A stretch of 38,046 bases of DNA from a virus. Positions 1 to 38,046 of this stretch are shown here, piece by piece. Under the pieces are notes generated by a model. It was not told the origin of the DNA, ran no database searches, and was given only the letters and a program-made list of their open reading frames with translations. The stretch covers positions 1-38,046 of the IMG/VR virus record IMGVR_UViG_3300031787_008681; one strand, 5' to 3'. Position 1 is the first letter of the stretch. Every line of letters begins with the position of its first letter. A program made the position numbers and the translations under genes.

Positions 1-90
1 CCACTCTAGTAGATGTTGATCTAACACAGTGTTGAAGTACAGGGCACTTTGACCACCCGCACCCGTGGGCAAATTGAACTCTATGTGCAT
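1..90 (-). CDS. Hypothetical protein, N-terminal 30 residues only (runs off the window)
   Basis: An open frame starts at ATG 90-88 and stays open for 30 codons to the window edge. The peptide begins MHIEFNLPTGAGG and looks like real protein rather than random translation. I recall small conserved proteins with a similar start in marine T4-like phages but cannot name a function. The start is supported by a late-type box (RC TTTAAATA) ending exactly five bases before ATG, with no Shine-Dalgarno site. It is divergent from the plus-strand gene at 122, with only 31 bases between the two ATGs. The C-terminal part lies outside the window, so length and family are unknown. Confidence 0.5.
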   Translation of the reverse strand, partial: MHIEFNLPTGAGGQSALYFNTVLDQHLLEW

Positions 91-95
91 GCTAT

Positions 96-103
96 TATTT
101 AAA
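96..103 (-). promoter_or_regulatory. Late-type -10 box (TTTAAATA) five bases before ATG
   Basis: Read on the minus strand the box is TTTAAATA, then ATAGC, then ATG at 90. It departs from the T4 late consensus TATAAATA at two positions. The spacing would put the transcription start at the A of ATG. Confidence 0.4.
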
Positions 104-108
104 AAATC

Positions 109-116
109 TGTAAATA
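109..116 (+). promoter_or_regulatory. Late-type -10 box (TGTAAATA) five bases before ATG
   Basis: TGTAAATA is followed by ATTGC and then ATG at 122. It matches T4 late TATAAATA except at the second base. No purine-rich ribosome-binding site precedes the ATG. The box lies back-to-back with the minus-strand box at 96-103. Confidence 0.4.
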
Positions 117-121
117 ATTGC

Positions 122-550
122 ATGACCGCACAAGCACAGTTCTTTAAGCTGTTAGTTGACCACAGTTCTGTTACGGGCTTTGAGTGCCCTGAAAGTCTGT
201 ATTGGTATTTGAGTCACTTACTAGACAGTCGTCTTACCCGTGTAGATCTCATTCCAGACCCTAGTTTTGCTGAACGCTACCTACTGCTGTATCAAAGCAC
301 AGATTCCACACAGTACAAAGACTACGCAGACAGCTGTTTGTTCTTTACAGCACTATTACCAGAATATGGACAGCGTAGAGGCTTGTCAATGGACTATTAC
401 GCTACCTTAGGTATCAGTACTTACTACGCACTGGGCGATATGGTTTCTGATCCTAGATTCACACAGCTGGGCAATTGGTTCTACGCACTACAGAAGTTCT
501 TAAACTCTGCTATAAAGCCAGAGCAAAGACTACAGCTATTCCCAATATAA
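122..550 (+). CDS. Hypothetical protein (142 aa)
   Basis: The product is rich in aromatic and leucine residues, with no signal peptide, clear membrane segment or motif that I recognise. The frame is open back to a GTG at 65, but that start would overlap the divergent minus-strand gene. The ATG at 122 (MTAQAQFFKLL) has a late-type box exactly five bases upstream, so I prefer it. An ATG at 83 is also possible. It is one of few plus-strand genes outside the glycan island and stands alone. Function unknown; a small late virion or host-interaction protein is conceivable but not shown. Confidence 0.5.
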   Translation: MTAQAQFFKLLVDHSSVTGFECPESLYWYLSHLLDSRLTRVDLIPDPSFAERYLLLYQSTDSTQYKDYADSCLFFTALLPEYGQRRGLSMDYYATLGISTYYALGDMVSDPRFTQLGNWFYALQKFLNSAIKPEQRLQLFPI

Positions 551-804
551 TCACAGCGGGTTTTAGTAGTTGATACAGTGTCCATAGTGTCACTAGTATA
601 GAAAATTTTATGGCTGCTAACATACTAGTAGTTATCTCTCGGGCAGAGTAGAGCACTGTGAGCAACAGAGTCTGCGAGCATGAGATAATATGCCCAGATT
701 AAGCCAAGGAAAAATTGCTTGCACATCTATCGCTACCGCTGCTGCTTCGCAGCTCAAAAAAATCGCTGAGGCTCCGCCTATCTAGACTACCACCAACCCT
801 GGGT
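551..804. other. Intergenic stretch between convergent genes
   Basis: No convincing gene was found in these 254 bases. They contain two short hairpins (741-753 and 769-779) flanking a run of seven A. A 37-codon hydrophobic frame on the minus strand (623-510) begins here but runs antisense into the 122-550 gene and has no ribosome-binding site, so I do not call it. Confidence 0.4.
756..779 (-). terminator. Weak candidate terminator for the minus-strand cassette
   Basis: On the minus strand a short stem AGGC-GGA-GCCT (769-779) is followed after six bases by seven T (762-756). It lies just past the stop of the acetyltransferase-like gene. The stem is only four base pairs, so support is weak. 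Confidence 0.3.
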
Positions 805-1239
805 TCATCGGTATAGATAGTTCACTGAAGTTTCGTTGACTCGCCATTTTTCCGCACCGTTTTTAAGGTGAAAGCGTTCAGCCATTTCTGTCTTTGGGCT
901 TAGTGTAACGTAGGTCATGACTTCTGGATGTGTCTTACGGATTTCACTCTGTGCTTCTTCTATGAGTCTACGGCCCGCACCCTGGGCATAGCTCCATATG
1001 GTGTAGAACACTGCGGTATTGGTCTGTACCACGGTGTTGACTAGGTCTTCTACTTGTGTGGGCACTGATTCTAGAAATTTCACGCAGGTCACAGCTATGG
1101 GCTGATCGTTGTCGTCTTTGAGCACGTAGATTTCTGAGTTTTCGTTTACTCGTTGTTCCAGGGGAATTTCAGGTCTCACAGGGTCATCTTTGACGAGTCT
1201 TGTGAGTTCGTCCCCTAGGTCTCTGATGATGTGTAGCAT
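805..1239 (-). CDS. GNAT-like N-acetyltransferase
   Basis: This 144-residue protein has the size and tail of a GNAT-fold acetyltransferase, which moves an acetyl group from acetyl-CoA to an amine. Residues 86-92 (QGAGRRL) fit the acetyl-CoA pyrophosphate loop (Q/R-x-x-G-x-G/A). A helix follows, then a strand-loop with FHLKNGAEKWRV near the C-terminus, as in the last GNAT motifs. Substrate unknown. It has its own exact late box TATAAATA (1268-1261) and AGGGG seven bases before ATG, so it is expected late in infection. It is the last gene of a three-gene minus-strand cassette with a nucleotidyltransferase-like protein. Confidence 0.6.
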   Translation of the reverse strand: MLHIIRDLGDELTRLVKDDPVRPEIPLEQRVNENSEIYVLKDDNDQPIAVTCVKFLESVPTQVEDLVNTVVQTNTAVFYTIWSYAQGAGRRLIEEAQSEIRKTHPEVMTYVTLSPKTEMAERFHLKNGAEKWRVNETSVNYLYR

Positions 1240-1260
1240 GGTATTCCCCTGTTGTACAGG

Positions 1261-1268
1261 TATTTATA
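1261..1268 (-). promoter_or_regulatory. Exact T4-type late promoter TATAAATA
   Basis: The minus strand reads TATAAATA, an exact match to the T4 late -10 element, 21 bases upstream of the ATG at 1239. The leader carries AGGGG as a ribosome-binding site. Confidence 0.65.
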
Positions 1269-1276
1269 ATCTGCTA

Positions 1277-1978
1277 CTATAATTTTGAGTTTTCTAGACT
1301 CAGAGATTGGTCTTCTAGCTCACGAATACGATCAGCTAGTTGATCTATTAGGCCCTGTCTGCGTAGTTCTTTGAATACGAGATTTTCCGTGGACCATTCA
1401 CCCGCACGTTCCAAACCAGCTTTACGCATCTTGGTCACACGGTTTTTCACACGCTCTAGCTGAGCCAGTTCACTGTTGGCCAGAGCCAGCTGTATCAATC
1501 TGGTCATGTCCTGATACTTGGCATCTACAGCATTGTCGTCTATGGTAGGTTCTACTTTTTCGGGTTCAATTACCCAGGTATCGTTGCTAAGACTGTAGAC
1601 ACCTGTGCTGTGATGTGGCTCGTCTTCGCCCTGTACATAACACTCTACTTCATGTCCACGTATGCGTATGTCGTGCTGTTCTGACCATAGGCTCTTTTTA
1701 GCAGAGTATAGCTCGCGATCTTCGTCTGTGGGAGTGCCGGGTACGATCAGATGCAGGTCTAGATCACTGTGCTGTGTCCATGTATAGTTGGCGTTAGAGC
1801 CAGTGACTGTGATGTCTTTGACGGGTAGATCTATGCCCACAAACTGCTCAAAGTGTTGGGCAATTTTCAGCAGCTTGGCTTTGACCTGTGGGTCCAGTTC
1901 GCCCTCACGCCATAGGCGAGGATTTAGTTCGCGATTTACTGTTACACTTACAGATTCTAATAATTCTCTCAGCAGCAT
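1277..1978 (-). CDS. Nucleotidyltransferase-fold protein
   Basis: This 233-residue protein has the signature of polymerase-beta-type nucleotidyltransferases: GS at residues 60-61 followed by SDLDLHL, giving the two metal-binding aspartates D72 and D74. Such enzymes transfer a nucleotide to RNA, protein or a small molecule; the substrate here is unknown. The C-terminal 80 residues are helical and charged. The N-terminus MLLRELLES resembles a T4 capsid-targeting peptide with an L-x-E cleavage site (see findings). The stop of the upstream gene abuts this start, so the two are probably co-translated. Related genes are, as I recall, common in marine T4-like phages. Confidence 0.65.
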   Translation of the reverse strand: MLLRELLESVSVTVNRELNPRLWREGELDPQVKAKLLKIAQHFEQFVGIDLPVKDITVTGSNANYTWTQHSDLDLHLIVPGTPTDEDRELYSAKKSLWSEQHDIRIRGHEVECYVQGEDEPHHSTGVYSLSNDTWVIEPEKVEPTIDDNAVDAKYQDMTRLIQLALANSELAQLERVKNRVTKMRKAGLERAGEWSTENLVFKELRRQGLIDQLADRIRELEDQSLSLENSKL

Positions 1979-2323
1979 TTAAACTCCGTACCGGTTTTTC
2001 TTGGGTTTAGCCACAGGACTTAGATTGCTGGTATCTGTGGGTTCGTGACTGCCGCGATCTGCTATTATGCGACCCTTGTGTCCTGTTTGCCTACTACCAC
2101 CTGCTATGATCGCTTCTTCTTCGGGTGTATAGGCCACTATCACTGCGTGATTACCAGTAGGGCCTTCTGGGTAATTTATGGTATGATCAGCCATGGCCAT
2201 GCCAAATCTATAGGCACGATAAGCATCTGAACTGGGCATAGTGGGAAATTCGTAGGTGGTGCTCATCACTGAGCTCTTACGCTTGGGAAATGTTCTTTCT
2301 ACAATGAATTCTTTTGCACGCAT
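1979..2323 (-). CDS. Hypothetical protein with capsid-targeting-like N-terminus
   Basis: This 114-residue protein begins MRAKEFIVER, much like the capsid-targeting sequence of T4 internal proteins (MKTYQEFIAEA), with I-V-E as a possible gp21 protease site. The rest is low in hydrophobic residues and ends with KPKKNRYGV; no enzyme motif is visible. A late-type box GCTAAATA ends four bases before the ATG and there is no Shine-Dalgarno site. It leads the cassette with the nucleotidyltransferase- and acetyltransferase-like genes. Packaging into the head is inference from the N-terminus only. Confidence 0.5.
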   Translation of the reverse strand: MRAKEFIVERTFPKRKSSVMSTTYEFPTMPSSDAYRAYRFGMAMADHTINYPEGPTGNHAVIVAYTPEEEAIIAGGSRQTGHKGRIIADRGSHEPTDTSNLSPVAKPKKNRYGV

Positions 2324-2326
2324 CCA

Positions 2327-2566
2327 TTATTTAGCCCACTTTAAGCGATAGTTTAATAATGTCTGTTCGTTGTAGAATTCCACGATTAGTTTACACCAGT
2401 GATCATCACGCTGCTCTAGCATTAACTGGCAGTTTCCACGCTGCTGATCCAACAGCCAACGGGTCTGTTCTAGTCCTATGGTTTTGTGTACTTTGGGCCA
2501 ATCTATTTCTATGTGTTCGCCTTCACTGGGTAACCAGCGATATAATTCTACTGCTTTATTCTTCAT
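2327..2566 (-). CDS. Hypothetical protein (79 aa)
   Basis: A small protein rich in Trp, Leu and charged residues (MKNKAVELYRWLPSEG) with no motif that I recognise. Its start overlaps the end of the gp41 helicase gene by 11 bases in another frame, so it is probably translationally coupled to the replication operon upstream. Four tryptophans in 79 residues are notable. No function is proposed. Confidence 0.5.
   Translation of the reverse strand: MKNKAVELYRWLPSEGEHIEIDWPKVHKTIGLEQTRWLLDQQRGNCQLMLEQRDDHWCKLIVEFYNEQTLLNYRLKWAK
2328..2335 (-). promoter_or_regulatory. Late-type -10 box (GCTAAATA) four bases before ATG
   Basis: The minus strand reads GCTAAATA-ATGG-ATG. It differs from the T4 late consensus in its first two bases and is one base closer to ATG than the other near-start boxes. 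It overlaps the stop codon of the upstream 79-residue gene. Confidence 0.35.
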
Positions 2567-3980
2567 CTTGCGTGAGGTTATTGATAAACTGTTTGAGTTT
2601 AGTACTTTCTACTATGGCTTTGGGAGCAGGTGCTAGGCTAGCACCACGATTGGGATCTATGACACCATCTTGATCTACCACTGTGCTGGATCTAGATTTA
2701 ATCTGATTGATGATTTGATTGCTGCGTGTCTGTGATTCCAGTTCCTGCTGATCTTCTGGCAGATCAGAGATTCTCAGCGTTTCTATGTTAAACTCTAGAT
2801 CTATCTTTTGCCCTACACCTGAGCTGGATCTAGTCTTCATCAACTGTAGCTGATAGCGTCCACGTTCACGCATGGCTCGCGAAGTAAAGATACCAAACAC
2901 GTTGTCTGCTGTTTGAATCTTTGAAAGTCCACCTGAAATATGACTGTGATCAAATTCAACTTCTTCCACCGCACCACGATTCAACTGTGCCGCAGTAACA
3001 AACACACATTGTTTTTCCATGGCCAAGTTACGCAATTCTTCTGATACAAATTTGTCTTTGATGAACAGATCTGCTGGCGAAATCTTCTTAGAAATGGGCA
3101 TCAATAGATCCATGTAATCTACTAACAATACATCAACTCTGCGTCCAACCTTTATTTCGTATTCTTTGATGTAAGCACGAATGTCATTGACTGTCTTACC
3201 ACTGGGCATATATTTGACTTGGAACAGGCCTGCTTTCTTGCCCACCAGCTTGACCTTCATTTCAATGTCATCGATATTCCTAAAAATCTCTTTGGTACTG
3301 ACGCCAGTGAGCATTGAGTCAATACGCATAGATACCAATGCTTCTGAAAGTTCTAAAGTTAGGTATATGACATTCATTCCGTTCAATGCCCAGTTCACAC
3401 CTAGGTTTGCCAAGAACAGACTTTTACCAGCACCTGATCCACCTGCGAAGATATTCAACTCTCCGCGATTCATGCCGCCAAACAGTTTACGATCCATAGT
3501 AGACCAGCCTGTACTAACCTGTCCGTTCTTGTCTTTGAGTCCCATCAATCTAGCACGGGGATCAGCAAAATAGTCTGTGCCCATGTCACGTGCTAGACCA
3601 ATCTGTACTGCTTCTTTGATCTTAGATTCAACTTGTCCATAGTCATGTTTTTCTAATAGATCAGCTGACTCAATGATCGCACGTTCTAGACTCTTGTGTC
3701 TAGTAAATGTTTCAAACTCATCCATTAACCAATCTAGATGCCCATCTTTGAGCTCTCCCGGGTCTTTGAATTCAGTACCGCAACTGGCATTGACCATTTC
3801 AAATTCAGGCAACACCGTATATTGTTCTGCGTATTTGTGTATGAATTCAGCAGCTTCTTGTAGTTTTCTATCAAACAGCGAAGCATCAAAAATACCTTGG
3901 CAGCGTACAAATGTTTCCGCATCTGCCAACATCATTTCTAAATACAACTTCTGTACATCGTAATCGTAATTTTTTGTCAT
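2556..3980 (-). CDS. gp41: Replicative DNA helicase (T4 gp41, DnaB family)
   Basis: The hexameric 5'-3' helicase of the T4-type replisome, which unwinds the fork and works with primase gp61. The 474 residues match the T4 protein in length (about 475). An N-terminal helical domain is followed by a RecA-like core: Walker A GGSGAGKS at 180-187 and Walker B VDVLLVDYMD with D288. A GLSK segment with nearby TRSSSG belongs to the conserved DnaB C-terminal motifs. The ATG overlaps the TGA of the SGNH-like gene in an ATGA, so expression is coupled to the operon that starts at gp61. Confidence 0.92.
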   Translation of the reverse strand: MTKNYDYDVQKLYLEMMLADAETFVRCQGIFDASLFDRKLQEAAEFIHKYAEQYTVLPEFEMVNASCGTEFKDPGELKDGHLDWLMDEFETFTRHKSLERAIIESADLLEKHDYGQVESKIKEAVQIGLARDMGTDYFADPRARLMGLKDKNGQVSTGWSTMDRKLFGGMNRGELNIFAGGSGAGKSLFLANLGVNWALNGMNVIYLTLELSEALVSMRIDSMLTGVSTKEIFRNIDDIEMKVKLVGKKAGLFQVKYMPSGKTVNDIRAYIKEYEIKVGRRVDVLLVDYMDLLMPISKKISPADLFIKDKFVSEELRNLAMEKQCVFVTAAQLNRGAVEEVEFDHSHISGGLSKIQTADNVFGIFTSRAMRERGRYQLQLMKTRSSSGVGQKIDLEFNIETLRISDLPEDQQELESQTRSNQIINQIKSRSSTVVDQDGVIDPNRGASLAPAPKAIVESTKLKQFINNLTQDEE

Positions 3981-4660
3981 TTTTTATCTTTGAGATTAAA
4001 TTTACTTACCACGTGGCCATCTCCAGGATAGTTCTTAATTAGTTCTGCTAACTGCTGTGCTAGTCTATGATTATCGTTAATGGATAAATGATTGTCGTAT
4101 TTCATTGTATCTGAGTCAATATGCGAGTAATTAAAAAGATTGTCTTTGAATCTTACGCCTCGCTTAAACTCATAATCATTCCATTTGCCATAAAAACATT
4201 GTAGGTGATATACCTGTTCTATATCAGGATATAGATCTAGTGTTTCGTCAATTTCTCTAAACCATTGTTGTTGAGCCCACAAGTGAAAGTCTTCGCTGAC
4301 CAAATATTGAAAATATGCTTTTGCCGCATCCCACAAGTCGTCGTCATTAGGCTCAATACCTCGTAAACTGCCATCTAGAGAGCAGGCCAATGTTAATGGT
4401 TTGTTACGATCATTGGGCAGTCGCATAGGTTCTGTGTGACAGAAAATCAAAACTTTTGGTTGATTTTTAAGATAAAACGGTAACTGTTTTTTCACACTCC
4501 ACCAACTGGCACCACCCCACCCGTAACCTCTAGCAGGATTGGTAGGTCCCGGATCTTTGTCCGTTAATAGATTTGATAGTCTATAAGGCCAATGATTTGG
4601 AACTTTTCTTTGACTACAAAAACTATCACCTAAAATAACTATATCATTCCACGTATACAT
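3977..4660 (-). CDS. SGNH/GDSL-like hydrolase-family protein
   Basis: The N-terminus reads VILGDSFCS, the GDS block of SGNH hydrolases with S13 as candidate nucleophile. GYGWGGASWW (46-54) could supply the block II glycine. DNHLSINDNHR (189-199) near the C-terminus is in place of the Asp-His block. These enzymes remove acyl or acetyl groups from sugars, lipids or other molecules. The canonical GxND block is not evident (HTEPMRL stands in that region), so activity is uncertain. It overlaps the radical SAM gene upstream by 17 bases and gp41 downstream by an ATGA. Confidence 0.6.
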   Translation of the reverse strand: MYTWNDIVILGDSFCSQRKVPNHWPYRLSNLLTDKDPGPTNPARGYGWGGASWWSVKKQLPFYLKNQPKVLIFCHTEPMRLPNDRNKPLTLACSLDGSLRGIEPNDDDLWDAAKAYFQYLVSEDFHLWAQQQWFREIDETLDLYPDIEQVYHLQCFYGKWNDYEFKRGVRFKDNLFNYSHIDSDTMKYDNHLSINDNHRLAQQLAELIKNYPGDGHVVSKFNLKDKK

Positions 4661-5819
4661 TATTAATATTATACACTCTTATTCTAGTACTAGCAAGCCA
4701 GGGTTCAACCATCTTCCAAGTATCGGGAAATACTTCAGGATAGTTTTGTTCACGTATTTGATCACGTAGATATATTGCCTGCCAAAATGTCTGCCACTTC
4801 CAACTGAGATCATACGGACTGTTAAGATACCCCACAATTACTGATCGTTGTTCTTCCCAATCCTTTTGATCCGTTTTACTTGTCTGTGATTCTAATTTTC
4901 TTATCAACTGATTTCTTATATCTCTAGGAATGATTTGAACACTGTGATCTCCGTGTACAATGTTTAAATAAAAACTAATATTTTTTGATCTATAAAATTC
5001 ATAGGTTTCAAACACATCGTTGATGTTAAACACACTTAGACTAAAACATACACCTAATTTCCAAGGTTGTTGTTTAAAAAGATCTAAATTTGACACATGT
5101 TCATTCCAATTGGCTGGGTGTCTAAGATATTCAAATTTTTGTTCTATGCCGTCTGTGCTGACCTGTATGTCTACACTTTTAAACTTGTTCAACAACTCTA
5201 TATGCTGCGATGGGAATATAGTACCGTTGGTATTATAATGTAGACTGATATCTTGGCTACGTCCTTGTGACACTAACTGCTCTAATAACAACCAGTGGCT
5301 GTCTATATAAAATGGTTCACCACCACTAAAATCAATATGCTGTATAGTATCACTAAACTCATAGAGTTCTTGCCACTGACTGCTGACTTTGAATAACTTA
5401 GGCATCTTATCGCCTAATCGCTTGGCTTCTTCTGCTGCCCATTGGCTGGAGTTTTCTGGACCACATATCCTACAGCGTAGATTACACAGATTATCCATAC
5501 TGACATCTAATACCGCAGGTAGACTATTAGGGGAGAAATTGTCTATGCCCCAACGGTCATTGTCTCTAATTCTCTTAGATTGTTTTCCGGCTTTTTCTTC
5601 GTTCCAACAACTGGAACATTCTGATACAGATTCGCCTTGATCTAAACGCTGAATAAAATGTTGTCTATCTTTGCTAGACCAAAATTCTGATATCTTAGCA
5701 GTTTCTAAAGTTTGACTTTTATTGTCAGTAATAAAAATCTTTCTGCTCATACAACATGGCTTAACTATACCATTTGGATGAACGCTGAGATTCATATAAG
5801 CATTTACACATCGGGTCAT
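4644..5819 (-). CDS. Radical SAM enzyme with extra N-terminal cysteines (twitch/SPASM-like)
   Basis: A 391-residue radical SAM protein. The cluster motif CxxxCxxC is at C112, C116 and C119, and the SAM-binding GGEP is at 166-169. Extra cysteines C4, C22/C23 and the pair C68-x-x-C71 precede the core and could ligate an auxiliary iron-sulfur cluster. Such enzymes use a 5'-deoxyadenosyl radical to modify peptides, sugars or nucleic acids; the substrate is not deducible. The ATG overlaps the TGA of the carbamoyltransferase-like gene (ATGA), which suggests that the two products act together. As I recall, similar proteins occur in marine phages. Confidence 0.8.
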   Translation of the reverse strand: MTRCVNAYMNLSVHPNGIVKPCCMSRKIFITDNKSQTLETAKISEFWSSKDRQHFIQRLDQGESVSECSSCWNEEKAGKQSKRIRDNDRWGIDNFSPNSLPAVLDVSMDNLCNLRCRICGPENSSQWAAEEAKRLGDKMPKLFKVSSQWQELYEFSDTIQHIDFSGGEPFYIDSHWLLLEQLVSQGRSQDISLHYNTNGTIFPSQHIELLNKFKSVDIQVSTDGIEQKFEYLRHPANWNEHVSNLDLFKQQPWKLGVCFSLSVFNINDVFETYEFYRSKNISFYLNIVHGDHSVQIIPRDIRNQLIRKLESQTSKTDQKDWEEQRSVIVGYLNSPYDLSWKWQTFWQAIYLRDQIREQNYPEVFPDTWKMVEPWLASTRIRVYNINNVYVE

Positions 5820-6742
5820 AAGATCTGTGGAGGTTTAATTCGAACGTTAAGGGACAACAGAGCAGCACCAATAGCACTGCTAGGATCTCCAGGATTAGAT
5901 AGTGACCAAATATTTTCCCATTGGGTAGCAAGGTATCGATTATATTTGCTATTCATAGCACAGCCTCCCATATAAACTAGATTTTTACTATCTGTTAATT
6001 TTCGGGCATACAACATGACCATGTCTGCTTGTTCTTCAAACACTCGCTGGACAGCAGCGGCGATATCCCATCGATCTTGATCGCTGATTATCGGGTCTGG
6101 CCAATCTAATACTCCGCAGTGTAGATTATATCTCAATGATAATACACCATCGAAATATTCTCTTACTATATCTAAATATCGGCGATAATCACCTAGCTCG
6201 CTGTCTCTTTGTAATAGATGCTCTTCTGCTACAGGCTTATATCCAATTAATTGAGTAAACGCCGAATAAAACATTCCTAGACTGTTGGGATAAGATCTAC
6301 TCCAAACTTTTTTAAGTTCTGTACCTCGACCTTGCCATATGGTAGCACTTTCCCATTCTCCCATAGCATCTAATACTACCACAGTGGCTTCTTCAAATGG
6401 AGAAGTTAGAAAACCTGCTGCCGCATGACTTTTGTGGTGGGGGAAGTATTTTACCTTAGCATAGCCTAGTTTATTTTCTTTCAGCCATTTATTTGGCAAC
6501 ACCGACATGTCCATGGCTGCTGAATACTGACCAGCATATAACTGTCGTGTTTTTTTCAGCCAAGGTCTTTCGTACCAAGCAATCACACTAGGTCCACGAC
6601 CAGCGGACGAAGTCAACGCTCTATGTATGATCCCAGAGTCACTGTCTACACCTTTGACAGTTTCAAATCTTTTTAATTGATGGCCCTCAAATACCGCTAT
6701 ACTGATATCGTGATTTAGGGCGTTTATTCCCCAGGTAATCAT
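5816..6742 (-). CDS. Carbamoyltransferase-like protein (NodU/CmcH N-terminal domain only)
   Basis: A 308-residue protein matching the Kae1/TsaD-like domain of NodU/CmcH/TobZ carbamoyltransferases. It shows HHKSHAAAGF at 102-111 (metal-binding histidines), VVVLDAMGEWE around D125, MGGCAMNSKYN, and NPGDPSSAIGAAL near the end. Family members usually have 500-600 residues, with a C-terminal YrdC-like domain that makes carbamoyl-adenylate. That domain is absent, so the protein would need an activated carbamoyl donor from elsewhere, or does something else. It is coupled by ATGA overlaps to the 30-residue peptide upstream and the radical SAM gene downstream. Confidence 0.8.
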   Translation of the reverse strand: MITWGINALNHDISIAVFEGHQLKRFETVKGVDSDSGIIHRALTSSAGRGPSVIAWYERPWLKKTRQLYAGQYSAAMDMSVLPNKWLKENKLGYAKVKYFPHHKSHAAAGFLTSPFEEATVVVLDAMGEWESATIWQGRGTELKKVWSRSYPNSLGMFYSAFTQLIGYKPVAEEHLLQRDSELGDYRRYLDIVREYFDGVLSLRYNLHCGVLDWPDPIISDQDRWDIAAAVQRVFEEQADMVMLYARKLTDSKNLVYMGGCAMNSKYNRYLATQWENIWSLSNPGDPSSAIGAALLSLNVRIKPPQIL

Positions 6743-6831
6743 TTGTATATAAACGGATCACGTTTGCGTAATTCTTTAATACGCTTACGATATCTCAACC
6801 AGTCTCTAAATCTTTTGTATAGCCTAAACAT
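6739..6831 (-). CDS. Small basic protein, 30 aa
   Basis: A 30-codon gene from ATG 6831 to TGA 6739. The product starts MFRLYKRFRDW and ends KELRKRDPFIYK, with about 14 Lys/Arg. The start overlaps the last eight bases of gp61 and the stop overlaps the ATG of the carbamoyltransferase-like gene (ATGA), which fits this operon's packing. I recall a very similar ending (ELRKRDPFIY) in small proteins of marine T4-like phages, which supports it being real. Function unknown; the charge suggests nucleic-acid or membrane-surface contact. Confidence 0.6.
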   Translation of the reverse strand: MFRLYKRFRDWLRYRKRIKELRKRDPFIYK

Positions 6832-7831
6832 TTTCTTGTACCTTTTTATCAAATTTGTTCTTATATAAATTTATCCGAATAGCACCTTGTTGTGCTGTTG
6901 AGATGGCATCAACTATTACAAATAAATTTCCATATTTTCTTACAGCATCAGAACAATCTTTAACATCTGACTCCCAATTAGGAAACGCCACTGACCAATC
7001 CCATTTTAACGCATGTTCAATTAACTTACTGCCTGCCTTGTCTTGGTCAGGAATAACTATTACTTCCTTGCCCATTTTATTGATTAACCTAGCTTGATTT
7101 TCTGATATTTCGTTGTGTAGCAATGCTACTCCGTTTACAGCCATGGCATCAAACGGACCCTCTACTACAAACAAATATCTTTGATCTTGTTTTATAGAAT
7201 CAAGGTTAAACACAAAATTGGGATGTTGATCTGAAAGATATTTAGGTTTACCGTCGCGAACTTTCCTAGCAGTCCAGCCTACAACTCTACCACCATAAGT
7301 AAACGGAATGATTACTCTATCTTTGATATCAATCGGAGTCCAATAGAACCTATCGTCTAACGGATCACAACCTCTGTCTACTAGATAACTAACTACTTCT
7401 GCTAGCTGAGTTTCTAGTTCTGAATCTAACTCTTGGTCAATCCATTCAGCTATGGGCAACGACCCCTCTGGCATATCTTTATTAACAAAGTCTATTAATT
7501 CTCTATCTTTGGTATTATCTTCAGCCCCGCCTTCGGTCTTTAGTGCTTCAAATACCATCAGATTAATATCATCGTCCGGAGCACCTAACCATATCATTAA
7601 CTGACGTAGCTTTTGGCTAATCTGTCTACCAGGTTTCCAACTTGCGGTATACCCGCAATTAAAACAGTTAAAGACTAGGCCTTCAGAAAATTTAGCACCG
7701 CCACGTTGTCTTGTATCAACACCTTCGCCTCTGTGGTGGCAACAGGGAGAATCGAAACTTATCCAACCGCTAGGGGTCTGTTTCTTTTTATAAGGGAGAT
7801 GTTTGCGAAAGATGTCTACGACCAGGGCCAT
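6824..7831 (-). CDS. gp61: DNA primase (T4 gp61)
   Basis: The primase subunit that makes RNA primers for lagging-strand synthesis with helicase gp41. The 335 residues fit T4 gp61 (342). The N-terminus has the zinc-binding module: CCHH at 30-33 and CFNCG at 56-60. A TOPRIM domain follows, with YLFVVEGPFDAMAVNG holding the catalytic Glu and VIVIPDQDKAG supplying the Asp-x-Asp pair. A consensus sigma-70-type promoter ends six bases before the ATG and there is no Shine-Dalgarno site, suggesting early, leaderless expression. It heads the operon ending in gp41. Confidence 0.9.
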   Translation of the reverse strand: MALVVDIFRKHLPYKKKQTPSGWISFDSPCCHHRGEGVDTRQRGGAKFSEGLVFNCFNCGYTASWKPGRQISQKLRQLMIWLGAPDDDINLMVFEALKTEGGAEDNTKDRELIDFVNKDMPEGSLPIAEWIDQELDSELETQLAEVVSYLVDRGCDPLDDRFYWTPIDIKDRVIIPFTYGGRVVGWTARKVRDGKPKYLSDQHPNFVFNLDSIKQDQRYLFVVEGPFDAMAVNGVALLHNEISENQARLINKMGKEVIVIPDQDKAGSKLIEHALKWDWSVAFPNWESDVKDCSDAVRKYGNLFVIVDAISTAQQGAIRINLYKNKFDKKVQENV

Positions 7832-7837
7832 AGACTT

Positions 7838-7866
7838 ATTATACTATATTTGTGTAGTGCTGTCAA
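7838..7866 (-). promoter_or_regulatory. Consensus sigma-70-type promoter of the gp61 operon
   Basis: The minus strand reads TTGACA (7866-7861), a 17-base spacer, TATAAT (7843-7838), then AAGTCT and the ATG of gp61. Both hexamers and the spacing are exact consensus. The start site would fall at or within a base or two of the ATG. The promoter lies in the last codons and downstream edge of the neighbouring 153-residue gene. Confidence 0.8.
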
Positions 7867-8305
7867 CGTCAAAAGCACCATCGATTACATGTAATTGTCC
7901 CAAAGCATCATACTGGCTATCGCCATATAATGGAAAACGATTACCGTCGCCGTCTGTATAGAACATGCTAAACTGATAGTATCCTCTTTCCAAACCTTGT
8001 ATGTCTGCTTCTGATAGTAATACGTACATTTTACCTTCGGTTGCAGTTTCTATAGTAACAGCTTTCTGTAACTGTATACCTTTGGTATCTACAGCTATAA
8101 TATTGAATGTCACGCTGTCTAGCTCTGTGATATTCTTAGCTTTGTTGTCATTGTTACGGACTTGGAAGTCAAGACGATTATCCACGCCCTTGTAGATTTT
8201 CATTGTTCGCTGATACACTTTTCTAAACCTCTCTTTTGTCCAAGAGCCAAGATTAGTATATACGTCCATTCGGTTTGAATATAAATAACACGGATTGAGC
8301 TGCAT
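7844..8305 (-). CDS. Virion-type beta-rich protein, possibly a short or truncated form
   Basis: A 153-residue protein with the pattern KIYKGVDNRLDFQVRNND, alternating beta strands and GYYQFSMFYTDGDGNRFPLYGD. I associate this with structural or baseplate-associated proteins of marine T4-like phages, where the matching protein is, as I recall, longer; it may be shortened. A late box GATAAATA stands 22 bases before the ATG, with a weak AGGG in the leader, which fits late expression. An alternative ATG lies at 8269. Role in the particle not determined. Confidence 0.5.
   Translation of the reverse strand: MQLNPCYLYSNRMDVYTNLGSWTKERFRKVYQRTMKIYKGVDNRLDFQVRNNDNKAKNITELDSVTFNIIAVDTKGIQLQKAVTIETATEGKMYVLLSEADIQGLERGYYQFSMFYTDGDGNRFPLYGDSQYDALGQLHVIDGAFDVDSTTQI
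8280..8287 (+). promoter_or_regulatory. Exact T4-type late promoter TATAAATA (plus strand)
   Basis: TATAAATA reads on the plus strand 49 bases before the ATG at 8337. It lies within the first codons of the divergent minus-strand gene, so the two transcription units overlap at their starts. Confidence 0.55.
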
Positions 8306-8327
8306 ATTCAGTGGCCCTATAATTAAG

Positions 8328-8335
8328 TATTTATC
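8328..8335 (-). promoter_or_regulatory. Late-type promoter GATAAATA for the 153-aa gene
   Basis: The minus strand reads GATAAATA 22 bases upstream of the ATG at 8305. It ends one base before the ATG of the plus-strand gene at 8337, so this divergent region is fully packed. Confidence 0.55.
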
Positions 8336-8336
8336 G

Positions 8337-8711
8337 ATGAGAATAAGTCAAAACTTACAAGAAAATTTTCCGTTCATTAGCGTAATAACCTATGTGGACA
8401 AAGAATATGTGGGAATTATAATAAATCAAGATGCTGCTATCACTAGTATCTATGATTATAGCTCTTTGCGTACAGAAGCAGAAAAAACCAAATTTTTAGA
8501 GTTAGGTGAAATATGGTGGTGGGAATCAAATAGACAGATTCCTATTAGTATATTCTTAGCTAAAGAAATGCTGGTATTTAGATATATTATTAGGAACTTT
8601 AGTACCAAAGACGTTAAGGTAATGTTTGGTCCTGTAACTAGTCTTAATGATATAATGACTAAACGTGTAAAGAGAAAATCTATTACACTGATTAGAAAAC
8701 CGCCAAAATAA
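8337..8711 (+). CDS. Conserved hypothetical phage protein (124 aa)
   Basis: The preferred ATG at 8337 starts MRISQNLQENFPFIS; a TTG at 8295 in the same frame is less likely because it sits almost on the late box. The protein has YVDKEYVGIIINQD, a WWWES segment and a basic C-terminus KRVKRKSITLIRKPPK. I recall similar small proteins in marine T4-like phages but no function. It is the only plus-strand gene in a long minus-strand block, has its own late promoter, and its stop directly abuts that of the convergent DnaE-like gene. Confidence 0.55.
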   Translation: MRISQNLQENFPFISVITYVDKEYVGIIINQDAAITSIYDYSSLRTEAEKTKFLELGEIWWWESNRQIPISIFLAKEMLVFRYIIRNFSTKDVKVMFGPVTSLNDIMTKRVKRKSITLIRKPPK

Positions 8712-9290
8712 TCAACTATACTCGTAGCTGATACCTTCGCAAATTAAATTCATCTGTACCACAATAGCTGCCGCATAGGCTGTAGCATGACTTTTTTTAA
8801 AATAATACTCGTCGTTATCTGGTTTCGTCCATACTTCCGTCATCACCGTAGTCCAATCTTTCCCAATCAGATAACGTTTCGCCGGGCGAATCATTGCTAG
8901 CACTGCTGCCAATTCTTCTATAGACTTTGGCTTGCTTTGTCTCAGAATAGACCCATGCCCATTCACATGGAACAGGAGTTGGGTAAAGTCGTCTTGCTCG
9001 AGTAGGTCCCATAGTGGTTCAGTCTCCATTAATTGTTTGAGATGCTCTTCATCTCGTACATTTTTGTAAACTCCAACATTCAAAAAATCTATCTTAAAAT
9101 AATCTTTTTCTTCTGCGGTATTATGATCCACAGAGCAAATATTTTGTACTGCGTCTACAGGCACAGAATGTAGATACACTCCTGTATTATGGGGAACTAA
9201 CGACCCCCTTTCCACTCTACTAGCTTTGATGTGTTTGATTACACCTAAGGCTTTATTGCGGTCTTCAAAGTCAATATCTATATCTGGCAT
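8712..9290 (-). CDS. Miniature DnaE-like protein (DNA polymerase III alpha palm/fingers motifs)
   Basis: A 192-residue protein with collinear matches to bacterial DnaE. MPDIDIDF at the N-terminus matches the PDFDVDF palm motif. HNTGVYLHSVPV matches HAGGVVIAP. YFKIDFLNVGVYKNV matches the VKFDFLGL strand with the third catalytic Asp. LLFHVNGHGSI...SIEELAAVLAMIRPA matches the FQLESRGM...FEDMIALVALFRPG fingers region. FKKSHATAYAA matches FNKSHSAAYAL. The three metal-binding aspartates appear kept, while PHP, most of the palm, the beta-binding and OB domains are missing (DnaE has about 1,160 residues). Whether it polymerises DNA, blocks host DnaE or scaffolds something else is unknown. It sits at the end of the uvsW-gp62 operon. 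Confidence 0.7.
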   Translation of the reverse strand: MPDIDIDFEDRNKALGVIKHIKASRVERGSLVPHNTGVYLHSVPVDAVQNICSVDHNTAEEKDYFKIDFLNVGVYKNVRDEEHLKQLMETEPLWDLLEQDDFTQLLFHVNGHGSILRQSKPKSIEELAAVLAMIRPAKRYLIGKDWTTVMTEVWTKPDNDEYYFKKSHATAYAAAIVVQMNLICEGISYEYS

Positions 9291-9502
9291 TATTGTAATC
9301 TCGTGCTTTCAAATAATAATAATGGTAACGTTGATGCTAAAAATTCTGCGTACTCTTGTGTATCTTCGTCGTCATTAAAACCGGAAAATACTACCATGAC
9401 TTTGTTGCTTTCTTCATCGATACGAACTTCAATATCGATATCGTCTCGAGAAAGGTACTCTTCGTTCTCGGCTAATTCTTCTGTGATTTCTTCTTTTTTC
9501 AT
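9290..9502 (-). CDS. Small acidic hypothetical protein (70 aa)
   Basis: A Glu/Asp-rich protein (MKKEEITEELAENEEYLSRDD) with a beta-like centre (KVMVVFSGF) and a hydrophobic helix-like end (LASTLPLLLFES). No family recognised. TAATG overlaps link it to the gene before and the DnaE-like gene after, so it belongs to the same operon and is probably translated by coupling. The acidic face could mimic DNA or bind a basic partner; that is speculation. Confidence 0.5.
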   Translation of the reverse strand: MKKEEITEELAENEEYLSRDDIDIEVRIDEESNKVMVVFSGFNDDEDTQEYAEFLASTLPLLLFESTRLQ

Positions 9503-9789
9503 TATGGTATCTTAGCCTCTTTAATAATTTCTTTTACTAGCTCAAGATCACCGGGCGTTCCTTTAAATCTTCGATTCCAGTGATCCGGATCTAATACTGT
9601 TGATATAATTTCGATCTGCTCGGTATTTAACTTCGTTAACATTTTTCGCCCGCTATTACAGTTAAGAACAATCCAAGGACTAATTAATCCATCTCTAATA
9701 TGCTGCGTTATTCTGTTAAGGTTGGCATATAAAAAATAATGTTCCCATTCTGCGTTATTCTCTTCTCCCCAAACTAGCATTGTATTCAT
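9502..9789 (-). CDS. C-terminal fragment of the interrupted zinc-finger phage protein
   Basis: This 95-codon frame starts at ATG 9789 (MNTMLVWGEENNAEWEHYF) and is in the same frame as the upstream 94-residue zinc-finger piece. The 37 codons between them (9900-9790) contain no further stop and read as sensible protein (SGVKLDHWCRDELYDQYL). Content such as NRITQHIRDGLISPWIVLNC and LDPDHWNRRF corresponds to the C-terminal part of one protein of about 230-270 residues, as I recall it from marine T4-like phages. It could be made by readthrough, by re-initiation or not at all. No good Shine-Dalgarno site precedes ATG 9789. Confidence 0.5.
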   Translation of the reverse strand: MNTMLVWGEENNAEWEHYFLYANLNRITQHIRDGLISPWIVLNCNSGRKMLTKLNTEQIEIISTVLDPDHWNRRFKGTPGDLELVKEIIKEAKIP

Positions 9790-9900
9790 AGTTCTTTGTA
9801 TGGCACCATCTGCTGGTTCAGCTTTTACTAACTCAACAAGGTATTGATCATACAGTTCGTCTCTACACCAGTGGTCTAATTTTACTCCGCTTTTTATTAT

Positions 9901-9903
9901 TCA
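9901..9903 (-). other. In-frame TGA splitting the zinc-finger gene
   Basis: A single TGA (minus strand) separates two halves in the same frame. The context is EQYIE-stop-IIKSGVKLDHWC. In related phage proteins as I remember them, a tryptophan (TGG) stands at this point, so one G-to-A change would explain it. TGA is a true stop elsewhere in the window, for example in several ATGA overlaps. Confidence 0.65.
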
Positions 9904-10185
9904 TTCTATATATTGTTCTGGGTATATAGGATTAGCGTTAGATAAAAAACTACCAAATTTGATAAAGGCATTGTAGTAAGGACTATCAACAAAGTCTTCA
10001 AACGTTTTTTGTTTAGTGACTCGTTGTGCTATTTGATAAAATTTTTGATAAGCAATTAACGCAGCCTGTACATGTTTTTCGCCCCTACTAAGGTGTCTAC
10101 GCTTCTTTTCGCAGACATGAACAGCCAGTGTTTTTTCTTTGGTAAATTCTTTACCGCAGTAGCCGCACTTATAACTTGAGGTCAT
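9901..10185 (-). CDS. C2HC zinc-finger protein, N-terminal part before an in-frame stop
   Basis: A 94-residue piece beginning with a zinc-finger-like module: C7 and C10, then H23 and C25 (MTSSYKCGYCGKEF...LAVHVC), followed by a basic stretch KKRRHLSRGEKHV. The rest (FEDFVDSPYYNAFIKFGSFL) is shared, from memory, with a larger conserved protein of marine T4-like phages near the replication genes. Here it stops at TGA 9903-9901. The finger suggests nucleic-acid binding; the role is unknown. Its start overlaps the end of gp62. Confidence 0.6.
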   Translation of the reverse strand: MTSSYKCGYCGKEFTKEKTLAVHVCEKKRRHLSRGEKHVQAALIAYQKFYQIAQRVTKQKTFEDFVDSPYYNAFIKFGSFLSNANPIYPEQYIE

Positions 10186-10642
10186 TTATCTGCTTGTCCG
10201 TGTAGCCATGGTCTCTGGCTAATTGTTTTAGTTGTTTAACGTCTGTCATGCTCGCCAAGATTTGTATGTCATCAATCTTAGCATTAGGATAAATCGTTTG
10301 TAAAAACTGACTTTTCTTTCCACCGTCATCTTTTTTCCTTTTTAACGCCATCCATTCGTGAAAGTGTATCTTTTTAGAATCGTGACTACAAGCACACATT
10401 AATTGCCACATCAACTTAGGATGTTTTGATACTAGATAAAAATTTTTGTTTACAAATTCATTTACTAAGATCAAATAATGTTCTGCTAGATCTTGATTAC
10501 TTGTTTTTACATTACTAACATATCTATTCAGTAAAAAGAATCCTACTGATTTTTTTTCTTCATCAGAAAACTCTTCCCAAGATTCTTTTGATCCTAGATC
10601 AATTGCTGCCAGTACAGTTTTGAGTTCTAATTTATCTGCCAT
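10169..10642 (-). CDS. gp62: Clamp-loader small subunit (T4 gp62-like)
   Basis: In T4 this subunit combines with gp44 to load the sliding clamp gp45 on DNA. The 157-residue product has the gp62-type pattern that I recall from marine phages: a KTVLAAIDLG start, FFLLNRYVS, HYLILVNEFVNKNFYLVSKHPKLMWQLM in the middle, and LQTIYPNAKIDDIQILASMTD with KQLKQLARDHG at the end. No gp44 gene is adjacent, unlike T4 where 44 and 62 are neighbours. Divergence in this small protein makes the call less certain than for the helicases. Confidence 0.65.
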   Translation of the reverse strand: MADKLELKTVLAAIDLGSKESWEEFSDEEKKSVGFFLLNRYVSNVKTSNQDLAEHYLILVNEFVNKNFYLVSKHPKLMWQLMCACSHDSKKIHFHEWMALKRKKDDGGKKSQFLQTIYPNAKIDDIQILASMTDVKQLKQLARDHGYTDKQINDLKL

Positions 10643-10925
10643 CTTCTTTGCTCAAGTGATATAGTATTTTAACACGTTCGATGGCTTCTTGTAAAGTAGG
10701 ATTTGTCTTTGCTGCTCTTCGAATCTCGCCCCAAAGTTTGTCTTCCATTAGGTGATCAAATAATGGTCTGCCATCGCTTGTACGGGGATCAAAATTTGGA
10801 TTATTTTTATCAAAAGCCCAACCATGGACTTGCCTAGTACTAGGATCGGCACCAAACTCTCGAGCATATACCGTATTACCATCTCTTTCGTATATGTAAG
10901 TTGCTCCTGGTTTAAGACTACCCAT
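10632..10925 (-). CDS. Conserved small phage protein (97 aa)
   Basis: The sequence has MGSLKPGATYIYERDGNTVYAR, then RTSDGRPLFDHLMEDKLW, then a helical tail ending ILYHLSKEDGR. I recall closely similar small proteins in marine T4-like phages, so it is probably a genuine core accessory gene, but no function is known to me. No signal, membrane segment or catalytic motif is visible. It overlaps the genes on both sides by 8-11 bases. Confidence 0.55.
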   Translation of the reverse strand: MGSLKPGATYIYERDGNTVYAREFGADPSTRQVHGWAFDKNNPNFDPRTSDGRPLFDHLMEDKLWGEIRRAAKTNPTLQEAIERVKILYHLSKEDGR

Positions 10926-11163
10926 TTATATCTCCTTTTATTTGCTTGATAAGAAATTCATGCTTATCAAGCCATCTATTTTCAAACACAGGTTCGCCTG
11001 GACCAGTCCACATAGCTGTAACTCGATATGCTTGTTTTAACCATAGTGATCGATTACTATAATAACATTTTCTAGGCCAAAAAGAAAACAATAATCGTTT
11101 TCCTATACAGTGATTCCAAAATGATACTTCTGTCCAATGCTCGTCCATAAAAGGTATTGGCAT
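10918..11163 (-). CDS. Hypothetical protein (81 aa)
   Basis: A Trp-rich small protein (seven W in 81 residues; MPIPFMDEHWTEVSFW) with KRLLFSFWPRKCYYSNRSLWLKQAYR, basic and aromatic, suggesting a compact fold or nucleic-acid contact. No family recognised. Its ATG overlaps the stop of the upstream gene by one base, and it overlaps the next gene by eight bases, so it is part of the uvsW-to-DnaE-like operon. Confidence 0.5.
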   Translation of the reverse strand: MPIPFMDEHWTEVSFWNHCIGKRLLFSFWPRKCYYSNRSLWLKQAYRVTAMWTGPGEPVFENRWLDKHEFLIKQIKGDING

Positions 11164-11669
11164 TAAAATAATTTGTCTAACTGTAGAACTTCGCTTTGTC
11201 TAGATATTTCTTTGACAAAAAATACACATGGCGGAGCTTCTCCATCTCTAACTGGTACTGTTAGCAGTTGATTGTTTTTCATTTTAGGAAAATACCATTT
11301 AACATCTTGATAGATGTTGATTATCTCTATAGGTAGATACTCTGGCCTAAACCCGCTTATTGGATTTAAACTAAATGCTTCAAAGCCACGTTCATTAATA
11401 CTAGTCAACGGAAGCACTTCGGGATCAAGACCACACTCTTTGTCTCCAACTACCATACTCCAGTCTAATGGCATCTGTACTTCGTGACCGCCTATTTTCA
11501 TAACTATAGCAGGTGAGTTAAATGATTCTAAGAATATTAAAGGAACAAAATAAAAATCTGGATCGCTGGTATTAGAATTATCTAATACACTAAATCTTGT
11601 ATCCTCTTCTACATCCTCCGGTAATTCATTTAAGTCAAATGCTGTGTTGTTTAATGTTAAAATTCTCAT
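11163..11669 (-). CDS. Conserved hypothetical protein (168 aa) next to uvsW
   Basis: A beta-rich protein: MRILTLNNTAFDLNELPED, VPLIFLESFNSPAIVMKIGG, MPLDWSMVVGD, VLPLTSINERGF and VKWYFPKMKNNQLLTVPV. I recall related proteins beside uvsW in marine T4-like phages, but no role. Its ATG overlaps the uvsW stop (ATGA-type), so it is translated with UvsW. There is no transmembrane segment or enzyme motif that I can identify. Confidence 0.55.
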   Translation of the reverse strand: MRILTLNNTAFDLNELPEDVEEDTRFSVLDNSNTSDPDFYFVPLIFLESFNSPAIVMKIGGHEVQMPLDWSMVVGDKECGLDPEVLPLTSINERGFEAFSLNPISGFRPEYLPIEIINIYQDVKWYFPKMKNNQLLTVPVRDGEAPPCVFFVKEISRQSEVLQLDKLF

Positions 11670-13123
11670 ATTGTTACCTTATTAATATTGAAAGGATAGT
11701 GAGCATCCTTATAAAACTTTTTACGTTCTGTCAAATGCCGTTTGGCATATTTCGTACCACCTGTTACGTCCCAGATTTGTACGAAGTCTTTGTCTTCCGC
11801 TTTTCTAATACCTCGCCCAATGCTTTGTATAACTCGGACAAAGCTCTTTCCGGGTTCCACAAGAACCAAATTAAAAATCCTAGGGATATTAATACCCACA
11901 GCGGCCACACCGTAAGTCGCCACAATAATCTTGTCATCACTTGTTTTAATTTCGTCATAACTTTCTTTCCTATCTTTGGTCTTAACTGATCCGCTAATAA
12001 AGTCTATATCACCTAATCTTTCTTGTAGCATCTTACCTGTTTCAATGCGATCAATTAAGACCAATGTGTTACCCGAAGCTGAAATACTCTTGATACGTTC
12101 TGCCATCCAATCTATTCTTGTAGCATCTGTGACTAGATATTTTAGTTCTTCAGCATAACTTCTAAATTCTTTAATTTCAACAGTCTGTAATACTTCAACA
12201 TGGCATTGTGCTAACACACCTTTGTCTTGTAGCTCATGAGCAGAAATTTTATTAATAACTGGTCCAATACTAGCAAGTATACTTTGGAATTCAAATTTTT
12301 CTTTAGGTATAGTTCCAGTTAGACCCCATCTTACTGGACAACGGGCTAAATCTCTAGTTAATATATTTTTTAGTACTTCGGCCTTTGCTTGATGTACTTC
12401 GTCAACAATGAATGCTACTACGCCGTCAAGAAAATCAGCTAGGGTCATAGCTTCTGGATCGTCTTTGCTTTTCTTATCCAATACGTTAAGACTTTGCCAG
12501 GTACAGATAGTGTGTGTTTTTCCTAATTCTTTTCTATCACCGTAATAAACCCCAACATCTAATCCAACGTTAATAAAATCTTCTTCTGTTTGTTCTACTA
12601 GTGATTTATTAGGCACAACAATTACACTCCTACCGTATTTTTCACAGCAGTGACTCAACGTAGCTGTGGTAATTGTTTTACCAGCACCTGTAGCAATTTC
12701 TTGTAGGCACTGAGGGTTTTCTAAGAATTTGTTGATAGCATCGTATTGGTAATCTCTTAACAGTATAGGCTTGCCTGCCTGAGGATGCCCTACTGGCCAA
12801 GTCTTGCCTTGGTCTGCCCAATATGTTTCTGTGACCTTTTTAAATTCTAATTGTACTGAATGTCTTAGATCTTCAACTTCGATATCATATCCGTCATTAG
12901 TAACGATGTCTAATATCTCCGGCAAATGGCACATATAGCCAGTTCCACCAATGCTAAAGAATGCCACTGTGCCGTCCCATCTACCTAATCTATAAGACGG
13001 TTGGTATCTAGCCCATGGAACATCAATTTTAAATTTGTTAGCAAGTTTACGTCGAGTTTCTAGTGAAAGCCCTTCAAATTTTACATTTACTTCGTCACGA
13101 ATAATTAGTTTACAACTCGACAA
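11666..13123 (-). CDS. uvsW: UvsW helicase
   Basis: A superfamily 2 RNA-DNA and recombination helicase that, in T4, unwinds R-loops and branched DNA and shifts replication from origin to recombination mode. The 485 residues are close to the T4 protein (about 500). Walker A ATGAGKT is at 144-150, the DEAH-type box DEVH at 241-244, motif III LTGTIP near 268, and motif VI QSIGRGIR at 433-440. The N-terminal 100 residues match the UvsW DNA-binding domain in position. The start overlaps the end of the 399-residue gene by 14 bases. Confidence 0.9.
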   Translation of the reverse strand: MSSCKLIIRDEVNVKFEGLSLETRRKLANKFKIDVPWARYQPSYRLGRWDGTVAFFSIGGTGYMCHLPEILDIVTNDGYDIEVEDLRHSVQLEFKKVTETYWADQGKTWPVGHPQAGKPILLRDYQYDAINKFLENPQCLQEIATGAGKTITTATLSHCCEKYGRSVIVVPNKSLVEQTEEDFINVGLDVGVYYGDRKELGKTHTICTWQSLNVLDKKSKDDPEAMTLADFLDGVVAFIVDEVHQAKAEVLKNILTRDLARCPVRWGLTGTIPKEKFEFQSILASIGPVINKISAHELQDKGVLAQCHVEVLQTVEIKEFRSYAEELKYLVTDATRIDWMAERIKSISASGNTLVLIDRIETGKMLQERLGDIDFISGSVKTKDRKESYDEIKTSDDKIIVATYGVAAVGINIPRIFNLVLVEPGKSFVRVIQSIGRGIRKAEDKDFVQIWDVTGGTKYAKRHLTERKKFYKDAHYPFNINKVTI

Positions 13124-14309
13124 TTTTATTTTCCTTGTTCATAGAAGGTTTAACATTGCCAACATAAAAGACAGTATGGTGGTGTTTGATAAAGGTGGAC
13201 GTCTGTTTACTAGTCGCAGGATAGAGACTATTACTTATCAGTATTTTTGGTGAAAAATTAGGTGAGAACATCCATTTCGGCGGCTTGTGTTGGCAAATGA
13301 AAATCTTTCCTGTAGAGATTGGACCACCAAGACTATTATTTTTTATCCATTGATTAAATTTCTTGCCACCTTCGTCTTCATTACTAAATCTAAAACATAC
13401 ACGTATGGATTTTTCATCAAAATCTGCCTCTTTAAAAGCAGAGATAAAGGTGTTAACATCTTCAATAAGATTACTGGCACGATCTAAAAACAGTACCATG
13501 GGATAGGTGTCTAACGTCCTAATAAAAGAAAAACATTCACTTAAATTTCGAATCCAGAAATTTGTTTCAGTGGTGGAAAAAAATCTGTCAATACGGCTAT
13601 TTTTATTAAAATTGCCTAATTTATACCCCATGCTACGTGCCAGGAATAAATCTTGTACTGTGTTATTTTTTCGATTAGATTCAAAATAATTTTCAGCAGT
13701 TTCCGTATAATTGATCAGTTCAACCGTATTGTCAACTACTCGAGCCTCTGGCGAAAAATCTTCTTCGTGGCTCCAAATTTCCTCAACTTCTGCTACCAAA
13801 TTTAAAAAATCTTCAGTCATTTCAAAACTGTTATTTTTTACAAATTCGTGTAGTTGGATGAGGTTAACATCATGTAACTTGATTTTTTGTACACGTAATT
13901 CGTCATCCCAGACTGCTGGTATTTTTCCGTTCTTATTGGTAAGTTCTTTGACAAATGCTTCTTTCATAGTGAACGGAAACTTCAAGTGCACGTAAGTGAT
14001 TCCAGTATCTTCTTTGACTACAGAAACACTTTTGGTATCGTCTAGAATCCTAAAAGGCTTTTTCCAAGTAGGTTGAGCTAGTGCCGCAGAAATATCATTA
14101 CCGGTAAGAGCTTTATAAGAACTTTCGTATTTGTGTAACAATCGTACAAGATAATCTCCCTGTTTTTTGGTTAACTGCTTACCACTAGTAATAGTAGTGT
14201 AGAAGCTACTCACAGGAGACCAATCAAGTTGAGGGGAAACAATATCCCCTTCTAGGATTTTTTCAGCCACTGCTAAGAAAATGTCTTCGATATAGGTGTT
14301 ATATGACAT
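13110..14309 (-). CDS. Conserved hypothetical protein upstream of uvsW (399 aa)
   Basis: The product starts MSYNTYIEDIFLAVAEKILEG. It has QLTKKQGDYLVRLLHKY, a middle region rich in Asp/Glu and Asn, and VLFLDRAS followed by IRVCFRFSNEDEGGKKF. The ordered strand-helix pattern of the second half suggests an alpha/beta domain, but Walker motifs are absent. I recall a similar gene beside uvsW in marine T4-like phages; function unknown. Transcription probably starts at its own sigma-70-type promoter (TTGATT, 17 bases, TATTAT), with six bases to ATG and no Shine-Dalgarno site, making it the leader gene of the uvsW operon. Confidence 0.6.
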   Translation of the reverse strand: MSYNTYIEDIFLAVAEKILEGDIVSPQLDWSPVSSFYTTITSGKQLTKKQGDYLVRLLHKYESSYKALTGNDISAALAQPTWKKPFRILDDTKSVSVVKEDTGITYVHLKFPFTMKEAFVKELTNKNGKIPAVWDDELRVQKIKLHDVNLIQLHEFVKNNSFEMTEDFLNLVAEVEEIWSHEEDFSPEARVVDNTVELINYTETAENYFESNRKNNTVQDLFLARSMGYKLGNFNKNSRIDRFFSTTETNFWIRNLSECFSFIRTLDTYPMVLFLDRASNLIEDVNTFISAFKEADFDEKSIRVCFRFSNEDEGGKKFNQWIKNNSLGGPISTGKIFICQHKPPKWMFSPNFSPKILISNSLYPATSKQTSTFIKHHHTVFYVGNVKPSMNKENKIVEL

Positions 14310-14315
14310 TTTATA

Positions 14316-14344
14316 ATAATAACAGGTTCATGATAAAAAATCAA
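14316..14344 (-). promoter_or_regulatory. Sigma-70-type promoter of the uvsW operon
   Basis: The minus strand reads TTGATT (14344-14339), 17 bases, TATTAT (14321-14316), then TATAAA and the ATG at 14309. The -10 matches consensus at five of six bases and the -35 at four of six. The layout is the same as at gp61: a predicted start site at the ATG. Confidence 0.6.
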
Positions 14345-14357
14345 GTCTTTTGTTACC

Positions 14358-14375
14358 AATAAATATGTTCGGAGG
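14358..14375 (+). promoter_or_regulatory. Late-type box AATAAATA plus strong Shine-Dalgarno GGAGG
   Basis: AATAAATA (14358-14365) is followed by GGAGG (14371-14375), five bases before the ATG at 14381. The short distance puts the Shine-Dalgarno site very near the predicted start site, so a second upstream promoter is possible. It opens the plus-strand part of the glycan island. Confidence 0.5.
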
Positions 14376-14380
14376 CTAAT

Positions 14381-15196
14381 ATGAGTAGAAAGTTTGCTGT
14401 AGTTACTACATTCCATGAAGCAGGATATCGAACATACGGTCGCAGGATGATCGAAACGTACATGAAAAATTGGCCGTCTGAGGTTAAATTACACCTATAT
14501 CCAGAAAAGGTTAACCCTGTAGTTCCAGATCATTCTAGAATTACATTAACTGACCTAGATACCGGAGTTCCTGACCTAAAAGCATTTAAAGATCAGTGGA
14601 GAGGAGTACCTCATGCCAATGGGGACATTTCGGGCATACCAAGATTGTCCCATAGAAAAGACAGCCATAAGCCTTTTAAATGGGACGCTGTGAGATTTGC
14701 TCACAAAGTCTATTCAATTTTTCACTGTGCTGCTAATTGTAATGCCGACGTACTAATATGGATGGACGCAGACATGGTTTGTCATAGCCCTATAACCATA
14801 GATAAAATTAATAATCTTATTCCCCTCGACCTAGATCTATGTTATCTTGGTAGAGATAACAAATTTTCTGAGTGTGGACTGTATTCGTTAAATCTGCGAT
14901 CAGAGATGACCAAAAATTTCCTCAGAGAATTTCAACGCATGTACGACAATGCCGAGGGTGGAATATTTCTTCTAGACGAATGGCACGACAGTTATGTTTT
15001 TGACGAAGTGCGTAAGAGATTTCCTTACCTAAAACAGTTAAATTGGAGTAAGGGTCTAATCAAAGGGGAAGGTCACCCCTTAATTAACTGTGAATGGGGT
15101 GCTTACCTTGATCATCTCAAAGGTGAACGCAAAGACACAGGTAAAAGTCTAAAAAAAGATCTCCGTGTCTTAAGGAAAGAGTCGTACTGGCAATGA
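14381..15196 (+). CDS. GT-A-type glycosyltransferase-like protein
   Basis: A 271-residue protein with a GT-A fold pattern: an N-terminal strand (KFAVVTTFHEAGY), then VLIWMDADMVCHSP with DAD as the metal/nucleotide-sugar motif. CYLGRDNKFSECGLYSLNL and EWHDSYVFDEVRK follow, as in acceptor-site regions. It should move a sugar from a nucleotide donor; donor and acceptor unknown. I recall close relatives in marine T4-like phages. It is the first of four plus-strand genes, with GGAGG at ideal spacing, and its stop overlaps the next ATG. Confidence 0.7.
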   Translation: MSRKFAVVTTFHEAGYRTYGRRMIETYMKNWPSEVKLHLYPEKVNPVVPDHSRITLTDLDTGVPDLKAFKDQWRGVPHANGDISGIPRLSHRKDSHKPFKWDAVRFAHKVYSIFHCAANCNADVLIWMDADMVCHSPITIDKINNLIPLDLDLCYLGRDNKFSECGLYSLNLRSEMTKNFLREFQRMYDNAEGGIFLLDEWHDSYVFDEVRKRFPYLKQLNWSKGLIKGEGHPLINCEWGAYLDHLKGERKDTGKSLKKDLRVLRKESYWQ

Positions 15197-15870
15197 AAAG
15201 TTTTGTAATTTTTCAAAATCAGATAGAAATGAGCGTAAAATTTGCTCAGGAGGCAGTTTCAGCCGCGGCAAAACATGGCATAGATCTTAGAGGATGGGTC
15301 GGTAGCGACGGACTTAAAGACCAACACAAGTTTGAACAGTACGGTATCAAAAATTTTCTCCAAGACAAGATAGAAAAACTTCCAGGGGTCAAAGGTTGCT
15401 TTCTTAGCCACTACGAATTATGGAAAAAATGCCTAGATCAAGGTGAAACTTTTTTAATCTGCGAACATGATGGAATTTTTATTAGAAATTTACCAGATGA
15501 CATTGAAAACAATTTTACAGATGTTTTAAATTTAGATCCCTACGATCAGTTTGTTGAAGGCTACGACGAAAAAGTGAAAAAAAGTTTGAATATACCAATA
15601 AAATATCATGAAGTTGAGCCCAGCGACTATGATATGGCCGGGGGTTATCTTAAAGGTGCCTATGGTTACCTTATAAAACCGCAAGGTGCTGAAAAATTAA
15701 TAAAATTTGCTCAAGAACAAGGAGCACTACCTACAGACAAACACATAGGCACAGCAGTAGTTGATATAAAAGTCACTAATGTACCAATAGTTAGGCTACA
15801 CGAGTTTTTTGATATGAAAAATCTTAGAAAATTTAGCCTTACAAAAAATTTAGAGAAATTTTCCAAATGA
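15193..15870 (+). CDS. Glycosyltransferase family 25-like (LPS type)
   Basis: The 225-residue product has the family 25 hallmark GCFLSHYELWKKCLDQGE (residues about 68-85), followed by FLICEHDGIF, where E-x-D is the usual metal-binding pair. GAYGYLIKPQGAEKL and PTDKHIG fit the C-terminal family features. These enzymes add galactose or related sugars to LPS or protein. It overlaps both neighbours by ATGA, so the plus-strand genes form one translated block. Acceptor unknown; a surface glycan of host or virion is likely from context. Confidence 0.75.
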   Translation: MKSFVIFQNQIEMSVKFAQEAVSAAAKHGIDLRGWVGSDGLKDQHKFEQYGIKNFLQDKIEKLPGVKGCFLSHYELWKKCLDQGETFLICEHDGIFIRNLPDDIENNFTDVLNLDPYDQFVEGYDEKVKKSLNIPIKYHEVEPSDYDMAGGYLKGAYGYLIKPQGAEKLIKFAQEQGALPTDKHIGTAVVDIKVTNVPIVRLHEFFDMKNLRKFSLTKNLEKFSK

Positions 15871-16670
15871 TAGTTGATGTTTTTCCATTTTTTAATGAAT
15901 TTGAAATATTAAATATCCGATTAAAAATTTTAAATCAGCATGTAGATAAATTTGTTATCGTAGAGCACGATATCGATTTTAACAACCAACCCAAACCCTT
16001 TAGATTAGAGTCTAAAATTGATCATCTAAAGTCAATATACGGAAATAAAATTGATTACATGAAAATACATTCGGATCCAATGCTTGATCATAAATGGGCT
16101 CAAGAAATACATCAAAAAAATAATATGTCTTGTGCTTTAGATTTATATCCTGACGCATATTTTTTATTTGGGGACTTAGACGAAGTTCCAAATCCTGATT
16201 ATTTTCAAGAAGCTATCGAGTTATATCATAAAAGTGGTCCTTGTCTGTTTTCATTACGCTGGTGTATCAGTCGATGGGATATAGTACTAGAAAGAAGATG
16301 GCCAGGACCAGTATTTGGAAAAAAGTCTGATGTGTTATCAGCAGGTGGCGGTCGTAAATTTATGTGTCCCGGCGGAAGTAAAAGCATGCACTGGAAAAAA
16401 CCCACTTATCCTGAAATTTACCCCAGCGGATGGCATTGGAGCTTCTTTGGTGATTCAACAAAGATTGCCGAAAAGCTCGATGCTGTATTAGAAGGAAGTA
16501 AAATAAGGAAAAAAATTAAAGGTGTCAACGAACATAAAATTCTAGGAGCAGGCGAATTGTCTAATTTTTTAAAAAAATACTGCGGAGAAATATTAGAGTC
16601 CCCTCCCAATAATCTTTATCCAGATAATGTAAAAAATATTTTGTTACAATACAAAGAGTGGTGGAGATAA
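15867..16670 (+). CDS. Glycosyltransferase family 17-like protein
   Basis: A 267-residue protein resembling family 17 (beta-1,4-N-acetylglucosaminyltransferase type). It starts MIVDVFPFFNEFEILNIRL, has VDKFVIVEHDIDFNNQPKP, the acidic motif FLFGDLDEVPNP, and SGWHWSFFGD near the C-terminus, all in family order. The expected reaction is transfer of an N-acetylhexosamine or similar sugar. Very AT-rich codons: the line at 16561-16620 has 18 G+C in 60 by hand count. Coupled by ATGA to the gene before, and followed after three bases by the next ATG. Confidence 0.75.
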   Translation: MIVDVFPFFNEFEILNIRLKILNQHVDKFVIVEHDIDFNNQPKPFRLESKIDHLKSIYGNKIDYMKIHSDPMLDHKWAQEIHQKNNMSCALDLYPDAYFLFGDLDEVPNPDYFQEAIELYHKSGPCLFSLRWCISRWDIVLERRWPGPVFGKKSDVLSAGGGRKFMCPGGSKSMHWKKPTYPEIYPSGWHWSFFGDSTKIAEKLDAVLEGSKIRKKIKGVNEHKILGAGELSNFLKKYCGEILESPPNNLYPDNVKNILLQYKEWWR

Positions 16671-16673
16671 TAC

Positions 16674-17369
16674 ATGTATCAAATAATAACTGGAATGTCT
16701 AAAAAATATTATGATCACATTGGCCAAGATATGATTAAATCATGGTTAGAATATTGGCCAACTAATTTAATCTTAACTGTATACTCTGAAGATGATTTAA
16801 GAATAGACCATCCCCGAATACAAATTGTAAGTTTATCTACAATGGATCAAACGTATCACGATTTTCAAAACCATACGTCAAAAAAGTTCAATGAACGATC
16901 AAAGACGTTCGCAAAAAAAGCCTGGCCAATAATGGAAAATTTAAAAAATGACCAGGGAAAATTAATATGGTTAGATGCTGATGTAATAACCGAAAGCGAA
17001 ATAACGCTTTCGTGGTTAGATAGTTTATTAGCAAAAAACGAGTTTAGTTGCCATCTTGGAGTTCCCCAAAATGAATATTATTCCGTAGAAACAGGTTTCT
17101 TTATTATTAATTTAGAGAATAAATTTAAAAATATGTTTTTAGAAAAATATAAAACCATCTATTATACTAGAGATTTTTCAAATATGAAAAAACCTTTTGA
17201 TGGCGATGTATTTGGAAGAATTATTACAGAAATGAGACCTATTGATAATTTTAAGTTTAACGATCTAAGCCCGTCATTGGATAGCTTTAGTCCGTTTAAT
17301 AGAATATTCAAAGGCAAAATGAAACATTATAAAGCAAAGAAAAAAATAACATTCGTGTCAGCTGTTTAG
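16674..17369 (+). CDS. GT-A-type glycosyltransferase-like protein
   Basis: The 231-residue product has LIWLDADVITESEI (D-x-D near residue 100), preceded by a helical region KTFAKKAWPIMENLK and followed by ETGFFIINLENK and FDGDVFGRII. This matches the small GT-A pattern in the gene at 14381, suggesting a distant paralogue. Sugar and acceptor unknown. It ends the plus-strand run. Its stop codon overlaps the stop of the convergent gene by four bases, so no separate terminator fits between them. Confidence 0.65.
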   Translation: MYQIITGMSKKYYDHIGQDMIKSWLEYWPTNLILTVYSEDDLRIDHPRIQIVSLSTMDQTYHDFQNHTSKKFNERSKTFAKKAWPIMENLKNDQGKLIWLDADVITESEITLSWLDSLLAKNEFSCHLGVPQNEYYSVETGFFIINLENKFKNMFLEKYKTIYYTRDFSNMKKPFDGDVFGRIITEMRPIDNFKFNDLSPSLDSFSPFNRIFKGKMKHYKAKKKITFVSAV

Positions 17370-18289
17370 ATAAATTTTTTGATGTGACGCCATGCTTGAC
17401 CTGTTAGTACATCTTCATTATTCCAATGACTCATTGATATTCTTTCTATCCAATCTTGGCGATCTGGCATTTGCGGGTTTTCAAGCAATGATAAGGAATG
17501 ATTGCTAACCTCATATGCTTGACTTATACGAGGATTAAGATCTGTTACAAACACAGGTACACCTTCTATCGCAGCAGCGACTCCGGGAGAACTGTTATAA
17601 GTTATTACTGCGTGAGCATTTACAAAATCTTGTGTGATCAATTTATTAAAACTCACAGTATAAAGACTTGAGTTGTTATTAGAAACTACACTTTCTCTTG
17701 ATCCCTTAGCACCTGGATGTGATCGCACAACAATAGGACGATCGGAATATTTTCTAATTTCGGCAATAGTTTGATTCAACCACTGATTAACTTCTAGTCC
17801 TTTCATAGACCATCCGCCGGGACGTTGTGTACAAATGAGAATATGATTTCCTTTTGTACGCCAGTCTTTCAATGATATACCTTGATCTCGACTTATTTGC
17901 TGCCATCTACTAGGATCGGGATTATTCCAAAAATAATTAGCCGTGGTTGGGAAAACTCCGTCAAAACTATACCTTAGATACCTATCTTTATTTTCAGGAT
18001 CTGCGTAATTGAATAAGTTACTGTCTACAACCAGTGTGCGTTTTTTATAAATTCGTTGATTTTCAATCACACGTTTTCTAACTAATAAGTGAGGTGAATT
18101 ATCACTGCCTTCATGAACCCACCCTTGGATAAATGCCACATCGGCCTGTACGATATTATTTCCTGTTTGTAAAAATCCGTCGTCACCGGCAGCTCTTACA
18201 CCTTGTATAAATCTTGAAAGGATTTCTCTCTTGTGTTGATTTTTAACGCCAGGGGGAACGCCAGAGATATATCCAACTACTGTAGTCAT
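17366..18289 (-). CDS. GT-B/capsule-type glycosyltransferase-like protein
   Basis: I take ATG 18289 (MTTVVGYISGVPPG), which overlaps the upstream TGA (ATGA), rather than the ATG at 18310. The protein has IVVRSHPGAKG and AVITYNSSPGVAAAIEGVPVFV, a pattern of capsule/Kdo-type transferases (KpsS/KpsC-like), where the HP motif and the YNSxxG...G-x-P-V region bind the nucleotide sugar. ICTQRPGGWSMKG sits at the domain boundary. Similar in layout to the gene at 19193-19984, so the two are probable paralogues. Substrate unknown. Confidence 0.6.
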   Translation of the reverse strand: MTTVVGYISGVPPGVKNQHKREILSRFIQGVRAAGDDGFLQTGNNIVQADVAFIQGWVHEGSDNSPHLLVRKRVIENQRIYKKRTLVVDSNLFNYADPENKDRYLRYSFDGVFPTTANYFWNNPDPSRWQQISRDQGISLKDWRTKGNHILICTQRPGGWSMKGLEVNQWLNQTIAEIRKYSDRPIVVRSHPGAKGSRESVVSNNNSSLYTVSFNKLITQDFVNAHAVITYNSSPGVAAAIEGVPVFVTDLNPRISQAYEVSNHSLSLLENPQMPDRQDWIERISMSHWNNEDVLTGQAWRHIKKFI

Positions 18290-19200
18290 AGCTGTTGTAC
18301 TATTTTCCAAAACTCTTCAGTTGCTGATACACATTCATCTAAAGCAGACGGATGAGCTTCTGCTTTTTCGATAGCCTCAGAAATTTTTTCATTCTTTAAT
18401 AGAACATAAGGTTTATGTTTTAAATGTTGAAATTTAGAACTCCACGTATCAGTTAAAATTACTTTTTTCCCCAACAGTGTTCCCCAATAAACTCCATGGT
18501 AACTGTTAGTTACTATAATATTTGAAGAACCTAATATTTCAATTGTCTGTTCAATGTTACTGCCTGAATTTATAAATCTAGGCATTGCTATATCGCCAAA
18601 CTCTCTTGTTAATTGTTTTTTATGTTCAAACCAAATAATTTCGTTTTTAATTTCATATTTTTTTCTCAGAGCAGGATGCATACAACTAGCACAAGGTGCC
18701 CAAGAATAGTTCTGTCCGTAATCTCTAATACCAACAAGATCAAAATTGTTTAGATATTCTGGATACTCTATTGTTGATGCTTTTTTTGTAGGATCGCCAT
18801 TATGTCCTGCTCCCCACACTATTTTTTTAGATGTATTTGGATCTAAACTATTAATTGTTTCGGACAAGAGATTTGAGAATTTTTCAGTAAATGTTTTATG
18901 AACGTTAGCATTTCTAATATCATTTAAAAACCATGATTTTTTTCTAAATTCTGATAAATGAGCATAATCTCCACCACCAATGATTGATAAAAATCTATCA
19001 AAATTATCATTAGAAATTAAACCACCACCACCCACTATAATTTTTGTATCAGGCGAAATTTTTACATCAGCTGGCCATTCGGATATATCTATACTATGAT
19101 ATTGATCTTTTTTTAAAAAATATTGAAGGGGATCTGCGGCCATATCGCCAACATTATTTTTGTCTTTTCTATGTATTACTAGGTATTTTATATTACTCAT
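18286..19200 (-). CDS. Polysaccharide pyruvyltransferase-family protein
   Basis: A 304-residue protein with the order of motifs seen in polysaccharide pyruvyl transferases (WcaK/CsaB type): NVGDMAADPLQYFL near the N-terminus, IIVGGGGLIS, IVWGAGHNGD, LVGIRDYGQ, APCASCMHP, and VTNSYHGVYWGTLLGKKVI. The family usually adds a ketal pyruvate to sugar residues, putting negative charge on a surface polymer; some members do other sugar chemistry. It overlaps its neighbours by eight and four bases in the minus-strand half of the island. Confidence in the family is good, in the exact reaction low. Confidence 0.75.
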   Translation of the reverse strand: MSNIKYLVIHRKDKNNVGDMAADPLQYFLKKDQYHSIDISEWPADVKISPDTKIIVGGGGLISNDNFDRFLSIIGGGDYAHLSEFRKKSWFLNDIRNANVHKTFTEKFSNLLSETINSLDPNTSKKIVWGAGHNGDPTKKASTIEYPEYLNNFDLVGIRDYGQNYSWAPCASCMHPALRKKYEIKNEIIWFEHKKQLTREFGDIAMPRFINSGSNIEQTIEILGSSNIIVTNSYHGVYWGTLLGKKVILTDTWSSKFQHLKHKPYVLLKNEKISEAIEKAEAHPSALDECVSATEEFWKIVQQL

Positions 19201-19984
19201 TTAATATTTTCCAAACTGAACCGTTTTTCATTTCCGTGAAACTAAATTGTCCATAGGCCAAATGGCATCCCCACGCAAATAATTTATCGCTGTCTGGGTA
19301 GTAGGGGTTATCTATTTGACTGAGGTCCTGAGACCCAACTGGACTAGCAGCATTGGCCGGTGCTAGTGTAAATGCTGGTATACCGTGAAATATACTTTCA
19401 ACGGCTGCTACGCTATTGTATGTAACTAGAGCAAAAACATCATTGTCTAATGCTTGTTGTAGTGTATCTGTTGTTATTCTATCAGTACGCAACTTAGCAC
19501 GTTCTCTAACAACCACAGGGCGATCAGTGTATTGTTGTATAGTTTCTACAGTTTCTTTTACCCACTGGTCTTTAATTATGCCGTAAAATTTACAAGGTTT
19601 TTCATCCGGTGCTGCCACCAATATCTTTCGACCGTCTTTTTTCCAAGGTTGAAATTTTTTATTAAATTTTTCAAATCTATCTGCTGGTCTCGAAACTATC
19701 TCCCCGTGCTGTAAGTTATTTTTAACAATGCGGTGCCATAATTTCCAACCATTAGGATTAGCACGAGTTTTTTCATTTCCAAAATAGCCTGTGTCAACAT
19801 AATAAAAGTCTCGCTGATCTCTCCAACAATTTTTCATTATTTTATCTTTGAGGATGCCACGCAGTACAATAGGTTCATTGCTACTTTTATAATCAAAATT
19901 GTCAGTGTTTACTAGAGTTCCGTTAGAACCTCGACAAAATTGATTGATATATTCGTCGTGGCCGTTTTTACTTAAGAATATCAT
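19193..19984 (-). CDS. GT-B-like protein, paralogue of the 17366-18289 product
   Basis: The 263-residue product contains RPVVVRERAKLR, FALVTYNSVAAVESIFHGIPAFTL and ILVAAPDEKPCKF, parallel to RPIVVRSHPGAKG, VITYNSSPGVAAAIEGVPVFV and HILICTQRPGGW in the neighbour two genes away. This suggests the same fold and a duplication. The HP pair is replaced by RERAK, so catalysis may differ. The start region overlaps the end of the next gene upstream by 17 bases. Substrate and acceptor unknown. Confidence 0.55.
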   Translation of the reverse strand: MIFLSKNGHDEYINQFCRGSNGTLVNTDNFDYKSSNEPIVLRGILKDKIMKNCWRDQRDFYYVDTGYFGNEKTRANPNGWKLWHRIVKNNLQHGEIVSRPADRFEKFNKKFQPWKKDGRKILVAAPDEKPCKFYGIIKDQWVKETVETIQQYTDRPVVVRERAKLRTDRITTDTLQQALDNDVFALVTYNSVAAVESIFHGIPAFTLAPANAASPVGSQDLSQIDNPYYPDSDKLFAWGCHLAYGQFSFTEMKNGSVWKILNE

Positions 19985-20663
19985 GTTGTTGGCAATGCTC
20001 TGTTAATACACGCTCTCTATGCCATTCATTGGCAAAACTTCCCTGTGTGGCAAATTCATGAAAGCAAGGTGTGCCTAGAGTGTAATGTACCAGTTTAGCG
20101 TTGGGATTATAATCATATTCAACATCTAACCAGTTCCATTCCTTAGGCAGTTCACCTATACGATCTTCCTCTAGCCACGAGAAGCGGTGGAGCTCGGCAC
20201 CTGTAGATTGTTGGATGAACTCGGGAGTAAGTCTCCGGTTAGGAAAGCTATTACAATTCCACAGAATAACACTAGACCAATTTTTTCGAGGATAGTCTTC
20301 ATTTTTTGCTCCTAAATATTTTATAGGCATTTTTGTTTTATAGTCATGCTTAACTACTTGTACATCTTTGCCGACTTCACGTAAGTCCCAAAGCTCTGCG
20401 ATATCGCCACGCACAATCATGTCGCCGTCTATGAATATAGCATGACCAGTGTAGCTCATAAGATAGGGAACAAGAAATCTAGTATAGATAAAATGATTAC
20501 TACCGTCAGTATGTGTTTCGGTATAATCTTTAAAAAGACTAAGTGCTACTGGAATAATGCTAACAGGGCGGCTGGAATTTCTTATTATGCTGTTTACACA
20601 GGTATGGTACGCTATGGCTTCTCTAGGATCGTATCCAATAAAAATAGGAATGATATCTTTCAT
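19968..20663 (-). CDS. Glycosyltransferase family 8-like protein
   Basis: A 231-residue protein starting IIPIFIGYDPREAIAYHTC, a family 8 type opening. It has AIFIDGDMIVRGDIAELWDL (D-x-D motif plus helix), NWSSVILWNC, LPKEWNWLD and LVHYTLGTPCF, the last corresponding to the family's C-terminal HxxG-type metal site. These retaining enzymes move glucose or galactose from UDP-sugars. Four-base overlap with the methyltransferase-like gene upstream. Its place among LPS-type genes suggests a surface-glycan acceptor. Confidence 0.75.
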   Translation of the reverse strand: MKDIIPIFIGYDPREAIAYHTCVNSIIRNSSRPVSIIPVALSLFKDYTETHTDGSNHFIYTRFLVPYLMSYTGHAIFIDGDMIVRGDIAELWDLREVGKDVQVVKHDYKTKMPIKYLGAKNEDYPRKNWSSVILWNCNSFPNRRLTPEFIQQSTGAELHRFSWLEEDRIGELPKEWNWLDVEYDYNPNAKLVHYTLGTPCFHEFATQGSFANEWHRERVLTEHCQQHDILK

Positions 20664-21097
20664 ACACTAACCTTTGATAAAATATATCTATTATACCTAA
20701 AATTTTCTACAGAATTAAAATGAGCAGTGAGTAATTTTGATATACTATCTTCAGTAAATGCTCGTTTCCATTCTAATTTTTTTTTAACAGGAAGTGTTAA
20801 TATTAAAAACATATTGGCAAAGTTTTTTATTTTATTAAGCACAATATCTGGATTATCTACATATTCAAGAACACCAAGTAATAATCCCACATCGTAGTTT
20901 TTAATTTTTATGTCGTCAATATCTAAATTTAAATTCATCATTGCGTTTGGAATTTTATCTATTCCGAGATATTCTTTAGGTTTATAAAAATTTAAAATTT
21001 CTTGATTGCCACAGCCAAAGTCTACAACAGTACAGTCTATTGGTATGTGTGTCACAACAAAATTAAATCGTTCGCTCCAAGGATTCTTTGAATTCAT
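20660..21097 (-). CDS. SAM-dependent methyltransferase-like protein (small)
   Basis: A 145-residue class I methyltransferase-like protein: TVVDFGCGNQEIL matches the SAM-binding motif I, EYLGIDKIPNAM matches motif II, and VGLLLGVLEYVDNP fits the motif before strand 5. It is short compared with typical 200-250 residue members, so it may hold only the core Rossmann domain. Its place in the island suggests methylation of a sugar or a terminal glycan residue. It shares a four-base overlap with the genes before and after. Confidence 0.65.
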   Translation of the reverse strand: MNSKNPWSERFNFVVTHIPIDCTVVDFGCGNQEILNFYKPKEYLGIDKIPNAMMNLNLDIDDIKIKNYDVGLLLGVLEYVDNPDIVLNKIKNFANMFLILTLPVKKKLEWKRAFTEDSISKLLTAHFNSVENFRYNRYILSKVSV

Positions 21098-21837
21098 TTT
21101 CGTTCTATGTCTTCTTCAATACATTGTTTGCCATATTGTATTTCTATAACCTTTAACGGGTTATCTGTAGGATTGTGTAATTGGTGCCATTCATTAGGAT
21201 TAATAATTTCAGTTTTATAAGGCTTAATTGTGCTTCCACCAAATTCCCAATTGTTGCCGGCAACTCCTTCGGCAATAAACCATAATTCAGATCTATGTTT
21301 GTGGCGTTGCATACTTAAAGTTTTACCTGGATCTACAGTAAGTTCTTTAACTTTTACATTGTCACCTATAGTATGAAGTACTCTATAATAACCCCAAGGT
21401 CTTTCAGTCTTTGGTGCTTTCCATTCTTGTAAAATCCATCTACTAGAGTTTTGCTTGTCAAACCCGCCTACACCAAACGTAAATGTAAGATTGTCATCTT
21501 TAACGTCCATTTCTGGAATGTTAGCGTGTGTTCGATCGCCGCCGTTGGCAAATATTAAACTGGCGTCAGGATAATGTGCTCGAACCTGTTGTATAAAATG
21601 TCTAGCAGAACCATCAGCATCATCAAATGTGTAAACTTCATCTACCATTGATAGATTGTTTATTATACATAGGCGTTCGTTCCAAGGCATAAAGGCACGC
21701 CCTTTTTTACGTTCTAGCCATTCATCGGAATTTAATCCAACGATTAACATGTCGCCAAGTGTTTTGGCTTGTTTGAAATAGGCAATATGCCCAGAGTGGA
21801 TGGGGTCAAAGCCGCCTGTAACAAGTACTATTTTCAT
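21094..21837 (-). CDS. Cytidylyltransferase-cupin fusion (sugar-nucleotide enzyme)
   Basis: I take ATG 21837, giving 247 residues; the frame is open upstream but MKIVLVTGGFDPIHSGH starts a fold-typical strand and a late-type box ends five bases before it. Residues 1-140 are a nucleotidyltransferase of the HxGH class (H14, H17), like glycerol-3-phosphate or heptose-phosphate cytidylyl/adenylyltransferases. Residues 145-247 are a cupin like the C-terminus of ManC (RPWGYYRVL, QRHKHRSELWFI, EWHQLHNPTDNPLKVIEIQ), a mannose-6-phosphate isomerase type. The fusion could make an activated sugar. I have not seen it as a standard bacterial arrangement. Confidence 0.75.
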   Translation of the reverse strand: MKIVLVTGGFDPIHSGHIAYFKQAKTLGDMLIVGLNSDEWLERKKGRAFMPWNERLCIINNLSMVDEVYTFDDADGSARHFIQQVRAHYPDASLIFANGGDRTHANIPEMDVKDDNLTFTFGVGGFDKQNSSRWILQEWKAPKTERPWGYYRVLHTIGDNVKVKELTVDPGKTLSMQRHKHRSELWFIAEGVAGNNWEFGGSTIKPYKTEIINPNEWHQLHNPTDNPLKVIEIQYGKQCIEEDIERK

Positions 21838-21842
21838 GTTTC

Positions 21843-21850
21843 TATTTATT
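21843..21850 (-). promoter_or_regulatory. Late-type -10 box (AATAAATA) five bases before ATG
   Basis: The minus strand reads AATAAATA-GAAAC-ATG(21837). It matches the T4 late consensus except for the first base. No Shine-Dalgarno site lies before the ATG, so the transcript is predicted to be leaderless. Confidence 0.5.
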
Positions 21851-21864
21851 TGAATAATATGCCC

Positions 21865-21891
21865 ACTAAATAAACTGTGGTTTAAAGAGGA
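21865..21891 (+). promoter_or_regulatory. Late-type box ACTAAATA with Shine-Dalgarno AGAGGA
   Basis: ACTAAATA (21865-21872) lies 25 bases before the plus-strand ATG at 21898, and AGAGGA (21886-21891) is at normal spacing. This is the conventional leader type, in contrast to the divergent box at 21843-21850. Confidence 0.5.
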
Positions 21892-21897
21892 AACAAA

Positions 21898-22242
21898 ATG
21901 ATTGCTGGAAAAGTATGGGGGCAAACAGAGCTCCTTGAAGCCAACGGTGTGCTAGAGTTCCACCGCATTGAAGCCCGGAAAGGCGGCGTCTGTTCGAAGC
22001 ACAAACATCAATTTAAATGGAACGGGTTTTTTGTTGAATCTGGAAAACTTATTATTCGTGTTTGGAAAAACAACTACGAGTTGATTGATGAAACTATTCT
22101 AACAGCTGGACAATATACCAAGGTTGCCCCCGGAGAATATCATCAATTTGAAGCACTAGAAGATACAGTTGCTTTTGAATTGTACTGGGCAGAGTTTGAT
22201 CATGAAGATATAGAAAGAGATTCAGTAGGATTTAAAAAATGA
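21898..22242 (+). CDS. Single-domain cupin protein
   Basis: A 114-residue cupin: GVCSKHKHQFKWNGFFVESGKLII is the first cupin motif with its His/Glu ligands, and VAPGEYHQFEALEDTVAFELYW is the second. It resembles sugar-phosphate isomerase or epimerase-type cupins and the cupin domain of the divergent fusion gene. It probably acts on a sugar phosphate or nucleotide sugar; a purely binding role is possible. Strong Shine-Dalgarno site. The TGA overlaps the ATG of the dehydrogenase gene, suggesting a shared pathway. Confidence 0.7.
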   Translation: MIAGKVWGQTELLEANGVLEFHRIEARKGGVCSKHKHQFKWNGFFVESGKLIIRVWKNNYELIDETILTAGQYTKVAPGEYHQFEALEDTVAFELYWAEFDHEDIERDSVGFKK

Positions 22243-23012
22243 AAATTGGAATTTTTGGATTAGGGTACGTAGGATCGGCAGTAGCACATACACACAGATA
22301 TCAGAATATTATCGCAAGAGATCCTAAATTAGGAGATCAATCAGCAACAATCAGCGATATTAAAACTTGTGATGCTGTATATATTTGTGTGCCAACACCG
22401 ATGATGGAGGATGGACATTGCGATGATTCGTATGTTAAATCTGTTCTTAGGGAGTTAGCAGGATATGAAGGTGTTATAATTTGTAAAAGCACAGTTCCGC
22501 CAGGCGTGTATTTGAGATTACAAGATCAATATCCTAACCTAGTTCATGCTCCTGAATTCCTCACAGCTGCAAACGCAACAGAGGATTATGAAACATCTAT
22601 CTGGGTATTAATAGGCGGAAATTCTAAATTTTGTGAAAAAGCAAAACATATAATTTCGTCAAGCACTGTTCAAGCTAAACACTATCACTTCACTGACATA
22701 GCATCTGCTAGTCTTTTCAAATATATGGCAAATTCATTTATGGCCACTAAGGTGACATTTATGAATGATCTATTTCACTTAGCAAAAGCTGTAGGAGTAG
22801 AGTGGAATGAACTAAAAGAAATAGCTAAAAATGATCCTAGATTAGGAACCAGCCATTGGGATGTTCCAGGTCCTGATGGACAGTTTGGGTATGGCGGTGC
22901 TTGTTTTCCTAAAGACGTTGCTGCTATTGTTGAACATGGTCTTGATATAGGTACACCGCAAAAATTATTAGAATCTGTTAAAGAAATTAACAAATTACAT
23001 AGAAACTTATAA
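22239..23012 (+). CDS. UDP-glucose/GDP-mannose dehydrogenase-like protein, short form
   Basis: This 257-residue protein starts with the Rossmann motif MKIGIFGLGYVGSAVA (GxGxxG at 7-12). It continues with VYICVPTPM, ICKSTVPPG, APEFLTAANATED, the helix FKYMANSFMATKVTFMND and GYGGACFPKD with the catalytic Cys222. Full-length family members have about 390-450 residues; here the C-terminal nucleotide-sugar-binding domain is missing. It may oxidise a smaller sugar substrate, work with a partner or be impaired. Coupled by ATGA to the cupin gene, and its stop overlaps the convergent gene by six bases. Confidence 0.75.
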   Translation: MKIGIFGLGYVGSAVAHTHRYQNIIARDPKLGDQSATISDIKTCDAVYICVPTPMMEDGHCDDSYVKSVLRELAGYEGVIICKSTVPPGVYLRLQDQYPNLVHAPEFLTAANATEDYETSIWVLIGGNSKFCEKAKHIISSSTVQAKHYHFTDIASASLFKYMANSFMATKVTFMNDLFHLAKAVGVEWNELKEIAKNDPRLGTSHWDVPGPDGQFGYGGACFPKDVAAIVEHGLDIGTPQKLLESVKEINKLHRNL

Positions 23013-23522
23013 TTTTTGTCCTACAAAAACGTGATCGTTCCATTTAGTTGAATCTTTTTCTGTAGATTCTCTATCTACCCAATTAGCAATAATTTTTAAT
23101 TCGCATTCTTCTGCGATTGCCTTAAACGCATCGTCCATAAATCTCCAACAATCTCTTACGTCATGTCTTGGACCGGCACTAGGAGCAATAATTATAATAA
23201 ATCCATTAAATTTTACTACTCGTTTTATTTCAGTTACAAGACGAAATGGATTTTTTACATGCTCTAATGTTTGCCCGCTTACAATAATATCATAATAATT
23301 GTCTTCTGAAGGTATGGTATATTCAGATGGCATAATATGAGTTACATCTTCGCCTGCTACAATATCTGCTATATGATATTCATTAGAGTGATCTATTAAC
23401 AAGGATTTATAAGATCTATCTCCTTTTAATCCTCTTCCGCCAATGTCTAACACAGATAAATTTTTTTTAAGTTCTATTAAAGATAGAGCTTTTTTCATAT
23501 TTTGAATAGATGAACTATGCAT
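23007..23522 (-). CDS. SAM-dependent methyltransferase (type 11-like)
   Basis: A 171-residue class I methyltransferase. LSVLDIGGRGLKGDRSYKSL is motif I, EYHIADIVAGEDV fits motif II, and YDIIVSGQTLEHVKNPFRLVTEIKRV with FIIIIAPSAG are the later motifs. DCWRFMDDAFKAIAEE is typical of sugar or small-molecule methyltransferases in glycan clusters. The substrate is unknown. It overlaps the upstream methyltransferase-like gene by eight bases in a different frame. No ribosome-binding site separate from the upstream gene is visible, so coupling is likely. Confidence 0.7.
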   Translation of the reverse strand: MHSSSIQNMKKALSLIELKKNLSVLDIGGRGLKGDRSYKSLLIDHSNEYHIADIVAGEDVTHIMPSEYTIPSEDNYYDIIVSGQTLEHVKNPFRLVTEIKRVVKFNGFIIIIAPSAGPRHDVRDCWRFMDDAFKAIAEECELKIIANWVDRESTEKDSTKWNDHVFVGQKL

Positions 23523-24111
23523 ATTTTTTTATAAAATCTGTATAACTAATCAACGGCAAGTTAAACACATTATCCTTATAAAACTTCCAAGAATTTTCTA
23601 TGTTAAGTTTCTTAGGCTCCTGTGGCTGTTTGAATACTACTCCGCAGCCTTCGTCTATTAACACCAATTGAAAAGTTACTTCTGTTCTAGCTGATAAATT
23701 AAAGGCTAGTTTCCAAACATCACCTAACCATGTTTTTGGAAGAGGTGTTGGGATAGGAACTACCGATTCTTCTTCTTTTCTAGGTAGCATATCGTGTATT
23801 ATAATAACCCCGTTAGGGTTTAAAAATTTTAAAGAATTATCAACGTCTTTTAACACCTGTTCATAATAATGTAATCCGTCAACAAAAATTACATCAAACA
23901 ATTCAGTATTCTGAGAAAAAAATTCATCGCTGGTCATTCTACGGTTGCCGCCTCTAAAAGGATCAACACCTATTTTATAATCGCAAATCACGTTATTAAA
24001 AATTTTATCTCTATCGCAACCAATTTCTAAATATTTGTTGGCATTAGTTTTTTTAATCATTAGATTGATTAGCTCTAATCTTGATTCTTGTGTAAATGGA
24101 ATATTAATCAT
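23515..24111 (-). CDS. Class I methyltransferase (Methyltransf_24-like)
   Basis: The 198-residue product has NKYLEIGCDRD (motif I), IGVDPFRGG (motif II), and FDVIFVDGLHYYEQVLKDVDNSLKFL with GVIIIHDMLPRKEE, the signature of the Methyltransf_24 group found in many surface-polysaccharide loci. The expected reaction is O-methylation using SAM; target unknown. The start overlaps the stop of the epimerase gene (ATGA), so epimerase and two methyltransferases are made together from the promoter at 25031-25038. Confidence 0.7.
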   Translation of the reverse strand: MINIPFTQESRLELINLMIKKTNANKYLEIGCDRDKIFNNVICDYKIGVDPFRGGNRRMTSDEFFSQNTELFDVIFVDGLHYYEQVLKDVDNSLKFLNPNGVIIIHDMLPRKEEESVVPIPTPLPKTWLGDVWKLAFNLSARTEVTFQLVLIDEGCGVVFKQPQEPKKLNIENSWKFYKDNVFNLPLISYTDFIKKYA

Positions 24112-25004
24112 AGATTTTCTTTAACATAATCCTCTAATGTTTTAGAAGGTTGCCAGTCAAACACAGTTTTAAGTTTTGTATTGTCTGCTAACGTAATATA
24201 TGCTTCGCCCATTCGAGGAGCAATCATTTTTGTATTGTTAGATATCATTTCCGCTAATTCTAAAACAGAATGATTAGTACCAGTACCAACATTAAAAACT
24301 TCTCCGTAATGATTATGATCCTCTTTGCTCATGGCTAAGATATTTGCTTCAACAACATCATCTACGTGAGTAAAATCTCTACGTTGTGTGCCGTCGGGAA
24401 CAATAGTTAATGCTTCATTGGCTTTAAACTGTCTAAGAAATAACCCAACTACAGGAGCATATGGACCTCTTAGGGGTTCTCTTTCGCCGTAGACATTGAA
24501 GTATCTAAAAATTACTGTTTTAAGTCCGAATAATCGAGTGTACATAGTACAGAGCTTTTCACCAGAAACCTTAGATACTGAATATGGATTAAGGCAGTCG
24601 TCTGGCATGTCTTCTCGCAATGGAGGTTCATTTTTTAAACCGTAGCCCGATGATGTAGAACTATACATTACTTTATTAACACCTGCTTCTCTAGCACATT
24701 GTAGCACAGTGCCTGTTCCTAGTGTATTTGTTTTAATAGCACCTAGGGGATTTAAAATAGTAGGTTGAATCCTTGATTCGGCCGCACAGTGAAATACATA
24801 ATCAACACCATCATATAACTTTCTAGTGTTTTCGTAATCTACAATATCAAGTTTATGATAAGTTGCTTTATCATTATAATAGAAGTTGTCATGTACTTGC
24901 GATGTTTCGTTATCTATTACAACAACATCATGTCCTAAATTTATTAACTTATCTACAATATGAGAACCAATAAACCCTGCTCCGCCCGTCACTAATGATT
25001 TCAT
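24108..25004 (-). CDS. NAD-dependent nucleotide-sugar epimerase/dehydratase
   Basis: A 298-residue extended short-chain dehydrogenase. The N-terminus MKSLVTGGAGFIGSHI is the NAD-binding GxxGxxG. YSSTSSGYG supplies the Ser/Thr. Y141SVSK145 is the catalytic YxxxK. RYFNVYGERE and RRDFTHVDDVV are typical of UDP-sugar 4-epimerases such as GalE/WbpP. Full-length for the family. It probably makes a UDP-sugar for the glycosyltransferases around it. A late box lies 26 bases upstream, and AAAGGA serves as Shine-Dalgarno site. Confidence 0.85.
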   Translation of the reverse strand: MKSLVTGGAGFIGSHIVDKLINLGHDVVVIDNETSQVHDNFYYNDKATYHKLDIVDYENTRKLYDGVDYVFHCAAESRIQPTILNPLGAIKTNTLGTGTVLQCAREAGVNKVMYSSTSSGYGLKNEPPLREDMPDDCLNPYSVSKVSGEKLCTMYTRLFGLKTVIFRYFNVYGEREPLRGPYAPVVGLFLRQFKANEALTIVPDGTQRRDFTHVDDVVEANILAMSKEDHNHYGEVFNVGTGTNHSVLELAEMISNNTKMIAPRMGEAYITLADNTKLKTVFDWQPSKTLEDYVKENL

Positions 25005-25030
25005 TCAAAAATCCTTTAAAATTAACTGAG

Positions 25031-25038
25031 TATTTATC
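25031..25038 (-). promoter_or_regulatory. Late-type promoter GATAAATA for the epimerase operon
   Basis: The minus strand reads GATAAATA 26 bases before the ATG at 25004; the leader contains AAAGGA. It faces a plus-strand gene whose own box-like GATAAGTA (25043-25050) lies 20 bases before ATG 25071. Confidence 0.5.
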
Positions 25039-25070
25039 TAGTGATAAGTATAGTTTTAAAGTTTAAACTT

Positions 25071-25703
25071 ATGAAGAAAATTATATTTCAAATTAACGTT
25101 CCTAATCACATTCAAACTAACAAAGTCACAGCATATACTTTTATGTCAGATATGTATGATATCAGCGAAAGAAATGCTAGAAGGTATGCCGAACGCTGCG
25201 GAGCTGAGTATTATAAATTAACCAATGCTAATGATTTTAAACCTGCTGCTGGCAAACACCTTGATTACCAAAAATTAAAAGCCTATGATTTTGTAGGCTA
25301 CGATTCTGTAATTTATTTTGATTCGGATTATATTATTAAAGACAATGCTCCTGATTTATTCCAGCTATGCGGAAATAAATTTTCAGCAGTTATGGATCCT
25401 GGTAAATCAGTTCCTGAGCTAGCCGCTAATTTAGGAATACCCAGAGAAAGATATTTTAACGCAGGATTTATGTATCTAACTAAAGAAGTATTAGATAAGA
25501 CTAGAAAATTCCTACCTGAGTATTTAGAAAAAGAATACGAATTTCAAGGGCAGGGAATTTTAAATAGATTATTCTATGACAAAGGAATAGATTTTTACAG
25601 ATTAGATTCTTACGAATGGAATCCTGTAAAGAAAACATTTGGTCGTTATGCCGACCATTACTCTGGTTTTAAGAAAAAGAAATGGGGTGAAGTAACTTAT
25701 TAA
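25071..25703 (+). CDS. Glycosyltransferase family 8-like protein (small)
   Basis: The ATG at 25071 (MKKIIFQINVPN) is preferred over an upstream GTG at 25041. The 210-residue product has AERCGAEYYKL, VIYFDSDYIIKDNAPDLFQL with the D-x-D motif (DSD), RYFNAGFMYLTKEVL and GQGILNRLFYDKG, the order seen in family 8 and related GT-A proteins. It should transfer a hexose from a nucleotide sugar. Its stop overlaps that of uvsY by four bases, marking the right border of the glycan island. No strong Shine-Dalgarno site. Confidence 0.7.
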   Translation: MKKIIFQINVPNHIQTNKVTAYTFMSDMYDISERNARRYAERCGAEYYKLTNANDFKPAAGKHLDYQKLKAYDFVGYDSVIYFDSDYIIKDNAPDLFQLCGNKFSAVMDPGKSVPELAANLGIPRERYFNAGFMYLTKEVLDKTRKFLPEYLEKEYEFQGQGILNRLFYDKGIDFYRLDSYEWNPVKKTFGRYADHYSGFKKKKWGEVTY

Positions 25704-26155
25704 AGTGTAGCGTCTTCCATGCCTGCTACACGTAATTTAACTATATTAGTTAATTGCCATTGTTTCTGATCCAACGACTTAATAATACCTAGCCATTTGT
25801 TGCGTAATAGAGCAAACTCGTTGATAATTTTTTCAAAGTCTACAACATCAGCTTCGCCATCTACAAACTTTTCGCAATCTCTAGAACTTAGACTACGCTG
25901 ATAGTTTTCAAGATACTTACGGAAGTGCTGACTTTTAAGCCTTCTTAATTCAATATTAAGGTATTCAAGAATCGCTTCAATCTCTTGAAGTTGATTAAAG
26001 CGATTCTCAACTATACCTGGCATATTAGCTGATACCTTTTCAATGTTACCAAAAATTTTACATTCAAGTTTTGCAGCCTGTAGCTCATTTTCGTAGTACT
26101 GAGCTGCGTCAGGAATATAAGAAATATCTTTACTAACTTTGTCGTACCAACTCAC
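25700..26155 (-). CDS. uvsY: UvsY recombination mediator
   Basis: In T4, UvsY loads UvsX recombinase on gp32-coated single-stranded DNA. The 151-residue product (T4 UvsY 137) has the same helical, charged make-up: MSWYDKVSKDISYIPDAAQYYENELQ, an interrupted helix ILEYLNIELRRLKSQHFRKYLENYQRSLSSRD, and IINEFALLRNKWLGIIKSLDQKQWQLTNIVKLR at the C-terminus. The short gene is diverged, so gene order (uvsX, small gene, uvsY) is part of the evidence. ATGA overlap with the small gene upstream; convergent with a glycosyltransferase. Confidence 0.85.
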   Translation of the reverse strand: MSWYDKVSKDISYIPDAAQYYENELQAAKLECKIFGNIEKVSANMPGIVENRFNQLQEIEAILEYLNIELRRLKSQHFRKYLENYQRSLSSRDCEKFVDGEADVVDFEKIINEFALLRNKWLGIIKSLDQKQWQLTNIVKLRVAGMEDATL

Positions 26156-26391
26156 TCATCGTCCTCGTTACTTTCATATTCCTCGTACTCTGCTTCATCT
26201 TCAGAATCTAAAGAATATTCAATGGCTTCATCTAGATGGGGATCAATACCTAACATACTGCTCAGTACTGATTCCTTGATGCCGTAGTCCAGAAGGACAT
26301 TTACAAAATCAAATGCTACATCCTTTTTCTGTTTCTCTGGGATGTGTTCGCTCATCACGTGCCAAAGGTCGGCAATCATATCTTCTTTCAT
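26152..26391 (-). CDS. Small acidic protein between uvsX and uvsY
   Basis: A 79-residue protein, MKEDMIADLWHVMSEHIPEKQKKDVAFDFVNVLLDYG, with an Asp/Glu-rich C-terminus (DSEDEAEYEEYESNEDDE). Similar proteins in this position occur, as I recall, in marine T4-like phages. The tail could bind a recombination protein the way acidic SSB tails do, but that is inference. Both ends overlap the neighbours by ATGA, so it is made together with UvsX and UvsY. Confidence 0.6.
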   Translation of the reverse strand: MKEDMIADLWHVMSEHIPEKQKKDVAFDFVNVLLDYGIKESVLSSMLGIDPHLDEAIEYSLDSEDEAEYEEYESNEDDE

Positions 26392-27467
26392 TCTACAGTC
26401 TCCGGTTGGGGTTCAACATTAGTAGTTATCTCAGATTCTAATTTTACGGCACCTTTAGAAACTTCGTCCATAATCTTGTCTAAACACCCGCCTTCATTTC
26501 TTTCCCATTCTTTACGATAGAATTTAAGAATCTCGCCATCTGTTGTTACATAACTTAACCTATTGCCGTCTTTTTTCAACAAAGACTTTCCTTCAAACAA
26601 GTCGACTAGTCCACTATATGGATTCATACCTGTTTCGTAAGGAATCTTAACTTGTACTGATTCGAACGGTTTAGCGTAACGTGTTTTCATAATCTTACAG
26701 GCAGCACGAATACCTTTGACTTCTGAAATTTTGTTGCCATCCTCATCCTCTTTGAGTTTGAGTTTTTTCATAGCAACAACAATACTTGATGCGTAGATAA
26801 AGCCCTGACCACCGCTGATCTTGTCGTCTGGATCAAACATATCTTGGCTTGCGTATGTGTGATTAGTAGCAACTAATCCCACGTTCCAGCTACCAAACAT
26901 ATTCACACAGTTACGAACAAGTGCTGTTAGTGCTTTAGGCTTACGGCCCATGTCACCTTTAAGGTCGCCTGCTTCAAACTGATTTACATCAGTAGGAGTT
27001 AGCAACATACCAAGACTATCTAATACGAATAAAACCTTAGGGCGATTTTCTTCTGGCATAGCCTTATACTCTTTCATGAATTCGACAATAGTTTTAGCAA
27101 CATCGTCAATCATAGCCATGTTGAGTTTAAGTAGTTTTTCTTCTGATGTATCTACACCCAAAGCCGTTAACCAAGATTGGTCTAATGCGTTCTCTGAATC
27201 TACTAAAACTACATAGATGCCCTGTTCTTGGGCGTGTTTAATCATATTACCTGAACAGATATATGACTTACCTGCTCCGCTTTCGCCAGCAAATACAGTA
27301 ACCTTACCTAACGGAACACCTTTGTGGAAGTCTCCGCTGATCAAATAATTTAAGGCAAAATTGCCAGTACTAACCCAATCAGTTGGGTCGTTAAAACCTA
27401 TACCAAGACCTTCAATACTCTTGGTGAGGCTTTTTCTAAACTTTGAAATATCAAATGCTTTTGTCAT
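26388..27467 (-). CDS. uvsX: UvsX recombinase (RecA family)
   Basis: Strand-exchange ATPase for recombination-dependent replication and repair. 359 residues (T4 391). Walker A GESGAGKS is at 61-68. VVLVDSENALD carries the catalytic-type Glu near 92. Walker B is KVLFVLDSLGML with D150. DPDDKISGGQGFIYASSIVV fits the RecA L2 and later region. GAGESGAGKS-type cores mark the UvsX/RecA family. GAGGA sits upstream of ATG and the gene follows gp32 closely, so the two are probably expressed together early to mid infection. The C-terminus ends with a hydrophilic tail. Confidence 0.92.
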   Translation of the reverse strand: MTKAFDISKFRKSLTKSIEGLGIGFNDPTDWVSTGNFALNYLISGDFHKGVPLGKVTVFAGESGAGKSYICSGNMIKHAQEQGIYVVLVDSENALDQSWLTALGVDTSEEKLLKLNMAMIDDVAKTIVEFMKEYKAMPEENRPKVLFVLDSLGMLLTPTDVNQFEAGDLKGDMGRKPKALTALVRNCVNMFGSWNVGLVATNHTYASQDMFDPDDKISGGQGFIYASSIVVAMKKLKLKEDEDGNKISEVKGIRAACKIMKTRYAKPFESVQVKIPYETGMNPYSGLVDLFEGKSLLKKDGNRLSYVTTDGEILKFYRKEWERNEGGCLDKIMDEVSKGAVKLESEITTNVEPQPETVE

Positions 27468-27495
27468 TACTTTTTAGTCCTCACAGAAATGGAAT

Positions 27496-27514
27496 GGAGG
27501 GGCATTGCCCCCCC
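27496..27514 (-). terminator. GC-rich hairpin between gp32 and uvsX
   Basis: The minus-strand RNA can form GGGGGGGC-AAU-GCCCCUCC, eight pairs with one G-U. There is no U-run behind it on the minus strand; the T-rich side lies on the plus strand, where no gene needs it. It may limit readthrough, protect the gp32 message or affect uvsX translation. Confidence 0.45.
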
Positions 27515-27524
27515 AATTGTTTTA

Positions 27525-28487
27525 TTAGCTTTGGCGTGAACGGATCATCGCTAGGATGTCTTGTGCTCTACTGTTATTAGCACCTGCGGCTGCTGCCGGT
27601 GCTGCCTCTGCTCTAGGAGTCGGAGCGGCTGCTGCCGGCTCGTCATCTTCGCCTGCTGCTACATCGTCTGTGCGACGTGCTACAGGATCACCAGTGGCTT
27701 GACTCATACCTGCTGGTTTGAAGTATTGACCCCAACGATCCATATCATAGGCCTCTCCATCAACTGATGCTTCAAACATTTCTTTGATGATTTTGAGTTC
27801 TACTTCTGTGGGTTTCTTAGGTAGGAAGTCTTTTAAGTTGAAAAGACCTTGTGCTTCAACTGCCACACGCTCTTCATCGCTAAGAGCACGTTCAGTACGG
27901 CTCCACTTAGATGTGCTGTAGTCAGCATAACCACCTTTGCTAGTTTTAGCAATACGGAAATCAACACCATGGCTGAAATCAGTTGGTAGTTCGTTAAGCT
28001 CAGGATCCATCAAAGCACTCTTAATGATCTGATAGATTTGAGGTCCGATAATAAATCTACGGATTGGATTTTCTGGAGTTGTATCTTCTGCGATAGGATT
28101 CTTAACAACGAAGCCTTGGAAAATGTATGAACGCTTTTTCCAATACTTACGACCCATGTCTTCAAGACTCTTGTCTTTGAACCAGCCACGTACTTCTGAA
28201 AGGATCGGACATGTTTCATTCCACATTTCCATACAAGGTACTTGTACTTGTACAGCTTTACTGCCTGTGTCACCTTTAATACCGGCAAACGGCAATTTAA
28301 TCATTGCTCGCTCGATCCAGAAAAAAGTGTTATTAGAGTCGCCGTCGGGTAAGAAACGAATAGTAGCTTCTTTACCTTCTGCCATGTTCCAGTGTGGATA
28401 GATTGCGTTGTCGCCGCCGCTTGTTTTGCCGCCTTGGCCTGCTTGTGCTTCTTGAAGTTTCGCACGGATTTCTGCTAATGTTGCCAT
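27525..28487 (-). CDS. gp32: Single-stranded DNA-binding protein (T4 gp32)
   Basis: Coats single-stranded DNA in replication, recombination and repair. The 320 residues (T4 301) start MATLAEIRAKLQEAQ, a helix like the cooperativity domain. EATIRFLPDGDSNNTFFWIERAMIKLPF and KKRSYIFQGFVV are OB-fold core segments. The T4 zinc ligands are reduced: only C85 and C93 stand in the expected loop. The C-terminus is Ala/Pro-rich with DDVAAGEDDEP and then a basic end RAQDILAMIRSRQS, unlike the purely acidic T4 tail. Strong AAAGGAGG site. A palindrome covers the proposed -10 (see 28529-28569). Confidence 0.9.
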   Translation of the reverse strand: MATLAEIRAKLQEAQAGQGGKTSGGDNAIYPHWNMAEGKEATIRFLPDGDSNNTFFWIERAMIKLPFAGIKGDTGSKAVQVQVPCMEMWNETCPILSEVRGWFKDKSLEDMGRKYWKKRSYIFQGFVVKNPIAEDTTPENPIRRFIIGPQIYQIIKSALMDPELNELPTDFSHGVDFRIAKTSKGGYADYSTSKWSRTERALSDEERVAVEAQGLFNLKDFLPKKPTEVELKIIKEMFEASVDGEAYDMDRWGQYFKPAGMSQATGDPVARRTDDVAAGEDDEPAAAAPTPRAEAAPAAAAGANNSRAQDILAMIRSRQS

Positions 28488-28528
28488 TTTAAATTGCCTC
28501 CTTTAATATGCCTTAAAATGTATGCCTT

Positions 28529-28569
28529 ACGCATATATGTATTATGCGTGATTTATTTAGTAAAAGCAA
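28529..28569 (-). promoter_or_regulatory. Candidate gp32 promoter with palindrome across the -10
   Basis: The minus strand reads TTGCTT (28569-28564), 17 bases, CATAAT (28546-28541). A perfect inverted repeat ACGCATA-7 bases-TATGCGT (28529-28549) covers the -10 and predicted start. TTGCTTTTA also resembles part of a T4 MotA box. An operator or RNA leader element is possible. Confidence 0.45.
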
Positions 28570-28595
28570 GATGTTTACTATATTTTTTTGCCAAA

Positions 28596-28622
28596 AGAAA
28601 AGGTTCTAACAAGAACCCTTTC
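28596..28622 (-). terminator. Terminator after the small secreted-protein gene
   Basis: Minus-strand RNA pairs AGAAAGGGUUC with GAACCUUUUCU (11 pairs, one G-U, six-base loop), running into UUUGG. On the plus strand the same stem has an A-C mismatch, so it favours minus-strand transcripts. It separates the secreted protein from gp32. Confidence 0.6.
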
Positions 28623-28632
28623 TTAAAACCAA

Positions 28633-28827
28633 TCACTTCTTGGCTGCGTCTTTCTTAGCCTCTTCCTTTGCTTTAGCAGGAGCTGCTGGTTTTGCTTCTT
28701 CCTTCTTGGCAGGAGCTGCGGCCGCTGGCTTAGCGTCTGCTGAAGCAGGCTTAGCAGGAGCAGTTGGTGTTTGAGCAAAAGCAGAAACTGCAAAAAGTGA
28801 CGAAAATAAAGTTACTAATGATTTCAT
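28633..28827 (-). CDS. Small secreted Ala/Lys/Pro-rich protein (64 aa)
   Basis: The N-terminus MKSLVTLFSSLFAVSAFAQ is a clear Sec signal peptide with a likely cut after AFA. The remaining 45 residues are only repeats of Ala, Lys, Pro, Glu and a few Asp (AAAPAKKEEAKPAAPAKAKE), a disordered highly charged tail. Such proteins are common in the periplasm of proteobacteria, so the gene may be host-derived. GGAG precedes the ATG, and GCTGA-ATATC-TCAGC forms a hairpin in the leader (28852-28866). Terminators flank it on both sides, so it is its own transcription unit inside the phage block. Function unknown. Confidence 0.6.
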   Translation of the reverse strand: MKSLVTLFSSLFAVSAFAQTPTAPAKPASADAKPAAAAPAKKEEAKPAAPAKAKEEAKKDAAKK

Positions 28828-28908
28828 ATGAAAATCTCCATTTTTTATGTCGCTGAGATATTCAGCAACTGTATATATAACGCTTTAAAATATATAACGG
28901 TAAATGCG

Positions 28909-28943
28909 AAATGGTAAGACTGATAGCAAATGGTAAAACTGAT
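28909..28943. repeat. Two 16-base direct repeats with a 19-base period
   Basis: AAATGGTAAGACTGAT (28909-28924) and AAATGGTAAAACTGAT (28928-28943) differ at one base. The pair lies between the terminator of the virion protein gene and the AT-rich promoter region of the secreted-protein gene, a position suited to a regulator binding site. Confidence 0.6.
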
Positions 28944-28968
28944 CAAAAGAAAGGGCACCGAAGTGCCC
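28943..28968 (-). terminator. UUCG-loop terminator after the 625-aa virion-type gene
   Basis: Minus-strand RNA forms GGGCAC-UUCG-GUGCCC followed by UUUCUUUU. A six-pair stem with a stable UUCG loop and a U-rich tail is a good intrinsic terminator. It ends the gp17/625-residue transcript before the control region. Confidence 0.7.
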
Positions 28969-28988
28969 AATCTCAATCTAAAGTATAA

Positions 28989-30866
28989 TTATAGTCCAGA
29001 TAATTCTTTAATTCTTGCTAGTTCATTAACTTGAGGTACTTGTGTGTTTTGATTAGGTGCCATACGCTCTACAAACTGTCGAGCTACTTGTTCTGCCTTT
29101 GGACCATATTTTTTGCCTGCCATTATTATCACAGCCTCTGGACCTTTTGGAAAAGTTTCAGACATGCTGTCATAACAACTGTACATAAATTCAGCTAGTT
29201 CTTGTATGTTCAAAGATTCTTCTTGACCAGATCTCTTACGGAAATCTCGAGCATGTCTGTCGTCATGCTTTGCTGGATCAGGTAAACGATATTTGTCAGT
29301 GCCTTTGCCTCTCATACTTGGTGGTAAATCGTAATCGTCTGCTTTGTCGTATTCTGGGTCATTAGGATTGGCAGCTTCGTATTCATTGCCAAAATCTCCA
29401 TAGTCTTCGTCAGATCCATGGCCTGCTGATGCTAGGGCATAACTATCATCAGTTTCGCCGCCTTCATCATCGTATTCCTGTGCTGGCATATCCATATCGC
29501 CAAAATCTAATTCATCTACAACGTCAGGAGCATTGTTTTCTAACCACTGATACACCAACGGACGCACACAAGTGTCTGCGTCTTCTTGGGCAGCATCCTT
29601 GATTTCACGTGCTAATTCCGGATCATCGATTATGCCTTTAAGGCTGCTGATAGCATTCTGTCCATCTACACCTGCTGGGAAATGTTCACCCACCAATGAC
29701 TGTAGTTTCTCAACAGCCGCTGCCTTTTCTTCTTCGTCTTGACTAGTAATAGCATTATCTTCGCCTAGGTTCATGGCCCAATCTTCAAATTTTGAAAATG
29801 GATCATTAAATTCTTCTACGCTGTCGAGGTCGAGTTCTACTTCTTCGTTAGTTGATTGTGTCATCGCGACTATGTCGTCATAGTGTATATCTTCTTTGGT
29901 CTGCATTAGGCTATAAATGATAGGGAATGCGGCCTTGATATCTTCTTTGAAATTCTTTACTGTAAACTTATTTGTTAGATCTTCGATGAACTCTTCTGGA
30001 ACCTCTGTTACTTGTTCTGCCTGGAACTGTGCCTTGAATTGCTCGTAATGTGTTCTTTTAGCTAGTTTCTTAATTGTTTCTCTAAGACCGTCTAGTGTTT
30101 CATGAGCACGACCAACAATCTCATTAGTTTCGGAGTTCATAAGATCATTACGTACTACATAATTTCCAAAATTCTTTAGGTGTGCTATTTTTTCGCTGAT
30201 ACCGATAATGTGTTTACCGATATCATCGTAAGGCAATCCGCCTTCTTGTACGTGTCTCTGCATAGCACGAGCACCTGCCAAATGGATGAACGGATATTTA
30301 AATCGCTCACCTTGGCCGTTTTCGATGAACATAGCATTGATGTGTCTAGTTCTAGCACCGGGGCTGGTTTCATCTACTTGTTGATCATGCTTGATGATCA
30401 AACGTGTGTTTTCTAATTTTTGGTAGCTGGTTTTAGCAGTACCGTACATTCCTTCTTTCATAACTCCCTCTCCGACAGGTGTATTATTTGCATATTGACT
30501 TAAGAAACTAAAGTCTCTTTGATCTAAATTATCTTTGGTAATATCGCGTGTGTCAAAACTCATTAATCGACGTTTGGCAAACTCTCTAAGACCTCTTAGA
30601 AAATCGTACCAACCATCTTTTTGTACAGCATCCATATTTTCAGTAATGCCCGTACTATAGTAGACTTTCATATTCCCAGGCTCGGCTAAACTGATACTTA
30701 CATGCCCTACAGGGTTTTCTCCCTCCATGTAATCAAAGTCAAAGAATACCGCATCTTCTGGGTTGATGGTAATTTCGCCTAATTCGGAACCTAATTTTAG
30801 GCCAGAAAAACGGCTTCTAATCTTATAAAAAAGGTCAGTGCTTACGCTTTTGATATTATCTTCCAT
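28989..30866 (-). CDS. Virion-associated protein of unknown function (625 aa)
   Basis: A large acidic protein. The N-terminal half has AVFFDFDYMEGENPVGHVSI, EGMYGTAKTSYQKLENTRLI and FIHLAGARAMQRHVQEGG, segments that I recall in virion proteins of marine T4-like phages. Residues about 440-520 are Asp/Glu/Tyr-rich. The C-terminus has a helical block LAEFMYSCYDSMSETFPKGP and ends NELARIKELSGL, a tail motif that I associate with such phage proteins. No enzyme motif. GATAAATA stands exactly five bases before ATG, directly after the gp17 stop, so late leaderless transcription is predicted. Confidence 0.6.
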   Translation of the reverse strand: MEDNIKSVSTDLFYKIRSRFSGLKLGSELGEITINPEDAVFFDFDYMEGENPVGHVSISLAEPGNMKVYYSTGITENMDAVQKDGWYDFLRGLREFAKRRLMSFDTRDITKDNLDQRDFSFLSQYANNTPVGEGVMKEGMYGTAKTSYQKLENTRLIIKHDQQVDETSPGARTRHINAMFIENGQGERFKYPFIHLAGARAMQRHVQEGGLPYDDIGKHIIGISEKIAHLKNFGNYVVRNDLMNSETNEIVGRAHETLDGLRETIKKLAKRTHYEQFKAQFQAEQVTEVPEEFIEDLTNKFTVKNFKEDIKAAFPIIYSLMQTKEDIHYDDIVAMTQSTNEEVELDLDSVEEFNDPFSKFEDWAMNLGEDNAITSQDEEEKAAAVEKLQSLVGEHFPAGVDGQNAISSLKGIIDDPELAREIKDAAQEDADTCVRPLVYQWLENNAPDVVDELDFGDMDMPAQEYDDEGGETDDSYALASAGHGSDEDYGDFGNEYEAANPNDPEYDKADDYDLPPSMRGKGTDKYRLPDPAKHDDRHARDFRKRSGQEESLNIQELAEFMYSCYDSMSETFPKGPEAVIIMAGKKYGPKAEQVARQFVERMAPNQNTQVPQVNELARIKELSGL

Positions 30867-30871
30867 GTTTA

Positions 30872-30879
30872 TATTTATC
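30872..30879 (-). promoter_or_regulatory. Late-type -10 box (GATAAATA) five bases before ATG
   Basis: The minus strand reads the gp17 stop TAA, then GATAAATA, then TAAAC, then ATG (30866). The box matches T4 late consensus at seven of eight bases. No Shine-Dalgarno site precedes the ATG. Confidence 0.55.
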
Positions 30880-32466
30880 TTAATATATAGAACTTACATA
30901 AATGGGCATAGGCATCTGATCTTCAGATAACCTTTCCGTCATTTTTTCATAGATATGCGGATCCCAATCGGCTAAAATACCAGCCATCCGTATAATTAGC
31001 AGAGTAGACGATACTAGGTCGTCATGTTCGCCTGTTTTAGCACCAAATCCTACTCCGTGTGCTACAAATGTTTTTAACTCAGAAATCAGCGGTTTGCTGT
31101 TTATCTTCATCTTATAGGTTTCTAGCATATTTTTAAGTTGGCTGCAAGCCGTTACTTTAGACCTATGTGTAGTATTAAATCCTTTTCGGAATTTACGTAC
31201 ATGACCTTTTCGTATAGGTTCGCTTAAGAATAGTCCCGGAAAGTTTTCTTCGCCTATATCGTTAATCGTTATCAACGCTGCTTCGCCCAATGTGTTATTT
31301 TCAACAGAATAATATATTTGTGGCTGACCACCTAACTCCATAGCACGTTCAGCAATATATTTTAATATCTCTCTCATATGCTTTACCTGCGATTGGATAG
31401 GTGTTAGATTGTGATGCCACTCTGCTACTTGTTCCATCGAAGGCATTTCGTAAACTTGTATAGCACCGTAGTCGCCGCCGGTGCCTAGACTAGGATCAAG
31501 TGCTACTAGATACGTAGCCTGTGGATTAATTTCTTTATACCAACGTGTTTGCCCCATAGTCATTACAGGATCGACACCTTTGAGTTCTGCTAATTTTACT
31601 GCGTTGATTAGGGTTTCATCAAAAATCAAGAATTCACAATCAAACTCTCTGCGGAAACGCTCGTCGCCAATTTTAGCACGTTCTATTTTTGCCCACTCTT
31701 CATCGCGATCCGGGTGTTCTGCCCAATGAGCAAAATAACTGTAAAAACCGTTAGCTCCTAATTTAGCTTCGTTTCCAAATTCGTCAAACTTCTTGTTAGC
31801 CTCGGTCCATATCAAAGCAAACTGATCTTCGTCTGAGTTTGGAGTTGATGTAATAATACACTTACCACCTGTTGACAATGTTGGTGATAACGCAGTCCAA
31901 AACTCTTTGGCTTTCTCTGGTGGTTGTACAAACGCAAACTCGTCACAGTAAATCAAGGATAGCGACTTACCACGACCTGTGTTTTCAGTAGTTGTGGTTG
32001 CTTGGATACGAGCACCATTATCGTATTCAATAGTATTCCTGTTATAACTGTAAACGCCAGCACGGATAAAATCAGGTAAATTTTCATAGCCATATCGATA
32101 ACGATTCATAATGTCCTGAGCACCCTCATACTTGTGAGCAGCGATCAAAACCTGTGCTTCAGGTACAAACATTGTGTACCATAATAGATAACCAGTAGCA
32201 CAGGTAGTCTTACCCATCTGACGGGGTAACATAGCTATACATTGCTTGTTTTCGTGATAGGCTTGTATCAATCTTTCTTGATATTCATACGGCTCAAACG
32301 GAATGCTTCCACGAACAGGATGTTGGATCTTTAAAAAATTTCTACAGAAATACAATGGCCCTGTTATAGGATCCATACATGCTTCTAGATGCTTTACTTC
32401 TTCTAAAGTATACTTGATCTGAGCATGTGCTTTCTTGATCAGATTACCGTCGAGTGATTTTGCCAT
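30880..32466 (-). CDS. gp17: Terminase large subunit (T4 gp17)
   Basis: The packaging motor ATPase and nuclease. The 528 residues are short of T4's 610 but contain all key parts. Walker A LPRQMGKTT is at 80-88, Walker B SLIYCDEFAF with D175/E176. The coupling motif follows as SPTLSTGGKCIITSTPNS. A RuvC-like nuclease domain has ATYLVALDPSLGTGGDYGAI with D324 and D332. A late-type box ends five bases before ATG, and a terminator for the upstream gene abuts it, so the gene begins its own late, probably leaderless transcript. Confidence 0.92.
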   Translation of the reverse strand: MAKSLDGNLIKKAHAQIKYTLEEVKHLEACMDPITGPLYFCRNFLKIQHPVRGSIPFEPYEYQERLIQAYHENKQCIAMLPRQMGKTTCATGYLLWYTMFVPEAQVLIAAHKYEGAQDIMNRYRYGYENLPDFIRAGVYSYNRNTIEYDNGARIQATTTTENTGRGKSLSLIYCDEFAFVQPPEKAKEFWTALSPTLSTGGKCIITSTPNSDEDQFALIWTEANKKFDEFGNEAKLGANGFYSYFAHWAEHPDRDEEWAKIERAKIGDERFRREFDCEFLIFDETLINAVKLAELKGVDPVMTMGQTRWYKEINPQATYLVALDPSLGTGGDYGAIQVYEMPSMEQVAEWHHNLTPIQSQVKHMREILKYIAERAMELGGQPQIYYSVENNTLGEAALITINDIGEENFPGLFLSEPIRKGHVRKFRKGFNTTHRSKVTACSQLKNMLETYKMKINSKPLISELKTFVAHGVGFGAKTGEHDDLVSSTLLIIRMAGILADWDPHIYEKMTERLSEDQMPMPIYVSSIY

Positions 32467-32471
32467 ACAAC

Positions 32472-32479
32472 TATTTAAT
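32472..32479 (-). promoter_or_regulatory. Late-type -10 box (ATTAAATA) five bases before ATG of gp17
   Basis: The minus strand reads ATTAAATA-GTTGT-ATG(32466). It follows the T-run of the terminator by one base. It matches T4 late consensus at six of eight positions. Confidence 0.45.
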
Positions 32480-32480
32480 G

Positions 32481-32508
32481 AAAAAAATAGGCTCCGAAGA
32501 GCCTATTT
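32481..32508 (-). terminator. UUCG-loop intrinsic terminator before gp17
   Basis: Minus-strand RNA forms AAAUAGGCUC-UUCG-GAGCCUAUUU, ten perfect pairs, with seven U at its end. It terminates the 181-residue gene's transcript. The gp17 promoter box and ATG follow at once. Confidence 0.85.
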
Positions 32509-32523
32509 GGTTTTTATGATTGT

Positions 32524-33069
32524 TTATTTAGATTTGATTTCTGCTAACAAAGCTTCTAGTTGTGCTTTGATATCTTCTACAGCCATAGGATTGTCGCCGG
32601 GCTGTGTAGCAGGGAACTGACGTTTCTTGCGATTTAGATCGTCTCCGTTTGGAATAGCAGCACTCATAGGTTTAATCTCTGGATCTGCTCCACCATCTGG
32701 TGTGTTAGCAAATGATTCTTCTTCCCCACTCATATTATCCATTGGGTCAATATCATTATCGGCCAACGCAGGTGGTTTTGGTAATAGTTTATCTCTCAAC
32801 GATGCCATTGATGGTTCTGTTTTAACCATAGGCAGGGTCGGATCGCTGACATTGCCTCCCATAGGTGATCCCATGGTAGGGTTCACTTTGGTAATCAACT
32901 GCATTAATGATTCAATATTGTCCATGCCTTGAGCATTAAGATTAATACTCATCGACGGTGGAGCAGTTGGTGGTGTTGGCGATGGAGTTGACATAGGCAT
33001 GCCACACTCCTCTGATACCTCGCTAGCATTTAGCTCAGCCATCTTTTCTAGTATAGCTTTAAAATCCAT
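32524..33069 (-). CDS. Low-complexity conserved phage protein (181 aa)
   Basis: A Pro/Ser/Met-rich protein: MDFKAILEKMAELNASEVSEEC, then STPSPTPPTAPPSMSINLNAQGMDNI, an acidic middle and a helical end AVEDIKAQLEALLAEIKSK. It looks mostly disordered with short helices at both ends, like a scaffold, core or packaging adapter. I recall similar genes next to the terminases of marine T4-like phages, but no function. GGGAG sits six bases before ATG. A strong terminator follows the stop. Confidence 0.5.
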   Translation of the reverse strand: MDFKAILEKMAELNASEVSEECGMPMSTPSPTPPTAPPSMSINLNAQGMDNIESLMQLITKVNPTMGSPMGGNVSDPTLPMVKTEPSMASLRDKLLPKPPALADNDIDPMDNMSGEEESFANTPDGGADPEIKPMSAAIPNGDDLNRKKRQFPATQPGDNPMAVEDIKAQLEALLAEIKSK

Positions 33070-33070
33070 A

Positions 33071-33634
33071 TTAACTCCCTAGGGCACTTTTAGTGCCTGC
33101 TTTATCTTGTTTAGGTGCTTTGGGCATTTTATATTCGCCCTGATTGTTTTCTTTAGTTCTTTCTTTACTGACTTTAGCAATGTCTTTCAAGAAAGCTGCT
33201 GTGAATTCATTACCAAAATTTTCTTTATGTTTGATTTTTTCAGAATCTTTTAATTCGCTGTCGTTTAACAAGGCTTTACCGCTAGGGCCCTCAGCTGGCT
33301 CTGCTTGTTCGAACGGATCGTTGACATTTCTTACACGAAGATGTGTATTAGAAATACCGGTTGATTCGTGTACATCGATCTGTACTTGTTGTGGTGTTAC
33401 TGGATATGAACACTCACATTCAAACACTGTGACTTCTATATTAGATAGATCTAGAAATTCTAGAGCTGTTTTTTGTATAGGTGTAGTAGCTACTTTTTCA
33501 AATTTTCCGCAACCATACTTGCCCATCTTTGCCTTGGCTTTTTCTTCAAAGCTTTCGGGCAACGGGCCAGCAACCTTGATACGGAAACCGTAGGTTTTTT
33601 TGCTTTCAGATAGATATTCTTTGAATGTTTTCAT
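33071..33634 (-). CDS. Conserved phage protein with capsid-targeting-like N-terminus (187 aa)
   Basis: The N-terminus MKTFKEYLSES is very close to the T4 capsid-targeting sequence MKTYQEFIAEA, including an L-S-E site for gp21-type cleavage. The next part (YGFRIKVAGPLPESFEEKAK, EVTVFECECSYPVTPQQVQIDV) is an ordered alpha/beta segment; the C-terminal 60 residues are charged and disordered. I recall it as a conserved neighbour of terminase in marine T4-like phages. A late-type box ends five bases before the ATG and includes the gp16 stop codon. It may be packaged in the head. Confidence 0.6.
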   Translation of the reverse strand: MKTFKEYLSESKKTYGFRIKVAGPLPESFEEKAKAKMGKYGCGKFEKVATTPIQKTALEFLDLSNIEVTVFECECSYPVTPQQVQIDVHESTGISNTHLRVRNVNDPFEQAEPAEGPSGKALLNDSELKDSEKIKHKENFGNEFTAAFLKDIAKVSKERTKENNQGEYKMPKAPKQDKAGTKSALGS

Positions 33635-33639
33635 ATCAG

Positions 33640-33647
33640 TATTTATT
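33640..33647 (-). promoter_or_regulatory. Late-type -10 box (AATAAATA) five bases before ATG
   Basis: The minus strand reads AATAAATA-CTGAT-ATG(33634), matching T4 late consensus at seven of eight bases. The gp16 stop TAA lies inside the box. An AAAGGA upstream of the box is too far from the ATG to act as its Shine-Dalgarno site. Confidence 0.5.
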
Positions 33648-34125
33648 CCTTTCCCTGGAGTTTTTTCAACAACTCGTTGCGATCAGTTATTACAAACGCC
33701 TGTCCGCTGAGCATGTTATTAGAATCATCATCTCCAGCATCTTTGTCAATTTTAAGTTTTTTTAACTTAGCATCTATAGCTTTTAATTTCTTATCAATCT
33801 TTGCTGATTTAGCATCTATAGCATTTCTCAGCATAGTACCTGCTACTTCAAAAATACGTCCGCTGTAGCGTACTTCTACGTTCATGCCTAAATCCATAAG
33901 ATCGTCGTAGGCATCTTCAGCTTTTTTAGCCAATGCGTCTAATTCGTTTTCGCCTAGGTTTTCTAAATCTGCTATATCTGGCAAACGTCCTGCTATAGCA
34001 TCTACTTCGCGATAACTTCTTTCTAGATCACGAACTTCTTCTTTAGATTCTTCAATCACAGGAACTTTAGCCTCAACAGCTCTAGTATCTTCTAAGTTAA
34101 AAAGTTCTTCGAGTTTTTTCGTCAT
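33643..34125 (-). CDS. gp16: Terminase small subunit (T4 gp16)
   Basis: In T4, gp16 forms rings that recognise DNA and regulate gp17. The 160-residue product (T4 164) has a central helical region DELDALAKKAEDAYDDLMDLGMNVEVRYSGRIFEVAGTMLRNAIDAK, then a long charged coiled coil SAKIDKKLKAIDAKLKKLKIDK and the ending FVITDRNELLKKLQ. This order is what I know of gp16 in marine relatives. Gene order before gp17, with two small genes between them, supports it. GATAAGTA ends four bases before the ATG as a possible late box. Confidence 0.78.
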   Translation of the reverse strand: MTKKLEELFNLEDTRAVEAKVPVIEESKEEVRDLERSYREVDAIAGRLPDIADLENLGENELDALAKKAEDAYDDLMDLGMNVEVRYSGRIFEVAGTMLRNAIDAKSAKIDKKLKAIDAKLKKLKIDKDAGDDDSNNMLSGQAFVITDRNELLKKLQGKE

Positions 34126-34129
34126 ACTA

Positions 34130-34137
34130 TACTTATC
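34130..34137 (-). promoter_or_regulatory. Possible late-type box (GATAAGTA) four bases before gp16 ATG
   Basis: The minus strand reads GATAAGTA-TAGT-ATG(34125). It differs from the other near-start boxes at the A-to-G change in the core and in spacing, so support is weaker. Confidence 0.3.
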
Positions 34138-34573
34138 TGCGTTTTGAACCTTTGTGGAAAATATCGTCTTCGTTAACTACTCTAAAACGAATTCCTTGTT
34201 GCTTACACCAAGCAGTAGCAGCTTCCCATTTGGCAAGATTTTTTACGTATTGTTCTTGATTGTATCTGCTCTTTCCTACTTTTTCTAAAAAAGTATGATT
34301 ACTAGGTTTTACTTCTACTAGTTCGGCGTGTTTTTTTCCGCCTTTGTCATTGTAAACAATAAAAAAATCAGGCACATATATTGTATATTTGCCTGTTAGC
34401 GGGTCTCTATAAGGAATCTGGATACTTTCTGATGCCCAATTTTCCACTCCCGGGTGCTCGTCTAGCATACGCATGAAAACAAATTCCCATGAACTACGTG
34501 CCAGCGGTGTTTTCTTCCCGATATATTTGTCGGGATTTTTCATTTCAAATTTACCTTGAGCAAATTTAACCAT
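34133..34573 (-). CDS. gp4: Head completion protein (T4 gp4-like, nuclease fold)
   Basis: A 146-residue protein with RSSWEFVFMRMLDEHPGVENWASESIQIPY, YVPDFFIVYND and HAELVEVKPSN: the E, PD and E-x-K elements of a TnsA/restriction-endonuclease-like fold, the pattern of T4 gp4/50. It acts in the final steps of head assembly, perhaps trimming DNA ends. The C-terminus KWEAATAWCKQQGIRFRVVNEDD is also family-typical. T4 gp4 has about 150 residues. The start abuts the stop of the 125-residue gene upstream by a one-base overlap. Confidence 0.75.
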   Translation of the reverse strand: MVKFAQGKFEMKNPDKYIGKKTPLARSSWEFVFMRMLDEHPGVENWASESIQIPYRDPLTGKYTIYVPDFFIVYNDKGGKKHAELVEVKPSNHTFLEKVGKSRYNQEQYVKNLAKWEAATAWCKQQGIRFRVVNEDDIFHKGSKRR

Positions 34574-34950
34574 TACGCTCTAATGTTTCTAAGTTTGAGT
34601 TGATTAGCAGTAATCACTGTCCTAAAACCCAATCTCGATGTTTGGCTACGATTTTGATTTAATATCTCAGCCACTAATCCTGTAAGTTCTAACTGTTTCA
34701 AAGAATCCAAAGTTTCTAATAATTGAAAAACAGGAAATCCGTCTTTCTTAGCCTGTTGTAAAAGAACCATGGCTGTAACTGTTGCTGCTTCGAGGCCAAA
34801 ACCTTTATTAGTTAAAAATCCTATAGTAGCATCTACGTCACTGCCGAGATATTCTTCACCTCGCTGTCCAAAATTATTTAAATAGACTCTACTTCTATCA
34901 GCACTATCAGTAGATTGTGTAGTCGGTAAATTAGTTAAGACACTATTCAT
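34573..34950 (-). CDS. Conserved virion-type hypothetical protein (125 aa)
   Basis: MNSVLTNLPTTQSTDSADRSRVYLNNF begins the protein, followed by a helical stretch DVDATIGFLTNKGFGLEAATVTAMVLLQQAKKDGFPVF and an end LGFRTVITANQLKLRNIRA. I recall related proteins near gp19 in marine T4-like phages; the exact role is unknown, though context suggests tail or neck assembly. ATGA overlap with the tail-tube-like gene upstream suggests translational coupling. No signal or membrane segment is visible. Confidence 0.55.
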   Translation of the reverse strand: MNSVLTNLPTTQSTDSADRSRVYLNNFGQRGEEYLGSDVDATIGFLTNKGFGLEAATVTAMVLLQQAKKDGFPVFQLLETLDSLKQLELTGLVAEILNQNRSQTSRLGFRTVITANQLKLRNIRA

Positions 34951-36080
34951 TCTGCCCTCTTGTTTGTTCCAAAGGATATACCAGGTAATCCACTGGTAAC
35001 ATTATCTTGCCCTGTGGGTGTTAGTAATATATTTGTTGCTTCTGCGACTAAATTTTCTGGACGAAGAGATGCTAGACTCTTATAAAAATTAATAGCTTTG
35101 ATAGCAGCCTGTAACCCGTCTGTTCTAGAAAAAGCACCTTGGACGTTGTTAACTCCGTATATTGTTGAAGCATCTTCAATAATTTGCGACCCTGCGTTAA
35201 TTAACCCGCCTGGGCCAAATATAGTAGAAATTTGGCCTCCCCCTATAGTTAAAGGACTAGGAGTTCTATCATAATATAGATCAGCAAAACCTCGAGGTAC
35301 TCCTCTGTCAATAATAGAACCGGTTCCATATAAAACTGATTCATAAACAATATTCATCGTAGCTTCAATTGTGCCGTTGTTAGAGCCTTGATCTACGTTT
35401 CCGTGATTCCAGCTTGTTATATGGGGATTAATCAACGTATAAGCATTGAATTTTTTTCGACTTAAAGTGTATATAGTAATTGAACCAAAGAATGGTCTTG
35501 TATAATTTATTTTATCAACATCGAGGCCGTATCGAATTTGTCCAGCTTCTATTGCCCCTAAAGTTCTTCCTGTGTTAGTAATGCCTCCGCCTGCTTTGGG
35601 AGCTCCGGTTGTAGTTTGATCTGGAGCATACACTCCGCCTTTTGTCTGTGTCCAAAAATCAGGAGGAAGAAATCTTTCATTAGAATAATGAGAAAGATAT
35701 TGAGCCCATAAAGCATTTATTACCCCTAAGTTGTCGTCATGAAAAACAAGATTTAGTGGTTCGTATTTTATTTCTTTGTAAATTACACGTTTCCTGTTAT
35801 ATTGATTTTTAACCTCGTGCTCAAAAGTAATTTTAGGTAAATCGGCTTGTTTTACTAACATGTCGATTGCCTGTTGATTATTTTTTAGATATGTAGATGA
35901 CGCTACAGCAGGTTGGTTTATGTTAAACTGAACATGATACAGGAATTTAGTTCTTGGTGCCCGCGACATTCCGTTATCGAGATATAGTCGAGCCGCGTGA
36001 CGAGCATCACCAAGATTTCCCTTGGGGTTTGTGATGCCTTGCCCTACTCCTTGAAGGAATCGTGTGAATTTATCTGCCAT
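34947..36080 (-). CDS. Second tail-tube-fold protein (gp48/gp54-like or gp19 paralogue)
   Basis: The 377-residue product has residues about 45-135 that match the tail-tube pattern of gp19: KFLYHVQFNI, LVKQADLPKITFEHEVKNQYNRKRVIYKE, IKYEPLNLVFHDDNLGVINALWAQYL. These mirror gp19's KQVNDITRPKVNFEEIELPIYNSRV and EPVTLNVRDD. The long C-terminal part has Gly/Thr-rich segments. In T4, gp48 (364 residues) and gp54 (320) share this fold and start the tube at the baseplate; length and context fit, but a different tail component is possible. ACTAAATA ends five bases before ATG, with no Shine-Dalgarno site. Confidence 0.6.
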   Translation of the reverse strand: MADKFTRFLQGVGQGITNPKGNLGDARHAARLYLDNGMSRAPRTKFLYHVQFNINQPAVASSTYLKNNQQAIDMLVKQADLPKITFEHEVKNQYNRKRVIYKEIKYEPLNLVFHDDNLGVINALWAQYLSHYSNERFLPPDFWTQTKGGVYAPDQTTTGAPKAGGGITNTGRTLGAIEAGQIRYGLDVDKINYTRPFFGSITIYTLSRKKFNAYTLINPHITSWNHGNVDQGSNNGTIEATMNIVYESVLYGTGSIIDRGVPRGFADLYYDRTPSPLTIGGGQISTIFGPGGLINAGSQIIEDASTIYGVNNVQGAFSRTDGLQAAIKAINFYKSLASLRPENLVAEATNILLTPTGQDNVTSGLPGISFGTNKRAE

Positions 36081-36085
36081 AATAT

Positions 36086-36093
36086 TATTTAGT
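36086..36093 (-). promoter_or_regulatory. Late-type -10 box (ACTAAATA) five bases before ATG
   Basis: The minus strand reads ACTAAATA-ATATT-ATG(36080) directly after the T-run of the gp19 terminator. It matches the late consensus TATAAATA at six of eight bases. A leaderless transcript is predicted. Confidence 0.45.
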
Positions 36094-36095
36094 GA

Positions 36096-36122
36096 TAAAA
36101 AAAGCCCGGGGATTCCGGGCTT
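36096..36122 (-). terminator. Intrinsic terminator after gp19
   Basis: Minus-strand RNA forms AAGCCCGG-AAUCC-CCGGGCUU (eight pairs, five-base loop) and ends in a run of seven or more U. It separates gp19 from the second tail-tube-like gene, whose promoter box follows at once. Confidence 0.8.
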
Positions 36123-36139
36123 GATTTAATTTTGTGATA

Positions 36140-36772
36140 TTAACTTCCTGTAGCTAGGCTACCAAGAGTTCTAGCACCAATGTTTCTACCAATGCCGTCA
36201 ATGCCGCCGCCTTTGTATTGGATCGCGTTATCGTAACGTATTGCTAGTGCAATCATTGCTGGTTCGTTTGATGTATAGTTTAAATCACCGTAATCGATGT
36301 TTTGTACGAAACAACCGTACAATTCAAATGTTTCTAGCACGTTAGGTGTTTGAGCACCATTTCCGCCATCTAGTAGTTCGATTAGTGTAGTGAACTTATA
36401 GTCTTGAGCAGATGCTGCTCCTGATTGTTCGAAGAAGTCAAATTGTTTCTGAATCTGCTCACCGCACAGGCGTTGGATAGATCCTGTAGCATCATCTCTC
36501 ACGTTTAATGTTACTGGTTCCCAATTGTGTCTACCTGCTAGGTATACTCTTGAGTTGTAAATTGGAAGTTCTATTTCTTCAAAGTTTACTTTAGGACGAG
36601 TAATATCATTTACTTGTTTTGTTAATTCAGTTGCTACTGTTCCATTTGCCCCGAAGCCTTGTAAGACCACCCTAAATCTATACTTTAGCTTGGGCATTAA
36701 CAAGCCCTGAGCACTAGACGAAGCGTCTGTTGCCAAAGGTACTGTTAATTTTGATAGTGTTGAAATTGCCAT
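36140..36772 (-). CDS. gp19: Tail tube protein (T4 gp19)
   Basis: The main tail tube subunit, which stacks in hexameric rings inside the sheath. The 210 residues (T4 163) contain the typical core: LMPKLKYRFRVVLQGFG, TKQVNDITRPKVNFEEIELPIYNSRVYLAGRHNWEPVTLNVRDD, GEQIQKQFDFFEQ, and TFELYGCFVQNIDYGDLNYTSNEPAMIALAIRYDNA. A late box GATAAATA stands 22 bases upstream of the ATG and CGGAG serves as Shine-Dalgarno site, so it has a normal leader. It follows gp18 as in T4, with a hairpin between, and has its own terminator. Confidence 0.9.
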   Translation of the reverse strand: MAISTLSKLTVPLATDASSSAQGLLMPKLKYRFRVVLQGFGANGTVATELTKQVNDITRPKVNFEEIELPIYNSRVYLAGRHNWEPVTLNVRDDATGSIQRLCGEQIQKQFDFFEQSGAASAQDYKFTTLIELLDGGNGAQTPNVLETFELYGCFVQNIDYGDLNYTSNEPAMIALAIRYDNAIQYKGGGIDGIGRNIGARTLGSLATGS

Positions 36773-36794
36773 ATTCTTATGCTCCGGATAATAT

Positions 36795-36802
36795 TATTTA
36801 TC
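36795..36802 (-). promoter_or_regulatory. Late-type promoter GATAAATA for gp19
   Basis: The minus strand reads GATAAATA 22 bases before the ATG at 36772. The leader contains CGGAG. This is the conventional late-promoter arrangement. Confidence 0.6.
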
Positions 36803-36807
36803 TCTTA

Positions 36808-36833
36808 TAATTGGGGGACAAAGCCCCCAATTA
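36808..36833 (-). terminator. Hairpin after gp18
   Basis: TAATTGGGGG-ACAAAG-CCCCCAATTA is a ten-pair perfect inverted repeat right after the gp18 stop. On the minus strand it is followed by TAAGAGATAAATA with no U-run, so it may act as a processing or partial termination site before the gp19 promoter. Confidence 0.6.
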
Positions 36834-38046
36834 TTAAGATGCTCTCGATGCTGCTATCTCCCCTGTATTTTTCAATCTCAATGGGATGTAAATAAATTCA
36901 ATTGCTTTTACTGGTTCAATTGCGATATCTACATATAGTTCATTTCGATCAATCCTTGCTGGAGTGTTATTTGTTTCATCGCAGACCACAGCATAGTCAT
37001 AGATAGCACGTAGACCTACAAGCTCTAGCAACAGACTTTCTACTGCCTGTCTAACTTCGTCTCTTGTAAGTTTATCGTTAGGTTCAAACACAAACGGTTT
37101 AGCTAATCTGCTTAACTGACTGCGTAGATAAATTACCAAACGTGCTACGTTAATTCTGTCTAATGCTGATGATCCAGTACTTAGGGTTTTTTGTCCATAG
37201 TTTACTAGACCAACACCGTTAAAGAATGTTAAAGGATTAACTCTAATATTAGCTAATGTGTCACGCTGTCCTTCTGTTAATGCTACAGGTTTAAATTGTC
37301 CTGTTTTGCTTTCTAGGTATCCTACTGATGTAGCATTAGTAACACCGCCTCGTCTTATACCTGCTGGAGCAAACCATGGATAAGATACTTGATCATTTAA
37401 AGCAATAGTTCTTAACATCATGTAGCTTGGTGGTACCATGATTGTGTTACCAGTATTATCACTGGTTAATCCTGCTGGATAAAATACTCCGGCATACGCA
37501 TCTGAGCTAACTAAACCTACGTCTCCGTTGTCAGTAGCAGCATTAACGTTTTTGCCCCAGTTGTTTAATGAATTAGTGTCTGGAAGCAATCTAAAAGGAG
37601 CATCGCCTACAACAAATGCTGTTGTTCCGCGATCAATATTTAGAGCAATCATTTCTTGTAGTACTTCAGGATATCCTGGTGTAGCAATAAGATTGAAATT
37701 ACGAACTTCGTCTTCACGTATTTCAGCGTTAGAATTTAATAAACCTTTTAACGCCTCAACAACCACTTGACGCTGTGCTTTACGACCAAAGTCGCTACCA
37801 GAATCAGATACCCAACGTGCTGACTCATAATCTATCATTGACTCGTCACCGTAGCGGACATTGTCTGCCGATGTGTTAACATGGTTTCTAACATACTTTT
37901 TAATATTGAAACCGCTTCTACGAGTATTGAATAACAAAATACCTCTTGGATATAGGTCAGGATCTGGTGCGTCGTAGTCTACAAAATCACTGCTTAACAA
38001 TTCTAAGATTGTAGCAGGATCTTTTGACTCGCCGTTTAAGTCCCAT
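36834..38046 (-). CDS. gp18: Tail sheath protein (T4 gp18), C-terminal part only
   Basis: The contractile sheath subunit. The frame has no stop up to the window edge: codons before the nominal TTG at 38000 read WDLNGESKDPATILELL, so the true start lies outside and about 404 residues are present (T4 has 659). PGYPEVLQEMIALN, NTIMVPPSYMMLRTIALND and YPWFAPAGIRRG are conserved in myophage sheath domains. The C-terminal region LARLVIYLRSQLSRLAKPFVFEPNDKLTRDEVRQAVESLL matches the sheath core, and EPVKAIEFIYIPLRLKNTGEI ends the protein. A hairpin and the gp19 promoter follow. Confidence 0.9.
   Translation of the reverse strand, partial: WDLNGESKDPATILELLSSDFVDYDAPDPDLYPRGILLFNTRRSGFNIKKYVRNHVNTSADNVRYGDESMIDYESARWVSDSGSDFGRKAQRQVVVEALKGLLNSNAEIREDEVRNFNLIATPGYPEVLQEMIALNIDRGTTAFVVGDAPFRLLPDTNSLNNWGKNVNAATDNGDVGLVSSDAYAGVFYPAGLTSDNTGNTIMVPPSYMMLRTIALNDQVSYPWFAPAGIRRGGVTNATSVGYLESKTGQFKPVALTEGQRDTLANIRVNPLTFFNGVGLVNYGQKTLSTGSSALDRINVARLVIYLRSQLSRLAKPFVFEPNDKLTRDEVRQAVESLLLELVGLRAIYDYAVVCDETNNTPARIDRNELYVDIAIEPVKAIEFIYIPLRLKNTGEIAASRAS

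What the first reader, a model, noticed from the sequence alone, without database searches (positions are those of the whole stretch)
3977..6831. Radical SAM, carbamoyltransferase-like, SGNH-like and 30-residue genes embedded between primase and helicase
In T4-type phages gp61 and gp41 work as one complex. Here four coupled genes (17-base or ATGA/eight-base overlaps) are inserted between them, so they are made with the replisome. The carbamoyl protein has only the Kae1-like domain and the SGNH protein lacks a clear block III, suggesting a reduced pathway. Together they could modify a phage or host molecule: a nucleotide or DNA base, a peptide (the 30-mer as substrate is possible), or a glycan. 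I know no described system with exactly this set.
Basis: inference. Interest (0 to 1): 0.72.

Follow-up and report, generated by a model that had tools for sequence, protein, structure and literature searches.

The report
Phage carbamoyltransferase module inside replication operon
In a T4-like environmental phage, a small chemical-tailoring gene set (a carbamoyl-attaching enzyme, its obligate tiny partner protein, a radical enzyme and an esterase-like protein) sits between the DNA primase and helicase genes; the same set recurs in other viruses and resembles a bacterial operon, but the phage enzyme has lost the half that activates the carbamoyl group, which raises the question of where it gets it.

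Summary
In detail: primase, 30-mer, carbamoyltransferase, radical SAM, SGNH and helicase overlap by 8, 4, 4, 17 and 4 bases. The four genes are not one inseparable unit at this site. In 72 relatives (helicase query), 30-mer and carbamoyltransferase occur together in 61 and are both missing in 11; radical SAM plus SGNH is added in only one. The 30-mer is a conserved companion ending DPFIYK, not a likely RiPP substrate. Bacterial carbamoyltransferases have the analogous DUF5989/SxtK peptide (APFIYTLF end), plus SxtJ and a GDSL esterase: the closest known system is the sxtI-J-K-L type operon. The phage enzyme keeps the whole Kae1-like active site but has lost the carbamoyl-AMP-forming YrdC-like domain, at least twice independently; most large short-form records carry a second full-length carbamoyltransferase. 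Best reading: a reduced O-carbamoyltransferase module that tailors a hydroxylated sugar-like acceptor, in a slot where T4 also holds non-replisome genes. The substrate is not shown. The 5hmC route is not supported.

The parts
6824..7831 (-). DNA primase (T4 gp61-like), upstream neighbour
   Evidence: PHROG 47 E 3.7e-35; TIGR01391 dnaG; Toprim
6739..6831 (-). 30-aa carbamoyltransferase companion peptide MFRLYKRFRDWLRYRKRIKELRKRDPFIYK
   Evidence: Conserved ..KKRxxELRKRDPFIYK tail in 61 distinct tails; never seen without carb among complete loci
5816..6742 (-). Carbamoyltransferase-like protein, Kae1-like domain only (308 aa); H11 base, H102/H106/D125/D286 metal ligands
   Evidence: PF02543 E 8.4e-27; residues invariant in 39 short forms, mapped to GdmN H27, H133, H137, D156, D333 (PMC9633730)
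4644..5819 (-). N-terminal-twitch radical SAM protein (391 aa), CxxxCxxC motif CNLRCRIC
   Evidence: NF033640 285 bits, cut-off 170; PF04055 and SPASM over cut-off
3977..4660 (-). SGNH-hydrolase-fold protein (227 aa); block I GDS (S13), block V His (H191); no block III Asn
   Evidence: AF2 model pLDDT 66, pTM 0.68; SGNH matches, Z 11.7; alignment of 4
2556..3980 (-). Replicative DnaB-like helicase (T4 gp41-like), downstream neighbour
   Evidence: PHROG 19 E 3.7e-69; PF03796
14381..25703 (.). Glycan/nucleotide-sugar island of the same phage (GT25, GT17, GT8 x2, polysaccharide pyruvyl transferase, CTP transferase plus mannose-6-P isomerase, UDP-sugar dehydrogenase, epimerase, methyltransferases); possible acceptor source
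   Evidence: Pfam; most of it also present in G001, the one relative with rSAM+SGNH in the slot. Functional link to the cassette is inference

Best explanation
The four genes are a phage version of an O-carbamoyltransferase module. Shown: the carbamoyltransferase (Kae1-like domain, intact active site) and the 30-aa peptide are an obligate pair; SGNH and N-twitch radical SAM genes are recurrent additions to that pair in other viruses. Inferred: the 30-mer docks on the enzyme through its invariant DPFIY tail, as DUF5989/SxtK may do in bacteria. [quoted passage not shown] removal or exchange of an ester). Inferred: because its own carbamoyl-AMP-forming domain is lost, the activated carbamoyl comes in trans, most likely from a second full-length phage carbamoyltransferase. 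The place between primase and helicase is a cargo slot of T4-like genomes and gives co-expression with replication genes; it need not mean work at the fork.
For: Pairing: 61 of 72 relatives have 30-mer and carb, 11 have neither, none has only one. Pair outside the slot with SGNH next to it: L116/L117 (found by the SGNH query alone), L120, L122/L236, L251, L007; with N-twitch rSAM: L026, L120, L122, L251. Active site invariant (PMC9633730). Adenylating domain lost at least twice within one phage clade. A second full-length carb in 16 of 29 short-form records but 0 of 13 full-form ones (records of 60 kb or more: 16/23 v 0/7, p 0.0017, not corrected for relatedness). Bacterial analogue: DUF5989 ending APFIYTLF or similar next to carb in 52 of 80 loci; the coordinates of all 7 DUF5989 genes of 14 genomes lie within about 1 kb of carb; SxtJ and GDSL genes in the same operons. 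Sugar context: UDP-sugar dehydrogenase, glycosyltransferases and cytidylyltransferases near several copies and in the window. SGNH model resembles carbohydrate acetylesterases among others.
Against: No substrate is shown. Three of 12 large short-form records (one of 270 kb) have no C domain anywhere, though records may be incomplete. The AF2 read-through fusion of peptide and enzyme left the DPFIY tail at low confidence and undocked. The 30-mer to DUF5989 link rests on four residues plus gene adjacency; a global profile comparison fails. In 60 of 61 relatives with the pair in the slot there is no rSAM or SGNH beside it. The link between second carb and domain loss is confounded by shared ancestry and record size.
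Confidence: 0.55

Rival explanations
1. DNA or nucleotide modification: the pair carbamoylates a hydroxymethylated base or nucleotide during replication, like the described 5hmC carbamoyltransferase; the radical SAM and SGNH enzymes tailor it further.
For: Conserved position in the primase-helicase gap, and a second arrangement next to primase, ThyX and NrdA (L235); T4 keeps beta-gt and dCMP hydroxymethylase near 41/uvsX; a phage carbamoyltransferase acting on 5hmC is proven (PMC8670742).
Against: No thymidylate-synthase/hydroxymethylase family gene (PF00303) in 17 of 20 records, including the 269-kb nearest relative and others of 238-280 kb. The window enzyme does not group with the 5hmC enzyme and lacks its C domain. 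Other copies of the cassette lie in sugar clusters.
Confidence: 0.2
2. Kae1-only enzymes use host threonylcarbamoyl-AMP (from TsaC) or another carbamoylating donor rather than phage carbamoyl-AMP, acting on RNA or on a new acceptor.
For: Active site kept without the adenylating domain; TsaC-family genes found in all 14 control genomes, while the phage records have no separate YrdC gene.
Against: Family match is to Carbam_trans_N and not TsaD; a second full-length carbamoyltransferase exists in most large short-form records.
Confidence: 0.1
3. RiPP-like system: the 30-mer is the substrate of the radical SAM enzyme.
For: Small basic peptide beside a twitch/SPASM-type radical SAM in the window.
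Against: The peptide occurs with carb in 60 relatives without the rSAM beside it; its C-terminus is invariant and N-terminus variable, the reverse of a leader-core precursor; no Cys, Ser or Thr in the window's 30-mer.
Confidence: 0.04
4. Unrelated cargo: the genes accumulated in an accessory slot and have no common pathway.
For: T4 has five non-replisome genes in this gap; other insertions here are 2OG oxygenases, a DUF2061 membrane protein and a GIY-YIG-like gene.
Against: The same four kinds recur together in independent viral clusters and carb, small peptide and GDSL genes recur in bacterial operons.
Confidence: 0.11

Closest known systems
sxtI-sxtJ-sxtK-sxtL and the wider bacterial carbamoyltransferase-SxtJ-DUF5989-GDSL operons
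   Same: Carbamoyltransferase with a tiny adjacent gene ending PFIY and a GDSL/SGNH gene; in Pelagibacter the small gene directly precedes carb, as in the phage (PMC2679770)
   Different: Phage peptide is about 30-45 aa and lacks the full DUF5989 membrane segment; no SxtJ in the gap; radical SAM added; carb has lost the YrdC-like domain
Class III O-carbamoyltransferases TobZ and GdmN
   Same: Kae1-like domain with the catalytic His and four metal ligands (PMC9633730)
   Different: No YrdC-like carbamoyl-AMP-forming domain in the window protein
Phage 5-hydroxymethylcytosine carbamoyltransferase (MetaGPA; PMC8670742)
   Same: Phage carbamoyltransferase
   Different: Full length, linked to thymidylate-synthase-type genes and distant in the tree
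Marine virus AG-345-D19 contig MH319727 (unannotated)
   Same: SGNH-SGNH-peptide(DPYIYEE)-carb-N_Twi rSAM cluster
   Different: Full-length carb; not between primase and helicase on the 8-kb record
T4 genes 61.1-61.2-sp-61.4-dmd between 61 and 41
   Same: Accessory genes in the primase-helicase gap
   Different: Unrelated genes; opposite order of 61 and 41

Membership tests
Class III O-carbamoyltransferase (TobZ/GdmN/NodU) | Kae1-like N domain (PF02543) | tested here: met
   94.9 bits, cut-off 24
Class III O-carbamoyltransferase (TobZ/GdmN/NodU) | Catalytic His and two His plus two Asp metal ligands | tested here: met
   H11, H102, H106, D125, D286 invariant in 39 short forms (mapping from PMC9633730)
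Class III O-carbamoyltransferase (TobZ/GdmN/NodU) | YrdC-like C domain (PF16861) that forms carbamoyl-AMP | tested here: not met
   Protein ends at 308 aa before the C domain; no PF16861 match by Pfam scan of the protein
Class III O-carbamoyltransferase (TobZ/GdmN/NodU) | Carbamoyl transfer activity | not testable with these tools
   -
sxtIJKL-type operon | Small DUF5989/SxtK protein next to carb | tested here: inconclusive
   No Pfam match for the 30-mer; shared PFIY tail and adjacency, hhalign P 1.6e-4 over 4 columns, global comparison fails
sxtIJKL-type operon | SxtJ gene | tested here: not met
   None of the genes between primase and helicase matches PF19588
sxtIJKL-type operon | GDSL/SGNH gene | tested here: met
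   SGNH fold by model; Pfam GDSL match absent
N_Twi_rSAM NF033640 | Score over the curated cut-off and CxxxCxxC motif | tested here: met
   285.4 against 170 bits; CNLRCRIC in the translation
SGNH hydrolase | Fold, block I Ser and block V His | tested here: met
   Z 11.7, rmsd 3.5, about 155 residues; GDS and H191 invariant in 4
SGNH hydrolase | Block III Asn and DxxH Asp | tested here: not met
   CHTE/CHTD in place of GxND; position H-3 not a conserved Asp
5hmC carbamoyltransferase pathway | Thymidylate-synthase-family hydroxymethylase in the phage | tested here: not met
   PF00303 absent from nearest relative G001 and 16 other records, present in G007, G010, G012; the window record is only a 38-kb fragment
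RiPP precursor and radical SAM maturase | Conserved leader, variable core, co-occurrence with the maturase | tested here: not met
   Conserved C-terminus; 60 of 61 relatives in the slot have no rSAM beside it

The most novel reading that the evidence does not exclude
A two-part carbamoyltransferase in which a Kae1-only subunit plus a 30-residue PFIY-tailed partner takes carbamoyl-AMP (or host threonylcarbamoyl-AMP) made by another protein, and, from within the replication operon, modifies nucleotides, primers or DNA.
Probability: 0.15. Interest if true: 0.85.

Novelty: new variant of a known kind. Interest (0 to 1): 0.58.

Why it matters
It gives a testable role to two unexplained things at once: the tiny proteins that accompany carbamoyltransferases across phyla (DUF5989/SxtK), for which no paper was found under the name DUF5989 in the held library, and carbamoyltransferases that have repeatedly lost the domain that makes their activated intermediate. 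If the donor is passed between proteins, the internal-channel view of class III carbamoyltransferases needs an exception. It also identifies a recurrent viral tailoring module whose core pair is widespread in T4-like environmental phages.

Tried and rejected
Idea that the 600-bp gene after carb in about ten relatives is a split YrdC domain: rejected, it is a 2OG-Fe(II) oxygenase (PF13759). Separate YrdC/Sua5 genes in 20 viral records: none over the cut-off. AF2 of a natural read-through fusion of peptide and carb (L053, stops read as Gly): enzyme folded well, tail undocked at pLDDT under 50, so uninformative. The first fusion alignment scattered the peptide rows and was discarded. tblastn of the 30-mer against annotated phages: no match, but the filter and length make this weak; reading MH319727 by eye found one. 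SGNH sequence search in PDB: only a chance match. No PDB sequence relative of the rSAM. The GCS-type neighbours in other viruses are called SGNH-like by motif (G-C-S, N, H) and DUF6071 for two; profile comparison with the window SGNH gave P 0.001 over blocks I-III only. Literature: no paper on DUF5989 and none on twitch radical SAM proteins in phages in the held library.

Full report
What is there. On the minus strand of the window the order is primase (6824-7831), a 30-aa peptide (6739-6831), a 308-aa carbamoyltransferase-like protein (5816-6742), a 391-aa radical SAM protein (4644-5819), a 227-aa SGNH-like protein (3977-4660) and the replicative helicase (2556-3980). Every junction overlaps: 8, 4, 4, 17 and 4 nt. 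The flanks are T4-like (primase PHROG 47, helicase PHROG 19). The nearest cultured helicase relatives are PA5oct-like Pseudomonas jumbo phages at 51% identity, in which primase and helicase lie side by side.

Which parts belong together. Using the helicase as a query that is blind to the inserted genes, IMG/VR gave 72 distinct contigs with both primase and helicase. The 30-mer and the carbamoyltransferase are both present in 61 and both absent in 11 (two 30-mers missed by the profile were found by reading). The radical SAM and SGNH genes are in this gap in only one of them, the contig of L002, which is also the nearest large relative (269 kb, G001). So at this site the stable unit is 30-mer plus carb, and the two other genes are an addition. 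Other loci put different genes in the same gap: a 2OG-Fe(II) oxygenase after carb, a DUF2061 membrane protein or a GIY-YIG-like gene between 30-mer and carb.

Does the four-gene set mean anything? Yes, by recurrence. The SGNH protein used alone as a query found two contigs, both with SGNH, 30-mer and carb in a row, the larger one followed by primase, ThyX and NrdA. The radical SAM query found jumbo-phage loci with N-twitch radical SAM arrays beside 30-mer and carb, with an SGNH-like gene directly before the 30-mer (L120, L122/L236). The single-cell virus contig MH319727 carries SGNH, SGNH, a peptide ending DPYIYEE, carb and an N_Twi radical SAM gene. L007 has 30-mer, short carb, SGNH-like gene and a cytidylyltransferase, with a clamp-loader gene nearby.

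The peptide. Across 61 distinct tails the last residues are ..KKRxxELRKRDPFIYK; D, P, I and Y are invariant although their codons vary, so it is translated and selected. The N-terminus varies. In 80 bacterial and archaeal carbamoyltransferase loci, 52 have an adjacent small gene ending in PFIY or a close variant, mostly APFIYTLF; in 14 whole genomes PF19451 (DUF5989) matched once in each of seven, and its coordinates put it within about 1 kb of carb each time. Pfam confirms DUF5989, SxtJ and GDSL genes beside carb in examples. The saxitoxin genes sxtI, sxtJ, sxtK, sxtL are a carbamoyltransferase, two small unknown proteins (sxtK 165 bp) and a GDSL-lipase (PMC2679770, PMC2684587). I infer that the phage peptide is a short counterpart of DUF5989/SxtK. 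The sequence support is only the four-residue tail plus adjacency and order; a global profile comparison fails, and AF2 did not dock the tail.

The enzyme. The Kae1-like residues that bind iron and act as base in GdmN (H27, H133, H137, D156, D333; PMC9633730) correspond to H11, H102, H106, D125 and D286 here and are invariant in 39 short phage forms. The YrdC-like domain that makes carbamoyl-AMP is missing. All these phage enzymes form one clade with full-length members at the same genomic site, and the domain was lost at least twice inside it. The replisome-slot copy is full length in 12 of 61 relatives. Genomes with the short form often carry a second, full-length carbamoyltransferase of another clade (16 of 29 records; 16 of 23 of 60 kb or more), genomes with the full form do not (0 of 13; 0 of 7). 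In G001 the second copy lies in the tail region beside a gene that reads like a glycosyltransferase (that label is by eye). This suggests supply of the activated donor in trans, but relatedness and incomplete records confound it.

The other two enzymes. The radical SAM protein is a clear member of the N-terminal-twitch family NF033640, of unknown substrate. The SGNH model matches thioesterase I and many carbohydrate acetylesterases; Ser and His are conserved, the block III Asn is not.

What it likely does. Sugar-nucleotide or glycosyltransferase genes accompany several copies, and the window has an 11-kb glycan island, most of it shared with G001. I therefore favour carbamoylation and related tailoring of a sugar-like acceptor. 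The described phage 5hmC carbamoyltransferase (PMC8670742) is a real alternative kind, but its partner gene family is absent from 17 of 20 records, its sequence is distant and it is full length. The position by itself is weak evidence, because T4 has five unrelated genes between 61 and 41. The substrate remains open.

Noticed in passing
window 14381-25703: Glycan/nucleotide-sugar island on both strands; most genes are 68-95% identical to G001, some (15867-16670, 18286-19200, 20660-21097, 23007-24111) have no match there.
   Followed up: partly
G001 109817-111734; G008 87779-90441; G009 121-2783; G019 54928-56885: An N_Twi radical SAM gene lies next to ThyX in four phage records.
   Followed up: no
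G016, G037, G007, G001, L119, L236: Tandem arrays of about 5 to 12 N_Twi-type radical SAM genes in jumbo phages, some with a long protein of repeated glycosyltransferase-like units.
   Followed up: partly
L005 6001-6961, L022 6001-6971: The carb reading frame is interrupted near codon 40 (shifted by one base, or by a short insertion); assembly error, frameshift or decay.
   Followed up: no
L027 5082-5873 (also L029, L056): A gene that reads like a GIY-YIG homing endonuclease is inserted exactly between 30-mer and carb.
   Followed up: no
window 8712-9290: 192-aa protein conserved in nearly all relatives with a weak DNA polymerase III finger-domain match (E 0.0099).
   Followed up: no
L120 8175-8381, L236 near 10456: In two jumbo-phage types the peptide has an acidic, longer N-terminus but the same DPFIYR end.
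   Followed up: no
L060 3978-4969: A MIP18/PaaD-like small protein and an oxygenase-like gene follow full-length carb in the same gap (read by eye).
   Followed up: no
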